Shown here piece by piece: positions 1 to 54,085 of a DNA stretch of 54,085 nucleotides (positions within the stretch are counted from its first letter, which is position 1; every line of letters starts with the position of its first letter). The stretch lies in NCBI RefSeq assembly GCF_011045165.1, contig NZ_JAAKZI010000031.1:1-54085 (forward strand), given 5' to 3'. The DNA comes from Arthrobacter silviterrae. Lineage in GTDB: Bacteria; Actinomycetota; Actinomycetes; Actinomycetales; Micrococcaceae. A program made the position numbers and the translations under genes. Below the pieces are notes generated by a model. The model was not told the origin of the DNA. It saw only the letters and a program-made list of their open reading frames with translations, and did no database searches.

Positions 1-1
1 A

Positions 2-163
2 TACGCAGCCAAGTACGCCAATTTCTGTGCCGGCGTGAACGACCTGCGAGGGGTCGGGCCACCGGACCTGGGGCCAATATTACTCATGGACCCATTCTCC
101 CGCGGCGGGGAAATTGTGGAGACAGACATTAGTGGTGATCCTGATTCTCGCCCTACGAATTAG
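2..163 (+). CDS. C-terminal end of an unidentified protein (5' partial)
   Basis: An open frame runs from the window edge to a TAG at 161-163 and gives 53 residues, ending DSRPTN. The segment is acidic and contains GVGPPDLGPILLMDPF, which reads like ordinary protein rather than a shadow frame. No family is recognised. It ends about a dozen bases before the truncated IS481 transposase begins, so the IS fragment may have landed just behind this gene. The start lies outside the window. Confidence 0.4.
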   Translation, partial: YAAKYANFCAGVNDLRGVGPPDLGPILLMDPFSRGGEIVETDISGDPDSRPTN

Positions 164-174
164 ACGAAGTTGCT

Positions 175-1260
175 ATGAGGTGCTGGCCTTACCCAACCCT
201 GACACGTAGGGATGCAGCCCCCAGGAAACGCCCGAAGTCCTCGTACATCCCGTTTGTGCGTGCCACCGTGATGTCGTTGTGGCAGCTGGATGCTTTCGAG
301 TACCGACTCACCGGCGGACAAGTTGTCACCGTGTACCAGCTGCTCGATGACGCTTCGCGCTTCGATGTGGGCACGGCAGCGTATTCCCGTGCCGAGAACA
401 GTGCCGATGCCAAGGACGTACTTGAACGAGCCATCATGGCTTATGGCGCACCCAGGGAGCTGCTTTCGGACAACTCCTCGGCGTTCAACCAGCTGCGGGC
501 CGGCCGGATCGGTTCCGTCGAAATCTTCCTCGCCTCGAAAGGCACCATGCCCATCAGCGGCCTGCCGGGGAAACCCACCACACAGGGCAAGAACGAGCGC
601 TCTCATCAAACCCTGCTGCGGTTCCTCGATGCGCACCGCCCCGCCAGCCTCGAGCAGCTCCAGGGCAGGATTGGCCGGTTTCGGGACCACTACAACAACC
701 GCCGTCCGCACCAATCCCTGGACCATGCCACACCGCGCACAGCATGGGAATTACTCGAGCACACACCGGCAACGGAGCCGATTCCCTTGCCGGTCTTGGA
801 AGCGAAAGCCTCGTATTACATGCAAGTCCGTACACGCCGTCAGGGAGACCTCGACAGGGCGGGCCTGACGATAACCAAGTCCGGGGCCATCCTCGCCGAT
901 GACAATGCCCAGGGCAGGGCCGCGGACCAGTCAATCGTGGAAGTCACCCGCGCGAACCGGCAAGTCTATTACCAGGGCTTCCACGTCTCCTTGCCCACGA
1001 CCTACGCCGACCGCCTGTTCTACCGGACCATCACCGACGATGCCTTCATGCTCACCGACCCAGCCACCGGTGAGATCGTCTTCTCCTTCCCGCTGCCGAT
1101 GGTTGCCCTGAATGTCCGCGGTCGCTACATTGCCTCATACTCCGTTCAAGGCGTGCAGGCGGAGTACGCGACGAAACAGTGGGACCGCAAACGAGAACAC
1201 TACGAGGACCAATTTGCCAAACGCCTAGAAGAACAACCCGACGTGATGGCCACCCGATAA
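175..1260 (+). pseudogene. IS481-family transposase, 5'-truncated
   Basis: The 361-residue frame is an rve/DDE integrase-core transposase of the IS481 type. The catalytic acids are visible as D39 (WQLDAFEY), D99 (LLSDNSSAF) and E141 (GKNERSHQTL), followed by the family motif YNNRRPHQSLDHATPRTAWE. The C-terminal beta-rich region to residue 361 looks complete. The N-terminal helix-turn-helix half, normally about 100 residues or more, is missing: recognisable sequence starts only near residue 15 (PRKRPKSSY), and stops lie in frame upstream. The ATG at 175 is therefore only the first in-frame start after the break. The protein is probably inactive because it lacks the DNA-binding domain. Confidence 0.85.
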
Positions 1261-1341
1261 CCACGTGCACAGCTGCCGGCGCCATGATGCTGGTAGCTGT
1301 GTACAAACTCTTGAGACCCGGCGTGCACGAAGAGGTGATAT

Positions 1342-1884
1342 TCACTGTCCACGATGTAGCGAGGTTACACACCAACTACGTGGACCAGCAGTACCAACCG
1401 GGGCTATCCGCCAGTCGGCGTCATCCCAGGAGAAAATCCGGCTCGACTCCAAGAAATTCAGATACTCATGGGCCAGTCCGCCGAAGCAGTTCTGTGTCGA
1501 CTGCGCGAGACCACGCTGCGCCATGTCCTGGGAGAACGAAGCCAGAAGCCCGGAGAATTCAGCACTATCAGGTTGCTTCCTGTGTTGCCCGCCGGGCCGC
1601 ATGGACAGATCCACCGCCCCGGTGAGCACGAGCGAGTCGAACAACCACACCAACCGACCGTAATCGGTGTGCCGCTGTGCACTGTACCGCCCGGTGCGCG
1701 GGCTCATCGTCATGGAGGCAAACTCCGCCCCCAATCCGGTTGTATAAAGGCCATCTTGCTTCTCGGCCAGCACACCCAGCCACTTGATCGACTTGCGAAC
1801 CTGCTCGATCGTGGAGTTCATGTAGCCGGCGTCTTCCAACGCTGCCACAACGGCATCTCCAAGTGCCGTAACTGTCGTATCCAT
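1342..1884 (-). pseudogene. Tyrosine recombinase/integrase, N-terminal half only
   Basis: Translation starts at ATG 1884, behind the ribosome-binding site GGAAGGACAAG; the frame itself is open further upstream to 1917. About 160 residues of the helical N-terminal part of a phage-integrase-type protein follow, including the SAM-like core-binding region (FSGLLASFSQDMAQRGLAQSTQNCFGGLAHEYLNFLE). The catalytic domain with its R-H-R-Y residues is absent. The frame drifts into unrelated sequence after about residue 155 and stops at 1342. Proteins of this type are often found in clusters of two or three recombinases (recombinase-in-trio elements); here only the first part survives. Its start lies next to the inverted half-sites and the palindrome at 1935-2048, which look like the element's end. 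That link is inferred from position. Confidence 0.7.
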
Positions 1885-1934
1885 TGTCTTGTCCTTCCAT
1901 TGGGAGCATGGATACAAAACAGGCTAGAAGGAAA

Positions 1935-2002
1935 CGTTAAGCCGAGGAACAGGCCAGAGAACCCCGAATCACAAGGGCAAGCACACCAGCCTCGGCATAA
2001 CG
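1935..2002. repeat. Inverted pair of 13-nt half-sites upstream of the recombinase fragment
   Basis: CGTTAAGCCGAGG at 1935-1947 is the reverse complement of CCTCGGCATAACG at 1990-2002 except for one base. The arms are 42 bp apart. Both match half of the palindrome at 2017-2048 (TTAAGCCGA). They lie 50-120 bp upstream of the recombinase start, where recombinase-binding or terminal repeats would be expected. Confidence 0.65.
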
Positions 2003-2016
2003 ATTTTTTGGCATAA

Positions 2017-2048
2017 TCGCTGTTAAGCCGAATTCGGCTTAACAGCGA
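2017..2048. repeat. Perfect 32-nt palindrome (core TTAAGCCGAATTCGGCTTAA)
   Basis: Every position from 2017 to 2048 pairs around the centre at 2032/2033. The inner 20 nt matches the palindrome at 26500-26525 at 16 of 20 positions, and the four differences are symmetric (TTA-a/t-GCCGA-a/t). The outer right arm (CAGCGA) doubles as the SD codons of the IS3 transposase motif SDRGSQYTS, so the palindrome abuts, and partly consists of, the disrupted IS3 gene. It is probably the terminal or core recombination site of the tyrosine-recombinase element whose gene starts 130 bp away. Confidence 0.75.
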
Positions 2049-2352
2049 CAGGGGCAGTCAATATACCTCCGGGGCGTTCCAGGGCTGGTGCGCCGGCAAC
2101 AACGTCACACAGTCCATGGGCGAGGTCGGCGTCTGTTGGGACAATGCGGTCGCCGAGTCGTTCTTCTCCCACCTGAAAACCGAGATGTACCACCACCACG
2201 ATTTCGCCAATCATATGGCGGCAAGGACCGCCGTGATGGAGTACATCGAGTCCTGGTACAACCGGCGCCGGCCCCATGCAAACAACCAGGGCCTGCCACC
2301 AGCGCGGGCCATGGCCGAATACCAAAATCAAACCGAACAAATAGCAGCGTAA
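2041..2352 (+). pseudogene. IS3-family transposase OrfB, C-terminal fragment
   Basis: The frame reads SDRGSQYTS, then MGEVGVCWDNAVAESFFSHL, YIESWYNRRRPHANN and a stop at 2350-2352. These are the last two-fifths of the IS3 OrfB integrase core. The motif around the second catalytic Asp (SDRGSQYTS) sits exactly at the break, and the final Glu is in NAVAESFF. Everything upstream is replaced by the palindrome at 2017-2048. The sequence just after the stop (TCTCACAAACTTGACGGG, about 2373-2391) resembles an IS3 right terminal repeat and overlaps the 3' end of the neighbouring gene on the other strand. Confidence 0.85.
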
Positions 2353-2365
2353 GAAGAAAAATCAA

Positions 2366-3667
2366 TCAAACTGTCTCACAAACTTGACGGGCGCACTGAT
2401 TCTGTTTGAAGGTTGCATCGTGGGCCCTGCCCAGGGCGAGTGCGCATGCTTTGGTCTGTGACTCTGATCGGCCGACGGTTCGGTAAAGATCCATTGCCCA
2501 TTCTAGCTCCGCTGCCGCTGCACGGTAGTGTCCTTCAGCTAGGAGGCGTCCTCCGATTTGTTCACGGACAAGTGCTTCTCGGGCCAGTATCCGAGCACCT
2601 TGCAGGGCTTCTTCTTGCAATTTTGCGGCTTCGTGCCAACGGTACTGCCGCTGATATATCTGTGCCAGGATGAGGAGGGGACGGAACCGGTTGGAGGCTA
2701 CAGCGAGGATTGCTTCCCCTTCGTGGGCTGCCTCCTCCAACCGGCCGAGCATACCCAGAATCCATACCCGCTCTAAGGGATGTGCTGCCGGAAGCCGATC
2801 CCTGAAAATCTGGGGGTCATCGATGGCCTCGAGAAGACTTATCGAATCACTCCGCCATCCCTGATTGTATTCTGCCATCAACATCTCTCGTCCTCCGTAT
2901 CCTTGACAGCGCCCGGTGTGATCGGTGCTTGTTCCTTGTCCCGCGGGACATGGCCCTGACTGATCGGCGCCGTGTATTCGGTATCGCTGTGGTGATTCGC
3001 GTCGAACGCCCCGCTCTGATTGACTTTCGGCTGTTGCGGCAAAATCGTGCTGTAGCAGGTCGGTTGGTCCTGCAAGGGAATCAACCGGTTGATTCAGAGA
3101 TGTCCTACCGAGGTGCCAGGTGTCCTGCACCTCGTCTAGTTCAGATTCCCAAGAAGGCCGGCTCCGACCGCTCTCCGGCGTTATTCGGCCGTCGGGTCGG
3201 GGCGGGTCATCGACGGTCTGGTGGTCTGCGGTCAACAGGCTCTCTGACAGGGTTGGGTCTGCAGTAGTGCCGGCTTCCCTTTGGGTAGTGGAACGAGCAA
3301 AGGTGCACGGTCGACGCCTTCGGGCGTGGGATATGCCAATGACCGTGGCGGAAATATCCTCCAGTGTTGTGCACATCCAGGCGAGGGCTTGGCGATCCTT
3401 TTTTGGGACAGAACCACCAACCATGTCCTGGCCACGGACGTAGTAGGCAAGGCGATAGTTCAGATCGGCGATCACCGCCTGAATTTCAGCCAGCGGATTA
3501 TTGTTCCGCTGACTTGCCAGGCTGTAGGTGCCGCTTTCCTCTGTCCATCGGTGGCGGGCCTGAGGGTCGGGGGCGCCCAGGGGACATGGTTCGGATTCGT
3601 GTTGGTCCGGCGTCCGGGTGCCTGGATGGCAGGGGAACCTGTCAAGAAATTCCGATACATCTGGCAT
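2366..3667 (-). CDS. Hypothetical protein with TPR-like C-terminal half
   Basis: ATG 3667 has an excellent ribosome-binding site (AGGAGG, 7-nt spacing). The frame stays open for 433 residues. The first ~260 residues are polar and of low complexity except for a helical stretch (PLAEIQAVIADLNYRLAYYVRGQDM). The last ~170 form paired helices typical of tetratricopeptide repeats (LEEAAHEGEAILAVA, RPLLILAQIYQRQYRWHEAAKLQEEAL, LLAEGHYRAAAAELEWAMDLY). A second start, ATG 2884, has its own GGAGG seven bases upstream, so the TPR part may be a separate 172-residue protein. A competing frame at 2878-3084 also has good codon use, so an undetected frameshift or gene fusion is possible. The last ~15 residues run into the terminal repeat of the IS3 fragment, so the original C-terminus is probably lost. 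No specific function is recognised. Confidence 0.55.
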   Translation of the reverse strand: MPDVSEFLDRFPCHPGTRTPDQHESEPCPLGAPDPQARHRWTEESGTYSLASQRNNNPLAEIQAVIADLNYRLAYYVRGQDMVGGSVPKKDRQALAWMCTTLEDISATVIGISHARRRRPCTFARSTTQREAGTTADPTLSESLLTADHQTVDDPPRPDGRITPESGRSRPSWESELDEVQDTWHLGRTSLNQPVDSLAGPTDLLQHDFAATAESQSERGVRRESPQRYRIHGADQSGPCPAGQGTSTDHTGRCQGYGGREMLMAEYNQGWRSDSISLLEAIDDPQIFRDRLPAAHPLERVWILGMLGRLEEAAHEGEAILAVASNRFRPLLILAQIYQRQYRWHEAAKLQEEALQGARILAREALVREQIGGRLLAEGHYRAAAAELEWAMDLYRTVGRSESQTKACALALGRAHDATFKQNQCARQVCETV

Positions 3668-4061
3668 AGTCTGTCCTCCTAACTTGTTGCTTGGCGGGCC
3701 ACTTATCCGTGGCTCGAAGGCATGCACAGAGATGGACATGCCAGGTATTGAGGAAAATTAGCGGATAGCCAGACGCGCAAGACAACCCAGTACTAGGAAC
3801 CGGACGGTCAATCAGACCCTGGCCGCCGTCCTAACAATTAGTACATCTTTTTAATTAGTTTTCTCATAACCAATACCACATAACTGATCACATATATAGA
3901 GGGCAGGTAATAATGGCATTCCAGACGCCATGATCTGAGGGTTAGTGCGGCGTGAGGTCGCGCCTGTTCTCGAAAACCTATAGGAGACTTTTGTCAATTT
4001 TCTGCGGCACGTCCTTGGTTGAATTTCTAGGTGAATCGATAGCCCGTGAATATGATTGCAG
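3668..4061. other. AT-rich intergenic region
   Basis: No convincing gene is present. The stretch 3830-3915 is much richer in A/T than the rest of the window and probably carries the promoter of the minus-strand gene that starts at 3667. No clear terminator for the upstream tadV gene was seen. Confidence 0.4.
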
Positions 4062-4751
4062 CTAGTATCCGGTTGGCAGCAGAGGGAACAGGAAGGGGAC
4101 GATCTTCGCGGATCCGAGGATGGATATCATTGCACCCCCGAACATGGACGGTCCGAATGGGAACGTTGTGTGGCGTCGGCCCTGCCCCAATACAGCAACG
4201 ATGAGGGCAACGATTGCCCCCAGGAGGAACCCCAGGAACCCGGTGACAAAGAGCGTGCCCCAGCTGATATAAGCGGAGTACATGCCCAGAACGGCGGCCA
4301 GTTTCACATCGCCCATGCCTAGCCCTGCCGGGGAAATCAGGGCCAAAAAAAGATACAGGGAAAACAGAATGAGGGCACCCAGTCCAGCTCTGGCAAGGTT
4401 CGGCCAGGAGTGGGCGGTTCCGCTGGCAAGGGTCAATAACCCGGCCCCTATCCAGAAGGCCGACCATACAATCCGGTTGGGCAGGAGCTTCGTTTTCAGG
4501 TCGATGCGGGACAAGATGGTCCCGCTGGCGGCCAGAAAGAGATAGCCCGGTAGTGTTTCCGTGAAGCCGAACCTCAGGGCCAGGGCCAGAAACAACACAA
4601 TGCTCAGGAGGCTGGTCACCCACCTTGCCCGCCGCGATGGCCGGTACTTTATATGGGGGGTCCACCTCAGTGCTGTTTCTTCGCCGAACCATCCGGTGAA
4701 TGCTCCTATCGCACAACAGGCGGCCATGAGCCATGGAAGATGATTTACCAA
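4062..4751 (-). CDS. tadV: Prepilin peptidase of the Tad pilus (TadV/CpaA, A24 family)
   Basis: This is a 229-residue polytopic membrane aspartyl peptidase that would cleave, and may methylate, Flp prepilins. The two catalytic aspartates are seen as D84 (SRIDLKTKLLPNR) and D148 in the hallmark motif GMGDVKL. About seven hydrophobic segments follow in the order expected for the short, domain-lacking TadV type. The listed start is a TTG at 4751 with a weak ribosome-binding site; ATG at the ninth codon is an alternative. It follows the tad operon on the same strand but after a 640-bp gap, so it may have its own promoter. Confidence 0.85.
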   Translation of the reverse strand: MVNHLPWLMAACCAIGAFTGWFGEETALRWTPHIKYRPSRRARWVTSLLSIVLFLALALRFGFTETLPGYLFLAASGTILSRIDLKTKLLPNRIVWSAFWIGAGLLTLASGTAHSWPNLARAGLGALILFSLYLFLALISPAGLGMGDVKLAAVLGMYSAYISWGTLFVTGFLGFLLGAIVALIVAVLGQGRRHTTFPFGPSMFGGAMISILGSAKIVPFLFPLLPTGY

Positions 4752-4797
4752 GCGTTTTCTTTCTTTCGTCGCTGGGGGACTTGCTGAACCCGTTGGA

Positions 4798-5382
4798 TCA
4801 TGCCAAGCGCCATCGTTTCACCCATGTCCCGGACGACACACGAATATCCCTGCCGTTGGTTGTCAGCGCAGCGGGAGAACCGCCATTGGGCGGTTTTGCG
4901 TGGACGGGGGCAGAACCACTGAAAAGGCCTTGATTCCCAGCGGTTTCGAGTTTGCTATTCGTTCCGGGTTTGCCGCGTGATGGATTGAGAGCTTGTGTGA
5001 ACCGGACATGGGGCGGGAGCCGATTCTTTTCAGGTATCCGGGTCCAATCCGGATGACAGGACGCATTGGAAGGTAGGTACGTTTGAGATGGGGCCTGCAT
5101 AGCTGGTCTCATGTGGCAATATGTCAGCCTGGAATGCGGCGGGCGATAGGGCCATTGCCGGAACGTGTTTGGCACGTGAGGATTGCGGCGTCCCGGCATC
5201 TCGGATCTGGTCGCCAGGATTTCGGCAGGAGTCGGCACGGAAACGGTTGCGTGCCCGGGGGGTGGTCCTTTTTGACACGTGAAACGGCGGGTGATGTGCA
5301 GTTTGCGCATGGTGGTCTTGGGCGGGGTTCTCTCGCCTTGGATGGAGGCTGAGTTCTCCGGTGTCGGGGAATCGGGGGCCAT
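4798..5382 (-). CDS. Doubtful ORF between tadC and tadV
   Basis: A 194-residue frame starts at ATG 5382, eight bases past the tadC stop, and fills most of the 638-bp gap before tadV. It is rich in Pro, Thr, Arg and Cys, has no signal peptide or membrane segment, and matches no family I know. Third-position G/C is moderately high at the start and falls later. It could be a decayed gene, an untranslated spacer or a lineage-specific protein. Its only support is length and operon position. Confidence 0.25.
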   Translation of the reverse strand: MAPDSPTPENSASIQGERTPPKTTMRKLHITRRFTCQKGPPPGHATVSVPTPAEILATRSEMPGRRNPHVPNTFRQWPYRPPHSRLTYCHMRPAMQAPSQTYLPSNASCHPDWTRIPEKNRLPPHVRFTQALNPSRGKPGTNSKLETAGNQGLFSGSAPVHAKPPNGGSPAALTTNGRDIRVSSGTWVKRWRLA

Positions 5383-5389
5383 GATGGCG

Positions 5390-6268
5390 CTAGAGGAAGG
5401 TGCTGACGATTGTGATCACTGTCGGTCCGAGGACTGCGATGAACAGGACGGGAAGAATGAAGAGCATCAGGGGGAAGAGCACTTTTACCGGTATTTTCAT
5501 GGCTTTTTCTTCCGCTCTTTGGCGTCGTTTCGTGCGCATCTCCTTCGCTTGGGCGCGTAGCACTGCACTGATGGAAATACCATACATATCTGCTTGAACG
5601 ACGGCCCTGATAAATGCCCGAAGGTCGGGCACGGCGGTGCGTTCGGCCAGTAGTTGGTAGGCTTCCCGGCGAGACATGCCTACCCGCATGTCTTGCAGGG
5701 TTCGAACCAGCTCTTCGGCCAGCGGGCCTTTGCCGTTTTGTCCGGCACGGGACATTGACGCTTCGAATCCGAGGCCGGCTTCGACGGCGATGAGCATTTG
5801 ATCCAGGGTGTCAGGCAGTTCCAGGCCGATGGCAGCTTGGCGTTCGATGCCGCGGCTGTAAAGTAGCAGGTCTGGAATGAAGTAGGCGACGACTACCAGG
5901 AGAATGACTAAGGCCAATAAGGGGCCGGACGGGCCGGCACTGAGGAGAAGAAGTCCCAGACTTGCTGCGATGACGGCGAGCAGTGGCTTGGCCACTACGA
6001 GGCGGGCGAGGGGCCAGGCCTGTGGTCTTCCGGCCAGGCCCAGCAGTTTATCGATCAGTCGACGGTTGGCGGGTAGAACCAGACGGTCGCCCAGAGCCAT
6101 AAGGGAAGGCATGAGTGAATCCTGTGTTGGGTCGGCTACTTCCATTCCGCGGGAGAGGTTTTTGCGGATTTCGCTGCGTGATGCGGCGTCTGCCGGCATC
6201 AGGCACCAGATGGCGAACGGTAAAAAGCCGGTTGCCAAAATGATGGCGATGATTACCGTGGCGGGCAT
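5390..6268 (-). CDS. tadC: Tad pilus inner-membrane platform protein TadC
   Basis: A 292-residue T2SSF-domain protein, one of the two membrane platform subunits on which the TadA ATPase acts. ATG 6268 was chosen because AAGGAG lies four bases upstream; the longer frame to 6331 has no such site. An N-terminal membrane helix, a central pair (AKPLLAVIAASLGLLLLSAG, LLALVILLVVVAYFIPDLLL) and a C-terminal pair (FPLMLFILPVLFIAVLG) surround the conserved cytoplasmic region (LELPDTLDQMLIAVEAGLGFEASM; ADMYGISISAVLRAQAKEMR). It lies 70 bp downstream of tadB. Confidence 0.9.
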   Translation of the reverse strand: MPATVIIAIILATGFLPFAIWCLMPADAASRSEIRKNLSRGMEVADPTQDSLMPSLMALGDRLVLPANRRLIDKLLGLAGRPQAWPLARLVVAKPLLAVIAASLGLLLLSAGPSGPLLALVILLVVVAYFIPDLLLYSRGIERQAAIGLELPDTLDQMLIAVEAGLGFEASMSRAGQNGKGPLAEELVRTLQDMRVGMSRREAYQLLAERTAVPDLRAFIRAVVQADMYGISISAVLRAQAKEMRTKRRQRAEEKAMKIPVKVLFPLMLFILPVLFIAVLGPTVITIVSTFL

Positions 6269-6338
6269 TTTTCTCCTTTTCAGGGGCGGTAACTGGCAGT
6301 ACAGGTCCGGAGGGTCAGAAGCGCCGCCCAAGTTTCGG

Positions 6339-7268
6339 TCAGAATTTGAAGCTGACTACTTTTTTCATCCATAGTCCGCCGATGGTCAACATGACGATGC
6401 TGGCCCCGATCATGGCGAATCCGATTGGTGACTGTATGAACTTGGCGATGTAGGACGGGCTGGTGAGCGTGAGGATGCCAATGACGGCAAAGGGGATGGC
6501 GAAGAGTATATAGGCAGACATTTTGCCCTCGGCACTCAGCCCGGCTACTTGGCGCCGGATCTGGTTGCGTTCGCGGATAGTGTGGCCTACCTGGTCCAGG
6601 ACACTGGCCAGGTCTCCGCCTACTTCGCGGTGGATGCCGATCGCCTGCGCCGCCCAGCCGAAGTCATCGCTGTGCATGCGTTCGGCTGATTGCTCGAGCG
6701 CTTCGTTGAGGTCACGGCCCAGGCGTGTCTCATTGACGATTCTGGCGAATTCCTCATTGGTGGGAGATTCCGCTTCATGGGAGACCGCGTCTATTGCGCG
6801 CAGTAGGCTGTGTCCTGCCCTGAGTCCGCCTGATAGGAGTTGGAGGGTGTCGTCCAGCTGGTTTGCGAATGCTGTCCGTCTTTTGGATTCTTTAAGGCCC
6901 AGCAGCAGCTTGGCCCCGAGAGGTACGAGCAGGGCTAGCAACAGACCCAATCCGATTCCACTGAGCAGGTAGCCAAATAACAGGACGGTAAGCATGCCGG
7001 AGAAGACCAGAATAAGGAATTCGGCCGGTGCCAGCTTTAGTCCTGCCCGTTCCAGCCCTGCGGCCAGGGCCCGGGACCAGCCCAGGCGCTGGAGGGCGGC
7101 TGAGATGATACCGGCAGCCGAGCCGGTCATCCTGCTTAGTCCGCTCTCGGAGGTTGCGTCTGCCGGGCGCCGCCTCTCGACGGGGAGAGATCCCTCACCG
7201 GGCTTGAAGACTCCGAAGATAACCACGGCAGCTGCAAGAAACAGCAAAACGACAGCACCAAAAAGCAT
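6339..7268 (-). CDS. tadB: Tad pilus inner-membrane platform protein TadB
   Basis: A 309-residue T2SSF-domain platform protein. It has an N-terminal membrane helix (LFGAVVLLFLAAAVVIFGVF), a hydrophobic pair near residues 84-120, the conserved cytoplasmic block (FANQLDDTLQLLSGGLRAGHSLLRAIDAVSHE; IHREVGGDLASVLDQVGHTIRERNQIRRQVAGLSAEGKMSAY) and two C-terminal membrane helices. Its start codon overlaps the stop of tadA, so the two are translationally coupled. Confidence 0.9.
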   Translation of the reverse strand: MLFGAVVLLFLAAAVVIFGVFKPGEGSLPVERRRPADATSESGLSRMTGSAAGIISAALQRLGWSRALAAGLERAGLKLAPAEFLILVFSGMLTVLLFGYLLSGIGLGLLLALLVPLGAKLLLGLKESKRRTAFANQLDDTLQLLSGGLRAGHSLLRAIDAVSHEAESPTNEEFARIVNETRLGRDLNEALEQSAERMHSDDFGWAAQAIGIHREVGGDLASVLDQVGHTIRERNQIRRQVAGLSAEGKMSAYILFAIPFAVIGILTLTSPSYIAKFIQSPIGFAMIGASIVMLTIGGLWMKKVVSFKF

Positions 7269-8662
7269 CAGCGTGACCGGCTTTCCTGCATGGCGAATAC
7301 CTGGGGGGAGATATTGATCCCAAAATCGGCGAACCGGTCAGTGAACCTTGGACGCACCCCGGTGAATACCGTTTTGCCGAGTATTCGTCCTGAACTGTCG
7401 ACCCCGGCCGAGTGGTCGAAAACGAATACATCCTGCAGCGTCACAATGTCTCCTTCCATCCCCTGCACCTCAGTTATGTGGGTTATTCGGCGGCTGCCGT
7501 CACGCATTCTCGTCAGCTGAACAATCAGGTTGACCGCCGAAGCGATTTGCTCGCGGATGGCCCTCAGGGGAAGGTCCATTCCGGCCATGAGTACCAAGGT
7601 TTCCATCCGGGCGATCGCATCCCGCGGAGAGTTGGAGTGGACGGTGGAAAGGGATCCATCGTGACCGGTGTTCATGGCCTGCAACATGTCAAGGGCTTCC
7701 CCGCCACGGCACTCACCGACAACGATCCGGTCCGGTCGCATGCGAAGGGAATTTCTGAGCAGGTCTCGGATGGTTATTTCGCCTTTCCCTTCGATATTGG
7801 ACGGGCGGCTTTCCAACCGCACGACATGTTGCTGCTGAAGTTGGAGCTCAACTGCGTCCTCGATGGTGATGATTCGTTCGCCGGTCGGGATGAAGGAGGA
7901 GAGGACATTAAGCAGTGTTGTTTTGCCTGTCCCGGTTCCTCCGGAGACGATGATGTTCAGGTGCGCCCGTACGCAGGCATCGAGCAGTTCAGCCATTTCG
8001 TGGGACATGGATCCGTAAGAGATCAGGTCTTGAACTTTAAGCGGGTCGGCTGCGAACTTTCGAATAGTCAACGATGACCCGTTCACCGCAAGCGGAGGGA
8101 TTACCGCGTTGACTCGGGATCCATCGTCCAGGCGGGCATCCACGAGCGGAGAGGATTCATCGATGCGCCGACCGACGCGGGACACGATCTTCTCGATAAC
8201 CCGCCGCAGCTGCTCTTCGGACCGGAACCGTGAAGCCGTAAGCGTGAGCAGCCCGTTGCGTTCGACAAAGACTTGGTCGGGGCCATTGACCATGATTTCC
8301 GTAAGGTTGGGATCGTCCAACAACGGCTGCAGTGGACCGTACCCGAGCACATCGTCGCTGATCTGCCTCACGAGCCGTTGACGCTCTGTGCTGCTCAAGG
8401 GGAGCTGTTCAGCTTCGACGATCTCAGCCAGGGCATCCCGGGCAAAGGTCACGAGGTCGTCCTCGGCCAAGTTCGGATCGTTTAGACGGCTGCCCAGTCG
8501 TTCGAACAGGGCGGCCCCGACCCGTGCTTTCAATGTTAGCAAGGCGTCCAGGGGGGACGACGCCTCAGGCGGGGGTGCTGCGGGCGCCGAAGCTGGGACG
8601 GGCCGGGGAGCACTGGTGGGCTCGCCCACGCCGAGCGCGGCAAGTCGTTCGGTAAGGGTCAT
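7268..8662 (-). CDS. tadA: Tad pilus assembly ATPase TadA/CpaF
   Basis: A 464-residue type II/IV secretion ATPase that powers pilin polymerisation at the cytoplasmic face. It has a variable Pro/Ala-rich N-terminus (to about residue 40), the N-terminal domain with [19 protein letters not shown], Walker A GGTGTGKT at 241-248, an Asp box ([13 protein letters not shown]), and the His box/Walker B region around [42 protein letters not shown]. All are intact. It overlaps tadZ by 4 bp and tadB by 1 bp. Confidence 0.95.
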
Positions 8663-9855
8663 GCCAATTCCGCTCGTTTGTGCATGCCTTTGCGGGGCTT
8701 CGAGTCAGGACGGAAACTATCGCCGAGCCGGTTGAGGGCTTTGACGGCCGGCCCGCGGGAGCTGTAGTGCAGCAGCGGGACGCCTTTGTTTGTGGAAAAG
8801 GCGATCTCCTTCGCCCGGGGAACGATGGATTCCACAGGTCCTCGGAGGGTTGCTTCGATGTCCCGGATCGAGAGGGGGCTGGACCGTTCTGCCATATTCA
8901 CGACAACCTTTCGGCGATGCGGGGCAACCAGACCGAGTTGGTCAAAGACGTCAAGTTCCTTACGCAGGCCGCGGACGCTGGGAACATCCATGGTGCACAC
9001 CATCACCGCATCGGTAGCGTGTTCCAGGGCAGCGAGGGCCTGTTCTCCCAGGCCGGGCGCGGTGTCGATCACCACGTAGCGGAACTCTCCGGCAAGTTGT
9101 TCAATCAGATGCACGACGTCCTGGCCGGTGATCCGGTCCGCGTGGGCGGGAAGCTTCGGGGCGCACAAGACGTAGATCGAACTGTCATGCACGCTCAGAA
9201 AAGCTTTCAGGACCATGGGATCCTGCTTTGCCGCCCCCGTCACCGCGTCCAGAAGTGTATGTTCAGGATCTAGTTGAAGGGCAATGGATACGTCACCGAA
9301 TTGTGCGTCCAGGTCCACAAGTACAGTGGACATCGGAGCGATGCGGCCCAAGGCAACCGCGATGTTTGTAGCCAGCGTGGTTTTGCCGACACCGCCCTTG
9401 GAAGACGCGACTACGATGGTGCGTCCAGCGTCGGCGGGCTTTGGGGAAGACGCGTCCAGGGCGCGGTGCCGGGTCGCAGCCGACCGGCCAGCCCTCTCGA
9501 GCAGGACACGTATCGTTCTCTCCTCAGCTTCCGGATCCAGGATGTCGCGGATCCCCAACCGCATGGCAGCCAATGCAAGGTCCTGGTCGGGGACGGCGAC
9601 AAGGACAACGCTGACCGTGGGACGTTGGACGTCGAAGACCGCAGCAAGGTGCAGCGCATCCTCGGGCGCGACGCCCGGACCCAACAGGATGACCTCGGTA
9701 CTTTCCTCCCCTTCGCCGGAAAGCAGGTCCTGCGGCGTTTCGGGAATGGCAACATCGGCTAACGTTTGCAGTTCACCGGCGAGGCCCCCGGAAATTGCCT
9801 TCCGAACGCGTTGTTCGAAATCGTGGTTGTCTGTGATCAGGATAAACCGGCTCAA
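8659..9855 (-). CDS. tadZ: Tad pilus localisation ATPase TadZ/CpaE
   Basis: A 398-residue protein with an atypical receiver-like N-terminal domain (residues 1-125), where VLVAVPDQDLALAAMRLGIRDIL resembles the end of a response-regulator fold. A MinD/ParA-type ATPase domain follows, with the deviant Walker A KGGVGKTT at 153-160 and VLVDLDAQFGD. Members of this family position the Tad apparatus in the cell. Overlaps of 4 bp with both cpaB and tadA show it belongs to the same transcript. Confidence 0.9.
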   Translation of the reverse strand: MSRFILITDNHDFEQRVRKAISGGLAGELQTLADVAIPETPQDLLSGEGEESTEVILLGPGVAPEDALHLAAVFDVQRPTVSVVLVAVPDQDLALAAMRLGIRDILDPEAEERTIRVLLERAGRSAATRHRALDASSPKPADAGRTIVVASSKGGVGKTTLATNIAVALGRIAPMSTVLVDLDAQFGDVSIALQLDPEHTLLDAVTGAAKQDPMVLKAFLSVHDSSIYVLCAPKLPAHADRITGQDVVHLIEQLAGEFRYVVIDTAPGLGEQALAALEHATDAVMVCTMDVPSVRGLRKELDVFDQLGLVAPHRRKVVVNMAERSSPLSIRDIEATLRGPVESIVPRAKEIAFSTNKGVPLLHYSSRGPAVKALNRLGDSFRPDSKPRKGMHKRAELA

Positions 9856-10577
9856 TGGAACACATTGCCTTGGGTTACATTGCCCGTGCCGGTTTCATCT
9901 GCGCTGGGCGGTTCCTTGGAGAGCCAGATGGATCCGTACTGGGCCGAGTAAACAACCTTTGTGGCGTCTGCTGTGGATAGAGCAAATGTAACAAGTTCAC
10001 TGCCGGTGGGGGCGCCGGCGGCGGTGGAGCCCGGTTTGCCGGTGTCGGCTGGGGCGCCCTGGACCGCCGTTACAAGGACCTTGTGGAAGACAAGGCGTGT
10101 CATGGCCGGTCCGCTTGCCGATGCTGGGAACGAAACGAAAATCCCGACGGTGTCCCCGGCGGCAATCCGTCCGCCGGCCACCCGGTCAGGGCTAAGTTGC
10201 ACGCTGACTTCCTGCATGCCCCTGGGTACCGCGACGGTGCCGGCAGCCTGCAGGGAAGCCGGGCTGACAAGGCGGGAGCGCAGCAGTTGTTCTCCTGGCA
10301 CCAGGTTGACGGCTGTGACCAAGTCCGTGGTGGCATCTAGAGCGCTCATCGCTCCATCGGCCACCGCTGCGTCCGGAATGGATTGGACTCGCAGGGATCC
10401 CACAAGCACTTTCACGGACGTTCCGGCCGCAATCGGCTTGTCAACGACAAGCACTTTACGGGTGACGGCTCCGGCATAGGCGCGCTGGTCGGCGCCCTGG
10501 ACATAGGAGGCAATCAGGCCGGCACCGATTATGGCGAGGACAAGGGCGGCCAGGATACTAAGCAGTCGGACTTTCAC
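9852..10577 (-). CDS. cpaB: Tad pilus assembly protein CpaB/RcpC (SAF domain)
   Basis: A 241-residue protein with one N-terminal membrane helix (LLSILAALVLAIIGAGLIASYV) and an extracytoplasmic SAF domain (KVLVVDKPIAAGTSVKVLVGSL through VPGEQLLRSRLVSPASL), followed by the RcpC-type region (VPRGMQEVSVQLSPDRVAGGRIAAGDTVGIFVSF). In Gram-negatives it assists the outer-membrane secretin; no secretin gene is present here, so it presumably works at the membrane-wall interface. It lies 6 bp downstream of tadG. Confidence 0.85.
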   Translation of the reverse strand: MKVRLLSILAALVLAIIGAGLIASYVQGADQRAYAGAVTRKVLVVDKPIAAGTSVKVLVGSLRVQSIPDAAVADGAMSALDATTDLVTAVNLVPGEQLLRSRLVSPASLQAAGTVAVPRGMQEVSVQLSPDRVAGGRIAAGDTVGIFVSFPASASGPAMTRLVFHKVLVTAVQGAPADTGKPGSTAAGAPTGSELVTFALSTADATKVVYSAQYGSIWLSKEPPSADETGTGNVTQGNVFH

Positions 10578-10583
10578 TGTTCT

Positions 10584-11555
10584 CTATTTCGTCAAGGTAA
10601 CCACGGCGGCGCCGAGGTTCGGCCCCCCTGTGGTGAAGCTGGTATCGAGCGACACGAAGCTAATGAACTGGCCGATGAGTCCTTTGCACGTGTTCTGGCA
10701 GGTGGCTCCGGGGTAGGTGTTGTTGTTGTAGTTTGTGGTGGGCCCGGTGAAGTTCCAGCCCAGCACCTTGAAAGCCGCCCAACCCTGGATGACATACCAG
10801 CCACCGGAACCCGTCCCGCCAATATCACTGTAGACAGGCAACAGGACGGTCTTGTTTGCCAGATTGGAAAGCGCGGCCGCGCACGGTGCGGAGATGCTCA
10901 CACCGGTGTTGCCGCTCACGGCGGCATTGCTGCTGATGCTCACATTGGCGTTGCACGTCCCGGCCGGATCGTTGAGCCAGCCGAAACCGCCCGGCAGGAC
11001 CTGTCCGGAGGGGCTGGTGCTCGAGCACGAACTTCCACCGCTGCCGCTGAGGCTAATAACTTGAATGGCCCCATTGAGTTTGAAGACGCACGGGGCGAAT
11101 GCCAAGGCCAACTTGTCCGGCCCGCTGGCGGGATAACCCCAGCCGGCGGTCGCATCCGCCGCCACGGTCTTGGTCTTGGTACCAAGGACCGGGGCGAAGG
11201 AAAGCGCCAAGGAACCGGCACCCGTGGATGCGTCCTTCGTCGTCGTCATGACGTGCACACTATTTGACGACGGGAAATCGACGGCACCGATATTGCTGGC
11301 ACCATCATTGGCATTGACGTTGGCCAGGCTTTGAGCGATGGCATTGACGTCTCCGCAAGATCCGGCCGCACAGCTCTGGGCAATGGCAATGGCGGCCGCA
11401 TCAGCACCGTTTTGAAGCTGTGCGCGTTCGGAATACATTGCCCCGACATCGATGCTGAAGGCCACCGCACCCAGCAAGGCAACCATACACAGGGCGACGA
11501 TAACAGCGACAGCCCCATGCTCGTTCCGGAGCCCCGGTGCAATTAACCGCCGCAT
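10584..11555 (-). CDS. tadG: TadG-like pilus/Flp-associated protein
   Basis: ATG 11555 is preferred because the coding sequence overlaps the last codons of tadE there (ATGCGATGCGG) and the protein then begins MRRLIAPGLRNEHGAVAVIVALCMVALLGAVAFSIDVGAMYSERAQLQNGADAAALA-like sequence, the standard TadG N-terminus with one membrane helix. The 323-residue protein continues with a Ser/Gly/Asn/Thr-rich exported domain with several cysteines (CVFKLN, CSSTS, CNANV, CAAAL, CQNTCKG). TadE/TadG proteins are minor pseudopilins or anchors of Flp pili. The cysteine-rich ectodomain could be disulfide-bonded; this is inference. Confidence 0.8.
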   Translation of the reverse strand: MRRLIAPGLRNEHGAVAVIVALCMVALLGAVAFSIDVGAMYSERAQLQNGADAAAIAIAQSCAAGSCGDVNAIAQSLANVNANDGASNIGAVDFPSSNSVHVMTTTKDASTGAGSLALSFAPVLGTKTKTVAADATAGWGYPASGPDKLALAFAPCVFKLNGAIQVISLSGSGGSSCSSTSPSGQVLPGGFGWLNDPAGTCNANVSISSNAAVSGNTGVSISAPCAAALSNLANKTVLLPVYSDIGGTGSGGWYVIQGWAAFKVLGWNFTGPTTNYNNNTYPGATCQNTCKGLIGQFISFVSLDTSFTTGGPNLGAAVVTLTK

Positions 11556-11935
11556 CGCATGGCCGCCTTGCCAGTCATTGTGTAACCGGTGCCGAAGAAC
11601 CCGGTAAGAAATTGGAACGGGTATTGGATGTTGACAGTGGCCGTGGACCCGCCGGTGCACGTCGCGGTCCCGTTGGAGACAGTGATGGTGATTTCCGAGT
11701 CTGTAATGGCCGGTGCCAGCGTCGATGAGACCGTTTCAACAGCTGCTTTTGCCGCGCCGGGACTGTTTTGGATCACCATGGTCCGTACACCTTCGCGCGC
11801 AGCATTCGTGACGGTGATCTGCGCGTTGTACGCCAGCCCGAATTCCAATATTCCAAGTATGAGCATGATAAGAATCGGCAACAGGAGAGCAAATTCCACT
11901 GCGGCCGCGCCGTCTTCAGACCGAGTGCGAGACAT
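11543..11935 (-). CDS. tadE: TadE-like minor pilin
   Basis: ATG 11935 follows AGGAGG with 6-nt spacing. The 130-residue product has the pfam TadE signature right after a short basic leader: SEDGAAAVEFALLLPILIMLILGILEFGLAYNAQITVTNAAREGVR, including the E of VEFA and a single membrane helix. The C-terminal part is a small exported domain (CTGG, MRCGG). It is coupled to tadG by a 13-bp overlap and lies 75 bp downstream of flp. Confidence 0.85.
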   Translation of the reverse strand: MSRTRSEDGAAAVEFALLLPILIMLILGILEFGLAYNAQITVTNAAREGVRTMVIQNSPGAAKAAVETVSSTLAPAITDSEITITVSNGTATCTGGSTATVNIQYPFQFLTGFFGTGYTMTGKAAMRCGG

Positions 11936-12009
11936 CCGATCCCTCCTGGACGTAACGGGGGGCGGGCAGCCCCCAGTCTGGGCCCGCCCGCCCCACACGT
12001 TGCTTCGGC

Positions 12010-12228
12010 TTAGCCGGCCGGGATGGCGGCAGTGACGTTCGTGAACAGAGTCGCGAGCTTGGGGCCCAGGAGCACCAGTGCGGCCACGATCGCAACGGCG
12101 ATAAGACCAACGAGCAGGCCGTATTCAACAGCGGTGGCGCCCGACTCCTCACGGTTGAGGCGGCGCTTGGTCGCAGTCAGGAAGGACTGAAGGGTGAGAA
12201 AAAGAGGCAACATAACATTCCTATTCAC
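12010..12228 (-). CDS. flp: Flp family type IVb prepilin (major pilin)
   Basis: A 72-residue class IVb prepilin. A basic leader (TKRRLNREESG) is followed by the processing site G30/A31 and the hydrophobic core ATAVEYGLLVGLIAVAIVAALVLLG with the required Glu at +5 and adjacent Tyr. TadV would cleave after the Gly. ATG 12213 has a better-placed AGGA than ATG 12228, so the protein may start five codons later. It is the first gene of the tad operon, and a promoter-like sequence lies about 60-90 bp upstream. Confidence 0.9.
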   Translation of the reverse strand: MNRNVMLPLFLTLQSFLTATKRRLNREESGATAVEYGLLVGLIAVAIVAALVLLGPKLATLFTNVTAAIPAG

Positions 12229-12289
12229 TGAGCTAAAGGGGAGACCTGCCGCCCCATGCAGTAGCAGCTATAACTTGGGCGACAACCTA

Positions 12290-12318
12290 AGACTAGGTAG
12301 GTTTACCAAGAAGGTCAA
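12290..12318 (-). promoter_or_regulatory. Putative promoter of the flp-tad operon
   Basis: On the minus strand a -35 box TTGACC (12318-12313) and a -10-like TAGTCT (12295-12290) are separated by 17 bp, giving a 5' leader of about 55 bases before flp. The -10 box is weak (3/6). The rest of 12319-12560 shows nothing further except AT-rich spacer before the divergent MarR-like gene. Confidence 0.35.
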
Positions 12319-12560
12319 GAGACTTGGATCTCAAGTTAACCACTGGTTTCGCTGCGAATGGCGTCGCCCAGCCGGCCATACTCTCTAGCCCAACGGAATG
12401 TTGCGTGGTTTACTTGTTGCACAGGCCTAGAGTCGGTAAATTTCGAGGAACCGACACTGTAGGATCATGGACGATGCCGATCTGACCGGCAAATACTCAA
12501 GTATGATGATTGCTAAGTAGCTTGGAATGCGAGTTGATTATCGAAGGAGTGACACGCGTA

Positions 12561-13229
12561 TTGGATGAAGTAACCAGCGCAGGGGCAAGGGATGGGATGA
12601 AGTCCCTGGCAAAGGAGCTGCATGCCCTGGCTACCAACGGACAACGCCTGAGGGCTGAACGGGGCCGGGAACTTGGCTTGGGTAACAGCGACCTGACCGC
12701 ATTGGACCTTTTGTACAGTGAGGGATCCATGGCGCCAAAGGAACTTCGGATCCTGATGGGTGTAACGTCCGGGACCATGACGGGGCTGTTGGACCGCGTG
12801 GAAAAGAATGGATTTCTCAAGCGCGACCCAAATCCCGAAGACCGCCGGGGCCTGCTGATTTCCCTCACTCCCGCTGGCCTGCATGCCATGGAATGGCTGT
12901 ACGAGAAGTTCGAGGATGCGGTGCTTGACGTAGTATCGCGCCTGGCAGAACAAGGCGTCGAAAGATCAGAAAAGTTCCTTGCCGAACTTAACCATTCGCT
13001 CGAAGCCGCAATCCTGGCAGCACAGTCACCAGAGAGCCAAGCCGAGAAGAACCCCAGGACTACTGCGGACCAGCAGAACCGAGGGACAGTGAATTATCGC
13101 AAAAGCCCTCCACCGAACCAAACGTGGACCACCTGGTTCAGTTTTGCCCGCCGAAACGACCCGGGATTATTATCTGACCCTGAAACAATGCCTAACAGCA
13201 CGCTACCTCACAGGTTACCGATGACGTGA
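12561..13229 (+). CDS. MarR-family transcriptional regulator
   Basis: A winged-helix regulator: LTALDLLYSEGSMAPKELRILMGVTSGTMTGLLDRVEKNGFLKRDPNPEDRRGLLISLTPAGLHAMEWLYEKF covers the recognition helix and the wing with the DRR motif. The frame is open from 12510, but the ribosome-binding site GAAGGAG at 12543-12549 favours TTG 12561; ATG 12597 is another option. After about 170 residues the tail becomes polar and low-complexity (PNQTWTTWFSFARRND...), which may be a real extension or the result of a late frameshift. It is divergent from the flp-tad operon, so it may regulate that operon or the surface genes downstream; its ligand is unknown. Confidence 0.75.
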   Translation: MDEVTSAGARDGMKSLAKELHALATNGQRLRAERGRELGLGNSDLTALDLLYSEGSMAPKELRILMGVTSGTMTGLLDRVEKNGFLKRDPNPEDRRGLLISLTPAGLHAMEWLYEKFEDAVLDVVSRLAEQGVERSEKFLAELNHSLEAAILAAQSPESQAEKNPRTTADQQNRGTVNYRKSPPPNQTWTTWFSFARRNDPGLLSDPETMPNSTLPHRLPMT

Positions 13230-14037
13230 TCACCACCGAAGAACGGTTCCCGCCGGAAACGGCCCCAGCACCAGCGGACGACCAAGACCGGCAGCCTATG
13301 CACTGTTTCAGCACAGGAGGTGGCACGGGCACGCACCCATGCCGCTGCCATGGGGGAAGCTCAGCCTGGAACTGTACTGCTCCCTCCGGTCATCAAGGGC
13401 AGTTCATGGCCACAGAACAAATCTGGCCCCATCAACGCGGAGGGCTGTCGGGCGGCTCCACCACCCCAATTATCATTAAATTGTACTCAAGGCATTCCAT
13501 GAAAACCGTTATATCAGCCCTGCACCTGCCCGGCTTGTCTCCTTCTTCCGGAGCTATCGGCGGTCCCAGAAATGTCGAAGCCTCCCCGCGGAATCACATG
13601 GGACGCCGGTTCCCTAAAAATCCGGATGACGGGTGCTTTCCAGCGCGTATGCTGTACCGCTTCGGTGTCCGGGTCTTTTAGCCCAACGCGTCGGGTATCC
13701 CATCAACAAGGAGGCAGGACGAAGCCACAGTGCCGTCTCCGGCGCCAACGCCTTCGCCGCTGCTCCCGGGCATTTGACCCCGGAACAGATGAACCGTGCG
13801 AGCCCTCGAACGGAAATCCCGCGGAGCACTGCCGAAAAACTATTCTCACGGACAACACTGCTGACCACGAGCGTCCCCACAATGTCAAGAATCAGCCCCC
13901 GTTCATCCGATCGGAACTTTGCCCCGCGAGGCGATACAGGCAACGCCCACGCCCAATAGCCCCACGCTTCGGCATCGTTCTGCCGCGGCGCGGTTGTTTC
14001 ACCACCCATCCGGTATTTTCAGACACAGGAGAAAAAT
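13230..14037. other. 808-bp region without a convincing gene
   Basis: Overlapping frames exist on both strands (13226-13681 plus, 13614-14009 minus), but neither has a recognisable domain, signal peptide or good start site. The sequence looks like degenerate coding DNA. The end of the region supplies the promoter and the strong AGGAG (six-base spacing) of the WxL gene at 14038. Confidence 0.4.
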
Positions 14038-14616
14038 ATGCGTAGTATCACCAAGTTCTCAGCCGTCCTGGCCGTTGCGGCAATCGCCGTTGCCACCGGG
14101 CTTTCCCCCGCCTCAGCAGACACGATCAACTCCACGGTTTCCGGGGGTTCACTCACTGTGACCACCGCCGCACCGACACTGTCCGCCGTGACGCTCAACG
14201 GTAGCAACACCCAGACTTCCACCGGCACGTCCGCGCCGTGGACCATCACTGATGCCCGCGGCACTGGGGCCGCTTGGACCGTATCGGCCAGCACCACTGT
14301 TTTCACCAGTGCAGCAGGCACGGCTGAGACGGTCGCCCGGACTATCCCGGCCACGGCACTGACCGTCACACCCGGTACGATCACCGCTGGCAGCGGAGCT
14401 GACTCGGCCGCCAGCATCACCGCTCCGGTGTTGGCACTGTCCACCACCAACCAGGCCCTGATCTCTGCAACCGGACCCAATAAGGGAACCTACAATGTGT
14501 CCCCCTCGTTTAGTATCGCGATTCCGGCCAACGCCTTCCGCTCCAACTACTCCGGCGTAGTCGGCTCCTCGGCCCTGAACCCCTACACGGCCACCATGAC
14601 GTACACCATCGGCTGA
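14038..14616 (+). CDS. WxL-domain cell-wall surface protein
   Basis: A 192-residue secreted protein. A signal peptide covers about residues 1-28 (MRSITKFSAVLAVAAIAVAT...SPASA). The mature part is Ser/Thr/Ala-rich beta sequence and contains the two hallmarks of WxL cell-wall-binding domains: an internal WTITD...WTVS pair and the C-terminal YTATMTYTIG, where the usual final WxL-type motif is present in a variant form (TYT instead of TWT). WxL domains bind peptidoglycan non-covalently and occur next to WxLIP (DUF916) proteins, as here 170 bp downstream. The start is fixed by AGGAGAAAAAT before ATG. A whole WxL domain with almost nothing else suggests a simple wall-coating or adhesin-anchor role. 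Confidence 0.75.
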   Translation: MRSITKFSAVLAVAAIAVATGLSPASADTINSTVSGGSLTVTTAAPTLSAVTLNGSNTQTSTGTSAPWTITDARGTGAAWTVSASTTVFTSAAGTAETVARTIPATALTVTPGTITAGSGADSAASITAPVLALSTTNQALISATGPNKGTYNVSPSFSIAIPANAFRSNYSGVVGSSALNPYTATMTYTIG

Positions 14617-14633
14617 CATCACCCATGAAAGAC

Positions 14634-14670
14634 GGATCGCCCGGCACCTGCAAAGACTGCCGGACGATCC
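14634..14670 (+). terminator. Stem-loop between the WxL and WxLIP genes
   Basis: GGATCG-C-CCGGCA at 14634-14646 pairs with TGCCGG-A-CGATCC at 14658-14670 (12 pairs, one mismatch, 11-nt loop). There is no clear T-run after it, so it may act as a partial terminator or an mRNA-end stabiliser, giving more WxL protein than WxLIP protein. Confidence 0.5.
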
Positions 14671-14786
14671 GCCATTCTAGGCAGGCGCCCATCTACCGTG
14701 GAGCGGTTGACGGCGTCGTCTCTGAACCCGCTGCGACCCGGTGACAGCCCTCCACGGCTGCGCCTTCTTCAAGGACTGAATATTTT

Positions 14787-15827
14787 TTGACCACCATGCC
14801 CAGGCGATCCCCAATGCCGCGCCCGGCCCTGCGGAGCCTGCTGACCCTAATGCTGCTCATCCTTGCCGTTTTCTCCGCCACCGTACCGGCAGCGGCTGTG
14901 GACAATGGAGCGTTGGGTATCCGTCCCTCGACTGAATCGGATTTCTTCCACCTGGCGCTCTTCCCCGGGGCCGCCGCCGACGCTACCGCGGTCGTTTCCA
15001 ACCACACCGCGCAACCGGTCACGCTACTCACATACCCGGTGGACGGCCAAACAACCCCGCAGGGCAGCTTCGCATTTGCCTCCCGGTCAGACCCGCGCAA
15101 AGGTATCGGCGCATGGGTACAGCTTAAAAACGGCCAGGTCACCATTCCTGCCAACACCGATTCGAAAGTTCCTTTCCGGCTCACAGTCCCTCCCGGCACC
15201 CCGCCCGGTGACTACTCCGGCGGGTTGATCATTCAGGCACCAATGGTTCAGGGAAAGACAACCACCCTCGAAGGCGGCACGGCCGTCCGCCTCAACATCG
15301 TCCAACGCCAAGGCGTGCGCATCTACCTGAAAGTCGCGGGCACCGCCATAAAATCCATGAGTCACGGTAAGTTGGCCTGGACTCATAATGACGGAAACCT
15401 GAATTTCACCCTGCCCGTCACCAACACAGGCAACACCATCCTTCACCCCCGCGCCGACCTCAGCCTTACGGGTTGGCCCGAATCCGGCACCCGCCTACGA
15501 TTCGACGCCCCGGAGAACCTGCTCCCCGGCGCCAGCATCAATCTGCATTCCCGCCTTCAGCATGCGCCAGTGGCCATGACGGGACACGCAGAAGCAGCCA
15601 TTACCTCCGAGGCCGGCACCGGCCTCGCATCGACAAACATTCTCTACGCCCCCTGGCTCCTCCTTGCCATAGCCATTATCCTGATCGCAGCCACCGTCTA
15701 CGCCATCTGGCGCGGTGTGAAGTTCATACGACGCGCACGGGCAGCCCTCGCCCAAGTCGGCTCTTCCGCCACCGCCACTGGCAGCCACAAACGCACTGCG
15801 CACCCGAATGAACCCGGCGTGCCCTAG
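14787..15827 (+). CDS. WxLIP-like (DUF916) membrane-anchored cell-surface protein
   Basis: A 346-residue protein with a signal peptide (LRSLLTLMLLILAVFSATVPAAA, mature at about residue 38), two tandem Ig-like beta domains and a C-terminal membrane helix (APWLLLAIAIILIAATVYAIW) with a basic cytoplasmic tail. The first domain has the typical GIRPSTESDFFHLALFPGAAADATAVVSNHTAQPVTLLTYPVDGQ...GIGAWVQL...TIPANTDSKVPFRLTVPPGTPPGDYSGGLII, which is the WxL-interacting-protein peptidoglycan-binding fold; the second resembles the host-binding DUF3324-like domain. The partner WxL gene lies directly upstream. Several upstream ATGs exist; the listed one lacks a good ribosome-binding site, and ATG at codon 4 or 10 is possible. 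Confidence 0.75.
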   Translation: MTTMPRRSPMPRPALRSLLTLMLLILAVFSATVPAAAVDNGALGIRPSTESDFFHLALFPGAAADATAVVSNHTAQPVTLLTYPVDGQTTPQGSFAFASRSDPRKGIGAWVQLKNGQVTIPANTDSKVPFRLTVPPGTPPGDYSGGLIIQAPMVQGKTTTLEGGTAVRLNIVQRQGVRIYLKVAGTAIKSMSHGKLAWTHNDGNLNFTLPVTNTGNTILHPRADLSLTGWPESGTRLRFDAPENLLPGASINLHSRLQHAPVAMTGHAEAAITSEAGTGLASTNILYAPWLLLAIAIILIAATVYAIWRGVKFIRRARAALAQVGSSATATGSHKRTAHPNEPGVP

Positions 15828-16292
15828 GGCACGACTCATAGCCCGGCGTACGTGGTCTGCTCACCTAATTCACCCGGCCTTACGACTGCTCGTTCAAGGG
15901 CTGGCGGCGACGACTTGACGGATCCCCAATTCGTACCGGGCAGGGGTTCCCTGGCAGGCTGTGCCACCGTATTCAGGACATGAGACTCGGCGTGGAGCTG
16001 TCACCGGGACTGCGTTGAAGGCGGCAGTTCTTCTTCGAGTTTAAGAATCAATAGTCGAATATTTTACGTGCGTACCAGAGTCTTGCGGATATATCGTTCG
16101 CGTTCATGGTTCTTTCCTTTGATTTAGTGTCAATTTTTGGTTTCATGCCTGTCATCAGCCTGCCGTCGCCAACTAATAGCGGTCACGTCCCTCCCGAAGA
16201 AACCATCCGGTCCTGGGTTTATCGGCATGGAAGGTGACCACCCTCCACGAACCCTTGCGACGCGTGACACCGTGGCCCAAGTCCGGTCCGTT
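15828..16292. other. Intergenic region between the convergent WxLIP and anti-sigma genes
   Basis: The region is 465 bp with no long gene. Its middle is AT-rich and contains one short minus-strand frame with a ribosome-binding site (16048-16107, listed separately). No strong terminator was found. Confidence 0.4.
16048..16107 (-). CDS. Possible 19-residue peptide ORF
   Basis: On the minus strand ATG 16107 is preceded by AAAGGAAAGAACC and opens a 19-codon frame, MNANDISARLWYARKIFDY, ending in TGA at 16048. The ribosome-binding site and the A/T-rich upstream stretch (TTGACACTAAATC) are better than expected for random GC-rich DNA. The product is amphipathic with an aromatic, basic C-terminal half. 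It could be a leader or signalling peptide, or a chance frame. No homologue is known to me. Confidence 0.3.
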   Translation of the reverse strand: MNANDISARLWYARKIFDY

Positions 16293-17060
16293 TTAAGGTC
16301 GGGGCGGGTGAGGCGTGGTGGGACGGGCGCCGGCGGGGGTGTGGGTGGGTTGCGGAGGCACAGCTACGGGTTGGCGGGGGAGGGTCGAGCCGGTGCCCGG
16401 TTGTGTGGGTTGGACCGGGCCCGCCGGCTGGGGTATGACCGCTGCCGGTGGCGCTGGGTGTCTGGTGGACAGGGATCTGTTGGAGCCAATGTTGGGTTGA
16501 GGGCTTGGCGTGCTTTTGTGCTGTTGCGGTTCGGAGGCCGCCGGCGGTGTCGCGGCCGGTCCGCTGGGTACGGTGTTACCGGAAAGAGTCGGCTGTACGG
16601 GCGCCGGGATGGCAGATCCTGGGGTGTAGACGGGTGGCGGGCTGCTTGGTGGCCGTTCGTTCGGGGCGGATGTGAGGGTGTTGACGAGGGTGGTCACGGT
16701 TTTTTTGATAGTTTCGCGGAAATCGGGGTTGGCAGCGGCCGCAGCTGCGCTGGCTCCTAGTGAGAGGGAGAGCGCGGTGGCCGCGATGACCAGCCGGGTG
16801 TGTCGTTTACTGCGGTAAGCTTCCAGGCTTGAGACGGTATCCATGTCCATTGTTTGGGCTTTGCGCGGGGTTATTAGCAGCGCGGCGAGCTCACCGTGGG
16901 GGGTTGGCTGCGGGCCGTGTGCGAGAGCGCGGACGTGCATCAGGGCCGGTGTGAGCAGTTCTGCGTCTTCGGAGTTGTTCATTCCGGTTGTGGCCAGCAG
17001 GTTCTCGACGATCTGCTTGTCGTGGAGGTCTTCGGGGCTATGGAAATTACTGGTGTTCAC
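16293..17060 (-). CDS. Putative anti-sigma factor, single-pass with Pro-rich exterior
   Basis: A 255-residue protein whose start overlaps the sigma-factor stop by 4 bp. Residues 1-88 are predicted cytoplasmic and would bind the sigma factor. A membrane helix spans about 89-110 (LVIAATALSLSLGASAAAAAA). The remaining ~145 residues are outside and extremely Pro/Thr/Ser-rich (PPSSPPPVYTPGSAIPAPVQP, QPTHTPAGARPTTPHPPRP), suited to cross or sense the cell wall. No zinc-binding ZAS motif (HxxxCxxC) is present, so it is not a classical ZAS anti-sigma; the role is inferred from coupling and topology. Confidence 0.65.
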   Translation of the reverse strand: MNTSNFHSPEDLHDKQIVENLLATTGMNNSEDAELLTPALMHVRALAHGPQPTPHGELAALLITPRKAQTMDMDTVSSLEAYRSKRHTRLVIAATALSLSLGASAAAAAANPDFRETIKKTVTTLVNTLTSAPNERPPSSPPPVYTPGSAIPAPVQPTLSGNTVPSGPAATPPAASEPQQHKSTPSPQPNIGSNRSLSTRHPAPPAAVIPQPAGPVQPTQPGTGSTLPRQPVAVPPQPTHTPAGARPTTPHPPRP

Positions 17061-17581
17061 AATCTACCTTGGCCTTTTGGTACCTGTTGGGATTCTTTCA
17101 AGCGGGCCAGCGCGCGGCGCTGGAGTTGCTTGATGGCTCCCGGGGATTTCTTCATGATCCGGGCCGTGTTCTCCAGTGACAGTTCGGCGATGATGCGCAG
17201 CGCGAGAACGTCGCGGTAGTCTTCGGGCAGGTTTTCCAGCAGTGCGTGGCCACCCCTCATGTTATCGAGCACCTGGTCTTCAGCCGATGGCGTAAGGCGG
17301 CAATCCTGGGAGGGGTCGTATTCGATGGAGATCGGTGTCCGGGCCCGCCTGCGGTGGGAATCAACGGCGCGGGCGTGCGCGATCGTGAAAATGAGGGTCC
17401 GCAGTCCGGCCGGTCCGCCCCGGAGGTCACTGAGCCGCGGATAGAGAGCGAGGAATACGTCCTGGGTCACCGCCTCGGGATCTTCTACTCCTCGGGTTCG
17501 TAAATAAGCACAGACCCCCGGTGAGTACTCCCGGAAGGCGTCATTGAAGACCGAAGCGTTCCCTGTCACCGATGCCTTCAA
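17057..17581 (-). CDS. ECF-type RNA polymerase sigma factor
   Basis: A 174-residue sigma-70 family protein with region 2 (FREYSPGVCAYLRTRGVEDPEAVTQDVFLALYPRLSDLRGGPAGLRTLIFTIAHARAVDSHRRRAR) and region 4 (LLENLPEDYRDVLALRIIAELSLENTARIMKKSPGAIKQLQRRALARLKE), which has the expected helix-turn-helix. It lacks sigma regions 1 and 3, as is normal for ECF factors. It is followed by a membrane protein translated from an overlapping start (anti-sigma), and the exported repeat protein upstream (17721-18365, same strand) is a plausible target. The signal is not evident. Confidence 0.85.
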   Translation of the reverse strand: MKASVTGNASVFNDAFREYSPGVCAYLRTRGVEDPEAVTQDVFLALYPRLSDLRGGPAGLRTLIFTIAHARAVDSHRRRARTPISIEYDPSQDCRLTPSAEDQVLDNMRGGHALLENLPEDYRDVLALRIIAELSLENTARIMKKSPGAIKQLQRRALARLKESQQVPKGQGRL

Positions 17582-17720
17582 AGATCACCCCTGATAGCCA
17601 CATTATCCGATCATGGAGACCAAGCTGCTGAGCAGTCCTCACCGTGGCTTCGCGTGCTGCTGCCGTCCGGAAAAATCCCTCAGATCATTTCCCGGATGGC
17701 AGCAGGCCAGCTGGCTGGTA

Positions 17721-18365
17721 CTAACGCCGCCCGGTAACGGGTTTGTGGGCGGGGCCGGTGGCAGCCTGCTGCGGCACGGCGGGTTTGTGGGCAGTGGCAG
17801 CCTGCTGCGGGACGGCGGGTTTGTGGGCAGTGGCAGCCTGCTGCGGGACGGCGGGTTTGTGGGCAGTGGCAGCAGCGGTGCCGGTTTCAGCCGGGCGGTG
17901 GCTTGCGGACTTGCCCGGTGAGGGGACCGTGGCGCAGTAGGTGGTGATGTCCGTTGTGCCGCTGGCTGCGGCGGCCAGGGATTTGTAGGCGGTGGAGGAA
18001 GTGTCGAGGCCGCCGTGGGTGAAGGACTGGCAGAGGCCGTAAGCTGCCGGTCCCGTCGCGTCCGGGCCGGCCGGTAGGGCCGACGGGCTTTCCGTGGCAG
18101 TTGCTTCCTCTGTAGCGCCGGCAGTTGCCTTCTCTGTGGCTTCGGTAGCGGCCGTGGCTTCGGTGGTGGTTGTGGCGGTGGAAGCTGCCAGGGCGGTGGA
18201 AGGAACCGGTGCGGGGGCGCCGAGGATGGTGTGGGCGCTTTGCTGCAGTGGTGTGGGCAGGGTTCCCGTGTATGCGGCGGCAGCGGTTCCGCCGACGGCC
18301 AGGGTTCCGGCGGCCAGTGCGGCTGCTGCGATTTTGCTGGTGATCAGCGCGGTGAAGAATGACAT
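17721..18365 (-). CDS. Exported repeat-tailed protein near the ECF sigma gene
   Basis: ATG 18365 follows GGAGG with a 4-nt gap. The 214-residue protein starts with a hydrophobic segment (TALITSKIAAAALAAGTLAVGGTAAAAYTG) that is a signal peptide or anchor. An Ala/Thr/Glu-rich stretch (about 60-95) and a compact region with two cysteines follow (YGLCQSFTHGGLDTSSTAYKSLAAAASGTTDITTYCATV). Three near-identical 12-residue repeats AATAHKPAVPQQ and a degenerate fourth form the tail, which is basic and Pro-rich and could bind the wall. Similar small proteins occur next to sigma genes in Arthrobacter relatives; the function is unknown. Confidence 0.7.
   Translation of the reverse strand: MSFFTALITSKIAAAALAAGTLAVGGTAAAAYTGTLPTPLQQSAHTILGAPAPVPSTALAASTATTTTEATAATEATEKATAGATEEATATESPSALPAGPDATGPAAYGLCQSFTHGGLDTSSTAYKSLAAAASGTTDITTYCATVPSPGKSASHRPAETGTAAATAHKPAVPQQAATAHKPAVPQQAATAHKPAVPQQAATGPAHKPVTGRR
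17760..17867. repeat. Three tandem 36-bp repeats
   Basis: Units 17760-17795, 17796-17831 and 17832-17867 are identical except for one C/G difference in the first. Each encodes 12 residues in frame (AATAHKPAVPQQ), so copy number can change without shifting the frame. A degenerate fourth copy precedes them at the protein's C-terminus. Confidence 0.9.
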
Positions 18366-18800
18366 GAGACCTCCAAGGCCAAGAAAGTGGTAGCCGTGAC
18401 CGGCTGAGAGCCCCAGCCCTCCAGTTATGTAATCGCCGGGGGGAGTGGAAAAGTTACGCCCGCCGGACAAAAATTTTCAGTCGGCCTGCGTTTGTCCGGG
18501 TATGACGGTTGCGACGTGTTGTTCAACTCTTTGACGGCGGGGGTGTTTGAAAAATCGGAAGGGTGCCACGCTAGTGGTCATCAAGTGCCGGGAGCCCATG
18601 GCGGTGTCGATACTCCCCCCTGCGGGGGTGGGCTGGGGGCTGCCGCCGGTGTCATTGGAAACATGCGAATCATTGTTCACTCCAGTATCGCCGGGGTAGG
18701 ATGAGTGCGACGTTAGCCTGGGGGCGTGTTTGGGGTTCTTATCCTGCGCTTCGCTGTTTTCGGGCCAAATCTTTTGGTCCATCGAACCGGAGAAGATTTC
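18366..18800. other. Divergent intergenic region upstream of the GH25 gene
   Basis: The region is 435 bp between the minus-strand repeat protein and the plus-strand muramidase and must hold both promoters. A GC hairpin (CCCCCCTGCGGGGG near 18615-18630) is visible. A minus-strand frame here (18477-18830) has no coding character and runs into the muramidase gene. Confidence 0.4.
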
Positions 18801-21800
18801 ATGATTGCACCTTGGATCAGGCTGACCCATGTTTCGTCCCGGTCACTGCCTGGTGGTGCCACTCGTGTTGTGGGTGCGGGGCTGCTCGCTGCGTCCCTGG
18901 TCGTTGCGATGGGAACTGTCCCTGCCAGTGCCGCCACCGGGGATCCAGTTCCTGCGCTTTCTTCCACCTCTGCTCCCACGCCGGCAACTGTGGTTTCGAG
19001 CCGGGCCACCGATGGGCCGACGGCAGCACCCCAACTTCTCCCGGGGGCCGTGCCTGCCGGGCCCACCACGACAGCTTCACCTACCCCAGTACCGTCCCCG
19101 TCCCCGACGCCCACGTCTGCTCCTTCAGCTTCCGAGGTTGGTAAATTCGGCGCTTACATGGGGATAGGTTTGGCCAAGCAGGGCCCGACCCAGCAGAAGC
19201 TGCCGGTCGGGGCCACGGCCCAGTCGCTGTTGTCGCCCTCGCTTGCCCAACCCCTCTCGACGGTGGCACCCGCGGGTGTGTTGGGGATGGACGTTAGCGG
19301 GTGGCAGACATCCGACGCTGCCCATTCCGTGAGTGATGTCGACTGGGTGGCGCAGTGGAGGCTGGGGGCCCGTTTTGTGTATATCAAGGCCACCGAGGGC
19401 ACTTCCTTCCGTGACGCGTCTTTTTCCTCCCAGTACACGGGCGCCTCCAGTGTGGGGATGTTGCGCGGTGGCTATCATTTTGCCCGGCCCGATCAGTCCG
19501 ACGGCGCCACCCAGGCCAACTTCTTCGCCAGCAACGGGGGTGGTTGGAGTGCCGACGGGAAAACGATGCCGCCGCTGCTGGACATCGAAAACAACCCTTA
19601 TGGGGCCGAATGCTACGGGCTGAGCGCGTCGCAGATGGTGGCCTGGATCAGTTCCTTTTCCCAGCAGGTCCAGGCACGCACGGGCCGCCTGCCCATGATT
19701 TACACGAACTATTACTGGTGGCAGGACTGCACCGGGAACTCCACGGCGTTCACCCACCAACCCCTTCACATAGCTGCCTATGGAACGAGTAGTCCGTGGA
19801 TGCCCGGCGGCTGGGCTAATTACAGTGTGTGGCAGTACAGCTCCACGGGCCCCTTTGCCGGCGACTCGAACACCTGGAACGGTACGCAGGCCAGCCTGAG
19901 CACTTTCGCCACCAAGGCCGATTCCCTCTCGACGAATGCGCCGCCAGCCAGCAATCCATCCATACCCTCCACTGCAGATGTGGTCGCAGCCGACAGCACC
20001 GGCGTGCTCTGGGACTACCCAGCCAACGGAGCCGGCGGCCTGGGTGTGCGGAAACAAATCGGACAGGGTTGGACAGGCCTGCGTTCCATCACGGTGATTG
20101 ACTGGAATTCCGACGGTGTCCTGGACCTGCTGGCCCAGTGGAGTGGCGGTTCGTTGTCCCTTTACCGGGGCCTGTTGGGGGGCGGATTTACCGCGCCCCA
20201 GACGTTGGCTTCCTCGGGCTGGTCCGGCTACCAGTTGACCGTTGGCTATTGGGCCAACTCGGCCCAGTACCCGCAAATACTGACACGCTCCGACTCGGGC
20301 GAGCTGAGGCTGTGGAAGAACGCGTCGGGCAGCGGGATCGATGCCGGAACCCAGATCGGCAACGGTTGGGGGGCCTTGAACTTGGCCATGGTTGATTTCG
20401 ATGGTGACGGAAACCAGGATTTGCTTGCCCAGGATGCTTCGGGCACGGTGCGCCTCTACCGCTCGAACGGGGCTGGCGGGTTCATGGCGGAGGCCCGGAA
20501 AACCGTTGCCACCGGCTGGAATGCCTATACCAGCAACACGGTCTCCAGCGGATTCGCCGCCCCTGGTTCCACCGGCCTGCTCCAACGAGATACCTCAGGC
20601 GCACTCAGGTATCTGCCTGTCCCCGGTAATTCAACGTTCGGGGCACCCTCAGTGGTCGGCTCCGGCTGGAATCCTTACTTGATTGCTGGCGGGGAGAACA
20701 TCAACACAAGCCTCCCAGCGTCGCCGCCGCCGACTATCGTTCCTACCCCGAACCCCTCGATCAAATCAGTCTCGGATGTCGTGAGCGTGGACGGCGCCGG
20801 CATACTCTGGCGCTATCCCGTGGTGAACGCCATGCTGGGCGCTGGCACCCAGATTGGTTCCGGATTTACGGGCATCAAGTCGGTGCACGTCACCGACTGG
20901 AACGCCGACGGCACATTGGACCTTTTGGTACAGCGCACCAACGGCCAGCTGGTGCTTTACCCCGGGGCAGCGGCGGGCGGTTTCAGTACGCCGGTGACGT
21001 TGGCTGCCTCCGGCTGGGCCGGCTACGACCTCACCGTTGGACAGTGGATCCGTGGTGGTAAGTACCCGTCCATCGTGGCCCAGGCGCCCGGCGGTTCCCT
21101 CACGTCCTTCACCACCACCAACGGAACGTCGCTAACGGCAGGAACCACCCTGGCCCAGGGCATGACGCGCATGCACCCTGTTATGACCGACTTCGACGGC
21201 GATGGCAATGCTGACATCACCGCGATCGACAATATCGGCCGCCTGATACTTTACCGTTCCGACGGCAAGGGCTCCCTGATTTCCGAGACCCGCCCCATTA
21301 TCGGGTCCGGGTGGAACACCATGACCAGTCTGGGCCCCGCCAACGGCTACACGGCAGCCGGATCCACAGGCTTGTTGGCCAAGACCGCAACCGGGGCGCT
21401 CCTCTATTATCCGACGTCCGCGTCCCGTTTTGGCGCCGCATCCTCGATCGCGTCGGGGTGGGCGGGAACAATCGTTGCCGGGAGCCAGACGTTGTCGGCT
21501 CGGCAGGCACTGATGGGCGTGAACGATGTTATTTCTGCCGACGCCAACGGTATTCTGTGGAACTCGGCCGCCACGGGCAACGGACAATTGCAGGCACCCT
21601 ACCCGATCGGGGTGGGATGGACCGGATTGAAGAGCCTGCATGTCCTGGACTGGAACCAGGACGGTATCCCGGATATTTTGGCTCAATGGTCCTCCGGCAT
21701 ATTGACAGTGTATAGGGGTGTGAAGGGCGGGAACTTCATGTCCCCGATCACGGTGGGATCCGGCGGGTGGGCGAACATCCGCATCACGACCGGCAGGTGG

Positions 21801-22241
21801 GTCTCGGGCCAGCCGTATCCGGGCGTGCTGGGAATCACCGCGACGGGAAACCTGTTTTACTGGGCCAACAATTCCGGCGCGGCGCTTTCGGCCGGAAGCC
21901 AGATCGGCAACGGCTGGGGTTCTCTGCGCATCATCATGGTCGACTTCGATCAGGATGGCAGCCAGGACGTGCTGGCTGTGGACGGGCAGGGTGCGATGCG
22001 CCTTTACCGGTCCACCGGAAAAGGCAGCTTTATCCCCGAAGCCCGGCCGGTGGTGGGTTCAGGCTGGGCGTCCTTCCGGCAATTTACCGGCGTCACCGGC
22101 TTCGCCGGCCCCGGTAGCACTGGAGTTCTGGCGTATTCCTGGGATGGGACCGTTCGTTTTTATCCGATAACGGCACCCCGCACGTGGGGGACACCCAGTG
22201 TGCTGAGCCGGCACGTCACTGGAGCCGCGATCGGGGGTTGA
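18801..22241 (+). CDS. Secreted GH25 muramidase with three FG-GAP-type modules
   Basis: ATG 18801 follows GGAGA with 7-nt spacing, giving 1146 residues. A signal peptide ends near residue 45 (VPASAA). A Pro/Ser/Thr linker (50-110) follows. The lysozyme domain spans about 160-375, with D164 (GMDVSGWQ), E199 (IKATEG) and the catalytic D261-x-E263 (LLDIENN), plus IYTNYYWW and the C-terminal VWQYSSTG. Residues 395-1146 form three modules of about 250 residues; each opens with a DVVS/DVIS...GxLW line and contains Ca-binding-like loops (DWNSDGVLDLL, DFDGDGNQDLL, DWNADGTLDLL, DFDGDGNADI, DWNQDGIPDIL, DFDQDGSQDVL), that is, beta-propeller FG-GAP/VCBS blades. It cleaves peptidoglycan beta-1,4-muramic links, either in remodelling of its own wall or against other bacteria. 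The neighbouring convergent protease carries the same modules. Confidence 0.9.
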   Translation: MIAPWIRLTHVSSRSLPGGATRVVGAGLLAASLVVAMGTVPASAATGDPVPALSSTSAPTPATVVSSRATDGPTAAPQLLPGAVPAGPTTTASPTPVPSPSPTPTSAPSASEVGKFGAYMGIGLAKQGPTQQKLPVGATAQSLLSPSLAQPLSTVAPAGVLGMDVSGWQTSDAAHSVSDVDWVAQWRLGARFVYIKATEGTSFRDASFSSQYTGASSVGMLRGGYHFARPDQSDGATQANFFASNGGGWSADGKTMPPLLDIENNPYGAECYGLSASQMVAWISSFSQQVQARTGRLPMIYTNYYWWQDCTGNSTAFTHQPLHIAAYGTSSPWMPGGWANYSVWQYSSTGPFAGDSNTWNGTQASLSTFATKADSLSTNAPPASNPSIPSTADVVAADSTGVLWDYPANGAGGLGVRKQIGQGWTGLRSITVIDWNSDGVLDLLAQWSGGSLSLYRGLLGGGFTAPQTLASSGWSGYQLTVGYWANSAQYPQILTRSDSGELRLWKNASGSGIDAGTQIGNGWGALNLAMVDFDGDGNQDLLAQDASGTVRLYRSNGAGGFMAEARKTVATGWNAYTSNTVSSGFAAPGSTGLLQRDTSGALRYLPVPGNSTFGAPSVVGSGWNPYLIAGGENINTSLPASPPPTIVPTPNPSIKSVSDVVSVDGAGILWRYPVVNAMLGAGTQIGSGFTGIKSVHVTDWNADGTLDLLVQRTNGQLVLYPGAAAGGFSTPVTLAASGWAGYDLTVGQWIRGGKYPSIVAQAPGGSLTSFTTTNGTSLTAGTTLAQGMTRMHPVMTDFDGDGNADITAIDNIGRLILYRSDGKGSLISETRPIIGSGWNTMTSLGPANGYTAAGSTGLLAKTATGALLYYPTSASRFGAASSIASGWAGTIVAGSQTLSARQALMGVNDVISADANGILWNSAATGNGQLQAPYPIGVGWTGLKSLHVLDWNQDGIPDILAQWSSGILTVYRGVKGGNFMSPITVGSGGWANIRITTGRWVSGQPYPGVLGITATGNLFYWANNSGAALSAGSQIGNGWGSLRIIMVDFDQDGSQDVLAVDGQGAMRLYRSTGKGSFIPEARPVVGSGWASFRQFTGVTGFAGPGSTGVLAYSWDGTVRFYPITAPRTWGTPSVLSRHVTGAAIGG

Positions 22242-22280
22242 CCAGCTCCTCTAACCCGGGAGGGTGCGGGAGAAGTCTTC

Positions 22281-22296
22281 GCACGGTCTTCCGTGC
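22281..22296. terminator. Stem-loop between the convergent secreted enzymes
   Basis: GCACGG-TCTT-CCGTGC forms a 6-bp stem with a tetraloop, followed directly by the GC-rich self-complementary CGGGCCCG. It sits in the 73-bp gap between two converging stops and probably acts in both directions, though no T-run is present. Confidence 0.45.
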
Positions 22297-22314
22297 CGGG
22301 CCCGGCGGTGGTGG

Positions 22315-25158
22315 TTAGTTGAAGGGCACCGTGCTTTTAGTGCCGAAGGATCCGGTGTGGATGGGGTAGTAATAGTAGGTGCCGCTGGTCGTGTTCTGCG
22401 CGATGATGCCGATGCCGGGGCCGGTGAAATTGTTTGCTGGGGTGATCCCGCGCATGCCGTTCCAGCCGGTACCAACTGTCTTTCGGGTTTCGGAGATGAA
22501 GCCACCCCAGCCGTTGCCCCGGTACAGGCGCAGCTGTCCGTTGGGGGATTTGGCCAGGATGTCGTTATGACCGTCCCCGTCGAAGTCCACCATGGTCAAA
22601 CCCAGCCCGCCCCAGCCGTTGCCGATCTGTGTGGGACTGCCCAGAGTCTGTCCTTGGGGATTCGGCCAGAAATAAAGGTTGCCCAGGTGGCCGTATCCGA
22701 CGATGCCTGGGTGGGAGGTATGGATGTTCCAATACCCCACAGTCATCACCATGCCACCCCAGCCGGAGGAGGCCAGGAGCGGGCCCCCGGTCAGGCCACC
22801 GTTCTCACCCAGGTAGACGTTGAGCCGGCCGCTGTTCCACTGGACGACCAGGTCAAGGCGGCCGTCGCCGTTCCAGTCGGTAATGAATGTGTTCTCGACA
22901 CCATAGAAGCCGATGCCGATCTGGTAGGGCCGGTCAAAACTGCCGGTCCCGCTGGCCGGGGCGTCCCAGAGGGCGCCGGTCGTATCGGCGGAGATATGAT
23001 CCCCGTTGTGCATGATGGGCGGCAGCGGGACCAGGACTTGTCCACCGGAAAGCACGGTGGCGGCCCACTGGGTACCCAGGCTGTAGGGACTGGCCCACCC
23101 GCCGGTGCTATTGATCGGATAATAGATAGCGGCGCCGGCGGGGGTGACCCCGATCAGGCCCTGGCTGGCAGATCCGGTCAGGCGATGGGCTGGGACGATC
23201 TGGTTGAAGCCATTCCACCCTTGGCCGATCTGCTTCCTCACCCCGCTAAGCGTGCCACCGTTCCCCCCATAACTGACATACAGCTCGCCCCGGTAATTCC
23301 GGGAAATGATGTCCATCTTCCCGTCGCTGTTCCAGTCGAGCATGGTGATGGAATTGCGGGTCAGGCCGGTCGCCAGGATAGTTCCCTGGCCCAAGGCCCC
23401 GGTGGAGGTTGCAGGCCAGTATTGAAGCGTTCCATGCTGGCCCACGCCCACGATACCGGGGTATGTGCTGGCAGTGGACCAGTGCCCGACGGTCAGGTCC
23501 AGTTGGTCCCATCCGCTTTTTCCCAGGATTAGCGGGGAACTAAATCCGCCGCCGGGGATTCCCTCGCTGACGCTCAGCTGCCCGTTGGAGTGCTGGATGA
23601 GAAGATCGGGTACACCGTCATTGTTCCAGTCGGTGACGAACAGGCCTTTCACCCCGGTCCAGCCGGTCCCAATCACCGTGGGCGTGGCGAAGGTGCCTGT
23701 TCCCGTGTTCTGGGAATCCATGAGTTGGCCGGCTGAAGTGACGCTGAGCACGTCATTGACGCTGCTGATAGAGTTCGCGCTCGAGGGGGCGAATGCACTG
23801 GTCCCATCGGGTGTACCCAGCCCGGTGGGTCCGTCGTATCCGGGGCCTGCTATGCAAAGGTAGCTGGGACTGCAGGTGCCGTTGCTGCCGGCGAGAACGT
23901 CGTTCAGCTGGGCCGGATGGCCATAAGGGTAGGAGACCGGATTGGTTCCCGGGGCCGGGCGCCCTGCCAGGGCGTACGTGCTGGCGATGATCGGGGAGGC
24001 GGCACTGGTCCCGCCGAATACTTGCCAGCCCACGCTGGCCCCGTTTGGGGTGGAGTCATAAGCGGCGACCCCGGTGCCGGGGTCGGACACCGCGGAGACG
24101 TCGGTCACGGTGCGTCCCGCGCAGCCGGTATCGGTTTGGAAGGCCGGTTTCCCCTCATGCAAGGAGCAGCCGGAACCCGTCCCGCTCCACGCGTTTTCGC
24201 TCCACCCGCGTGCGTTCGTGCTCTGGTACAGGCTTGTCCCACCCACCCCTACCACGTCCGGGGAGGAGGCCGGATAGTTGGTTTGATATCCGGCATCCCC
24301 CCCGGCCGCCACCACCGCCACTCCGGGGTGGTCGTAGTAAAGGCGATCGTAGGTAGGCGAGGAGGAGTCATCGGTGGCGGCGTAACTGTTGGACACGGTA
24401 TTCGCGCCCAGGTTCACCGCCGCGTTCACGGCCGTGCCCAGGTCACTGAGCAATGTGGAGTTAGCTTCCACCAACAGGATGCTGCAATTCGGGCAGGCGG
24501 CCGAGACCATGTCCAGATCCAAGGAGATTTCCTGTGCCCAGGCGGTATTCACGGCAGGTAAATCGGAAGTCGTCCCGTCCTGGCCGACCTTGGTGAAACA
24601 TCCGGTCCCGCAGGCCGGTAAACCATACTGGGCGCGGTACACCGCCAGGTCAGCGGCCGCTGTCGGGTCGTCAAAGGCGTCAATGACCGCGACCGTCATG
24701 CCCTTGCCCGCCGTGGCAGAAGGCAGCCGGTAAGCGGACTGCAGCTCGGCCGGCGCATACCCTGACGGTGTCGTGGCCTGGGTGCCCAAGGCGGAGTGCA
24801 CATTATCATCCAGGACCGCCGCGCACGCCGCATGATCCCTGGCCGGGGCCCCGCAGACCGGAGAGTGCCGGTGCCCGGCCAGCTGGGCCGCCACATTCCT
24901 GTGCGCGATCTTCGACGGCGGCACCCCCGTCCCCGGGGCAGGAGGAGTGGGGGCGACCGTGGCCGGGGCGGTGGGCGGGCTCTCCGATGCGACGTTAGCC
25001 GGTAGAGGCGTCAGGCTGGACGCCGCCTCACTGGCTGTCGGGCCCGACGTGGTGGCCGGTGTCGGCCCAGCTGCGCTGGCCGGCCCGACGGCGGACGCCA
25101 TCAGGGACAGGACGAGGAGGGAAGCTGCCAGACTGGCCTGCAATACGGTGCGGTTCAA
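22315..25158 (-). CDS. Secreted S53 serine-carboxyl peptidase (sedolisin type) with FG-GAP modules
   Basis: The frame is open to 25419, but TTG 25158 with GAGGAA just upstream starts a good signal peptide (residues 1-29, ASAVGPASAA). This gives 947 residues. A Pro/Thr linker (30-80) precedes the peptidase domain (about 130-410). The sedolisin triad is visible: E210 and D214 in AWAQEISLDLDM and S385 in FGGTSAASP, with the oxyanion D288 in AAGGDAG. The long propeptide of classical sedolisins is absent or very short. Residues 440-947 contain two FG-GAP-like modules (DWNNDGVPDLLIQ, DWNSDGKMDI, DWNGDGRLDLV, DFDGDGHNDIL) of the same type as the GH25 neighbour. It is a calcium-dependent exopeptidase-like or endopeptidase family active at acid pH; its target is not known. 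Confidence 0.85.
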   Translation of the reverse strand: MNRTVLQASLAASLLVLSLMASAVGPASAAGPTPATTSGPTASEAASSLTPLPANVASESPPTAPATVAPTPPAPGTGVPPSKIAHRNVAAQLAGHRHSPVCGAPARDHAACAAVLDDNVHSALGTQATTPSGYAPAELQSAYRLPSATAGKGMTVAVIDAFDDPTAAADLAVYRAQYGLPACGTGCFTKVGQDGTTSDLPAVNTAWAQEISLDLDMVSAACPNCSILLVEANSTLLSDLGTAVNAAVNLGANTVSNSYAATDDSSSPTYDRLYYDHPGVAVVAAGGDAGYQTNYPASSPDVVGVGGTSLYQSTNARGWSENAWSGTGSGCSLHEGKPAFQTDTGCAGRTVTDVSAVSDPGTGVAAYDSTPNGASVGWQVFGGTSAASPIIASTYALAGRPAPGTNPVSYPYGHPAQLNDVLAGSNGTCSPSYLCIAGPGYDGPTGLGTPDGTSAFAPSSANSISSVNDVLSVTSAGQLMDSQNTGTGTFATPTVIGTGWTGVKGLFVTDWNNDGVPDLLIQHSNGQLSVSEGIPGGGFSSPLILGKSGWDQLDLTVGHWSTASTYPGIVGVGQHGTLQYWPATSTGALGQGTILATGLTRNSITMLDWNSDGKMDIISRNYRGELYVSYGGNGGTLSGVRKQIGQGWNGFNQIVPAHRLTGSASQGLIGVTPAGAAIYYPINSTGGWASPYSLGTQWAATVLSGGQVLVPLPPIMHNGDHISADTTGALWDAPASGTGSFDRPYQIGIGFYGVENTFITDWNGDGRLDLVVQWNSGRLNVYLGENGGLTGGPLLASSGWGGMVMTVGYWNIHTSHPGIVGYGHLGNLYFWPNPQGQTLGSPTQIGNGWGGLGLTMVDFDGDGHNDILAKSPNGQLRLYRGNGWGGFISETRKTVGTGWNGMRGITPANNFTGPGIGIIAQNTTSGTYYYYPIHTGSFGTKSTVPFN

Positions 25159-25429
25159 GGATTCCTCAACGTCTTGTGTAGTGGGCACGCGCACGATCGT
25201 TCGCGGAGCGGCTGCGGACAACGGTTCCTGGAGAACAGCTCCGGATCGCCCCGGCCCGAGAAACCCAAACACATAATAATATCGGATGTCTCTGGCGAAC
25301 CTGCCCGCGGACACCCGCGTGCTCCAACGTATTCCTATGCGTTCTCGTGGACACTTACGGACGGCAATCACGTGCATGGGGATTGGACCCAACCGTCCGT
25401 CATGGCCTGCCGAACCCATTGCCGCATAA

Positions 25430-26612
25430 TCAATTCAGCTGACCCTCACAGTCCCGACGAATTGCACCACCTAATGGGACTTGACCTTGAAAGTGACAGG
25501 CGGCCACTAGCCCGGATTTTTTATGGTGGTTGGGTGGCCGGCCTGGCTGGGATTTGTTTTCCGGTCGGGTCGTTTTCTTGTTTTTGGGCGTATTTGGTGG
25601 GCCTGTTGTCGCTGGGTGGGCGTCGGTTTCCACTGGTCCCTGGGGGGGTGTTCTCGTGGTTGGAGGGGCCGGGCCTGGGTTTTCAGGCTGGCGCGGGCAG
25701 GCTTTTCGGCGGTGCTTGAGCTGGGCGATGCCGGCCAGGAGCGTGGCGACCGTGGATGTTTCAGGGGACATCTCGGAGATGAGGAGCCAGGTGCGGCGGG
25801 CGCGGGTGATGAGTTTCCCGGCGGTCGCGAAGAGCCGGTAGCGCCACCGTTTCACGCCCCAACTTTGGGCGGTGTTGCCGTTGGATAGGATGGCCAGCTG
25901 CAGCCAGGAGATGAGATTCATGGCCAGGGTCGCGATGTTTGCCCAGGCCTGGTTGGCATGAAAGTCAAAGAACGGCAGCTTGCCCAGCCCGGTGTTCTTC
26001 AACGTCTTGATCCGGTTCTCGCAGCGACCCGGGCGCGGTGGCGGGCATCGAGGGTGGGTCCGTGCCAGCGCGGGGAGTTCGTCAAGAAAGCCGTCAACCG
26101 GTGCCCGTCCGCATCCAATAGGGTTGCCTGCGCGCCGGGGTGGAGGGGCTCGGCGCGCAGGTACAGGTTCGTGCCCTCGGGGCAGTCTTCCAGTCCGAGG
26201 ACGTCTGTGGCGTTGACGACCCAGGCGTCCTCGCGTTCGTTCCCGCCCTGGTTCAGGGCCGGCTGCCAGTAGTGCTTGTCATTGATCCGGGCCACCATGG
26301 GCGCCTTCATCACGGGCACCGGGTAGGAGACGCTGAACTGCACGCCCAGGGACGCCAGATGGTGCAGGAATTTGCGTGAGGCCCCGGCACTGTCAGTGCG
26401 CACCGGGATCTTCTCCCCGATCAACCTGCCGTCCTCGTCGTAGAACGCGTCGGGCAGCCAGGCGATCGCGGCGGTGAAGATCTTGATGTGGTCCTCCGCG
26501 CCTTATGCCGATATCGGCATAAGGCACTGTTGGCCCCGGCATTGCCAGGTCGCAGCAGCTTAGCCAGGACTTCACCACCGCCGTTGCGGGCACCATCCGG
26601 GCTAGGGTACAG
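25430..26612 (-). pseudogene. IS1380-family transposase, disrupted
   Basis: Three out-of-frame pieces make one IS1380 transposase. The first, about 26500-26612, reads DGARNGGGEVLAKLLRPGNAGANSA. It is cut by the 26-nt palindrome at 26500-26525. The second (to about 26015) reads EDHIKIFTAAIAWLPDAFYDEDGRLIGEKIPVRTDSAGASRK...RWHGPTLDARHRAR. A second frameshift follows, and the third resumes RCENRIKTLKNTGLGKLPFFDFHANQAWANIATLAMNLISWLQL...LLAGIAQLKHR. The N-terminal ~150 residues are missing; the 5' break lies in the 3' end of the membrane-protein gene at 26602-28293. The element is dead. Confidence 0.85.
26500..26525. repeat. Perfect 26-nt palindrome splitting the IS1380 gene (core TTATGCCGATATCGGCATAA)
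   Basis: All 26 positions are self-complementary around 26512/26513. Removing exactly 26 nt would restore the transposase frame (NSA-EDHIK), so the palindrome appears to be a clean insertion. Its core matches that at 2017-2048 except at two symmetric base pairs. Confidence 0.8.
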
Positions 26613-28293
26613 GCGTGCTGATCGCGGAACCTACAGGGAGCACGGCGGTTCGGAAGTCTTCGATCGTATAGCGCCCGCAACGCACCACACTGGTGTGCGT
26701 GGGGCCAACGGCTCGCGGAAGTCGCGGCGCCGGGTGTGTTGTGTCATGGATCACGAACGAGACGTAACGGGTGTTGAAGTCCGTGCGGTCAACGAGCCAG
26801 GGATAGGCATTAAAGTGGTCATCCACCTGGATGAGAAGGGATTGGTTGGCGAGGTAGGCCTTGGGCCCGCGTATGGTCCAATAGCGGCCCGCACCCACCC
26901 GATTTTGAGCTGAGATCCATCCGTCCACACAGCGGATGCTGCTGTCAATGTCCGCTGACTTTCTAAAGAGCGCAACCCCAAACAAGCCGCAGCACAGCAC
27001 GACTACCATTGCTAGCGACATCATCACGGCCGGCTTTCGCACCCGCCACAACCGGGGTCGCGACCTTGCTGCTGGCCATCTTGCCCGCACGAGGACGGGA
27101 ACCAAGACAAGCGTGATTGCGGGGGCATAGAACAGGGGTTGGAGATAGCGCGTCCCCACTGCCCCAAGGGCCACGGCCCCGCACATCGTTATCAACGGGC
27201 TCATCCACCCCATGGTGACCACGAGGGCGGCGGCCGAGGATTTCTGCCTGATGAAGTGCCGGGAAAGGATGACGCTTGAGATGATCAATATGAACATCAT
27301 AACGAGCGAGGCGAAGCCGGAAAGTGATGATGCACGTTCAGTCAACATGCGAACATAATAAATGGCCGTAGACAGTGCCCGTCCGGGTACGGCGTACGCT
27401 GACGCGCTCTTGGTAATAAGTCCGGCGAACGGGAGCCTCGCCACGAGCCCGGCTGCCGCCGAAGCCGCGAGGATACACGAGATACTGGCGGTCGTTCGGA
27501 ATCTCAGCAACCGCGACCACGCCAATACAAGCAATGTTGCCACCAGCGGGATGCACACCCAGCCAAGGTAAAGGGGATTCGAGGCAGTGGAAATGAAAGC
27601 AACCGCCGTGAGACCGCACGCTAAACGGATTTGGCATCCGCGGGAAAGCGCCTGGGCTGTAAGCGCTGCCGCGATCCCGATCGTCGCAATCAGTGCTATG
27701 ACCGTTGCACCGTAGTATGTGGCAGTCGACAGCAAAGACACCAGTTCAAACGTGTCCCAGCGTGGTGAATCATCCAAAAATGCAAACACCACGATTGCGG
27801 TGAACGCCAGCAACGCTCCGAACACACGCATCGGGCGTGAGACTTTCGCAACGAGGCCAGCCGTCATTCGCAGTGCAAGGTAAGCGAAGAAAAAGTCGGC
27901 CACAGCGAACGCGGTCAATGTCGCTTTGACACTCATGCCCATGAGGGCGATCAGACCGTACAACGCCATTTCAGGAAGGAACAACACCGCCGACAACGCC
28001 CAGTGCTGCACCGTTCCCGAACCCCAAATCATGGCCGGAAGGACGGTCTCCGTATCGTAATACAGCATCCAGGACCGTGAGGAGAATGCCATATGCCAGA
28101 CAGCCACTACGGCGAGCGTCAGCGCAACGAGCACAGCCACTGTTTCAACGGCCAAGGTGTTCCAAACACCCACAGCACCGCGGTGGCTCGTTACGGAAAA
28201 AAACGATGAAAGACTTCGTGTCACGCCGTCAGATCGATGTTCGTGCTTGACGCCCAACCTGAATAGTCCCATCGCCGCTAATACTAGCGCCAT
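26602..28293 (-). CDS. Polytopic membrane protein, glycosyltransferase-like topology
   Basis: A 563-residue protein with about eleven membrane helices from residue 48 onwards and a C-terminal globular part of about 120 residues (SSIRCVDGWISAQNRVGAGRYWTIRGPKAYLANQSLLIQVDDHFNAYPWLVDRTDFNTRYVSFVIHD). This layout resembles actinobacterial GT39/GT87-like or EpsG-like wall or exopolysaccharide membrane proteins, but no DxD or other catalytic motif stands out in the first extracytoplasmic loop (YYDTETVLPAMIWGSG), so the activity is a guess. The last residues (STPVP) overlap the IS1380 remnant, so the natural C-terminus may be altered. The true start may be later than ATG 28293, which has no ribosome-binding site. 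Confidence 0.65.
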   Translation of the reverse strand: MALVLAAMGLFRLGVKHEHRSDGVTRSLSSFFSVTSHRGAVGVWNTLAVETVAVLVALTLAVVAVWHMAFSSRSWMLYYDTETVLPAMIWGSGTVQHWALSAVLFLPEMALYGLIALMGMSVKATLTAFAVADFFFAYLALRMTAGLVAKVSRPMRVFGALLAFTAIVVFAFLDDSPRWDTFELVSLLSTATYYGATVIALIATIGIAAALTAQALSRGCQIRLACGLTAVAFISTASNPLYLGWVCIPLVATLLVLAWSRLLRFRTTASISCILAASAAAGLVARLPFAGLITKSASAYAVPGRALSTAIYYVRMLTERASSLSGFASLVMMFILIISSVILSRHFIRQKSSAAALVVTMGWMSPLITMCGAVALGAVGTRYLQPLFYAPAITLVLVPVLVRARWPAARSRPRLWRVRKPAVMMSLAMVVVLCCGLFGVALFRKSADIDSSIRCVDGWISAQNRVGAGRYWTIRGPKAYLANQSLLIQVDDHFNAYPWLVDRTDFNTRYVSFVIHDTTHPAPRLPRAVGPTHTSVVRCGRYTIEDFRTAVLPVGSAISTPVP

Positions 28294-28857
28294 TCACGAC
28301 AACGCCGGAACACCATCCCACAATGACCACGATGCTGATTTCCCGCGGCCAGTATTGAGCCGGGCCTGAATTCGGCCTGATTCTCTACTTCTTATTTGCG
28401 CGGCTTGGCTATTCGATTGAGTTGCCAGCCTGACTTCTCGGGCTTGACGACGCGGGGTTGGCGCGTTGCCCGCAGGTTGGCAAAAGGGGCACTTCGTGGA
28501 ATATCTCGCCATTGAATCTGGCGCAGGCATTCCTTTCTCACTCAACGGAAAAAGCCATATGGTTGGCGGGGTTCGCAGCGCTGCCCGGAGTGTGCGCCTG
28601 AACGAAAGCCGTGAGAGGCCTCTCTCTAACAGCCCCAGACAGTTTTCATCCGACACGCGCTCATGGGACAAGCCATCAAGACTTGGAAAATGGTCAGGGA
28701 AGCAGGGTGAAAGACTTGCTCGATTCTCACGGCCCTGAAATATCCGTAAGATTCCGGTAGAAGATGGGCAATTCGGCCGGAGTACGAAGGTTCGGTCTTT
28801 ACCAGGAACTACAGTTGGACTGTAGTGTCGGCACGCGGCGGGAGGAGGATGCAAATC
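28294..28857. other. 564-bp region without a convincing gene
   Basis: Frames on both strands (28294-28989 minus; 28466-28738 plus) have neither start signals nor recognisable domains. It probably contains the promoter of the HPt-like gene and degenerate sequence. Confidence 0.35.
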
Positions 28858-29226
28858 ATGCCACAACGACGCCTCCCGTTGGTGAACATTGCCCAGTTGA
28901 AATCCCTGGAGGATTCCTTGGGAGGAGAAACCTCGATGTCCAGAGCTTTTGTCAGTAACTATGTGGACATGTGGACTGGTCGATTCCAAAGATTGTCCAT
29001 GGCCATTGTGGCAGAGGACCTGGACGACGCAATAGAAGCGGCACTGAGCCTGTCCACATCAAGCCATATGGTAGGCGCAGAACAACTGGAGAAGAGCAGC
29101 GCGGAAGTGATCGCATCCCTGCGGAATGGCAGCCTGCAGCAAGCGTCACTTGCCTTGACCTCGCTGCGCCAGTGCGGCGATCTTACTGTCACCCAATTGG
29201 CGGAGGAGTATCTCAAAGGCGCATAG
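28858..29226 (+). CDS. HPt-like domain protein lacking the phospho-acceptor His
   Basis: ATG 28858 was chosen because GGAGG lies nine bases upstream. The 122-residue helical protein resembles a histidine phosphotransfer (HPt) domain: FVSNYVDMWTGRFQRLSMAIVAEDLDDAIEAALSLSTSSHMVGAEQLEKSSAEVIASLRNG matches the helix pair, but the conserved H-x-L-K-G is replaced by LSLSTSS, so it cannot carry the usual phosphoryl group. The downstream helix (LQQASLALTSLRQCGDLTVTQLAEEYLKG) completes the bundle. Such degenerate HPt domains may act as binding or dosing partners of a kinase or response regulator; no two-component gene lies next to it. Confidence 0.6.
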   Translation: MPQRRLPLVNIAQLKSLEDSLGGETSMSRAFVSNYVDMWTGRFQRLSMAIVAEDLDDAIEAALSLSTSSHMVGAEQLEKSSAEVIASLRNGSLQQASLALTSLRQCGDLTVTQLAEEYLKGA

Positions 29227-29671
29227 AACGCATCTCATTTTCCAAGCGGTCAGCCATGGGCATTGCTGGACCATTTGCGAGTAAAGCAGGTACGATCGGC
29301 CAAATGCCGACGGCGGAAGACCCATAGTAAAACGACATCAACCACTGCCGTTTAGAGACCTCCGCAGAAGCAAGGCGCTCACGGAACGCTGTCCGCATGA
29401 CAACACCCTAAGAATAATTAGTACCCCCAGCAGATACATAACTTAAGCCCTACCACTTTTTGTCAATTTTCGCAATCTGACCGACCAAATTCAAGGCAGC
29501 TTCTAGGTAGCGGGCCCGGCCTAGCTGGCCACCGTGTAAAAAAACGGGCAAACGGCAGCAACTCTGCTTCATTCACGCGTGCTGCCCCCTTGCTATAACG
29601 CTCCGCTCCGGCAGCCATGCCGGTCGTTTGGGGATTGTCCACATGAATATATTCAGCACATAACCGGCTCT
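29227..29671. other. Intergenic region with a tiny minus-strand frame and an ISL3 end
   Basis: A 61-residue minus-strand frame (29213-29398, ATG 29398) has average codon use and only a weak ribosome-binding site; it may be chance. The stretch 29400-29470 is AT-rich. Near 29665-29690 the sequence GGCTCTTCAGATTTGAGG looks like the right terminal repeat of the ISL3 element, just after the transposase stop. Confidence 0.35.
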
Positions 29672-30781
29672 TCAGATTTGAGGGTGTAGTTTCGGTCTGA
29701 ATCCGCCGGATTCGAGCAATGATCTCGCGACGTAGTTGGTGAGGTTGCGGAAACCGAGCGCTGAGCCGCGGAGGTGTTCCAGTCTCCCGTTGATTGCCTC
29801 GGTTGGGCCGTTGGAGGTGCCGGGTCTGTCGAAGTAGGCGAGCACGTCCGCCGCCCTTCTTTTGAGAGTCCGTCCCAGGGTTTTGAGTTCGGTGAGCGCG
29901 GCCGGGATGCCGGTACCGAGTGAGTCAACCACGGCCTGCATCAGCTTCCTTCCCTCGGTGCGGTCGGGTTCCCGGTAGGCGGTGATCATGCGCTGGTAGA
30001 TGCCCCACGCGGCTTCCACTTCTACATGCGTATCGGTTGCAAAGAGGTCTTCCAATCGCTTTTGTTGTTTCTCGGTGAGCAGCCCAGCTCCGGTGTGCAG
30101 GGTTCGTCTGGCTTTGTAGAGCGGATCGCCGGCCCGTCCGCGGTGCCCGCACGTTGCTTGCTGCACCCGGCGCCGGCAGACATCCAGGGCATCCCCTGCC
30201 AGGCGGATGACATGGAAGGGATCCATGACCGGGACGGCCTCTGGCAGCTCTTCGGTGGAAGCGCTTTTGAAGCCGGAGAACCCGTCCATGGCTACGACTT
30301 CTATCCCGTCCCGCCATGCTTGGGGGCGTGCCTGCAGCCAGGTGGCGAAGACCTGCTTCGAGCGGCCTTCGACCATGTCCAGGAGGCGGGACGGCCCTGT
30401 TTTGTCACGGATCGGGGTCAGGTCAATGATGACGGTGACATATTTGTCCCCATGGCGGGTGTGCCGCCAAACATGCTCGTCAACACCAATGACCTTCACC
30501 CCGTCAAAACGCCTCGGGTCATCGATGAGCACCCGCTTGCCTTCCGCCAGGACGGCATTGTTGGCGGTATTCCATGAGACGCCGAGTCCCTCGGCGACAC
30601 GGGCGACGGTGAGGTGTTGGCACACGATGCCTTCCAGCGCCCAGGCCAGTCCGCGGCGGGAGAGCTTCGCCCGCGGCTCAGCTGCTTTCGTGGTGTCTTG
30701 CCGCCACACGTGGCCGCATTCGCTGCAGCGGTAGCGGCGAAGCTTGATCAACCCCCTTCCCGCCGGCGGCCATGGTAGACA
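29672..30781 (-). pseudogene. ISL3-family transposase, N-terminally truncated
   Basis: About 365 residues of a DDE transposase of the ISL3 type: RYRCSECGHVWRQDT (zinc-finger remnant), LGVSWNTANNAVL (helix-turn-helix), VIGVDEHVWRH and VVAMDGFSGF (aspartates), then TSNGPTEAINGRLEHLRGSALGFRNLTNYVARSLLESGG (catalytic Glu and family-specific tail). The C-terminus and right end are intact. The first ~50 residues with the leading CxxC pair are missing; the frame instead continues antisense into the DUF6431 gene at 30828. The join is near 30750-30780. Confidence 0.85.
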
Positions 30782-30827
30782 AGAGTCATCGGCATGAGTG
30801 TTTGGCAGACGAGCAGGAGCAGGCACG

Positions 30828-31407
30828 ATGATGATCGTGAACAGCCCCCAGCCGGACGAGGCGGCGTTACGGGCAGGGGAAATACCCTGCCCGGGCTGTT
30901 CGGGCCGGCTGCGCCCCCCACGGGCACGCCCGCACCCGCACCGTGCGCGGCTTGGGCGACGCACGGTTGACCGTGCGGCCGCGGCGCGCCCGCTGCCCCG
31001 GTTGCGGCCGCACCCAGGTCCTGCTGCCAGCCGCGTTGTCCCTGCGCCGGGCCGACGCCCTCGAGGTCATCGGGACCGCACTGGCGGCCAAGGCCGCCGG
31101 CAGCGGGCATCGTCGGATCGCCACCCTGCTGGGCCGGCCCCTCTCGACGGTGCGCCGCTGGCTGAGACGCGTACCGAAAACCCACACCCAGTGGCTATAC
31201 GAGCAGGTCGTGCAGCACGCTTTCCGCCTCAACCCCGACATCCTGGTCCGCCCCAAACCCTGGCCGACCCTACTCGGCCATGGCTTGAATACCTTGGCCG
31301 GCGCGGCCCTGGCCTACTGCCGCCGGGTAGACCCCGAGCTGCCACCTTGGACCGTGATCGGCCACTTCACGCGAGGTAACCTCCTGAGCCTGCCGCTGCG
31401 CACCTGA
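30828..31407 (+). pseudogene. DUF6431-like zinc-ribbon/HTH protein, frameshifted
   Basis: Translation starts at ATG 30828 behind AGGAG (8-nt spacing) and reads MMIVNSPQPDEAALRAGEIP-CPGC-SGRLRP. It then shifts frame within a run of six C at 30914-30919; one C fewer would continue HGHARTRTVRGLGDARLTVRPRRARCPGCGRTQVLLPAALSLRRADALEVIG and on to a stop at 31407. The restored protein, about 192 residues, has two CPGC knuckles (a zinc ribbon) and a helix-turn-helix (GSGHRRIATLLGRPLSTVRRWLRR). Such proteins are usually seen beside IS elements. Either the gene is broken or the run contains a sequencing error. Confidence 0.75.
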
Positions 31408-31763
31408 AATAGAGACCAGACCGTGCCCTGCTATGCTCAGAAACAAACGTCACCATGACGACGACGCTCATGACCGCAGCCACATGCCCGGCACCGATGC
31501 CGACCACCACGTCACCATGACAACCAAACCCGCCAATCCCATCGTCAATACCAGTGACGCCGCCATCGTCAAATAACGCGACGGGTAACACCGCTTCGAA
31601 GGCTGGACAAGTCTGAAGAGTTTTCGCGGTGACAGCTATCCCATTCCGCTGGCAAGCGACAGTTGTGTAAGCCGCGACTATTTGCAGTCGGCGTGCCATT
31701 CGGTCTTAGTTTGCGAAGCGGCTGCCCAAGTGGGAGGAGACTTCTAGCCAATCGTCCTGCTCC
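31408..31763. other. Intergenic region after the DUF6431 gene
   Basis: The region is 356 bp, with no gene recognised. A short direct repeat (CGTCACCATGAC near 31448 and 31510) is visible, and the end lies just past the stop of the PucR-type gene. No terminator was seen. Confidence 0.35.
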
Positions 31764-33467
31764 TCAGAGTTCGACTGACGTGGGGCTCAGAAGATGAGTC
31801 CGACGCTCAGTGAGCTGTTCGGAGGTCAGTAACAATTCGCACAGTAGCCGTTCTATTGGTTCTGCCAAATTGATGCCGCTGAGTTCGGCAATTCGTTTCA
31901 GTCGGTATCTCAGCGACGTGGCATGGAGCTGCAGTTGCGCCGCGGCTGCCCGAACATCGCCAAAGTTTGCCAAGTATACGCTGAGGGTTTGGATGTAGTC
32001 GGAACCGTGTTGTGCGTCTTCAGTACGCAGAATTTCGAGACGGCAAAAACGCCGCTCCTGGAGGCTCGCCTCGTCCATGACGCGAAGCAGGGTGATGCGG
32101 GCGGCTGCTTGGTCGAAGGAGACGACGCCAGTGCCATCGCCCTGTGGCCAAAGTGCCACTGCCTCCAGGGTTTGGTCCACCTGCACCCGAAGCGTTGCGG
32201 TCTCACTCAGCGCCGTTGTTGTTTGGCTGAGGGCAAGGGTCATGGGATTGCCCAGCAATGACTTGCGCACGGCGTCGAGCATCGAGGCTGCCAACTTTGG
32301 AAGGCGAATGCTTGCGCGGTCGAAGTCATGGGCCAGAACGCAGTAGATCGTGTTACCAATGGCGCATGAGGCGGCCTTCCACCTATATGACTGGCAGTAG
32401 ATGGACACGGACTCAAGGGCGCGGGTGCGTTCGGTCGGGCCCAAGGATCCCTCGCCGGCGGCACGGAGGGCAAAGACCGTGTAGCTCTCGGCCGGCTGGA
32501 TGCCGAGTTCCTCAGCCTGGGCCCTCGCCAGCTCGCCGGATTCAAGCAAGCGCCGCAACATGCGGTGTTGGCTGGTGCGGTGAGAATAGGTGTCCTCATG
32601 GTGGCGAACTAGGTGGGGAGCTGCAATCCGCGCTGCTTGTGCCATGCGGAACTCCACATCATCGGGCAGTGGCGAGTCTCCTTCGGCAACCCACAAGACG
32701 CCAAGAAAGAAGCGTTCGGAACGGATGGCGCAAAGAAAACGCCTGGTCGCTTCGAAAGGGCCGCCGTCAACCGTCAGTACGGTGTCGGTGGTGAGCAGGG
32801 TGTCCAGCAGGCCCTTGGTTTCGAGATGTTCAAGCCACGCGTCGGGGATCTTGCGGCTAAGAATGGCCAGGTCCCGCCAGCGGTCGCTACCGCCTGTGGA
32901 AGTTGAGTACGAAAGCAGCTGGAGCTTTGCGTCTTCCATGATCACGGGTCCGCCGATCATGATCGAGAGGGCCTCGGCCAGGCTGGTCAGGTCACCGGCT
33001 GAGACTCCGGAGGACTCGATGACGTTGTCGACTTCTGCGTCTCGAAAAACGTTCCGCAGAATATCGGCAACCGCCAGCCAGGGAATTCCAGGGCGGCGCC
33101 AGACGACGGCCAGGCCGTGGGTTCGGGCAGATTGGAGCAGCTGTGTCCGGTCCTCGTCCGGAACTGGATCCGTAATGACCAGCTTGGCGCCCTGGTCGGC
33201 TGCGATTGCCAGCAATGGCAGCAAGTCGCCTAGGCTGCCGGGCACCACCAGCAGCACAACATCGTTGGAGCCGGCGCCTTCGAGCTCCAGCAGTCCTACG
33301 GACTCCACCCGTTGGGCGGTTCCGCTGGGAATCAATTCGACCGAGAAGATGTCCGGATCCAAGATATTGGGCAATTCGGAAATATGGACACCAGCGTCCA
33401 TTGGCTGCACCGTCCTTTCTGCTGTGGCACCGGCGATGGTGCGTTCGACAAACGTGCTCGTCTTCAT
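31764..33467 (-). CDS. PucR/CdaR-family transcriptional regulator
   Basis: A 567-residue regulator with an N-terminal PucR-like ligand domain (residues ~25-140: ISELPNILDPDIFSVELIPSG...VVWRRPGIPWLAVADILRNVFRD), a middle GAF-like domain (150-290: LSIMIGGPVIMEDAKLQLLSYS...FFLGVLWVAEGDSPLP) and a C-terminal HTH_30 domain (residues ~490-550: TLSVYLANFGDVRAAAAQLQLHATSLRYRLKRIAELSGINL). It is divergent from the MFS/cyclase/BKACE operon with 130 bp between the starts, the usual arrangement for a local, substrate-responsive regulator. It is therefore the probable switch of that operon; the effector may be the imported substrate or an acyl-CoA. Confidence 0.85.
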   Translation of the reverse strand: MKTSTFVERTIAGATAERTVQPMDAGVHISELPNILDPDIFSVELIPSGTAQRVESVGLLELEGAGSNDVVLLVVPGSLGDLLPLLAIAADQGAKLVITDPVPDEDRTQLLQSARTHGLAVVWRRPGIPWLAVADILRNVFRDAEVDNVIESSGVSAGDLTSLAEALSIMIGGPVIMEDAKLQLLSYSTSTGGSDRWRDLAILSRKIPDAWLEHLETKGLLDTLLTTDTVLTVDGGPFEATRRFLCAIRSERFFLGVLWVAEGDSPLPDDVEFRMAQAARIAAPHLVRHHEDTYSHRTSQHRMLRRLLESGELARAQAEELGIQPAESYTVFALRAAGEGSLGPTERTRALESVSIYCQSYRWKAASCAIGNTIYCVLAHDFDRASIRLPKLAASMLDAVRKSLLGNPMTLALSQTTTALSETATLRVQVDQTLEAVALWPQGDGTGVVSFDQAAARITLLRVMDEASLQERRFCRLEILRTEDAQHGSDYIQTLSVYLANFGDVRAAAAQLQLHATSLRYRLKRIAELSGINLAEPIERLLCELLLTSEQLTERRTHLLSPTSVEL

Positions 33468-33597
33468 TCAATTGACGAAGAGCTTCGGTTAAAATTTCTC
33501 CAATTGGAGGGCGAGATGGCGCTGCGTTCCACGATAGCTTTGCATAAGTGCCGAGGCAAGGACGCCAGAGCCATTGAAACTTGAAGGTGGTGCATCA
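33468..33597. promoter_or_regulatory. PucR-operon divergent promoter region with palindromes
   Basis: CTCCAATTGGAG at 33498-33509 is a perfect 12-nt palindrome, and TCAATTGA at 33468-33475 repeats its centre 30 bp away (three helical turns). An inverted repeat GAAG-AG-CTTC (33477-33486) lies between them. These are candidate regulator sites; no clear -35/-10 pair could be fixed. Confidence 0.4.
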
Positions 33598-35013
33598 ATG
33601 TTCGACGTTCTTGACCAGCAGACCCGGCTTACCGGACATCAGATCCGGCTTGCCGTTGTCGCGGCCTGGGCGATCTGCCTGGAATTCCTGGACTTCTTTC
33701 TCATCGGATTCATCCTGACGTTTGTCGCCGGTCCCTGGCATCTGACCATGGTCCAGTCGTCGGTCATCCTGCTGTCGTCCGGACTGGGCGCCATATTCGG
33801 TGCCATCTACTTTGGCCGACCCGCAGACAAATTGGGACGCCGAAAGGTGTTCCTCATAACCATCGCGGTCTTCACCCTTGCCACAGCGGCCCTTGCGCTG
33901 ACGCCGGCGAGCCCCACCATTGGCTACGCCTACCTTGTCCTCTTCCGCGTCGTGGTGGGCTTCGGCGGTGGCGGCCTCTACGTCGTGGACCTTCCGCTCG
34001 TGCAGGAATTCATGCCCACGTCCAAGCGCGGCCGTGTCTCCGGGCTTGTCACCTCCGCCGTCCCACTTGGCTTCCTGCTGGGCTCGGTCCTGGTGTGGAC
34101 GCTTTCCGGTGCCATTGGTTGGCGTGGCGTCCTCTGGGTCTCGGCAGCCCTTGGTTGCACCGTGTTCTTCATGCGTATTTCCATTCCGGAATCTCCCGTC
34201 TTCCGTGCCCGCCAAGGTGACGTGGAAGGTGCCCGGCGCTCCATTGCATGGGCGCTGAAGGTGGATCCCGGGACGCTCTCTCCGGAGGTGCCGGAGCAGC
34301 TGCTGGAGAACAAGAAGGCAAGCTTCCGCGAGTTGCTTGCGTATCCGCGAAGCTTTTGGGCCTCGGTTCTCTCGAACCTCGGTGCGCAGACCGGCTATTA
34401 CGGTCTGGCCCTGTGGACGCCGACACTGCTCATCCTGGTCGTCGGCATCAGCCCGGCCCAGTCCGCCCAGTACATGATTGCGGTGACGCTGGGCGCGCTT
34501 GCTGGGCGGCTGGTGCTGTCGTACCTGTCCGAACGCATCGGACGCCGCGCAACCGGCGGGATTGCCGGCACCGGTGCCGCCGTTCTCCTGATTGTGGCCG
34601 CATTGGCCAACGACATGACCTTCATGGGCGTTTCCATCTTCTTCGTGTTGCTCATCGCCATCTACTTCTTCGGTGAAGGCGGCTTCGCAATCGTGGGCCC
34701 GTACTCTGCTGAGGTCTGGCCGAGCCACCTCCGCACGACAGGCATGGGATTCGCCTACGGCATTGGCGGCATTGGCAAGGTCATCGGTCCGCTGGGCCTG
34801 GGCCTGATGCTTGGCTCGGTAAACCTGGTCAAGCCGGCACTCACCGAAACCAACCTGGTTCCCGGATTCGCCTACTTTGCCGCGTGGTACCTGCTCTGCG
34901 CCGCCATGTTTGTCTTTGTCGGCTTCGAAACCAAGAACAAGTCACTTGTCCAGATCGAGGACACAGTCGTTCAGCCCTCGGAAGCCCGCGAGACCAACGG
35001 CGCCAACGTCTGA
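33598..35013 (+). CDS. MFS transporter of the BKACE operon
   Basis: A 471-residue major-facilitator protein with 12 predicted helices. Motif A is present between helices 2 and 3 (GRPADKLGRRK) and repeated in the second half (SERIGRRATGG). The sequence RVVVGFGGGGLYVVDLPLVQEFMPTSKRGRVSGLVTSAVPLG is typical of the sugar-porter and aromatic-acid/metabolite-H+ symporter groups. ATG 33598 was chosen because GAAGGTGG lies just upstream; the longer frame from 33574 has no site. It is the first gene of the catabolic operon and should import the substrate, an organic acid or other small polar molecule. Confidence 0.85.
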   Translation: MFDVLDQQTRLTGHQIRLAVVAAWAICLEFLDFFLIGFILTFVAGPWHLTMVQSSVILLSSGLGAIFGAIYFGRPADKLGRRKVFLITIAVFTLATAALALTPASPTIGYAYLVLFRVVVGFGGGGLYVVDLPLVQEFMPTSKRGRVSGLVTSAVPLGFLLGSVLVWTLSGAIGWRGVLWVSAALGCTVFFMRISIPESPVFRARQGDVEGARRSIAWALKVDPGTLSPEVPEQLLENKKASFRELLAYPRSFWASVLSNLGAQTGYYGLALWTPTLLILVVGISPAQSAQYMIAVTLGALAGRLVLSYLSERIGRRATGGIAGTGAAVLLIVAALANDMTFMGVSIFFVLLIAIYFFGEGGFAIVGPYSAEVWPSHLRTTGMGFAYGIGGIGKVIGPLGLGLMLGSVNLVKPALTETNLVPGFAYFAAWYLLCAAMFVFVGFETKNKSLVQIEDTVVQPSEARETNGANV

Positions 35014-35063
35014 GCAGCCCAAACTTCCATCATCGATATACCAATTCTTGAAAGGACACACCC

Positions 35064-36041
35064 ATGACCACCGAGAGCACCACCAGCCGGGAAATCACCG
35101 TCGAATTGTTCGAGTCCCTCTACGAGTCGTGCAGCAACTGGGGCCGCTGGGGAACCGATGACCAGCGGGGCACCCTGAACTACATCACCCCCGAGGTCAT
35201 CCAAAAGGCAGCCAGCCTCGTCCGCAGCGGCAAGGCCGTCTCACTGCAGCTGCCGATCGACGCGGACGGACCGCAGACCGGCAACCTTGGCCGCGTCAAC
35301 CCGATCCACCAAATGACGGCCACGGGAACCGACCACGTCAACGGTGCCCAGATTTTCGAAGGCGACTCCCTCGGTTTCGGATTTGCCGACGACAGCATCT
35401 TTATGTTCCTGCAGGGAGGCACCCAATGGGACGCCCTGGGGCACGTCTTCCGCAACGGAAAGATGTACAACGGCTTCAGCGCCAGTGAAGTTACGGCCCA
35501 GGGTGCCAAGCGCGGCGGCGTGGAAAACATGCCCACCGTGGTCTCGCGCGGCGTCCTGCTGGACCTTCCCGCCGTCAAGGGCAAGAGCCACCTGAGCCCC
35601 GGGGAAGCCATCACCCCGGAAGACCTGGACGAGGCCTGCACCTTCCACAACGTCACGATTGAGCCCGGCGATGTCGTCTTGATCCGCACCGGCGACATGG
35701 CTGCACGCCGCGACCTGCCCCAGTGGGACGGCTATTCCGGCGGCGATGCACCCGGCCTCTCACTGCGTACCGCCAGCTGGTTCCACGAAAAGAAGGTGGC
35801 CGCCATCGCCACCGACACGTGGGGTGCAGAAGTGCGACCCAACGAACTGGAAGCCTCCTTCCAGCCGCTGCACCTGATCCTGATCGTCTCCATGGGCCTG
35901 CTGGTGGGGGAGATCTGGGAGCTGGATTCCCTGGCAGCTGAATGTGCCGCGGACGGCCGCTACGAATTCCTGTTCGTGGGCCCGCCCCTGGTCATCCCGG
36001 GCGCCGTGGGCGCACCTCTGAACCCGCAGGCCATTAAGTAA
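35064..36041 (+). CDS. Cyclase-family (PF04199) hydrolase
   Basis: A 325-residue metal-dependent hydrolase of the cyclase/kynurenine-formamidase/isatin-hydrolase superfamily. The motif FMFLQGGTQWDALGHVF corresponds to the family's HxGTHxDxPxH metal site; here Q-W replaces His-x, as in many family members with long N-terminal regions, while D and the final H are kept. The N-terminal block SNWGRWGTDDQRGTLNYITPEVI is diagnostic of this subgroup. These enzymes open cyclic amides, imides or lactones. It starts 50 bp after the transporter with AAAGGA before ATG. In this operon it is the best candidate for the ring-opening or first hydrolysis step that makes the beta-keto acid for the next enzyme. 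Confidence 0.8.
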   Translation: MTTESTTSREITVELFESLYESCSNWGRWGTDDQRGTLNYITPEVIQKAASLVRSGKAVSLQLPIDADGPQTGNLGRVNPIHQMTATGTDHVNGAQIFEGDSLGFGFADDSIFMFLQGGTQWDALGHVFRNGKMYNGFSASEVTAQGAKRGGVENMPTVVSRGVLLDLPAVKGKSHLSPGEAITPEDLDEACTFHNVTIEPGDVVLIRTGDMAARRDLPQWDGYSGGDAPGLSLRTASWFHEKKVAAIATDTWGAEVRPNELEASFQPLHLILIVSMGLLVGEIWELDSLAAECAADGRYEFLFVGPPLVIPGAVGAPLNPQAIK

Positions 36042-36074
36042 CTACAACATTCCAAGCAAAGGAGCCGATTGACC

Positions 36075-37004
36075 ATGGCCAAGAGAAAAGTAATCATCAC
36101 AAGCGCGGTGACCGGTTCCATCCACACCCCGTCCATGTCGCCCCACCTGCCGGTGTCGCCGGAGGAAATCGCCGATGCGGCGATCGGAGCGGCCGAGGCC
36201 GGTGCCGCCATTGTCCACATGCACGCCCGGGATCCCAAGGACGGCCGGCCGTCACAGGACCCCAAGCACTTTGAACCGATCCTGGCCAAGCTGAAGGCAA
36301 ACACCAACGCCGTCATCAACCTGACCACAGGCGGCTCCCCACACATGAGCGTTGAGGAAAGGATGCAGCCGGCAGCCGTGTTCAAGCCCGAGCTGGCCTC
36401 GTTGAACATGGGCTCGATGAACTTTGGCCTGTACCCGATGCTGGACCGCTTCAACACCTTTGAGCATGAGTGGGAGCGCGAAGGGCTGGAGAAGTCCCGT
36501 GACCTGGTGTTCAAGAACACCTTCGCCGACATCCAGAAGATCCTCGAAACCGGCAATGCGAACGGCACCAGGTTTGAGTTCGAATGCTACGACATCTCAC
36601 ACCTGAACAACCTTGCCCACTTCCATGCACGCGGACTGGCGCGAGGACCCCTGTTCATCCAATCCGTCTTCGGCCTGTTGGGCGGCATTGGGGCACACGC
36701 GGAAGATCTCATGCACATGCGCCGCACCGCAGACCGTCTCTTCGGCGACGCCTATGAGTGGTCCATCCTTGGGGCCGGCAAGAACCAGATGCCGCTGGCC
36801 ACCATCGGTGCCGCCACGGGATCCCACGTCCGCGTCGGCCTGGAGGACTCGCTGTGGATTGGGCCCGGCAAGCTGGCGCAGTCCAATGCCGAGCAGGTCA
36901 CCCGTGTGAGGACCATCCTGGAAGCGCTGAACTTTGACATCGCCACACCGGACGAGGCCCGCGAAATGCTGCAGCTCAAGGGTGCGGACCAGGTCGGTTT
37001 CTAA
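36075..37004 (+). CDS. Beta-keto acid cleavage enzyme (BKACE, DUF849)
   Basis: A 309-residue TIM-barrel Zn enzyme. The start block KVIITSAVTGSIHTPSMSPHLPVSPEEIADAAIGAAEAGAAIVHMHARDPKDG is the family hallmark, with the metal pair H48-x-H50. GGSPHMSVEERM, FECYD and HVRVGLEDSLW (the Glu that completes the site) are intact. BKACEs condense a beta-keto acid with acetyl-CoA and split it to acetoacetate plus the CoA ester of the shortened acid. Its ATG follows AAGGAG; a TTG two codons upstream is possible. The stop overlaps the CoA-transferase start by 1 bp. The substrate specificity (3-oxo acid side chain) cannot be read from sequence. Confidence 0.9.
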   Translation: MAKRKVIITSAVTGSIHTPSMSPHLPVSPEEIADAAIGAAEAGAAIVHMHARDPKDGRPSQDPKHFEPILAKLKANTNAVINLTTGGSPHMSVEERMQPAAVFKPELASLNMGSMNFGLYPMLDRFNTFEHEWEREGLEKSRDLVFKNTFADIQKILETGNANGTRFEFECYDISHLNNLAHFHARGLARGPLFIQSVFGLLGGIGAHAEDLMHMRRTADRLFGDAYEWSILGAGKNQMPLATIGAATGSHVRVGLEDSLWIGPGKLAQSNAEQVTRVRTILEALNFDIATPDEAREMLQLKGADQVGF

Positions 37005-37786
37005 TGGCGGGCATCGACAAGAGCTATCCCGACGCGGCCGCCGCCGTGGCCGACATCCCGCATGGGGCGTCACTGTCCGTGGGCGGGTTCGGGCTCTCCG
37101 GCAACCCCATAGCCCTCATCCAGGCATTGCTGGACCAAGGCGCGGGGGACCTCAGCGTTGTTTCCAACAATTGCGGTGTTGACGGCTGGGGTCTGGGGCT
37201 CCTCCTGGACGCCGGCCGGATCCGCAAGATGACCTCCTCCTACGTCGGTGAGAACAAGGAGTTCGCCCGGCGCTACCTCAACGGCGAACTGGAACTGGAA
37301 CTTACCCCTCAGGGAACCCTGGCCGAGAAGCTGCGGGCGGGCGGGTCCGGGATCGCCGCGTTCTACACCCGCTCCGGCGTGGGCACCCAGGTGGCCACCG
37401 GCGGTTTGCCGCAGAAGTACGACGCCGAGGGGAACGTTGTGCAGGCATCGGCGGCCAAGGATGTGCGTGAGTTTGCGCCGCGCGGGAAGAACGCAGAGTA
37501 CGTGCTGGAGGAGTCCATCGTTACTGACTATGCCCTGATTCATGCGGCCAAGGGCGACAAGCACGGAAATCTGGTCTTCAACAAGGCGGCACGTCAATTC
37601 TCACCACCGGCAGCCATGGCCGGGAAGGTCTGCATCGCCCAGGTGGAGGAACTCGTGGAAGCCGGCAGCATCGACCCGGACATGGTCCACTTGCCGGGAG
37701 TCTATGTGCATCGGATTGTGCACGTCGGAAAAGACATTGAAAAGCGCATCGAAAAGCGCACGGTGACCGCCAGAGAGGGGCACTGA
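37004..37786 (+). CDS. 3-oxoacid CoA-transferase, subunit A
   Basis: A 260-residue alpha subunit of a family I CoA-transferase (SCOT, AtoD or PcaI type): [102 protein letters not shown] and the downstream [18 protein letters not shown] are all present. It joins subunit B in a heterotetramer. It would activate acetoacetate made by BKACE to acetoacetyl-CoA, with succinyl-CoA, acetyl-CoA or another donor. Overlap with the BKACE gene and a 1-base gap to subunit B show tight coupling. Confidence 0.9.
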
Positions 37787-37787
37787 C

Positions 37788-38435
37788 ATGGCTCTGACCA
37801 GAGAAGAAATGGCCGCCCGGGCCGCCCTTGAACTCAACGACGGCGATTACGTCAACCTGGGCATCGGAGTTCCCACGCTGGTACCCAATTACATCCCGGA
37901 AGAACTCACAGTGGTGCTGCAATCCGAAAACGGGATTCTCGGCGTCGGACCTTATCCCTATGACGAAGACGTGGACCCGGACCTGATCAATGCCGGCAAG
38001 GAAACCGTGACGGTCAACCCGGGGGCGTCGTTCTTTGACTCGACCACCAGTTTCGCCATGATTCGCGGGGGCAAGATAGACGCGGCCATCCTGGGCGCCA
38101 TGCAGGTCTCGGCCGCAGGCGACCTAGCCAACTGGACCATTCCCGGGAAGATGATCAAGGGGCCCGGCGGTGCCATGGACCTGGTCCACGGGGCCGGGCG
38201 GGTCATTGTCCTGATGGACCACACGGCCAAGGACGGCTCGCCGAAGATCGTGAAAAGCTGTTCGCTGCCGCTGACGGGCCAGGGCGTGGTGGACCGCATC
38301 ATCACCAATCTTGCGGTGATTGACGTGACACCCGATGGCCTGGTGCTCGTGGAGCTGGCAGACGGGGTTGACATCGAGGACGTCATTGCCTCGACGGAAC
38401 CAGAGCTGAAGATACCGGCGGCGCTGTCCGTCTGA
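37788..38435 (+). CDS. 3-oxoacid CoA-transferase, subunit B
   Basis: A 215-residue beta subunit of the same enzyme. The catalytic glutamate is E47 in [12 protein letters not shown]. GxGxP-like [15 protein letters not shown] and the C-terminal domain motifs [60 protein letters not shown] are present. The start, ATG 37788, lies directly after the alpha-subunit stop, with GAGAGGGG upstream. After the stop, a strong hairpin (38446-38478) separates this gene from the thiolase. Confidence 0.9.
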
Positions 38436-38445
38436 TAGCACCAAC

Positions 38446-38478
38446 ACATGGCTGCGCCCGCTGCGGTCGCAGCCATGT
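38446..38478 (+). terminator. Intercistronic stem-loop before the thiolase gene
   Basis: ACATGGCTGCG (38446-38456) pairs perfectly with CGCAGCCATGT (38468-38478), an 11-bp stem with an 11-nt loop. No T-run follows, so read-through to the thiolase is expected; it may reduce downstream expression or stabilise the upstream mRNA. Confidence 0.5.
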
Positions 38479-38536
38479 ATCCGGGATTGCCCTGCCGCGT
38501 CCCCCGGAACAGACCTATTTAGAAAGCGAATTTTGC

Positions 38537-39721
38537 ATGAGCCTGTATTCACAATTTGGCAAGGATGTGCTCTTGACGGGCTGGGGACACAGCCAGTTCG
38601 GCAAGCTGGGCGACGAGACCCTGGAATCCCTGATCGTCCAGGTCTCCCGTGAGGCCATTGACAACGCGGGCATAGAACCGGCGCAGATCGACGAGATTTA
38701 CGTCGGACAGTTCAACGCCGGAATGATGCCCCTGGCATTTCCTTCCTCGCTGGCCCTGCAGGTCTCGGAGCAACTGGCGAACGTACCCGCCACACGGGTG
38801 GAGAATGCGTGCACCTCGGGATCGGCCGCCATGCAGCAAGGCGCAAAGGCCCTGCTGGCCGGTACGGCCACGACGGTGTTGGTCGTCGGCGCCGAAAAGA
38901 TGACACATGCCGGTGCCGATGTGGTGGGTGGCGCCCTCCTGGGAGCGGACTACGACATGGCAGGCAAATCCTCGACGACGGGGTTCACCGGTCTTTTTGC
39001 CGACGTCGCCAAGCACTACGAACAACGTTATGGACCCGTAGGGGACGTGCTGGGTTCCATTGCGGCAAAGAACCACCGAAACGGCGTGGACAATCCGTAC
39101 GCGCAATTGCGCAAGGACCTGGGGGAGGAGTTCTGCCGCACCGTCTCGGAACGCAACCCCTTGGTCGCCGCGCCGCTTCGCCGCACGGATTGTTCCCCCG
39201 TGTCCGACGGCGCGGCCGCCATGGTACTGTCTGTGGCACCGACCGGCTCGGTGACGGGGCCTGTTCGTCTGGCAGGTTTTGGGCAGGCAAATGACTTCAT
39301 GCCCGCCGAGCGCCGCGACCCGACAGCCTTTGCCGGTGTCAGGGCATCATTCGAGCGGGCCCTTGCCATGGCCGGAACGACCCTTGGCGAACTGGATTTT
39401 GCCGAGGTGCATGACTGCTTCACGATTGCCGAACTGCTCATGTACGAGGCCATGGGGCTGGCCGAACCCGGGCACGGCGCGCGCGCCGTTGATGAGGGCT
39501 GGGTGTTCAGGGACGGGAAGCTGCCGATCAACGTTTCCGGCGGTCTCAAGGCCAAGGGCCATCCCGTCGGGGCAACGGGCGTGTCCCAGCACGTGCTGGC
39601 CGCGATGCAGCTGACCGGGACGGCAGGAGACATGCAGCTGCCCCGGGCCAGGCGCGCCGCCGTCCAGAACATGGGTGGAGTGGGAATCGCCAACTACGTC
39701 AGCATCCTGGAAGCGGTTTAG
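38537..39721 (+). CDS. Thiolase, SCP2-type acyl-CoA acetyltransferase
   Basis: A 394-residue thiolase. The nucleophile is C92 in VENACTSGSAAM. The second catalytic elements follow the SCP2/SCPx pattern: HDCFTIAELLMYEAMGL (with the HDCF cysteine) and NVSGGLKAKGHPVGATG (catalytic His), while the classical C-terminal CxGGG is replaced by QNMGGVG. It would cleave acetoacetyl-CoA, or a longer 3-oxoacyl-CoA from the pathway, with CoA to acetyl-CoA. AGAAAGCG precedes ATG 38537. It is the last gene of the catabolic operon; no terminator is clear afterwards. Confidence 0.85.
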   Translation: MSLYSQFGKDVLLTGWGHSQFGKLGDETLESLIVQVSREAIDNAGIEPAQIDEIYVGQFNAGMMPLAFPSSLALQVSEQLANVPATRVENACTSGSAAMQQGAKALLAGTATTVLVVGAEKMTHAGADVVGGALLGADYDMAGKSSTTGFTGLFADVAKHYEQRYGPVGDVLGSIAAKNHRNGVDNPYAQLRKDLGEEFCRTVSERNPLVAAPLRRTDCSPVSDGAAAMVLSVAPTGSVTGPVRLAGFGQANDFMPAERRDPTAFAGVRASFERALAMAGTTLGELDFAEVHDCFTIAELLMYEAMGLAEPGHGARAVDEGWVFRDGKLPINVSGGLKAKGHPVGATGVSQHVLAAMQLTGTAGDMQLPRARRAAVQNMGGVGIANYVSILEAV

Positions 39722-40165
39722 CATCCCGAGCGCCCACGGCTTGCTGGCGTCATGATGCTGGGAAAGGTTGAGGCATTGGGCCATGTACTGATCCGATCTG
39801 GGCCTGCGTGGCCTACCGCGACGCGTTGATGTCCCCTGCCTGAAGCGCCGTTTACGTTACCTGAGGGTGAACCTTTCAAGGGCTGTCACGCAGGCCGCAT
39901 AAGAGTCCACTTTTGATGGAGGGGCTTGGTTGGAGGGGACTTGGTTTGGCCGAACATCCGGAGGCAACGAGGGAATACTGGTCTTGGATCAAGGCACCCA
40001 TCTAACGATTGTTGGGCGATTCTTACGAGGCTTTGCCTCACGAAGCTGACGGTGGCTGACTTAGCCAGGATCAATTCTCGCCGTCGCTGGAGAACCCCAA
40101 CCACTATGAATAATGCGGGCTAGACGAGAGTAAAAGGACAGGTTCGGCATGGGTAGCTGATTAGG

Positions 40166-40321
40166 GACGCCCGAGCTGAGGCTCTGAAAGTGCAAATCCA
40201 GGTCGGCGAGTTATTCAGCGCCAAGCGCATGGTGCCTGTGATCAACGCCCACTTTACCGGCGACCCTGAAGTCTTTGGTCAAGCCGATATCGACTACTTG
40301 GAGCGCATAACGGGGGGGTAA
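40166..40321 (+). pseudogene. Aconitase X (AcnX, DUF521) N-terminal relic
   Basis: One frame reads DARAEALKVQIQVGELFSAKRMVPVINAHFTGDPEVFGQADIDYLERITGG and then stops. It matches the N-terminal region of aconitase X catalytic domains, where a GEYGxALQKAMEI-like helix is followed by V-x-x-G-x-x-F/Y-G-A-x-R-x-V/I-P-I and a GxxGxxFLE segment. The start and the rest of the ~400-residue protein are gone. The assignment rests on recalled family pattern, not on alignment. Confidence 0.55.
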
Positions 40322-40327
40322 CGGGGC

Positions 40328-40605
40328 TGGTGGCCGGAGCAGTGGCGAAATTTCTGCTGTGACGGAGGCTGCCAACCATTGCGGCATGGTCCACGGCGGC
40401 AGCGGCGGGCACAGCGGCTATTCATGTTGCAGGCGTCATTGGGTAAGGAGTAAGCGGAAACTCTCGATCGAAGCGGCAGTCATGGTCGATCTGGCATTCG
40501 TGCCGGGTGACCTTCTTAAACGCATTCTGGCCGGAATTCTCCGGTTGCCGCTTCATCAGGCGTTCCCCGACCGGATGATTCGGCGGCGACCAAGGAGCCC
40601 GGCCG
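40328..40605 (+). pseudogene. bioY: bioY (biotin transporter S-component) C-terminal relic
   Basis: Three neighbouring frames together give RRLPTIAAWSTAAAAGTAAIHVAGVIG and, after a shift, KLSIEAAVMVDLAFVPGDLLKRILAGILRLPLHQAFPDRMIRRR. The FVPGDLLKxxLAG element with a following H-x-AFP is characteristic of the last helices of BioY. At least two frameshifts and an in-frame stop make it non-functional. The N-terminal three-quarters are missing. Confidence 0.6.
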
Positions 40606-40661
40606 GGCCCAGACAGCAACACATTAGGGCCCAAGTCATCTGATGGAGCAGAGGTGAGCGT

Positions 40662-43559
40662 ATGGATATTCGCCACAAGGGAAGGGAGCTTGGTATGGCT
40701 TCGAAGAGCCGCCGGTCAGTGCAGGAACCAATATTGGTCATGGACCACGTCCGTTCCGCCATGGGACATCCAGGGCAGACCCGCACGGGCGCCCTTGACC
40801 GGCATGCCAACGCCCATGATGCCTCCCACTTCCTGCTGATCCCGCAGGCCGTCGCCGTTCCCGCCAACGCTGCTGAAGTGGCTGCGCTGATGCGCGTCAG
40901 CGCCGCCCGCGGGCTGCCGCTGACGCTGCGCTCCGGCGGCACTAGCCTCAGCGGCCAGGGCGTCAGCGACGGACTGCTGGTGGATGTGCGCAAGAACTTC
41001 CGCGCCATTGACGTGCTCGACGGCGGAGCGCGGGTCCGCGTGCAGCCGGGGGTCACGGTGCGGGAACTGAATGCGCGGCTGCTGGGCATTGGCCGCAAGT
41101 TCGGGCCCGACCCGGCCAGCGAAGCGGCCTGCACCATTGGCGGGGTGGTCGCCAACAACTCCTCCGGCATGGCCTGCGGAACCACCGACAACGCGTACCG
41201 GACGCTGGAATCGCTGACCCTGGTGCTGCCTAGCGGGACCATCATCGACACGGGCGCCCCCGACGCCTCCGTGCAGTTGCGCACGCAGGAACCCGAGCTT
41301 TTCAGGGGTCTGGGTGAGCTGGCCGGGCGGGTCCGCAGCAATCCGGCCTCCCGTGCCACGATTGAGCAGCAGTTCTCCATGAAGAACACCATGGGCTACG
41401 GGCTGAACTCGCTGCTGGACTTCGAGGACCCCGTGGACATCCTGGCCCATCTGGTCATCGGCAGCGAAGGCACCCTGGGGTTCGTGGCCGAGGCCGTGTT
41501 CCGGACGGTGCCGCGGCTGGCCCACGCCACCTCCGGCCTGCTGGTGTTCAAGAACCTGGAGGCCGCCAACACGGCCCTGTCTGCCCTGGTCGACAGCGGA
41601 GCCGCAACCATTGAACTCATGGACTCTCTTTCCCTCAAGGTGGGGCAGGGGCTCACGCAGGTGCCCGGCGTGGTGCGCACACTGACCGTGGAGCAGCATG
41701 CGGCCCTGCTGGTGGAATACCACAGTGATGACCTGGACAACTTGGCAGTCGTCACCGACAGGGCTGTTTCGCTTGCCGGCACACTGGGCCTGGACGGGCC
41801 TACCGAGTTCAGCTCGGACGCCACGGTCCGGGCCGGGCTGTGGCACCTGCGCAAGGGGCTCTACACCTCGGTGGCCGGGGCCCGCCCGCAGGGCACCACC
41901 GCGCTGCTAGAGGATGTGGTGGTTCCCGTCCCCGCACTGGCCCGGACCTGCCTGGAGCTGACCACGCTCTTTAATAAGTACGGCTATGCCAATTCCGTCA
42001 TTTTTGGGCATGCGAAAGACGGCAACATCCACTTCATGCTGACAGACAAGTTCGCCAGCAGGGATGAGCTGGACCGCTATTCGGCCTTCACCGAGGACAT
42101 GGTGGACGTTGTGCTCGGCGAGGGCGGCTCTCTCAAGGCCGAACACGGCACCGGGCGCGTCATGGCACCCTTTGTGCGCCGCCAGTACGGCGACGAGCTG
42201 TACGCGGTGATGCGCCGCATCAAGGAGTTGTGCGACCCCGCCGGCATGCTGAACCCGGGCGTCATCCTTGACGAAGACCCTCTGGCGCACTTGCGCCATA
42301 TAAAGGCTGCACCGCCCGCGGTTGATCCGGACGTCGACCGCTGCGTCTCCTGCGGCTACTGCGAGCCGGTGTGCCCCAGCAAGAACCTGACGCTGACCCC
42401 TCGCCAGCGCATCGTGACGCTGCGGGACATGGAGGCGGCCCGCCTCGAAGGGAATACGGCATTGGCGCAGGAGCTCGCCAAGGACTATGACTACGCCGGC
42501 GTGGACACCTGCGCCGTGGACGGCATGTGCCAAACCGCCTGCCCCGTGGACATCAACACCGGCACCCTAGTCAAGCACCTGCGCGAACGCGATGCCGGCA
42601 GGATTGAAAATGCCGTGTGGGGCACGGCCGCAAGGCACTGGGGTGCCGTCACCCAGGGGGCCGGGCTGGCACTGGGCGTTGCCGCGAAGGTGCCGGCCGG
42701 CGTCTTGCTTCCTGTTAATAGGGTGGCACGCAAGGTGCTCGGCGAGGACACGCTGCCCCTCTATTCCCCTGAGCTGCCCGCGGGAGGGAAGGCCCGACGC
42801 CGGCCCGCACCTTTGGGGGAGCCGACGGCCGTGTATTTCCCCGCGTGCGTGAACGTGATGTTCGGGCCCGCCGGGGAGGGTTCGCCAGGCGTGCAGGCGA
42901 GTTTTGAGCAACTGTGTGCCGCGGCCGGGGTGGAACTGCTGGTCCCGGAGGGCATCTCCGATGCGTGCTGCGGGACGCCGTGGTCCTCGAAGGGGATGGC
43001 TGCCGGGCTGGCCCAAATGCACGCCCGCACGCTGGCGCTGCTGCGCGAGGCCACACGGGACGGGACACTCGAGGTCATTTGCGATGCCTCCAGCTGCACC
43101 GAGGGGCTGCTGCACACGATTGAGAGCGAGGTGCTGGCGCCGGGCCAGCGGCCCCTGCAGGTGGTGGATGCCGTGGCGTTCACTGCCGAGAAACTGCTAC
43201 CGCTGCTGGACGGGGACTGGGAACGGGTTCCGTCGCTGGCGCTGCACCCCGCGTGCTCCTCGGTCCGCATGGGGCTCAACCCTGCCCTGGTCCAGGTGGC
43301 GGAGGCTGCGGCGGACTCCGTGCAGGTGCCCGGGAATTGGGGCTGCTGCGGCTTTGCCGGGGACCGCGGCATGCTGCACCCGGAGCTGACCGCCTCAGCC
43401 ACGGCGGTACAGGCGGCTGAGGTAGCAGCCATGGGCGCCGTCGCGCATGCATCCTGCAACCGCACATGCGAACTTGGCATGACGCGGGCCACAGGTGAAG
43501 ACTACCGGCACGTGCTGGAAATCCTCGCAGACACCGTGGCGGGCTGCCCGCCGCGGTAG
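40662..43559 (+). CDS. Fused FAD-linked oxidase and [4Fe-4S]-CCG oxidoreductase (D-2-hydroxyacid dehydrogenase type)
   Basis: A 965-residue single-chain flavo-iron-sulfur enzyme. Residues ~55-240 are the FAD_binding_4 domain (PLTLRSGGTSLSGQGVSDGLLVD; CTIGGVVANNSSGMACGTTDNAYRTLESL), ~240-540 the FAD-oxidase C domain (VIFGHAKDGNIHFMLTDKF; EHGTGRVMAPFVRRQYG). Then come two cluster ligand sets CVSCGYCEPVCP and CAVDGMCQTACPVDI, and two CCG domains (ACVNVM...CCGTPW and HPACSS...CCGFAG) near the C-terminus. This is a GlcD-GlcF-like fusion as in bacterial D-lactate or D-2-hydroxyglutarate dehydrogenases, passing electrons to the quinone pool. AGAGGTGAGCGT precedes ATG 40662. The gene stands alone between decayed regions; its substrate is not known. 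Confidence 0.85.
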   Translation: MDIRHKGRELGMASKSRRSVQEPILVMDHVRSAMGHPGQTRTGALDRHANAHDASHFLLIPQAVAVPANAAEVAALMRVSAARGLPLTLRSGGTSLSGQGVSDGLLVDVRKNFRAIDVLDGGARVRVQPGVTVRELNARLLGIGRKFGPDPASEAACTIGGVVANNSSGMACGTTDNAYRTLESLTLVLPSGTIIDTGAPDASVQLRTQEPELFRGLGELAGRVRSNPASRATIEQQFSMKNTMGYGLNSLLDFEDPVDILAHLVIGSEGTLGFVAEAVFRTVPRLAHATSGLLVFKNLEAANTALSALVDSGAATIELMDSLSLKVGQGLTQVPGVVRTLTVEQHAALLVEYHSDDLDNLAVVTDRAVSLAGTLGLDGPTEFSSDATVRAGLWHLRKGLYTSVAGARPQGTTALLEDVVVPVPALARTCLELTTLFNKYGYANSVIFGHAKDGNIHFMLTDKFASRDELDRYSAFTEDMVDVVLGEGGSLKAEHGTGRVMAPFVRRQYGDELYAVMRRIKELCDPAGMLNPGVILDEDPLAHLRHIKAAPPAVDPDVDRCVSCGYCEPVCPSKNLTLTPRQRIVTLRDMEAARLEGNTALAQELAKDYDYAGVDTCAVDGMCQTACPVDINTGTLVKHLRERDAGRIENAVWGTAARHWGAVTQGAGLALGVAAKVPAGVLLPVNRVARKVLGEDTLPLYSPELPAGGKARRRPAPLGEPTAVYFPACVNVMFGPAGEGSPGVQASFEQLCAAAGVELLVPEGISDACCGTPWSSKGMAAGLAQMHARTLALLREATRDGTLEVICDASSCTEGLLHTIESEVLAPGQRPLQVVDAVAFTAEKLLPLLDGDWERVPSLALHPACSSVRMGLNPALVQVAEAAADSVQVPGNWGCCGFAGDRGMLHPELTASATAVQAAEVAAMGAVAHASCNRTCELGMTRATGEDYRHVLEILADTVAGCPPR

Positions 43560-44419
43560 CAGGCTGCTCGGCTAGTTGTATTGTCAAGGCAACTTGCATT
43601 CATGGGGTTGGCGGTCGTGAATCGCTAAGTCTGCTGTCCGTGGACGATAGCCGGCCCCTATGGGCGGGCTGATAACCTGATGCTCCTCGAGTGAGAACGG
43701 AATTCTTCGGTTCGCCCGACAATCCCTCTCTTCCGAAAATGCGCCTACAAGCATTACTGCAGCTCGCTTTCCGCACTTCTGGAGTCGGATTTCCCAGTAA
43801 TTGGCTGGGGGGCTTCTCGATCGTTTGGAACGGGAGCTCGGCACCATCGCAGAGGACCACTTCGTCCAGAGGAGATTGACCGCAGGCACGGGAAATGACG
43901 TGTGCTGGGAGTTCTTGAGTGTCGGGAGCGCCCTCGCGCGGGCGCCCGATGCCCCGTAACACTTGCCGGGTACGCGTCTTCGTCATGCCAAGGGATGTAT
44001 CTGATCCAGATTGCCATGTCGCGGCGCACGGCAAATGGCCTCAAGTGATCCTTGACGGCGATGACTTAGCATCCATCCTTCGGTATGGGGGCGATTCAGA
44101 AGGCGGAATAAATACCACGCTAAGACCTGGCCGCTTGGTATAGCAGCCAGGATCTTCCACTTTGTCAGGTCAGACGAAGGAAGCGCCAGGCAGGGTGGCG
44201 GTGGCGTGTGAAAAAGTGAATTCCCCGATGCGCCTTGTCCCGGATGTGAAATCGAATGTTTTGGGCAGAGAACTCAATGGTCCCCAACCGTAGATGGATG
44301 CAACCGACTCATTAATTACTCATTAAATTGGGTGACAACTGCCACCTGTTCAGTACCATCCATTGTTCCGTGTCCTTCGCGCTAGCAAAGGACAAGACCG
44401 ACTTTTGGCAAGTCAAAAA

Positions 44420-44472
44420 GGGCCCCTGAGCATAAAGCGGGGGTCGTCGGTTCGAATCCGACAGGGGGCCCA
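44420..44472 (+). other. tRNA-like 3' half (pseudo-tRNA, Thr-like; possible att remnant)
   Basis: GTCGG-TTCGAAT-CCGAC at 44446-44462 is a canonical T arm with TTCGAAT loop, followed by AGGGGGC, the 3' strand of an acceptor stem like that of tRNA-Thr. A matching 5' acceptor-like GCCCCTGAGC lies only about 35 bases upstream, too close for D and anticodon arms. The molecule is thus internally deleted or a 3' fragment, and no CCA is encoded. Such 3' tRNA halves are usually left by integrating elements that use tRNA genes as attachment sites. Confidence 0.55.
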
Positions 44473-44506
44473 AAAACCCCGGAATCTAGCGGTTCTTGGA
44501 AGTGTG

Positions 44507-44529
44507 AATGGCCCCGAATCGGGGCCATT
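44507..44529. terminator. Rho-independent-type terminator
   Basis: AATGGCCCC and GGGGCCATT form a perfect 9-bp stem around the loop GAATC. The stem is flanked by A/T on both sides (TTT on the plus strand), so it may work in both directions. Confidence 0.65.
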
Positions 44530-44537
44530 TCAACTTA

Positions 44538-44559
44538 ACTCTCCACAAACTCTCCACAA
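44538..44559. repeat. Tandem 11-bp duplication (ACTCTCCACAA x2)
   Basis: The two units are identical and contiguous at 44538-44548 and 44549-44559. They lie 66 bp past the tRNA-like half. Repeats like these occur as integrase arm-type sites next to attachment cores, but a single pair could be chance. Confidence 0.55.
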
Positions 44560-44837
44560 TGGGCCTCCATTTTCATCATTCCTCGTTCGTTTCTGGCGTA
44601 TGTGAACGGTGTTGTTCGGACTGAACGAGGCAAGAACCGACCTCGTGACGAGGGCCTTGCGCCAGAGCTTGACGACGTTATTCGCGTCCCATAAAGTCCA
44701 GGCATTCATTGATATTTACGCGCACTGCAGTGGAACTGGTGGCGACTCCAATAACCGGTGAGCAGCCTCACGGCCGGCGCCTGGGACGTAATGCCCGCGA
44801 ACAGACCACACTTCCTAAATGCTCGGCGCATCGGGGG

Positions 44838-45485
44838 TTAGACCCCGAATCCTTCGTCCCTCGCCCGGGCCACCGCTTCAGCGCGGCTGCCGGTTCCCAG
44901 TTTTGTGAAGATCACCGAGGCGTGGTTGCGGACCGTCTTTTCCGAGAGGAACAGGTGTCTGGCTATGCGGTCGTTGTTGAAGCCCTGCGCCATCAGCTCC
45001 AGAACTTCGCGCTCCCGGCCAGTCAGCGCAGGGAATGCCCCAACATGCAACGGCAGGGCGGACAGCGTCGATGAGACCCGGCGGGCAACATCGGCGCCAA
45101 CAACCAGTTCACCGGCGGCCACCGAACGGACGGCCGAGATGATCCTCTCCTGGTTCGCGCCCTTGACAAGATAACCACGCGCACCGGCCCGCAGCGCGGC
45201 GTCGACGCTCTCGTCGGACGATGACATGGTCAGCACCAGCACGGCAACATCCGGATGCGACTTGTGCAGGGCCGCCGTCGCAACTATCCCGCCCATGCCC
45301 TCCATGTGCAGGTCCATGAGCACCACCTCCACACGCTCCAGCCCGTCAACCAGCTCGCAAGCTTCCTCGCCGGTTCCGGCTTCACCTACCAGCTCGATGC
45401 CGGCGTCGTCCGCAAGCGCGGCAGCAAGGCCCCTCCGATAAACCGGATGGTCGTCCACAATGACCACATGGATTGGTCCGCTCAT
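44838..45485 (-). CDS. NarL/LuxR-family response regulator
   Basis: A 215-residue protein with a receiver domain (DD at 11-12, phospho-acceptor D58 in VVLMDLHMEG, T86-region LVLTMSSSD, K109-region LVKGANQE) and a C-terminal LuxR helix-turn-helix (LTGREREVLELMAQGFNNDRIARHLFLSEKTVRNHASVIFTKLGTGSRAEAVARAR). Its start overlaps the histidine-kinase stop by 4 bp, so the pair forms one two-component system. Targets are unknown; the adjoining membrane protein is one candidate. Confidence 0.9.
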   Translation of the reverse strand: MSGPIHVVIVDDHPVYRRGLAAALADDAGIELVGEAGTGEEACELVDGLERVEVVLMDLHMEGMGGIVATAALHKSHPDVAVLVLTMSSSDESVDAALRAGARGYLVKGANQERIISAVRSVAAGELVVGADVARRVSSTLSALPLHVGAFPALTGREREVLELMAQGFNNDRIARHLFLSEKTVRNHASVIFTKLGTGSRAEAVARARDEGFGV

Positions 45486-47467
45486 GAGTGCACCGGAATC
45501 CGGGCGTGCACGCAGGTGCCGCCGGCAGCGAGTGGTTCAATCGTGCAGTTGCCGCCCAGCTCACCCGCCCGCTCCGCCATCGATCCAAGACCTACCCCCG
45601 GGCCGCCAACGCCTACGCCCGAACCCGCCACTCCGATTCCGCGGCCGTCATCCGTGACCCGAACGTCCAGCCCGTCGGCGAAACCCACGCTGACGAGGCA
45701 GCGGCTGCCCTGCGAGTGCCGTGCGGCGTTGTTCATGGCTTCCCGCGCCACAAAATAGGCTGCTGCCTCAACGGCGGCCGGCAGCTCCGGCAGCGATTCC
45801 GGGCAGTCGACGGCGACTAGGATGCGCCCGGACCCGGTCAGGACCGACGCGTAGTCGCGCAGCGATTCAATGAGCCCGATGTCGTCAAGCGCGGCCGGGC
45901 GGAGCCTGGCCACTACACGCTTGAGGTCATCGAGCCCCTGCTCCACGTCGCTGTGGATGGCGTCAAGGCCCAGCCCGTCAGCCAGGCCGGAACGCACGGC
46001 GGCACGGTGCGCCGCGTCGAGTCCCAGTGCCACCCCGGCGAGCGTTGGTCCCAGCCCATCGTGCAGGTCCCGCCGGATGCGCCGCCGTTCTTCCTCACGG
46101 GCCATCACCAGCTGCTCACGCGACCTGACCAGTTCGCGGTTCAAGAGGACCGCGCCAACAGCGGCCCCGGATTGTGCCGCCAGGTCCCTCAGGAGGGCCT
46201 GGTCGCCGGCATCGAGGACACGCTGCCCGGGCGGGACACCGACTTCCAGCTCACCCACGCGTTTGCCTCCATGCACCAGCGCCAGACACTCGGTGTGTGC
46301 CCCGCGCCGTCCAAACATTGCCGCAGGTTCGTCGTCTCCGGCCAGCGTGAGGGCCGCGTACGGCAAATGCAGGGACCTGCCCACCGTGGTCACCAGCGCG
46401 GGCAGCACCTCCTCCGGAGACAGTGCATTTTCCAGGCGCTGGCCAAGCCTGGACAGTGCCGCATACGGCTGCATCCGATCGCCGTAGAACAGGCGGTCGA
46501 CAACCCTGCGCGACCATTGTTGTGCCGGTGCGAATCCCAGGCCAACCACGACGGCGGCCAGCACCGCACCCGCAGTTCCACCGGCGAGTTGGGCGGCAAA
46601 GATTCCGATTGGCACAGCGACCGCCACGATGACGGTTACTGCCGCGATGCCGTGGATCGCGGTGCGCCCACGCCAGCGGTCGCCGTCGTACAGGCCGTAC
46701 CGCAGTGTTGCGATGCCCAGGCCGAGGGGGATGGCGAGCGACCCCACCAAGTTCGGGATTGGGCCCAGCAGTCCGCCGACCACCGTCGCGGCAAATGCGC
46801 CGGACATCCACCACAGCGGGGCGCGCCTGCTTCGCGGACCCCGCACAGTGCGAATGGTGACGCCGACAAACCCCGCGACGAAGCACGCGACGGCGAGAAT
46901 GATCAGCCCAATGAAAATGGACAGGGACAGTGCCGGGTCGATGCTGGAAATGGCCACCGGATTGTGCACCGCGGCATCCGATTCTTCCAAGGGCGGCCCG
47001 ATGAGCACCCTCCCCGCGCTGCCGACGCCCACCACCGACCAGGCGACCCACGCAACGGGCCGCCACCGGTCCGACGGCAGCCGGCCATCCGGGAAATAAA
47101 GGGTTAGGGCGGAGATCTCCAACAGCAACGCGGGCACCCAGAGGTATGCCGAGAGGGCGACAGCCAGTCCGTGCGGCGCAAGCCCACGGTCCATCCAAAC
47201 CCCGGACAGGGTTGCTGCGGCCGTCAACTGGCCCAGCGCTACGAAGATCCAGCCCAGCGCGTGCCGTTCATCCCGGCGGAGGACAATGGCGCCGACGGCG
47301 GCGTACGGTATTGCGATGGCGGCGGTGGTCAGCCCGTTCCCGGTCGCCAAGGCGAGCCACTCGCGCCCATCCGCCCCGACCAGCACGACGAAAAGGGCCA
47401 CCTCGGTCGCTGCCAGAACGGCGAGTGCCGTTGCGACAGCGGCCGGGGTGCCGCGCCGAAGCCTCAT
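45482..47467 (-). CDS. Sensor histidine kinase (HisKA_3 type), multi-pass with GAF-like domain
   Basis: A 661-residue kinase with about ten membrane helices in the first 330 residues. A cytoplasmic GAF-like part follows (ALSRLGQRLENALSPEEVLPALVTTVGRSLHLPYAALTLAGDD...GELEVGVPPGQ). The phospho-acceptor is H469 in REEERRRIRRDLHDGLGPTLAGVALGLD, and the ATPase domain has REAMNNAARHSQ (N box) and VTDDGRGI (G box). The many-helix sensor resembles kinases of NarL-type systems that detect membrane or wall conditions. It is coupled to the response regulator by 4 bp. Confidence 0.9.
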   Translation of the reverse strand: MRLRRGTPAAVATALAVLAATEVALFVVLVGADGREWLALATGNGLTTAAIAIPYAAVGAIVLRRDERHALGWIFVALGQLTAAATLSGVWMDRGLAPHGLAVALSAYLWVPALLLEISALTLYFPDGRLPSDRWRPVAWVAWSVVGVGSAGRVLIGPPLEESDAAVHNPVAISSIDPALSLSIFIGLIILAVACFVAGFVGVTIRTVRGPRSRRAPLWWMSGAFAATVVGGLLGPIPNLVGSLAIPLGLGIATLRYGLYDGDRWRGRTAIHGIAAVTVIVAVAVPIGIFAAQLAGGTAGAVLAAVVVGLGFAPAQQWSRRVVDRLFYGDRMQPYAALSRLGQRLENALSPEEVLPALVTTVGRSLHLPYAALTLAGDDEPAAMFGRRGAHTECLALVHGGKRVGELEVGVPPGQRVLDAGDQALLRDLAAQSGAAVGAVLLNRELVRSREQLVMAREEERRRIRRDLHDGLGPTLAGVALGLDAAHRAAVRSGLADGLGLDAIHSDVEQGLDDLKRVVARLRPAALDDIGLIESLRDYASVLTGSGRILVAVDCPESLPELPAAVEAAAYFVAREAMNNAARHSQGSRCLVSVGFADGLDVRVTDDGRGIGVAGSGVGVGGPGVGLGSMAERAGELGGNCTIEPLAAGGTCVHARIPVHS

Positions 47468-47483
47468 CGGGAGGTCCTGACCA

Positions 47484-48212
47484 TCATGGCTCGATGATAG
47501 TCTCGGTGCCCTTGGCGCGGAACGGCGCGGGGGCCGTGAAGAACGAGACTGCCATCAGGACGGCCGCCGCCAGGCCAATATAGTGCGCATCGAACGGGAG
47601 AACCCCAACGATGTCGCCCACCATGAACAGCGCAAGCAGGACGACAGCCGCCCGAGACACTGAATGCGACCGCCACAACGCCCAGGCCGCCGCAAAAATG
47701 GTGAGCATTGACGCATTGTTGAAGACAATGAACAGCAGTACGGCAGGCGGGCCGGCGTAGCCAGAGAGTGCATCTGCAGCTGCCTGTGTCCCCAGGTGTG
47801 CCTGGGCGAGTGCGAATGCCGACACCGAGAAGCCCATCATCAGGGGCAGGCAGGTGAACGCCAGCACGCCGCTGATCAGGCTGATCCAAGCGGCAACGCG
47901 GCTTCGTTCCCTGCTCAGCCGGAACCAAATCAGGACGGAACCGAGGAGGAGCGCCGGCGCGAACATGCCGGCAATGACTGACACATTCGCGGCCCCGGGA
48001 TTGCTCGGCACCTCCTGAAACACGCTGACGTACCCCTGGCTCATATCGAGCAGGGAGCGATTGACCAATTGCGCCGCAAAGGCGCCGATGACGACGGCGC
48101 TTGCCGTGATCTTCACTCCGATCGGCCAGCTGCCCGCCACGGATTCGAGCTGGCGACGAGTGCGCCTGCCCGCGGATGCCGTCGGTGCCGGGCTCGGTGC
48201 GGTGATGTCCAT
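47484..48212 (-). CDS. Polytopic membrane protein of unknown function
   Basis: A 242-residue protein with about six membrane helices (first KITASAVVIGAFAAQLVN, last YIGLAAAVLMAVSFFTAP) and a polar N-terminus of ~30 residues. No family is recognised. It ends 17 bp before the histidine-kinase start on the same strand, so it is probably the first gene of the two-component operon. It could be an accessory sensor subunit or a target. The 281 bp upstream, to the LysR gene's stop, show nothing recognisable. Confidence 0.65.
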   Translation of the reverse strand: MDITAPSPAPTASAGRRTRRQLESVAGSWPIGVKITASAVVIGAFAAQLVNRSLLDMSQGYVSVFQEVPSNPGAANVSVIAGMFAPALLLGSVLIWFRLSRERSRVAAWISLISGVLAFTCLPLMMGFSVSAFALAQAHLGTQAAADALSGYAGPPAVLLFIVFNNASMLTIFAAAWALWRSHSVSRAAVVLLALFMVGDIVGVLPFDAHYIGLAAAVLMAVSFFTAPAPFRAKGTETIIEP

Positions 48213-48493
48213 GATGTTCTCCCTTGTGGGTAGCTTGCCCTCTGATGGGATCCATCGTGCCGCCGGCAGCGTCCCGGCCGGAAGTGACCCCGGTCCCGAC
48301 TTCCGCCGGGCAACCAGGGTTCCCGGCCGCCGTCGTCGTCATTTCCAGCGGCGGCACCCATCGACACGTTCGCCCCGACAGTGACCGGCGGGCCGCTCAG
48401 GCAGAGCTTGCGCCTGGCGTGCCCCGGGATTTCCTCAAACTACGCAGCTTTCCCGCCTCGCCGTTGGTGGACATGCGGCAGTCAATTGGCATT

Positions 48494-49414
48494 TCAAGAT
48501 CCGCCCTCAATCCTGCGGAATTCATCAGCGTTTCGCAGTGCCTCGACGAATTCCTCCGCCAGGTCCATGGGCGCGTCCTCGGCACACAGCGCCATGAGCT
48601 TGCGGGTGAGCGCAAGCTCTGGAACCTCCACCACCACGGCACCGTCCGGACACTCGGCCATGGCCAGCTCTGGCACCATGGCCACGCCATGCCCCGCGGC
48701 CACCATGCGCAACGTCACGTTGAAGTCGTCGCTGGACGCCACCACCCGGGGATGCAGCCCCGCATTGGCCAGGACGAAGTCAAAGATGTTCGCGTCGCTG
48801 GACCCGCGCACATGCAGGATCCACGGGACGTCATACAGTTCTTCCACGCCCAGGCGCGAGCCCGGCTGGAAGCCCCAGCCGGCCGGCACCACCACCTTGT
48901 ACGGGTCCTCGCCCAGCCAGTGCCGGCTCACGCCCTGCGGCAGGGCCAGCCCGGACTCCCCGACATGGTAGACAATTCCGACGTCGAGCTCGCCGCCAAC
49001 ACGAAGGCCCGGGACGACGGCGCTGGGCTCGCCGATCGAGATGTTCACCTGGACGCAGGGATCACGCCAATGCGGCAATTTCACGATCTGTGACACCACA
49101 AACATGGCCACCGAAGGAAATGCGCCAACGCGCAATTCGCGCACGGCGCCGCCGCCCGCCGCCTTGCCGGCTGCCAGCAGGTTGTCCGCGTCGCGGAGCA
49201 GCTTCAACGCCTGCTGGCCCATGGCGTGGGCGGCCTGGGTCGGGTGGACGCTGCGTGCGCTGCGCACAAACAAGCGGACGTTGCTTGCCTTCTCCAGTGC
49301 CGACATTTGCTGGGACACGGCTGAGGCCGTGTAACCGAGCCGGTTCCCGGCGGCCGTGAAGGAGCCGAGCCTGACGACTTCAACGAGCGTGCGTAGGTGA
49401 ACCAGATTGAGCAT
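48494..49414 (-). CDS. LysR-family transcriptional regulator
   Basis: ATG 49414 follows AAGGA with 6-nt spacing; the frame upstream to 49555 is not needed. The 306-residue protein has an N-terminal winged helix (LVHLRTLVEVVRLGSFTAAGNRLGYTASAVSQQMSALEKASNVRLFVRSARSVHPTQA) and a LysR substrate-binding domain (RELRVGAFPSVAMFVVSQIVK...LDVGIVYHVGE...VVASSDDFNVTLRMVAAGHGVAMVPELA). It is divergent from the amidohydrolase/ABC operon, which is its most likely target; an inverted repeat lies between them. Confidence 0.9.
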   Translation of the reverse strand: MLNLVHLRTLVEVVRLGSFTAAGNRLGYTASAVSQQMSALEKASNVRLFVRSARSVHPTQAAHAMGQQALKLLRDADNLLAAGKAAGGGAVRELRVGAFPSVAMFVVSQIVKLPHWRDPCVQVNISIGEPSAVVPGLRVGGELDVGIVYHVGESGLALPQGVSRHWLGEDPYKVVVPAGWGFQPGSRLGVEELYDVPWILHVRGSSDANIFDFVLANAGLHPRVVASSDDFNVTLRMVAAGHGVAMVPELAMAECPDGAVVVEVPELALTRKLMALCAEDAPMDLAEEFVEALRNADEFRRIEGGS

Positions 49415-49437
49415 AAGTTTTCCTTGAAGTGAGTCAC

Positions 49438-49459
49438 GTGAACGGTCCTTGTGGTTCAC
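49438..49459. promoter_or_regulatory. Candidate LysR operator
   Basis: GTGAAC-N10-GTTCAC is a perfect inverted repeat, 24 bp upstream of the LysR start and about 110 bp from the amidohydrolase start. The size and location suit a LysR-type recognition site, although the classical T-N11-A form is not evident. Confidence 0.4.
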
Positions 49460-49570
49460 ATCATATGCGGCCGTTTTTCTTTTACTGTTGATTAGGTCGC
49501 TGCAACCCACCCCACAAAGGCGCCCGTTGTGCCGCACGTTCACCTCGCACTGCAATACAAAGGATTAGGA

Positions 49571-51190
49571 ATGCTTGAACAACGGCTCTTTGTCAACGCA
49601 CGGTTTCACACCCTCTGGGCCCCGGAGCCCCAGGTGCAGGCCGTGCTGACCCGCGGCGAGCGGATCGTGGCGCTCGGCCGGCGAGAGGAGCTGTCCGCCC
49701 ATGCGTCGGGCCCCGTGGAAATCGTTGACCTCGACGGCGCCACTGTCATTCCCGGGCTGACCGACGCGCACATTCACACGGCCAACCTGGCCCGCGAAAT
49801 CGCGGCCCTGGACCTGCGCGGCACCGGCAGTCTCGAAGAAGCACTGGAACGGGTGCGCGTTTACAGCGACGGGGTCCCGGCAGGTTCCTGGGTCTTCGGC
49901 GGGCGCTGGGACTTCAACGCCTGGGCCGCTCCGGTCCAGCCGAACCGCCGCGAGCTCGACGCCGTCACCGCCGGCCGTCCGGCAGCCCTTCCCAGCATTG
50001 ACGGGCACACCATCTGGGCCAACTCCGCCGCCCTCGCCGCCGTCGGCATTGACCGCTCCACCCCTGATCCCGTGGGCGGGGAGATCGTGCGCGACGCCCA
50101 CGGCGAACCCACCGGCATCCTGCGCGAAGCGGCCGGGGACAAGCTGGCGGACATCATGCACAGTGCCGAAGCCGGAGACCTTCGGGCCCAGCTGCTGACC
50201 GCACAGCACCGCCTCCTGGCAGCGGGCCTGACGGGCGTCCACGACTTCGACGGCGAGGATGCTCGCGCCGCCTATGCCGACATGCGCGAGTCCGGGCAGC
50301 TGCAAATCCGCGTGCACAAGGCGATCCCGATGACGGCCCTGGACCAGGCGATCGACGAGGGCAGGGCCACGGGCGACGGCGACGCATGGCTCCGCACCGG
50401 CCCCGTCAAGCTGTTCTCCGACGGTGCCCTGGGCTCCCACAGCTGCCACATGACCGCCCCGTTCCCCGGCGAGGACGGCAACAGGGGGATCGAGGTGATC
50501 CCCTACGGGGAGCTGCGTGAACTGGTGCGCCGCGCGGCGGGGGCCGGCATTGCCGTCGCCACCCATGCGATCGGCGACCGTGCCAACGAGCTGGTGCTGG
50601 ACGCCTATGCCGATCTGGCACGCCATCCCCTGGACCCCCCGGCCAGCCTGACGCGCCCCGCCTCCAGGCTGCGGCACCGGATCGAACACGCCCAGCACCT
50701 GCGCCCGGGCGACATCGGCCGCATGGCCCGGCTCGGCGTGGTCCCCTCCATGCAGCCCACCCACTGCACCACGGACATCCCGCTGGCCTCGACTCTCCTG
50801 GCTGGGCGTGACCTGGCCTCCTACGCCTGGCGTTCGCTGCTTGACGCCGGCGCCGTCCCCGCGTTTGGTTCCGATGCGCCGGTGGAGCATCCCGACCCGA
50901 TGTTCGGCATCCATGCCGCCGTCACCCGGCAAAACGGAAACCACCAGCCCGACGGCGGCTGGCAGCCGGGCGAATGCGTCACGGTGGCCGAGGCCGTGGG
51001 TGCCTTTACAGCCGGTGCCGCCTACGCGTCCGGCGAGGAAGCACACAAGGGGCGGCTGCGCCCTGGCATGCTGGCTGACTTCACCGCCCTGGTCGAAGAT
51101 CCCTTCACCGCGCCCACCTCCGGGCTTCGCGACATTCCCGTGCAGTCCACCACGGTGGGCGGCGTGGTGCGCTACCGCCGCACGCTGTAG
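49571..51190 (+). CDS. YtcJ-type amidohydrolase (amidohydrolase_3)
   Basis: ATG 49571 follows AAAGGATTAGGA. The 539-residue enzyme belongs to the YtcJ/N-substituted formamide deformylase group. An N-terminal urease-like beta domain leads to the metal motif HIH in GLTDAHIHTANLAREIAALDLRG. Further metal-region blocks are present: VKLFSDGALGSHSCHM, HAIGDRANELVLDAY, LRHRIEHAQHLRPGDIGRMARLGVVPSMQPTHCTTDIP and PAFGSDAPVEHPDPMFGIHAAVTRQN. These act on amide bonds of small substrates in the cytoplasm. Here it starts an operon with an amino-acid ABC transporter, so it may deacylate an imported N-acyl or formyl amino acid. Confidence 0.85.
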   Translation: MLEQRLFVNARFHTLWAPEPQVQAVLTRGERIVALGRREELSAHASGPVEIVDLDGATVIPGLTDAHIHTANLAREIAALDLRGTGSLEEALERVRVYSDGVPAGSWVFGGRWDFNAWAAPVQPNRRELDAVTAGRPAALPSIDGHTIWANSAALAAVGIDRSTPDPVGGEIVRDAHGEPTGILREAAGDKLADIMHSAEAGDLRAQLLTAQHRLLAAGLTGVHDFDGEDARAAYADMRESGQLQIRVHKAIPMTALDQAIDEGRATGDGDAWLRTGPVKLFSDGALGSHSCHMTAPFPGEDGNRGIEVIPYGELRELVRRAAGAGIAVATHAIGDRANELVLDAYADLARHPLDPPASLTRPASRLRHRIEHAQHLRPGDIGRMARLGVVPSMQPTHCTTDIPLASTLLAGRDLASYAWRSLLDAGAVPAFGSDAPVEHPDPMFGIHAAVTRQNGNHQPDGGWQPGECVTVAEAVGAFTAGAAYASGEEAHKGRLRPGMLADFTALVEDPFTAPTSGLRDIPVQSTTVGGVVRYRRTL

Positions 51191-51273
51191 GCAAAAGCCC
51201 CCCGAGGCACAAATTTCCCCATCCCATTCCTGCCCCAACCCATTCCCTGCCCCAACCACAAAGGAGAACAACC

Positions 51274-52260
51274 ATGAAAACATTCATGTCCGGCATCCCC
51301 GCCAAGGGCCTGCGCACCGGCGCGCTGGCCTCAACCGCACTGCTGGCCGTCCTGGCCATGACCGGCTGCGGCGGTCAGAGCCTCGCCGACGCCGGCCCGA
51401 CAGCACACAGTGCCGGCGCTACTTTCGCTGCCACTCCGGCGCCGTCCGAGGACCTGGCCAAAAGCGTGATCGACGGGATCAAGGCCGATCCCAAGCTGAC
51501 GGCCGCCCTGCCGGCAGCCATCCAGGGCGCGGGCATCAAGATGACAACATCCGAGGGCTACCCGCCCATGGAAATGTTCGCCACCGATGGTAAAACACTC
51601 ATTGGCGTGGATCCCTCGATCGGCCGGGCCATCGCCAACAAATTGGGCGTGCCCCTGTCCATCAACAACGAGGACTTCAATTCACAAATCCCCGGCATCA
51701 CCACGGGACGCTATGACTGGATCATGTCGTCCATGACGGACAACGCCGAACGCCGCAAGACAGTGACATTCGTGGACTACGTCCGCTCAGGCAACGGCTG
51801 GGTGGTCAAGGCCGGCAACCCCGCAGGCATGGGCGACCCGTCCACCGCCTGCGGCAAGTCGATCGCCGTCGTGGACAACGGCTCCTCCCTGAGCCTGGCC
51901 GAATCCTTCGACGCTGCCTGCAAGGCCGCAGGCAGCAAGGGCGTGAACATCCTGAAGTTCGCCGGCGACCAGGAAGCCATCCTCCAGGTCCGCAACGGCC
52001 GCGCCGACGCAGGTATCAACGACTACCCCGTGGCCGCCTACCGCGCGCAGACATCCGGCGGTGCGCTTGATGCCGTGTCCATCAAGGGCGGCGAAAGCCC
52101 GTGGGGCATTGCCATGAAACCGGAAAACAAGGAACTGGTTGATACGGTCCACAAGGCGCTGCAGGCATTGATCGACGACGGCAGCTATGCCAAGATCCTC
52201 GATGCCTGGAACGTCTCCAAGATGACGGTTGGCACGGCCGCCGTCAATGACGGCAAATAG
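51274..52260 (+). CDS. ABC transporter substrate-binding lipoprotein, polar amino-acid type
   Basis: A 328-residue family-3 solute-binding protein. A lipobox LAMTGC places the lipidated cysteine at residue 32. The mature part has the type II periplasmic-binding fold (GIKMTTSEGYPPMEMFATDGKTLIGVDPSIGRAIANKLGVPLSINNEDFNSQIPGITTGRYDWIMSSMTDNAERRKTVTFVDYV; ... ESPWGIAMKPENKELVDTVHKALQALIDDGSYAKILDAWNV). AAAGGAG precedes ATG 51274. It should deliver an amino acid or related compound to the permease encoded next. Confidence 0.9.
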   Translation: MKTFMSGIPAKGLRTGALASTALLAVLAMTGCGGQSLADAGPTAHSAGATFAATPAPSEDLAKSVIDGIKADPKLTAALPAAIQGAGIKMTTSEGYPPMEMFATDGKTLIGVDPSIGRAIANKLGVPLSINNEDFNSQIPGITTGRYDWIMSSMTDNAERRKTVTFVDYVRSGNGWVVKAGNPAGMGDPSTACGKSIAVVDNGSSLSLAESFDAACKAAGSKGVNILKFAGDQEAILQVRNGRADAGINDYPVAAYRAQTSGGALDAVSIKGGESPWGIAMKPENKELVDTVHKALQALIDDGSYAKILDAWNVSKMTVGTAAVNDGK

Positions 52261-52268
52261 GCACTCCC

Positions 52269-53261
52269 GTGGCTAAGCCCACCCGGCCCAGGCAACTGAG
52301 CGGACCAGAGGGGACCCCGGTGCCCGTCGTCGCACTCAAACATCGAGACCGCTGGATTGTCGGGGCCCTGGCCCTTGCCGTGTTCGCCTGGCTTCTGTCC
52401 ACACTCGCCACCAACCCCAACATCCGCTGGGACAAGGTGGCCGAGTATCTCTTCTTTCCGAAGATCATCGACGGCATCTGGATCACACTCACCGTCTCCG
52501 TACTGGCCACCATCCTGGGCCTGGTGCTGGGAATCGTGCTGGCCATCATGAAGCTCTCCCTCAACCCGGTGCTGAACTGGCTGTCCACGCTTTACATTTG
52601 GTTCTTCAGGGGCACTCCGGTGCTGGTCCAGCTCATCTTTTGGTACAATCTGGCGTTCCTGTTTCCCCGGCTGGTCCTCCAGATTCCCTTCACGAACATT
52701 GGCATGTGGTGGAACACCAATGATGTGATGACGGGTTTCAACTCCGCTCTGCTGGGCCTTGGCCTAAACCTTGCCGCCTACTTTGCCGAGACGGTCCGGG
52801 CCGGCATCCAGGCTGTGGACAAGGGCCAGACGGAAGCAGCCTACGCCTTGGGCATGACTCCGGTGAAGCGCATGCGGGTCATCGTCCTGCCCCAGGCCAT
52901 GCGCATCATCATCCCGCCCACGGGCAACGAATTCATTTCCATGCTGAAAACCACCTCACTCGTTTACGTGGTGGCGGGCAACGACCTGATGACCAATGCG
53001 AGCCAGATTTACAAGCAAAACAACTTGATCATGGAACTGCTGATCGTGGCCTCGCTCTGGTACATGGCCATGACGGCCATTGCCACGTTCTTCCAGTCCA
53101 AGCTGGAGGCCCGTTATGGTGCCGAGGCGGTGCGCCTTGTGCGGCGGCCCGGACTGGTGCAGCGGGCCCTGCTCAAACGATCCGCGTCGCCTGCGGCGGG
53201 CCCCGTGCCCGCCACGCTGACGGCAGACGATTCCATCAAGGCCGGGAAGGACCTGTCATGA
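52269..53261 (+). CDS. Amino-acid ABC transporter permease
   Basis: A 330-residue HisM/GlnP-type permease with about five helices. The conserved EAA loop is [42 protein letters not shown], and [22 protein letters not shown] is the family hallmark. The listed GTG 52269 has no site; GTG 52320 with GAGGGG upstream is a possible start. A single permease gene suggests a homodimer. Confidence 0.9.
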
Positions 53262-54025
53262 GCGAAAAATTACACGTAGAAGCGCGCGGGGTGACCAAGT
53301 CCTACGGCGACCACCTGGTGCTGGCCGGTGTGGACTTCACAGTCCGGGCCGGGGAGGTCAGCTGCATCGTGGGGCCCTCCGGCTCCGGCAAGTCCACGTT
53401 CCTGCGCTGCCTCAATGCCCTGGAGTCCTACGACGACGGGACGCTACTGGTGGAGGACCGCCATGTGGGGTACGAATACAAGGGCGGCCGCTACCACGAA
53501 TGGAACACGAAGCAGTTTGCCCGGTTCCGGTCCAGGATCGGCATGGTATTCCAGCGCTTCAACCTTTTCGGCCACCTCAGCGCCGAGGAGAACGTGGCCT
53601 GCGCCCTGGTCCAGGTACGCGGCATGGGCAAGTCTGCAGCCAAGGCCAGGGCGCGCGAGGAACTGGCCCGGGTGGGCCTGGCGCAGCATGCGCACAAGCG
53701 ACCGCACCAGCTCTCCGGCGGCCAGCAGCAGCGCGTGGCGATCGCCCGGGCCCTGGCCATGGATCCGGAGATCATGCTCTTCGACGAGCCCACGAGCGCC
53801 CTGGACCCGGAACTTGTTGACGAGGTCCTGGAAGCCATGAAGGAGCTGGCTCGCCAGGGGATGACCATGGTGGTGGTGACGCATGAGATGGGATTTGCCC
53901 GCGAAGTGGCGGACACCGTCCACTTCTTCGACGCCGGTGTCATTGTTGAATCCGGCAGCCCAGCCGCTGTGCTGGGCAACCCGCAGCGCGATCGGACCAA
54001 GGCGTTTTTGGCCAAGGTGCTCTAA
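53258..54025 (+). CDS. Amino-acid ABC transporter ATP-binding protein
   Basis: A 255-residue ATPase with Walker [11 protein letters not shown] loop [18 protein letters not shown], signature [36 protein letters not shown] and the switch His in [20 protein letters not shown]. It overlaps the permease gene by 4 bp (ATGA). The three genes form a complete importer. Confidence 0.95.
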
Positions 54026-54040
54026 AAGGAGGCCAAACAA

Positions 54041-54085
54041 GTGGCTCCACCCATTCAGCCGGGGGGGCGGGCCCCCCCCCCGGGC
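54041..54085 (+). CDS. Start of a further gene (3' partial)
   Basis: AAGGAGG with 8-nt spacing precedes GTG 54041, sixteen bases after the ATPase stop, so a fourth operon gene probably begins here. Only about 15 codons are available, and the last ~25 bases are runs of G and C that may be low-quality sequence. Confidence 0.4.
   Translation, partial: MAPPIQPGGRAPPPG

Follow-up and report, generated by a model that had tools for sequence, protein, structure and literature searches.

The window, a stretch of 54,085 nucleotides from Arthrobacter silviterrae (contig NZ_JAAKZI010000031.1), carries a predicted PucR-controlled operon in which a cyclase-family hydrolase may open an ester-type ring to a beta-keto acid, and a BKACE, a CoA-transferase and a thiolase would carry that acid on to acetyl-CoA. 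We give this reading, which is drawn from sequence and gene context, about an even chance of being right. In the proposed pathway, PucR would control the catabolic genes and the MFS transporter would take up a small cyclic compound, probably acidic. The hydrolase, a putative metal-dependent enzyme, would then convert a lactone or enol-lactone to the beta-keto acid in one step, replacing the SDR dehydrogenase of related operons. BKACE would combine the two-carbon end of this acid with acetyl-CoA to yield acetoacetate and an acyl-CoA, the CoA-transferase would place CoA onto acetoacetate, and the thiolase would split acetoacetyl-CoA into two acetyl-CoA.

Gene content and layout of the operon

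Open reading frames together with Pfam and NCBIfam models gave the following features.

31764..33467, - strand: PucR-family regulator of 567 aa, divergent (ORF and Pfam)
33468..33597, no strand: divergent intergenic region of 130 bases between PucR and MFS
33598..35013, + strand: MFS transporter, ATG start (Pfam and NCBIfam)
35064..36041, + strand: cyclase-family hydrolase, PF04199, Q-x3-Q-x-D-x3-H (esterase) subgroup
36069..37004, + strand: BKACE, PF05853, TTG start (Pfam and NCBIfam)
37004..37786, + strand: 3-oxoacid CoA-transferase subunit A (NCBIfam)
37788..38435, + strand: 3-oxoacid CoA-transferase subunit B (NCBIfam)
38537..39721, + strand: SCP2-type thiolase, PRK07516 subfamily (NCBIfam)

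All of these genes are present, open and intact, and their content and order, as well as the divergent PucR gene 130 bases from MFS, bear out what a preliminary description of this DNA had claimed. E-values such as 3e-108 for BKACE (Pfam) and 2e-97 for CoA-transferase subunit B (NCBIfam) mean that the family assignments are not due to chance. The seven genes belong to coherent families and six of them lie tightly spaced on one strand, with gaps of 50, 27, -1, 1 and 101 bases from MFS to the thiolase, which we count in favor of the proposed pathway. Judged by spacing alone, these six genes would be co-transcribed. Scans for consensus terminators (8 sites, 7.8 expected) and for promoters (2 sites, 1.3 expected) gave results at chance level. 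The PucR/MFS intergenic region contains an imperfect inverted repeat, CAATTGACGAA / TTCTCCAATTG, at 33469-33506, which is a possible operator. The PucR gene lies outside 33598..39721 yet is part of the operon description. An alternative start of MFS is possible at an upstream TTG (33574), and BKACE has an ATG in frame at 36075.

The complete arrangement of PucR, MFS, hydrolase, BKACE, CoA-transferase A and B and thiolase was found in one genome only, so the step from hydrolase to BKACE draws no support from conservation. The operon looks like a patchwork, built from parts of different kinship.

BKACE and the related SDR operons

The BKACE of the window matches PF05853 over model positions 1-274 of 274 (361.7 bits, cut-off 24.8) and has His50, His52 and Glu259, which we take to be the Zn ligands. 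It is 85-90% identical to enzymes from 34 Micrococcaceae genomes, and a tree places it among the Micrococcaceae enzymes of SDR operons with support of 100/99. This tree had 57 rows, the window sequence and 56 of 76 sequences extracted at cut-offs of at least 80% length and at least 35% identity; identical sequences were removed, and L001, L002 and L109, which are copies of the window itself, were excluded. At seven sites that are invariant in 28 relatives the window enzyme differs (A17S, I85L, I161T, V197I, P211A, M250T, Q268K), which suggests an altered role.

The comparison of operon neighborhoods over Micrococcaceae that had been proposed in the preliminary description was carried out. The BKACE search gave 39 matches, 30 of them with loci, and the 20 regions fetched were 19 of these and one from a further search. 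All 18 fetched regions in which BKACE is at least 84% identical have an SDR dehydrogenase adjoining it, mostly together with LacI, MFS and glycerate kinase. No cyclase, PucR or SCP2-thiolase was matched in any of the 20 regions at the identity and length cut-offs used, matches under these cut-offs having been left out beforehand. The SDR of the related operons probably makes the keto acid, and in the window its position is occupied by the hydrolase. A search of the host genome for this SDR returned 9 matches (best 41-42% identity) and one for the SDR beside a Mycobacterium cyclase returned 8 (best 39%), with no close copy in either case. Other SDRs of the host genome could still supply the keto acid, and we count this against the proposed pathway.

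The BKACE and CoA-transferase of the window are closely related to their counterparts in Micrococcaceae operons that resemble the oxidative deoxyribonate pathway (Price et al. 2019, PMC6365646), which, in the accessible part of that paper, shares with the window the cleavage by BKACE and acetyl-CoA, MFS transport and a thiolase. However, the SDR, LacI and glycerate kinase of that pathway are missing from the window operon, which has the hydrolase and PucR instead; two PF02595 glycerate kinase genes lie elsewhere in the host genome. Assignment to the deoxyribonate pathway was rejected because the operon has no SDR deoxyribonate dehydrogenase.

Active site and relatives of the hydrolase

The hydrolase carries the motif QGGTQWDALGH, that is, Q-x3-Q-x-D-x3-H. 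The metal motif HxG[T/A]HxDxPxH of isatin hydrolase and kynurenine formamidase, as given in the available text of PMC6117287 and PMC5341072, is absent, with Gln117 and Gln121 replacing the first two His. In the Foldseek comparison the hydrolase matched 5IBZ at 41% identity, with a TM of 0.86 by query length; the fold is also common to isatin hydrolase and KynB, at identities of 12-21%. 5IBZ is MGS0169, described in the part of PMC5341072 available as a metal-dependent, Mn-stimulated PF04199 esterase assayed on model esters, no known natural lactone among them, and weakly active on isatin. Seven active-site residues of MGS0169 align with Q117, Q121, D123, H127, R77, H270 and E283 of the hydrolase, whereas the eighth highly conserved one, Phe84, aligns with Thr72, which counts against the proposed pathway. 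Because the predicted metal-dependent enzyme carries the active site of the esterase subgroup, a lactone is favored over an amide or imide. The preliminary description had allowed amides, imides or esters; of these, the Q-type active site favors esters. An amide or imide substrate such as N-formylkynurenine or isatin would fit the shared fold and the weak isatin activity of MGS0169. Apart from the missing motif, however, kynureninase and amine-handling genes are absent among the seven genes, and we consider such a substrate highly improbable.

Relatives of the hydrolase were taken from a scan of named genomes (best 80 of 592 loci); some loci are clipped by contig ends, and the counts of neighbors are lower bounds. 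One of them, L025, stops right after the cyclase. The nearest relatives among these 80 loci are 73-74% identical, and each has PucR adjacent, in two Mycobacterium genomes. Neither of these two genomes gave a BKACE match, so the product of the ancestral hydrolase need not have been a beta-keto acid. The window PucR is 48% identical over 485 aa to a PucR adjoining a cyclase relative in Mycobacterium (L022), and the MFS is 49% identical to the one adjoining a related cyclase in Acidobacteria (L088); its best NCBIfam match is aromatic acid/H+ symport, below the model cut-off.

A BKACE (57-67% identity) was located within 2.5 kb of a family cyclase in at least 6 of the best 80 of 592 loci, BKACE matches under 60 bits having been dropped from this count; we count this pairing in favor of the proposed pathway. 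These cyclase-adjoining enzymes fall in two branches of the BKACE tree, and the branches need not represent separate pairings. No close BKACE neighbor was seen in the other 74 of the best 80 loci, some of them contig-clipped, which is counted against the proposed pathway, and an SDR is the commoner neighbor of the cyclase (at least 16 of the same 80). In L058 a BKACE of 28% identity lies about 3.6 kb away from the cyclase, and L097 has one of 26% identity; neither is among the six loci.

The Mycobacterium pairs of PucR and cyclase in genomes that gave no BKACE match, the grouping of the window BKACE with Micrococcaceae enzymes and the two glycerate kinase genes would also fit a BKACE serving an acid of the 2-deoxy-3-ketoribonate type made by an unlinked dehydrogenase, with PucR, MFS and hydrolase belonging to another pathway and joined to it by chance. 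We regard such a chance joining as unlikely: no close copy of the SDR of the related operons is found in the host genome, the hydrolase lies 27 bases from BKACE on one strand with MFS and CoA-transferase on the flanks, and the seven private substitutions suggest a changed role of BKACE.

CoA-transferase and thiolase

Both subunits of the CoA-transferase exceed the cut-offs of their NCBIfam models, subunit A with 226.8 bits for pcaI/scoA (cut-off 128.5) and subunit B with 324.4 bits for pcaJ/scoB (cut-off 243.55). They are 79% and 78% identical, respectively, to subunits adjoining BKACE in L135/L169 (one genome). The thiolase scored 607 bits with the PRK07516 subfamily model (cut-off 412) and is 70-76% identical to thiolases that follow CoA-transferase A and B on three plasmids, two from Rhodococcus and one from Arthrobacter. 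On the Rhodococcus plasmids (L104 and L105), CoA-transferase A, CoA-transferase B and SCP2-type thiolase come in the same order as in the window, with identities of 50, 68 and 74% to L104 and of 49, 65 and 70% to L105. These modules adjoin a fumarylacetoacetase and a cupin dioxygenase, and BKACE and cyclase are absent from the fetched stretch. Acetoacetate is the expected end product beside these two enzymes, and we count this module, too, in favor of the proposed pathway.

Candidate substrates

Within the proposed pathway, most of the probability for the substrate falls on a ring outside the candidates named here. A narrower, tentative version, to which we assign a minor share of the probability, is a route free of dehydrogenase in which a Q-type cyclase-family lactonase converts a vinylogous-acid lactone directly to the beta-keto acid of BKACE; this lactone would be a tetronate or a 4-hydroxy-2-pyrone, for example triacetic acid lactone. 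Taken one by one, 4-hydroxy-2-pyrones are quite doubtful candidates and tetronic-acid-type lactones still more so.

Triacetic acid lactone, the specific case of the preliminary description, would be opened to 3,5-dioxohexanoate, which would give acetoacetate and acetoacetyl-CoA. With exactly these genes the stoichiometry is complete, the lactone suits an esterase-type hydrolase, and the Clostridium pathway described below, which links the two enzyme families through triacetate, also speaks for it. A related enzyme, BKACE15 of Paracoccus denitrificans (PDB 8RIO), aligns with the window BKACE nearly end to end (441 bits) and, in the accessible part of PMC11961710, accepts 3,5-dioxohexanoate. However, the same text lists beta-ketohexanoate, beta-ketopentanoate, 5-hydroxy-beta-ketohexanoate and malonate semialdehyde as further substrates and states the physiological role as unknown, and of the seven private sites BKACE15 matches the window at 161 and 197 and differs at 17, 85, 211, 250 and 268. 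The window BKACE also scored 546.6 bits with NF053538 (cut-off 430), an equivalog model named 3,5-dioxohexanoate:acetyl-CoA acetone transferase. Since the BKACE of one SDR/glycerate-kinase operon, the substrate of which is itself inferred, scored 547.4 bits, this name weighs little and was rejected as support for triacetate. As a sub-case of the proposed pathway, this particular lactone seems quite unlikely. The model for 3-oxoadipate BKACE gave 162.6 bits (cut-off 350), and 3-oxoadipate is an unlikely substrate.

The joining of a cyclase-family hydrolase to BKACE via triacetate has already been published for Clostridium (PMC10470551, accessible part), and among the matches listed in the open-access literature this was the only paper to combine a cyclase with an adjoining BKACE; none of those listed for genes of triacetic acid lactone breakdown was on the topic. 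As described there, the anaerobic phloroglucinol pathway of Clostridium scatologenes shares with the window a cyclase-family hydrolase, a BKACE (TAL), a CoA-transferase, a thiolase, an MFS transporter and a regulator. Its hydrolase, DPGC, is a retro-Claisen C-C hydrolase clustered with these genes, and by analogy the window enzyme might cleave a cyclic 1,3-diketone, even the keto form of phloroglucinol, directly to 3,5-dioxohexanoate. We see little prospect for such C-C cleavage. DPGC is reported in the same paper to share the metal site of isatin hydrolase, whereas the window enzyme has Gln, not His, at the first two places, and no gene for phloroglucinol reductase or a TfD-like dehydrogenase is present between 31764 and 39721. 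With these two enzymes missing from the operon and the metal motif unlike, assignment to the Clostridium pathway was rejected.

For the proposed pathway, the order of events in the preliminary description, from hydrolase to beta-keto acid to BKACE and then CoA-transferase and thiolase, holds up through the hydrolase in the place of the SDR, the lack of a close SDR copy and the esterase-type active site. That description had left out the deoxyribonate kinship of BKACE, the kinship of PucR and hydrolase with Mycobacterium genes in genomes with no BKACE match, and the Clostridium phloroglucinol pathway. If correct, the proposed pathway would be a second way of feeding BKACE, with ring hydrolysis replacing the oxidation of a hydroxy acid. 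Some members of a PF04199 subgroup for which natural substrates seem largely unknown would then gain a substrate class, and pyrone or tetronate natural products a route of degradation. We know of no gene assigned to triacetate lactonase activity; if a vinylogous-acid lactone is the substrate, this activity would gain one, and a BKACE of the sugar-acid type would have been re-used for lactones of the polyketide type. The BKACE scores also illustrate how a family name can mislead, as the 3,5-dioxohexanoate label fits enzymes of clearly different operons equally well.

Gene arrangement of the operon

The gene set claimed in the preliminary description was present at the operon as seven open frames, with the following order and spacing (plus-strand products by family assignment):

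31764-33467, minus strand, PucR gene, divergent from the MFS gene with 130 bases between
33598-35013, plus strand, MFS
35064-36041, plus strand, PF04199 cyclase-family hydrolase
36069-37004, plus strand, BKACE
37004-38435, plus strand, CoA-transferase A and B
38537-39721, plus strand, SCP2-type thiolase

The plus-strand intergenic gaps, from MFS through thiolase, are short (50, 27, -1, 1 and 101 bases). The PucR-MFS interval contains an imperfect inverted repeat with CAATTG in each arm (33469-33506), which could be an operator. Downstream, 940 bases past the operon, lies a gene (40662-43559) whose 965-aa product combines an FAD-linked oxidase with an iron-sulfur/CCG part (GlcD- and GlpC-like) in one chain. 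On the other side, about 0.8 kb past the PucR gene, lies an ISL3-family transposase (PF01610; 29672-30964), and the window also carries a DDE_Tnp_1_4 fragment (25430-26002), an integrase-core gene (175-1260) and a gene for a 1171-aa protein with a GH25 lysozyme-type domain and FG-GAP repeats (18726-22241).

BKACE and its relatives

The genome has a single BKACE. A family-level search (E <= 1e-60) gave matches in 39 of 395 genomes: besides the own genome, 34 reached 85-90% identity and four 53-69%, with no other member of the genus among them; a phylum-wide sample gave 16 of 396 including the own genome, the other 15 at 42-61%. Twenty BKACE regions were fetched, 19 from the family-level search and one from the phylum-wide sample, and neighbour families were assigned on representatives. 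The comparison over Micrococcaceae proposed in the preliminary description found an SDR adjoining BKACE in all 18 regions whose BKACE is at least 84% identical. In these 18, some of them limited by contig ends, a LacI regulator was present in 17, MFS in 16, glycerate kinase in 11, a CoA-transferase A/B pair in five and an SMP-30-type gluconolactonase in three. None of these six families was found at the cut-offs used in the two remaining regions (BKACE 69% and 62%). The layout in the Micrococcaceae loci L154-L171 is LacI-MFS-SDR-BKACE, often with glycerate kinase added.

The 18 regions resemble the oxidative deoxyribonate pathway, in which, according to PMC6365646, SDR oxidation yields 2-deoxy-3-ketoribonate, BKACE is proposed to cleave this to acetoacetate and glyceryl-CoA, glycerate kinase is included, and the glyceryl-CoA step is left without an assigned gene. 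We infer that the Micrococcaceae SDR-BKACE operons run this pathway, and the CoA-transferase pair of the five regions is a candidate for the glyceryl-CoA step. The own genome has nine matches to the SDR of the related operons, the best 41-42% identical, and two glycerate kinase genes, both outside the operon.

In the tree the window BKACE clusters with the SDR-operon enzymes (support 100/99 for a group of 29), the support not placing it within versus beside its 28 partners. Seven sites constant in these 28 are altered in it: A17S, I85L, I161T, V197I, P211A, M250T and Q268K. BKACE15 of Paracoccus denitrificans shares the window residue at 161 and 197 and differs at 17, 85, 211, 250 and 268; at the first four of these it agrees with the SDR-operon enzymes. 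On NF053538, '3,5-dioxohexanoate:acetyl-CoA acetone transferase' (cut-off 430), the window BKACE reaches 546.6 bits; since an SDR/glycerate-kinase operon (L161) has a BKACE that reaches 547.4, this name leaves the substrate unsettled.

Plasmid-borne BKACEs had varied neighbours, with no cyclase by annotation or tblastn, in seven regions out of 163 matching records. On a Caballeronia plasmid (L013) a BKACE (72%) has an SDR on one side and a gene of the N-acyl homoserine lactonase family on the other; genes for a sugar ABC transporter, a 3-hydroxyacyl-CoA dehydrogenase and SMP-30 are also present. This adds a BKACE setting that includes a lactonase-like gene; it may serve a sugar acid.

Active site of the hydrolase

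The AlphaFold2 model of the hydrolase (35 sequences, mean pLDDT 90.6) matched best to 5IBZ (TM 0.86, 41% identity), confirmed as MGS0169; lower matches, at 12-21% identity, included isatin hydrolases and kynurenine formamidases. According to PMC5341072, MGS0169 is a Mn-stimulated esterase in which Gln-x3-Gln-x-Asp-x3-His replaces the His motif, a Gln-type motif noted also in the trans-dienelactone hydrolase of Pseudomonas reinekei MT1. Ala at Gln127, Gln131, Asp133, Arg87, His286 or Glu299 impaired its activity, and H137A was insoluble (PMC5341072). Chain numbering and that of the paper differ by a constant 18; on this basis these residues and His137 align with Q117, Q121, D123, R77, H270, E283 and H127 of the window hydrolase, and Phe84 aligns with Thr72. 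The isatin hydrolase motif is given as HxG[T/A]HxDxPxH in PMC6117287, and the Clostridium dihydrophloroglucinol hydrolase is reported to have the isatin-hydrolase metal site (PMC10470551). The Gln-type site, as in MGS0169 and not the isatin-hydrolase His motif, suggests by family resemblance that the window enzyme is closer to hydrolases of esters or lactones than to those that cut C-N or C-C bonds.

Relatives of the hydrolase and composition of the operon

Pairing of a cyclase-family enzyme with BKACE has been described in a Clostridium cluster, where the former feeds BKACE via a dehydrogenase step (PMC10470551). Among the best 80 of 592 loci kept from the named-genome hydrolase scan, a BKACE of 57-67% identity lay within 2.5 kb of the cyclase in six (L049, L061, L063, L066, L070 and L080), or seven counting a distant BKACE. 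The BKACEs of the six occupy two tree branches, and four of the six are near-identical or close relatives. Because the most frequent neighbours are an SDR cluster (16/80) and an amidohydrolase-like cluster (13/80), both labelled from their members in L021 and in the Mycobacterium locus L022, BKACE ranks as a lesser partner of these hydrolases.

Within the same 80 the nearest relatives were two Mycobacterium loci (74% and 73%), followed by four actinobacterial loci (62-65%), and only the two Mycobacterium loci had, at the cut-off used, a PucR related to that of the window (46-48%). In these two loci an SDR comes after PucR and cyclase, and an Amidohydro_2 gene lies on the far side of PucR; neither genome has a BKACE at E <= 1e-10. 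The hydrolase was absent from all of the 22 other genomes of the genus at E <= 1e-60 and matched in three of 394 genomes of a class-wide sample at E <= 1e-100, own genome counted. Given these relatives in BKACE-free genomes and this rarity, the window arrangement so far has no second example among the loci and genomes compared, and PucR plus hydrolase look like an imported block.

The CoA-transferase pair is nearest, among the loci compared, to the pair adjoining BKACE in L135/L169, which belong to one genome (79% and 78%). Judging from this kinship and the tree position of BKACE, BKACE and CoA-transferase appear to be one block from an SDR-type operon, with the hydrolase filling the SDR slot and PucR plus hydrolase as the second block. 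The thiolase is 70-76% identical to thiolases that come after a CoA-transferase pair on three plasmids, two of Rhodococcus and one of Arthrobacter, and looks like a third imported block; in Rhodococcus the CoA-transferase/thiolase genes adjoin fumarylacetoacetase.

The proposed chain from hydrolase through BKACE to CoA-transferase and thiolase is plausible in outline and is strengthened by the apparent SDR-to-hydrolase replacement and the esterase-type site. The substrate named, triacetic acid lactone, is conjecture, compatible with the data but not strongly favoured by them. What weighs most against the chain is that the arrangement is unique so far and that the closest hydrolase relatives come from BKACE-free genomes. 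The operon looks like a mosaic version of known BKACE pathways that lends itself to testing.

Two further loci have related cyclases. The 63-65% relative in genome G1209 (L200), one of the three class-wide matches and 65% identical in that search, has an ABC-transporter ATPase match close by, no BKACE or PucR match near it, and an ORF (1355-2470) resembling, by eye, a phosphotriesterase-family (lactonase-like) hydrolase. In an acidobacterial locus (L088) the cyclase gene precedes an MFS that shares 49% identity with that of the window, and an ORF there resembles, by eye, an acylating semialdehyde dehydrogenase.
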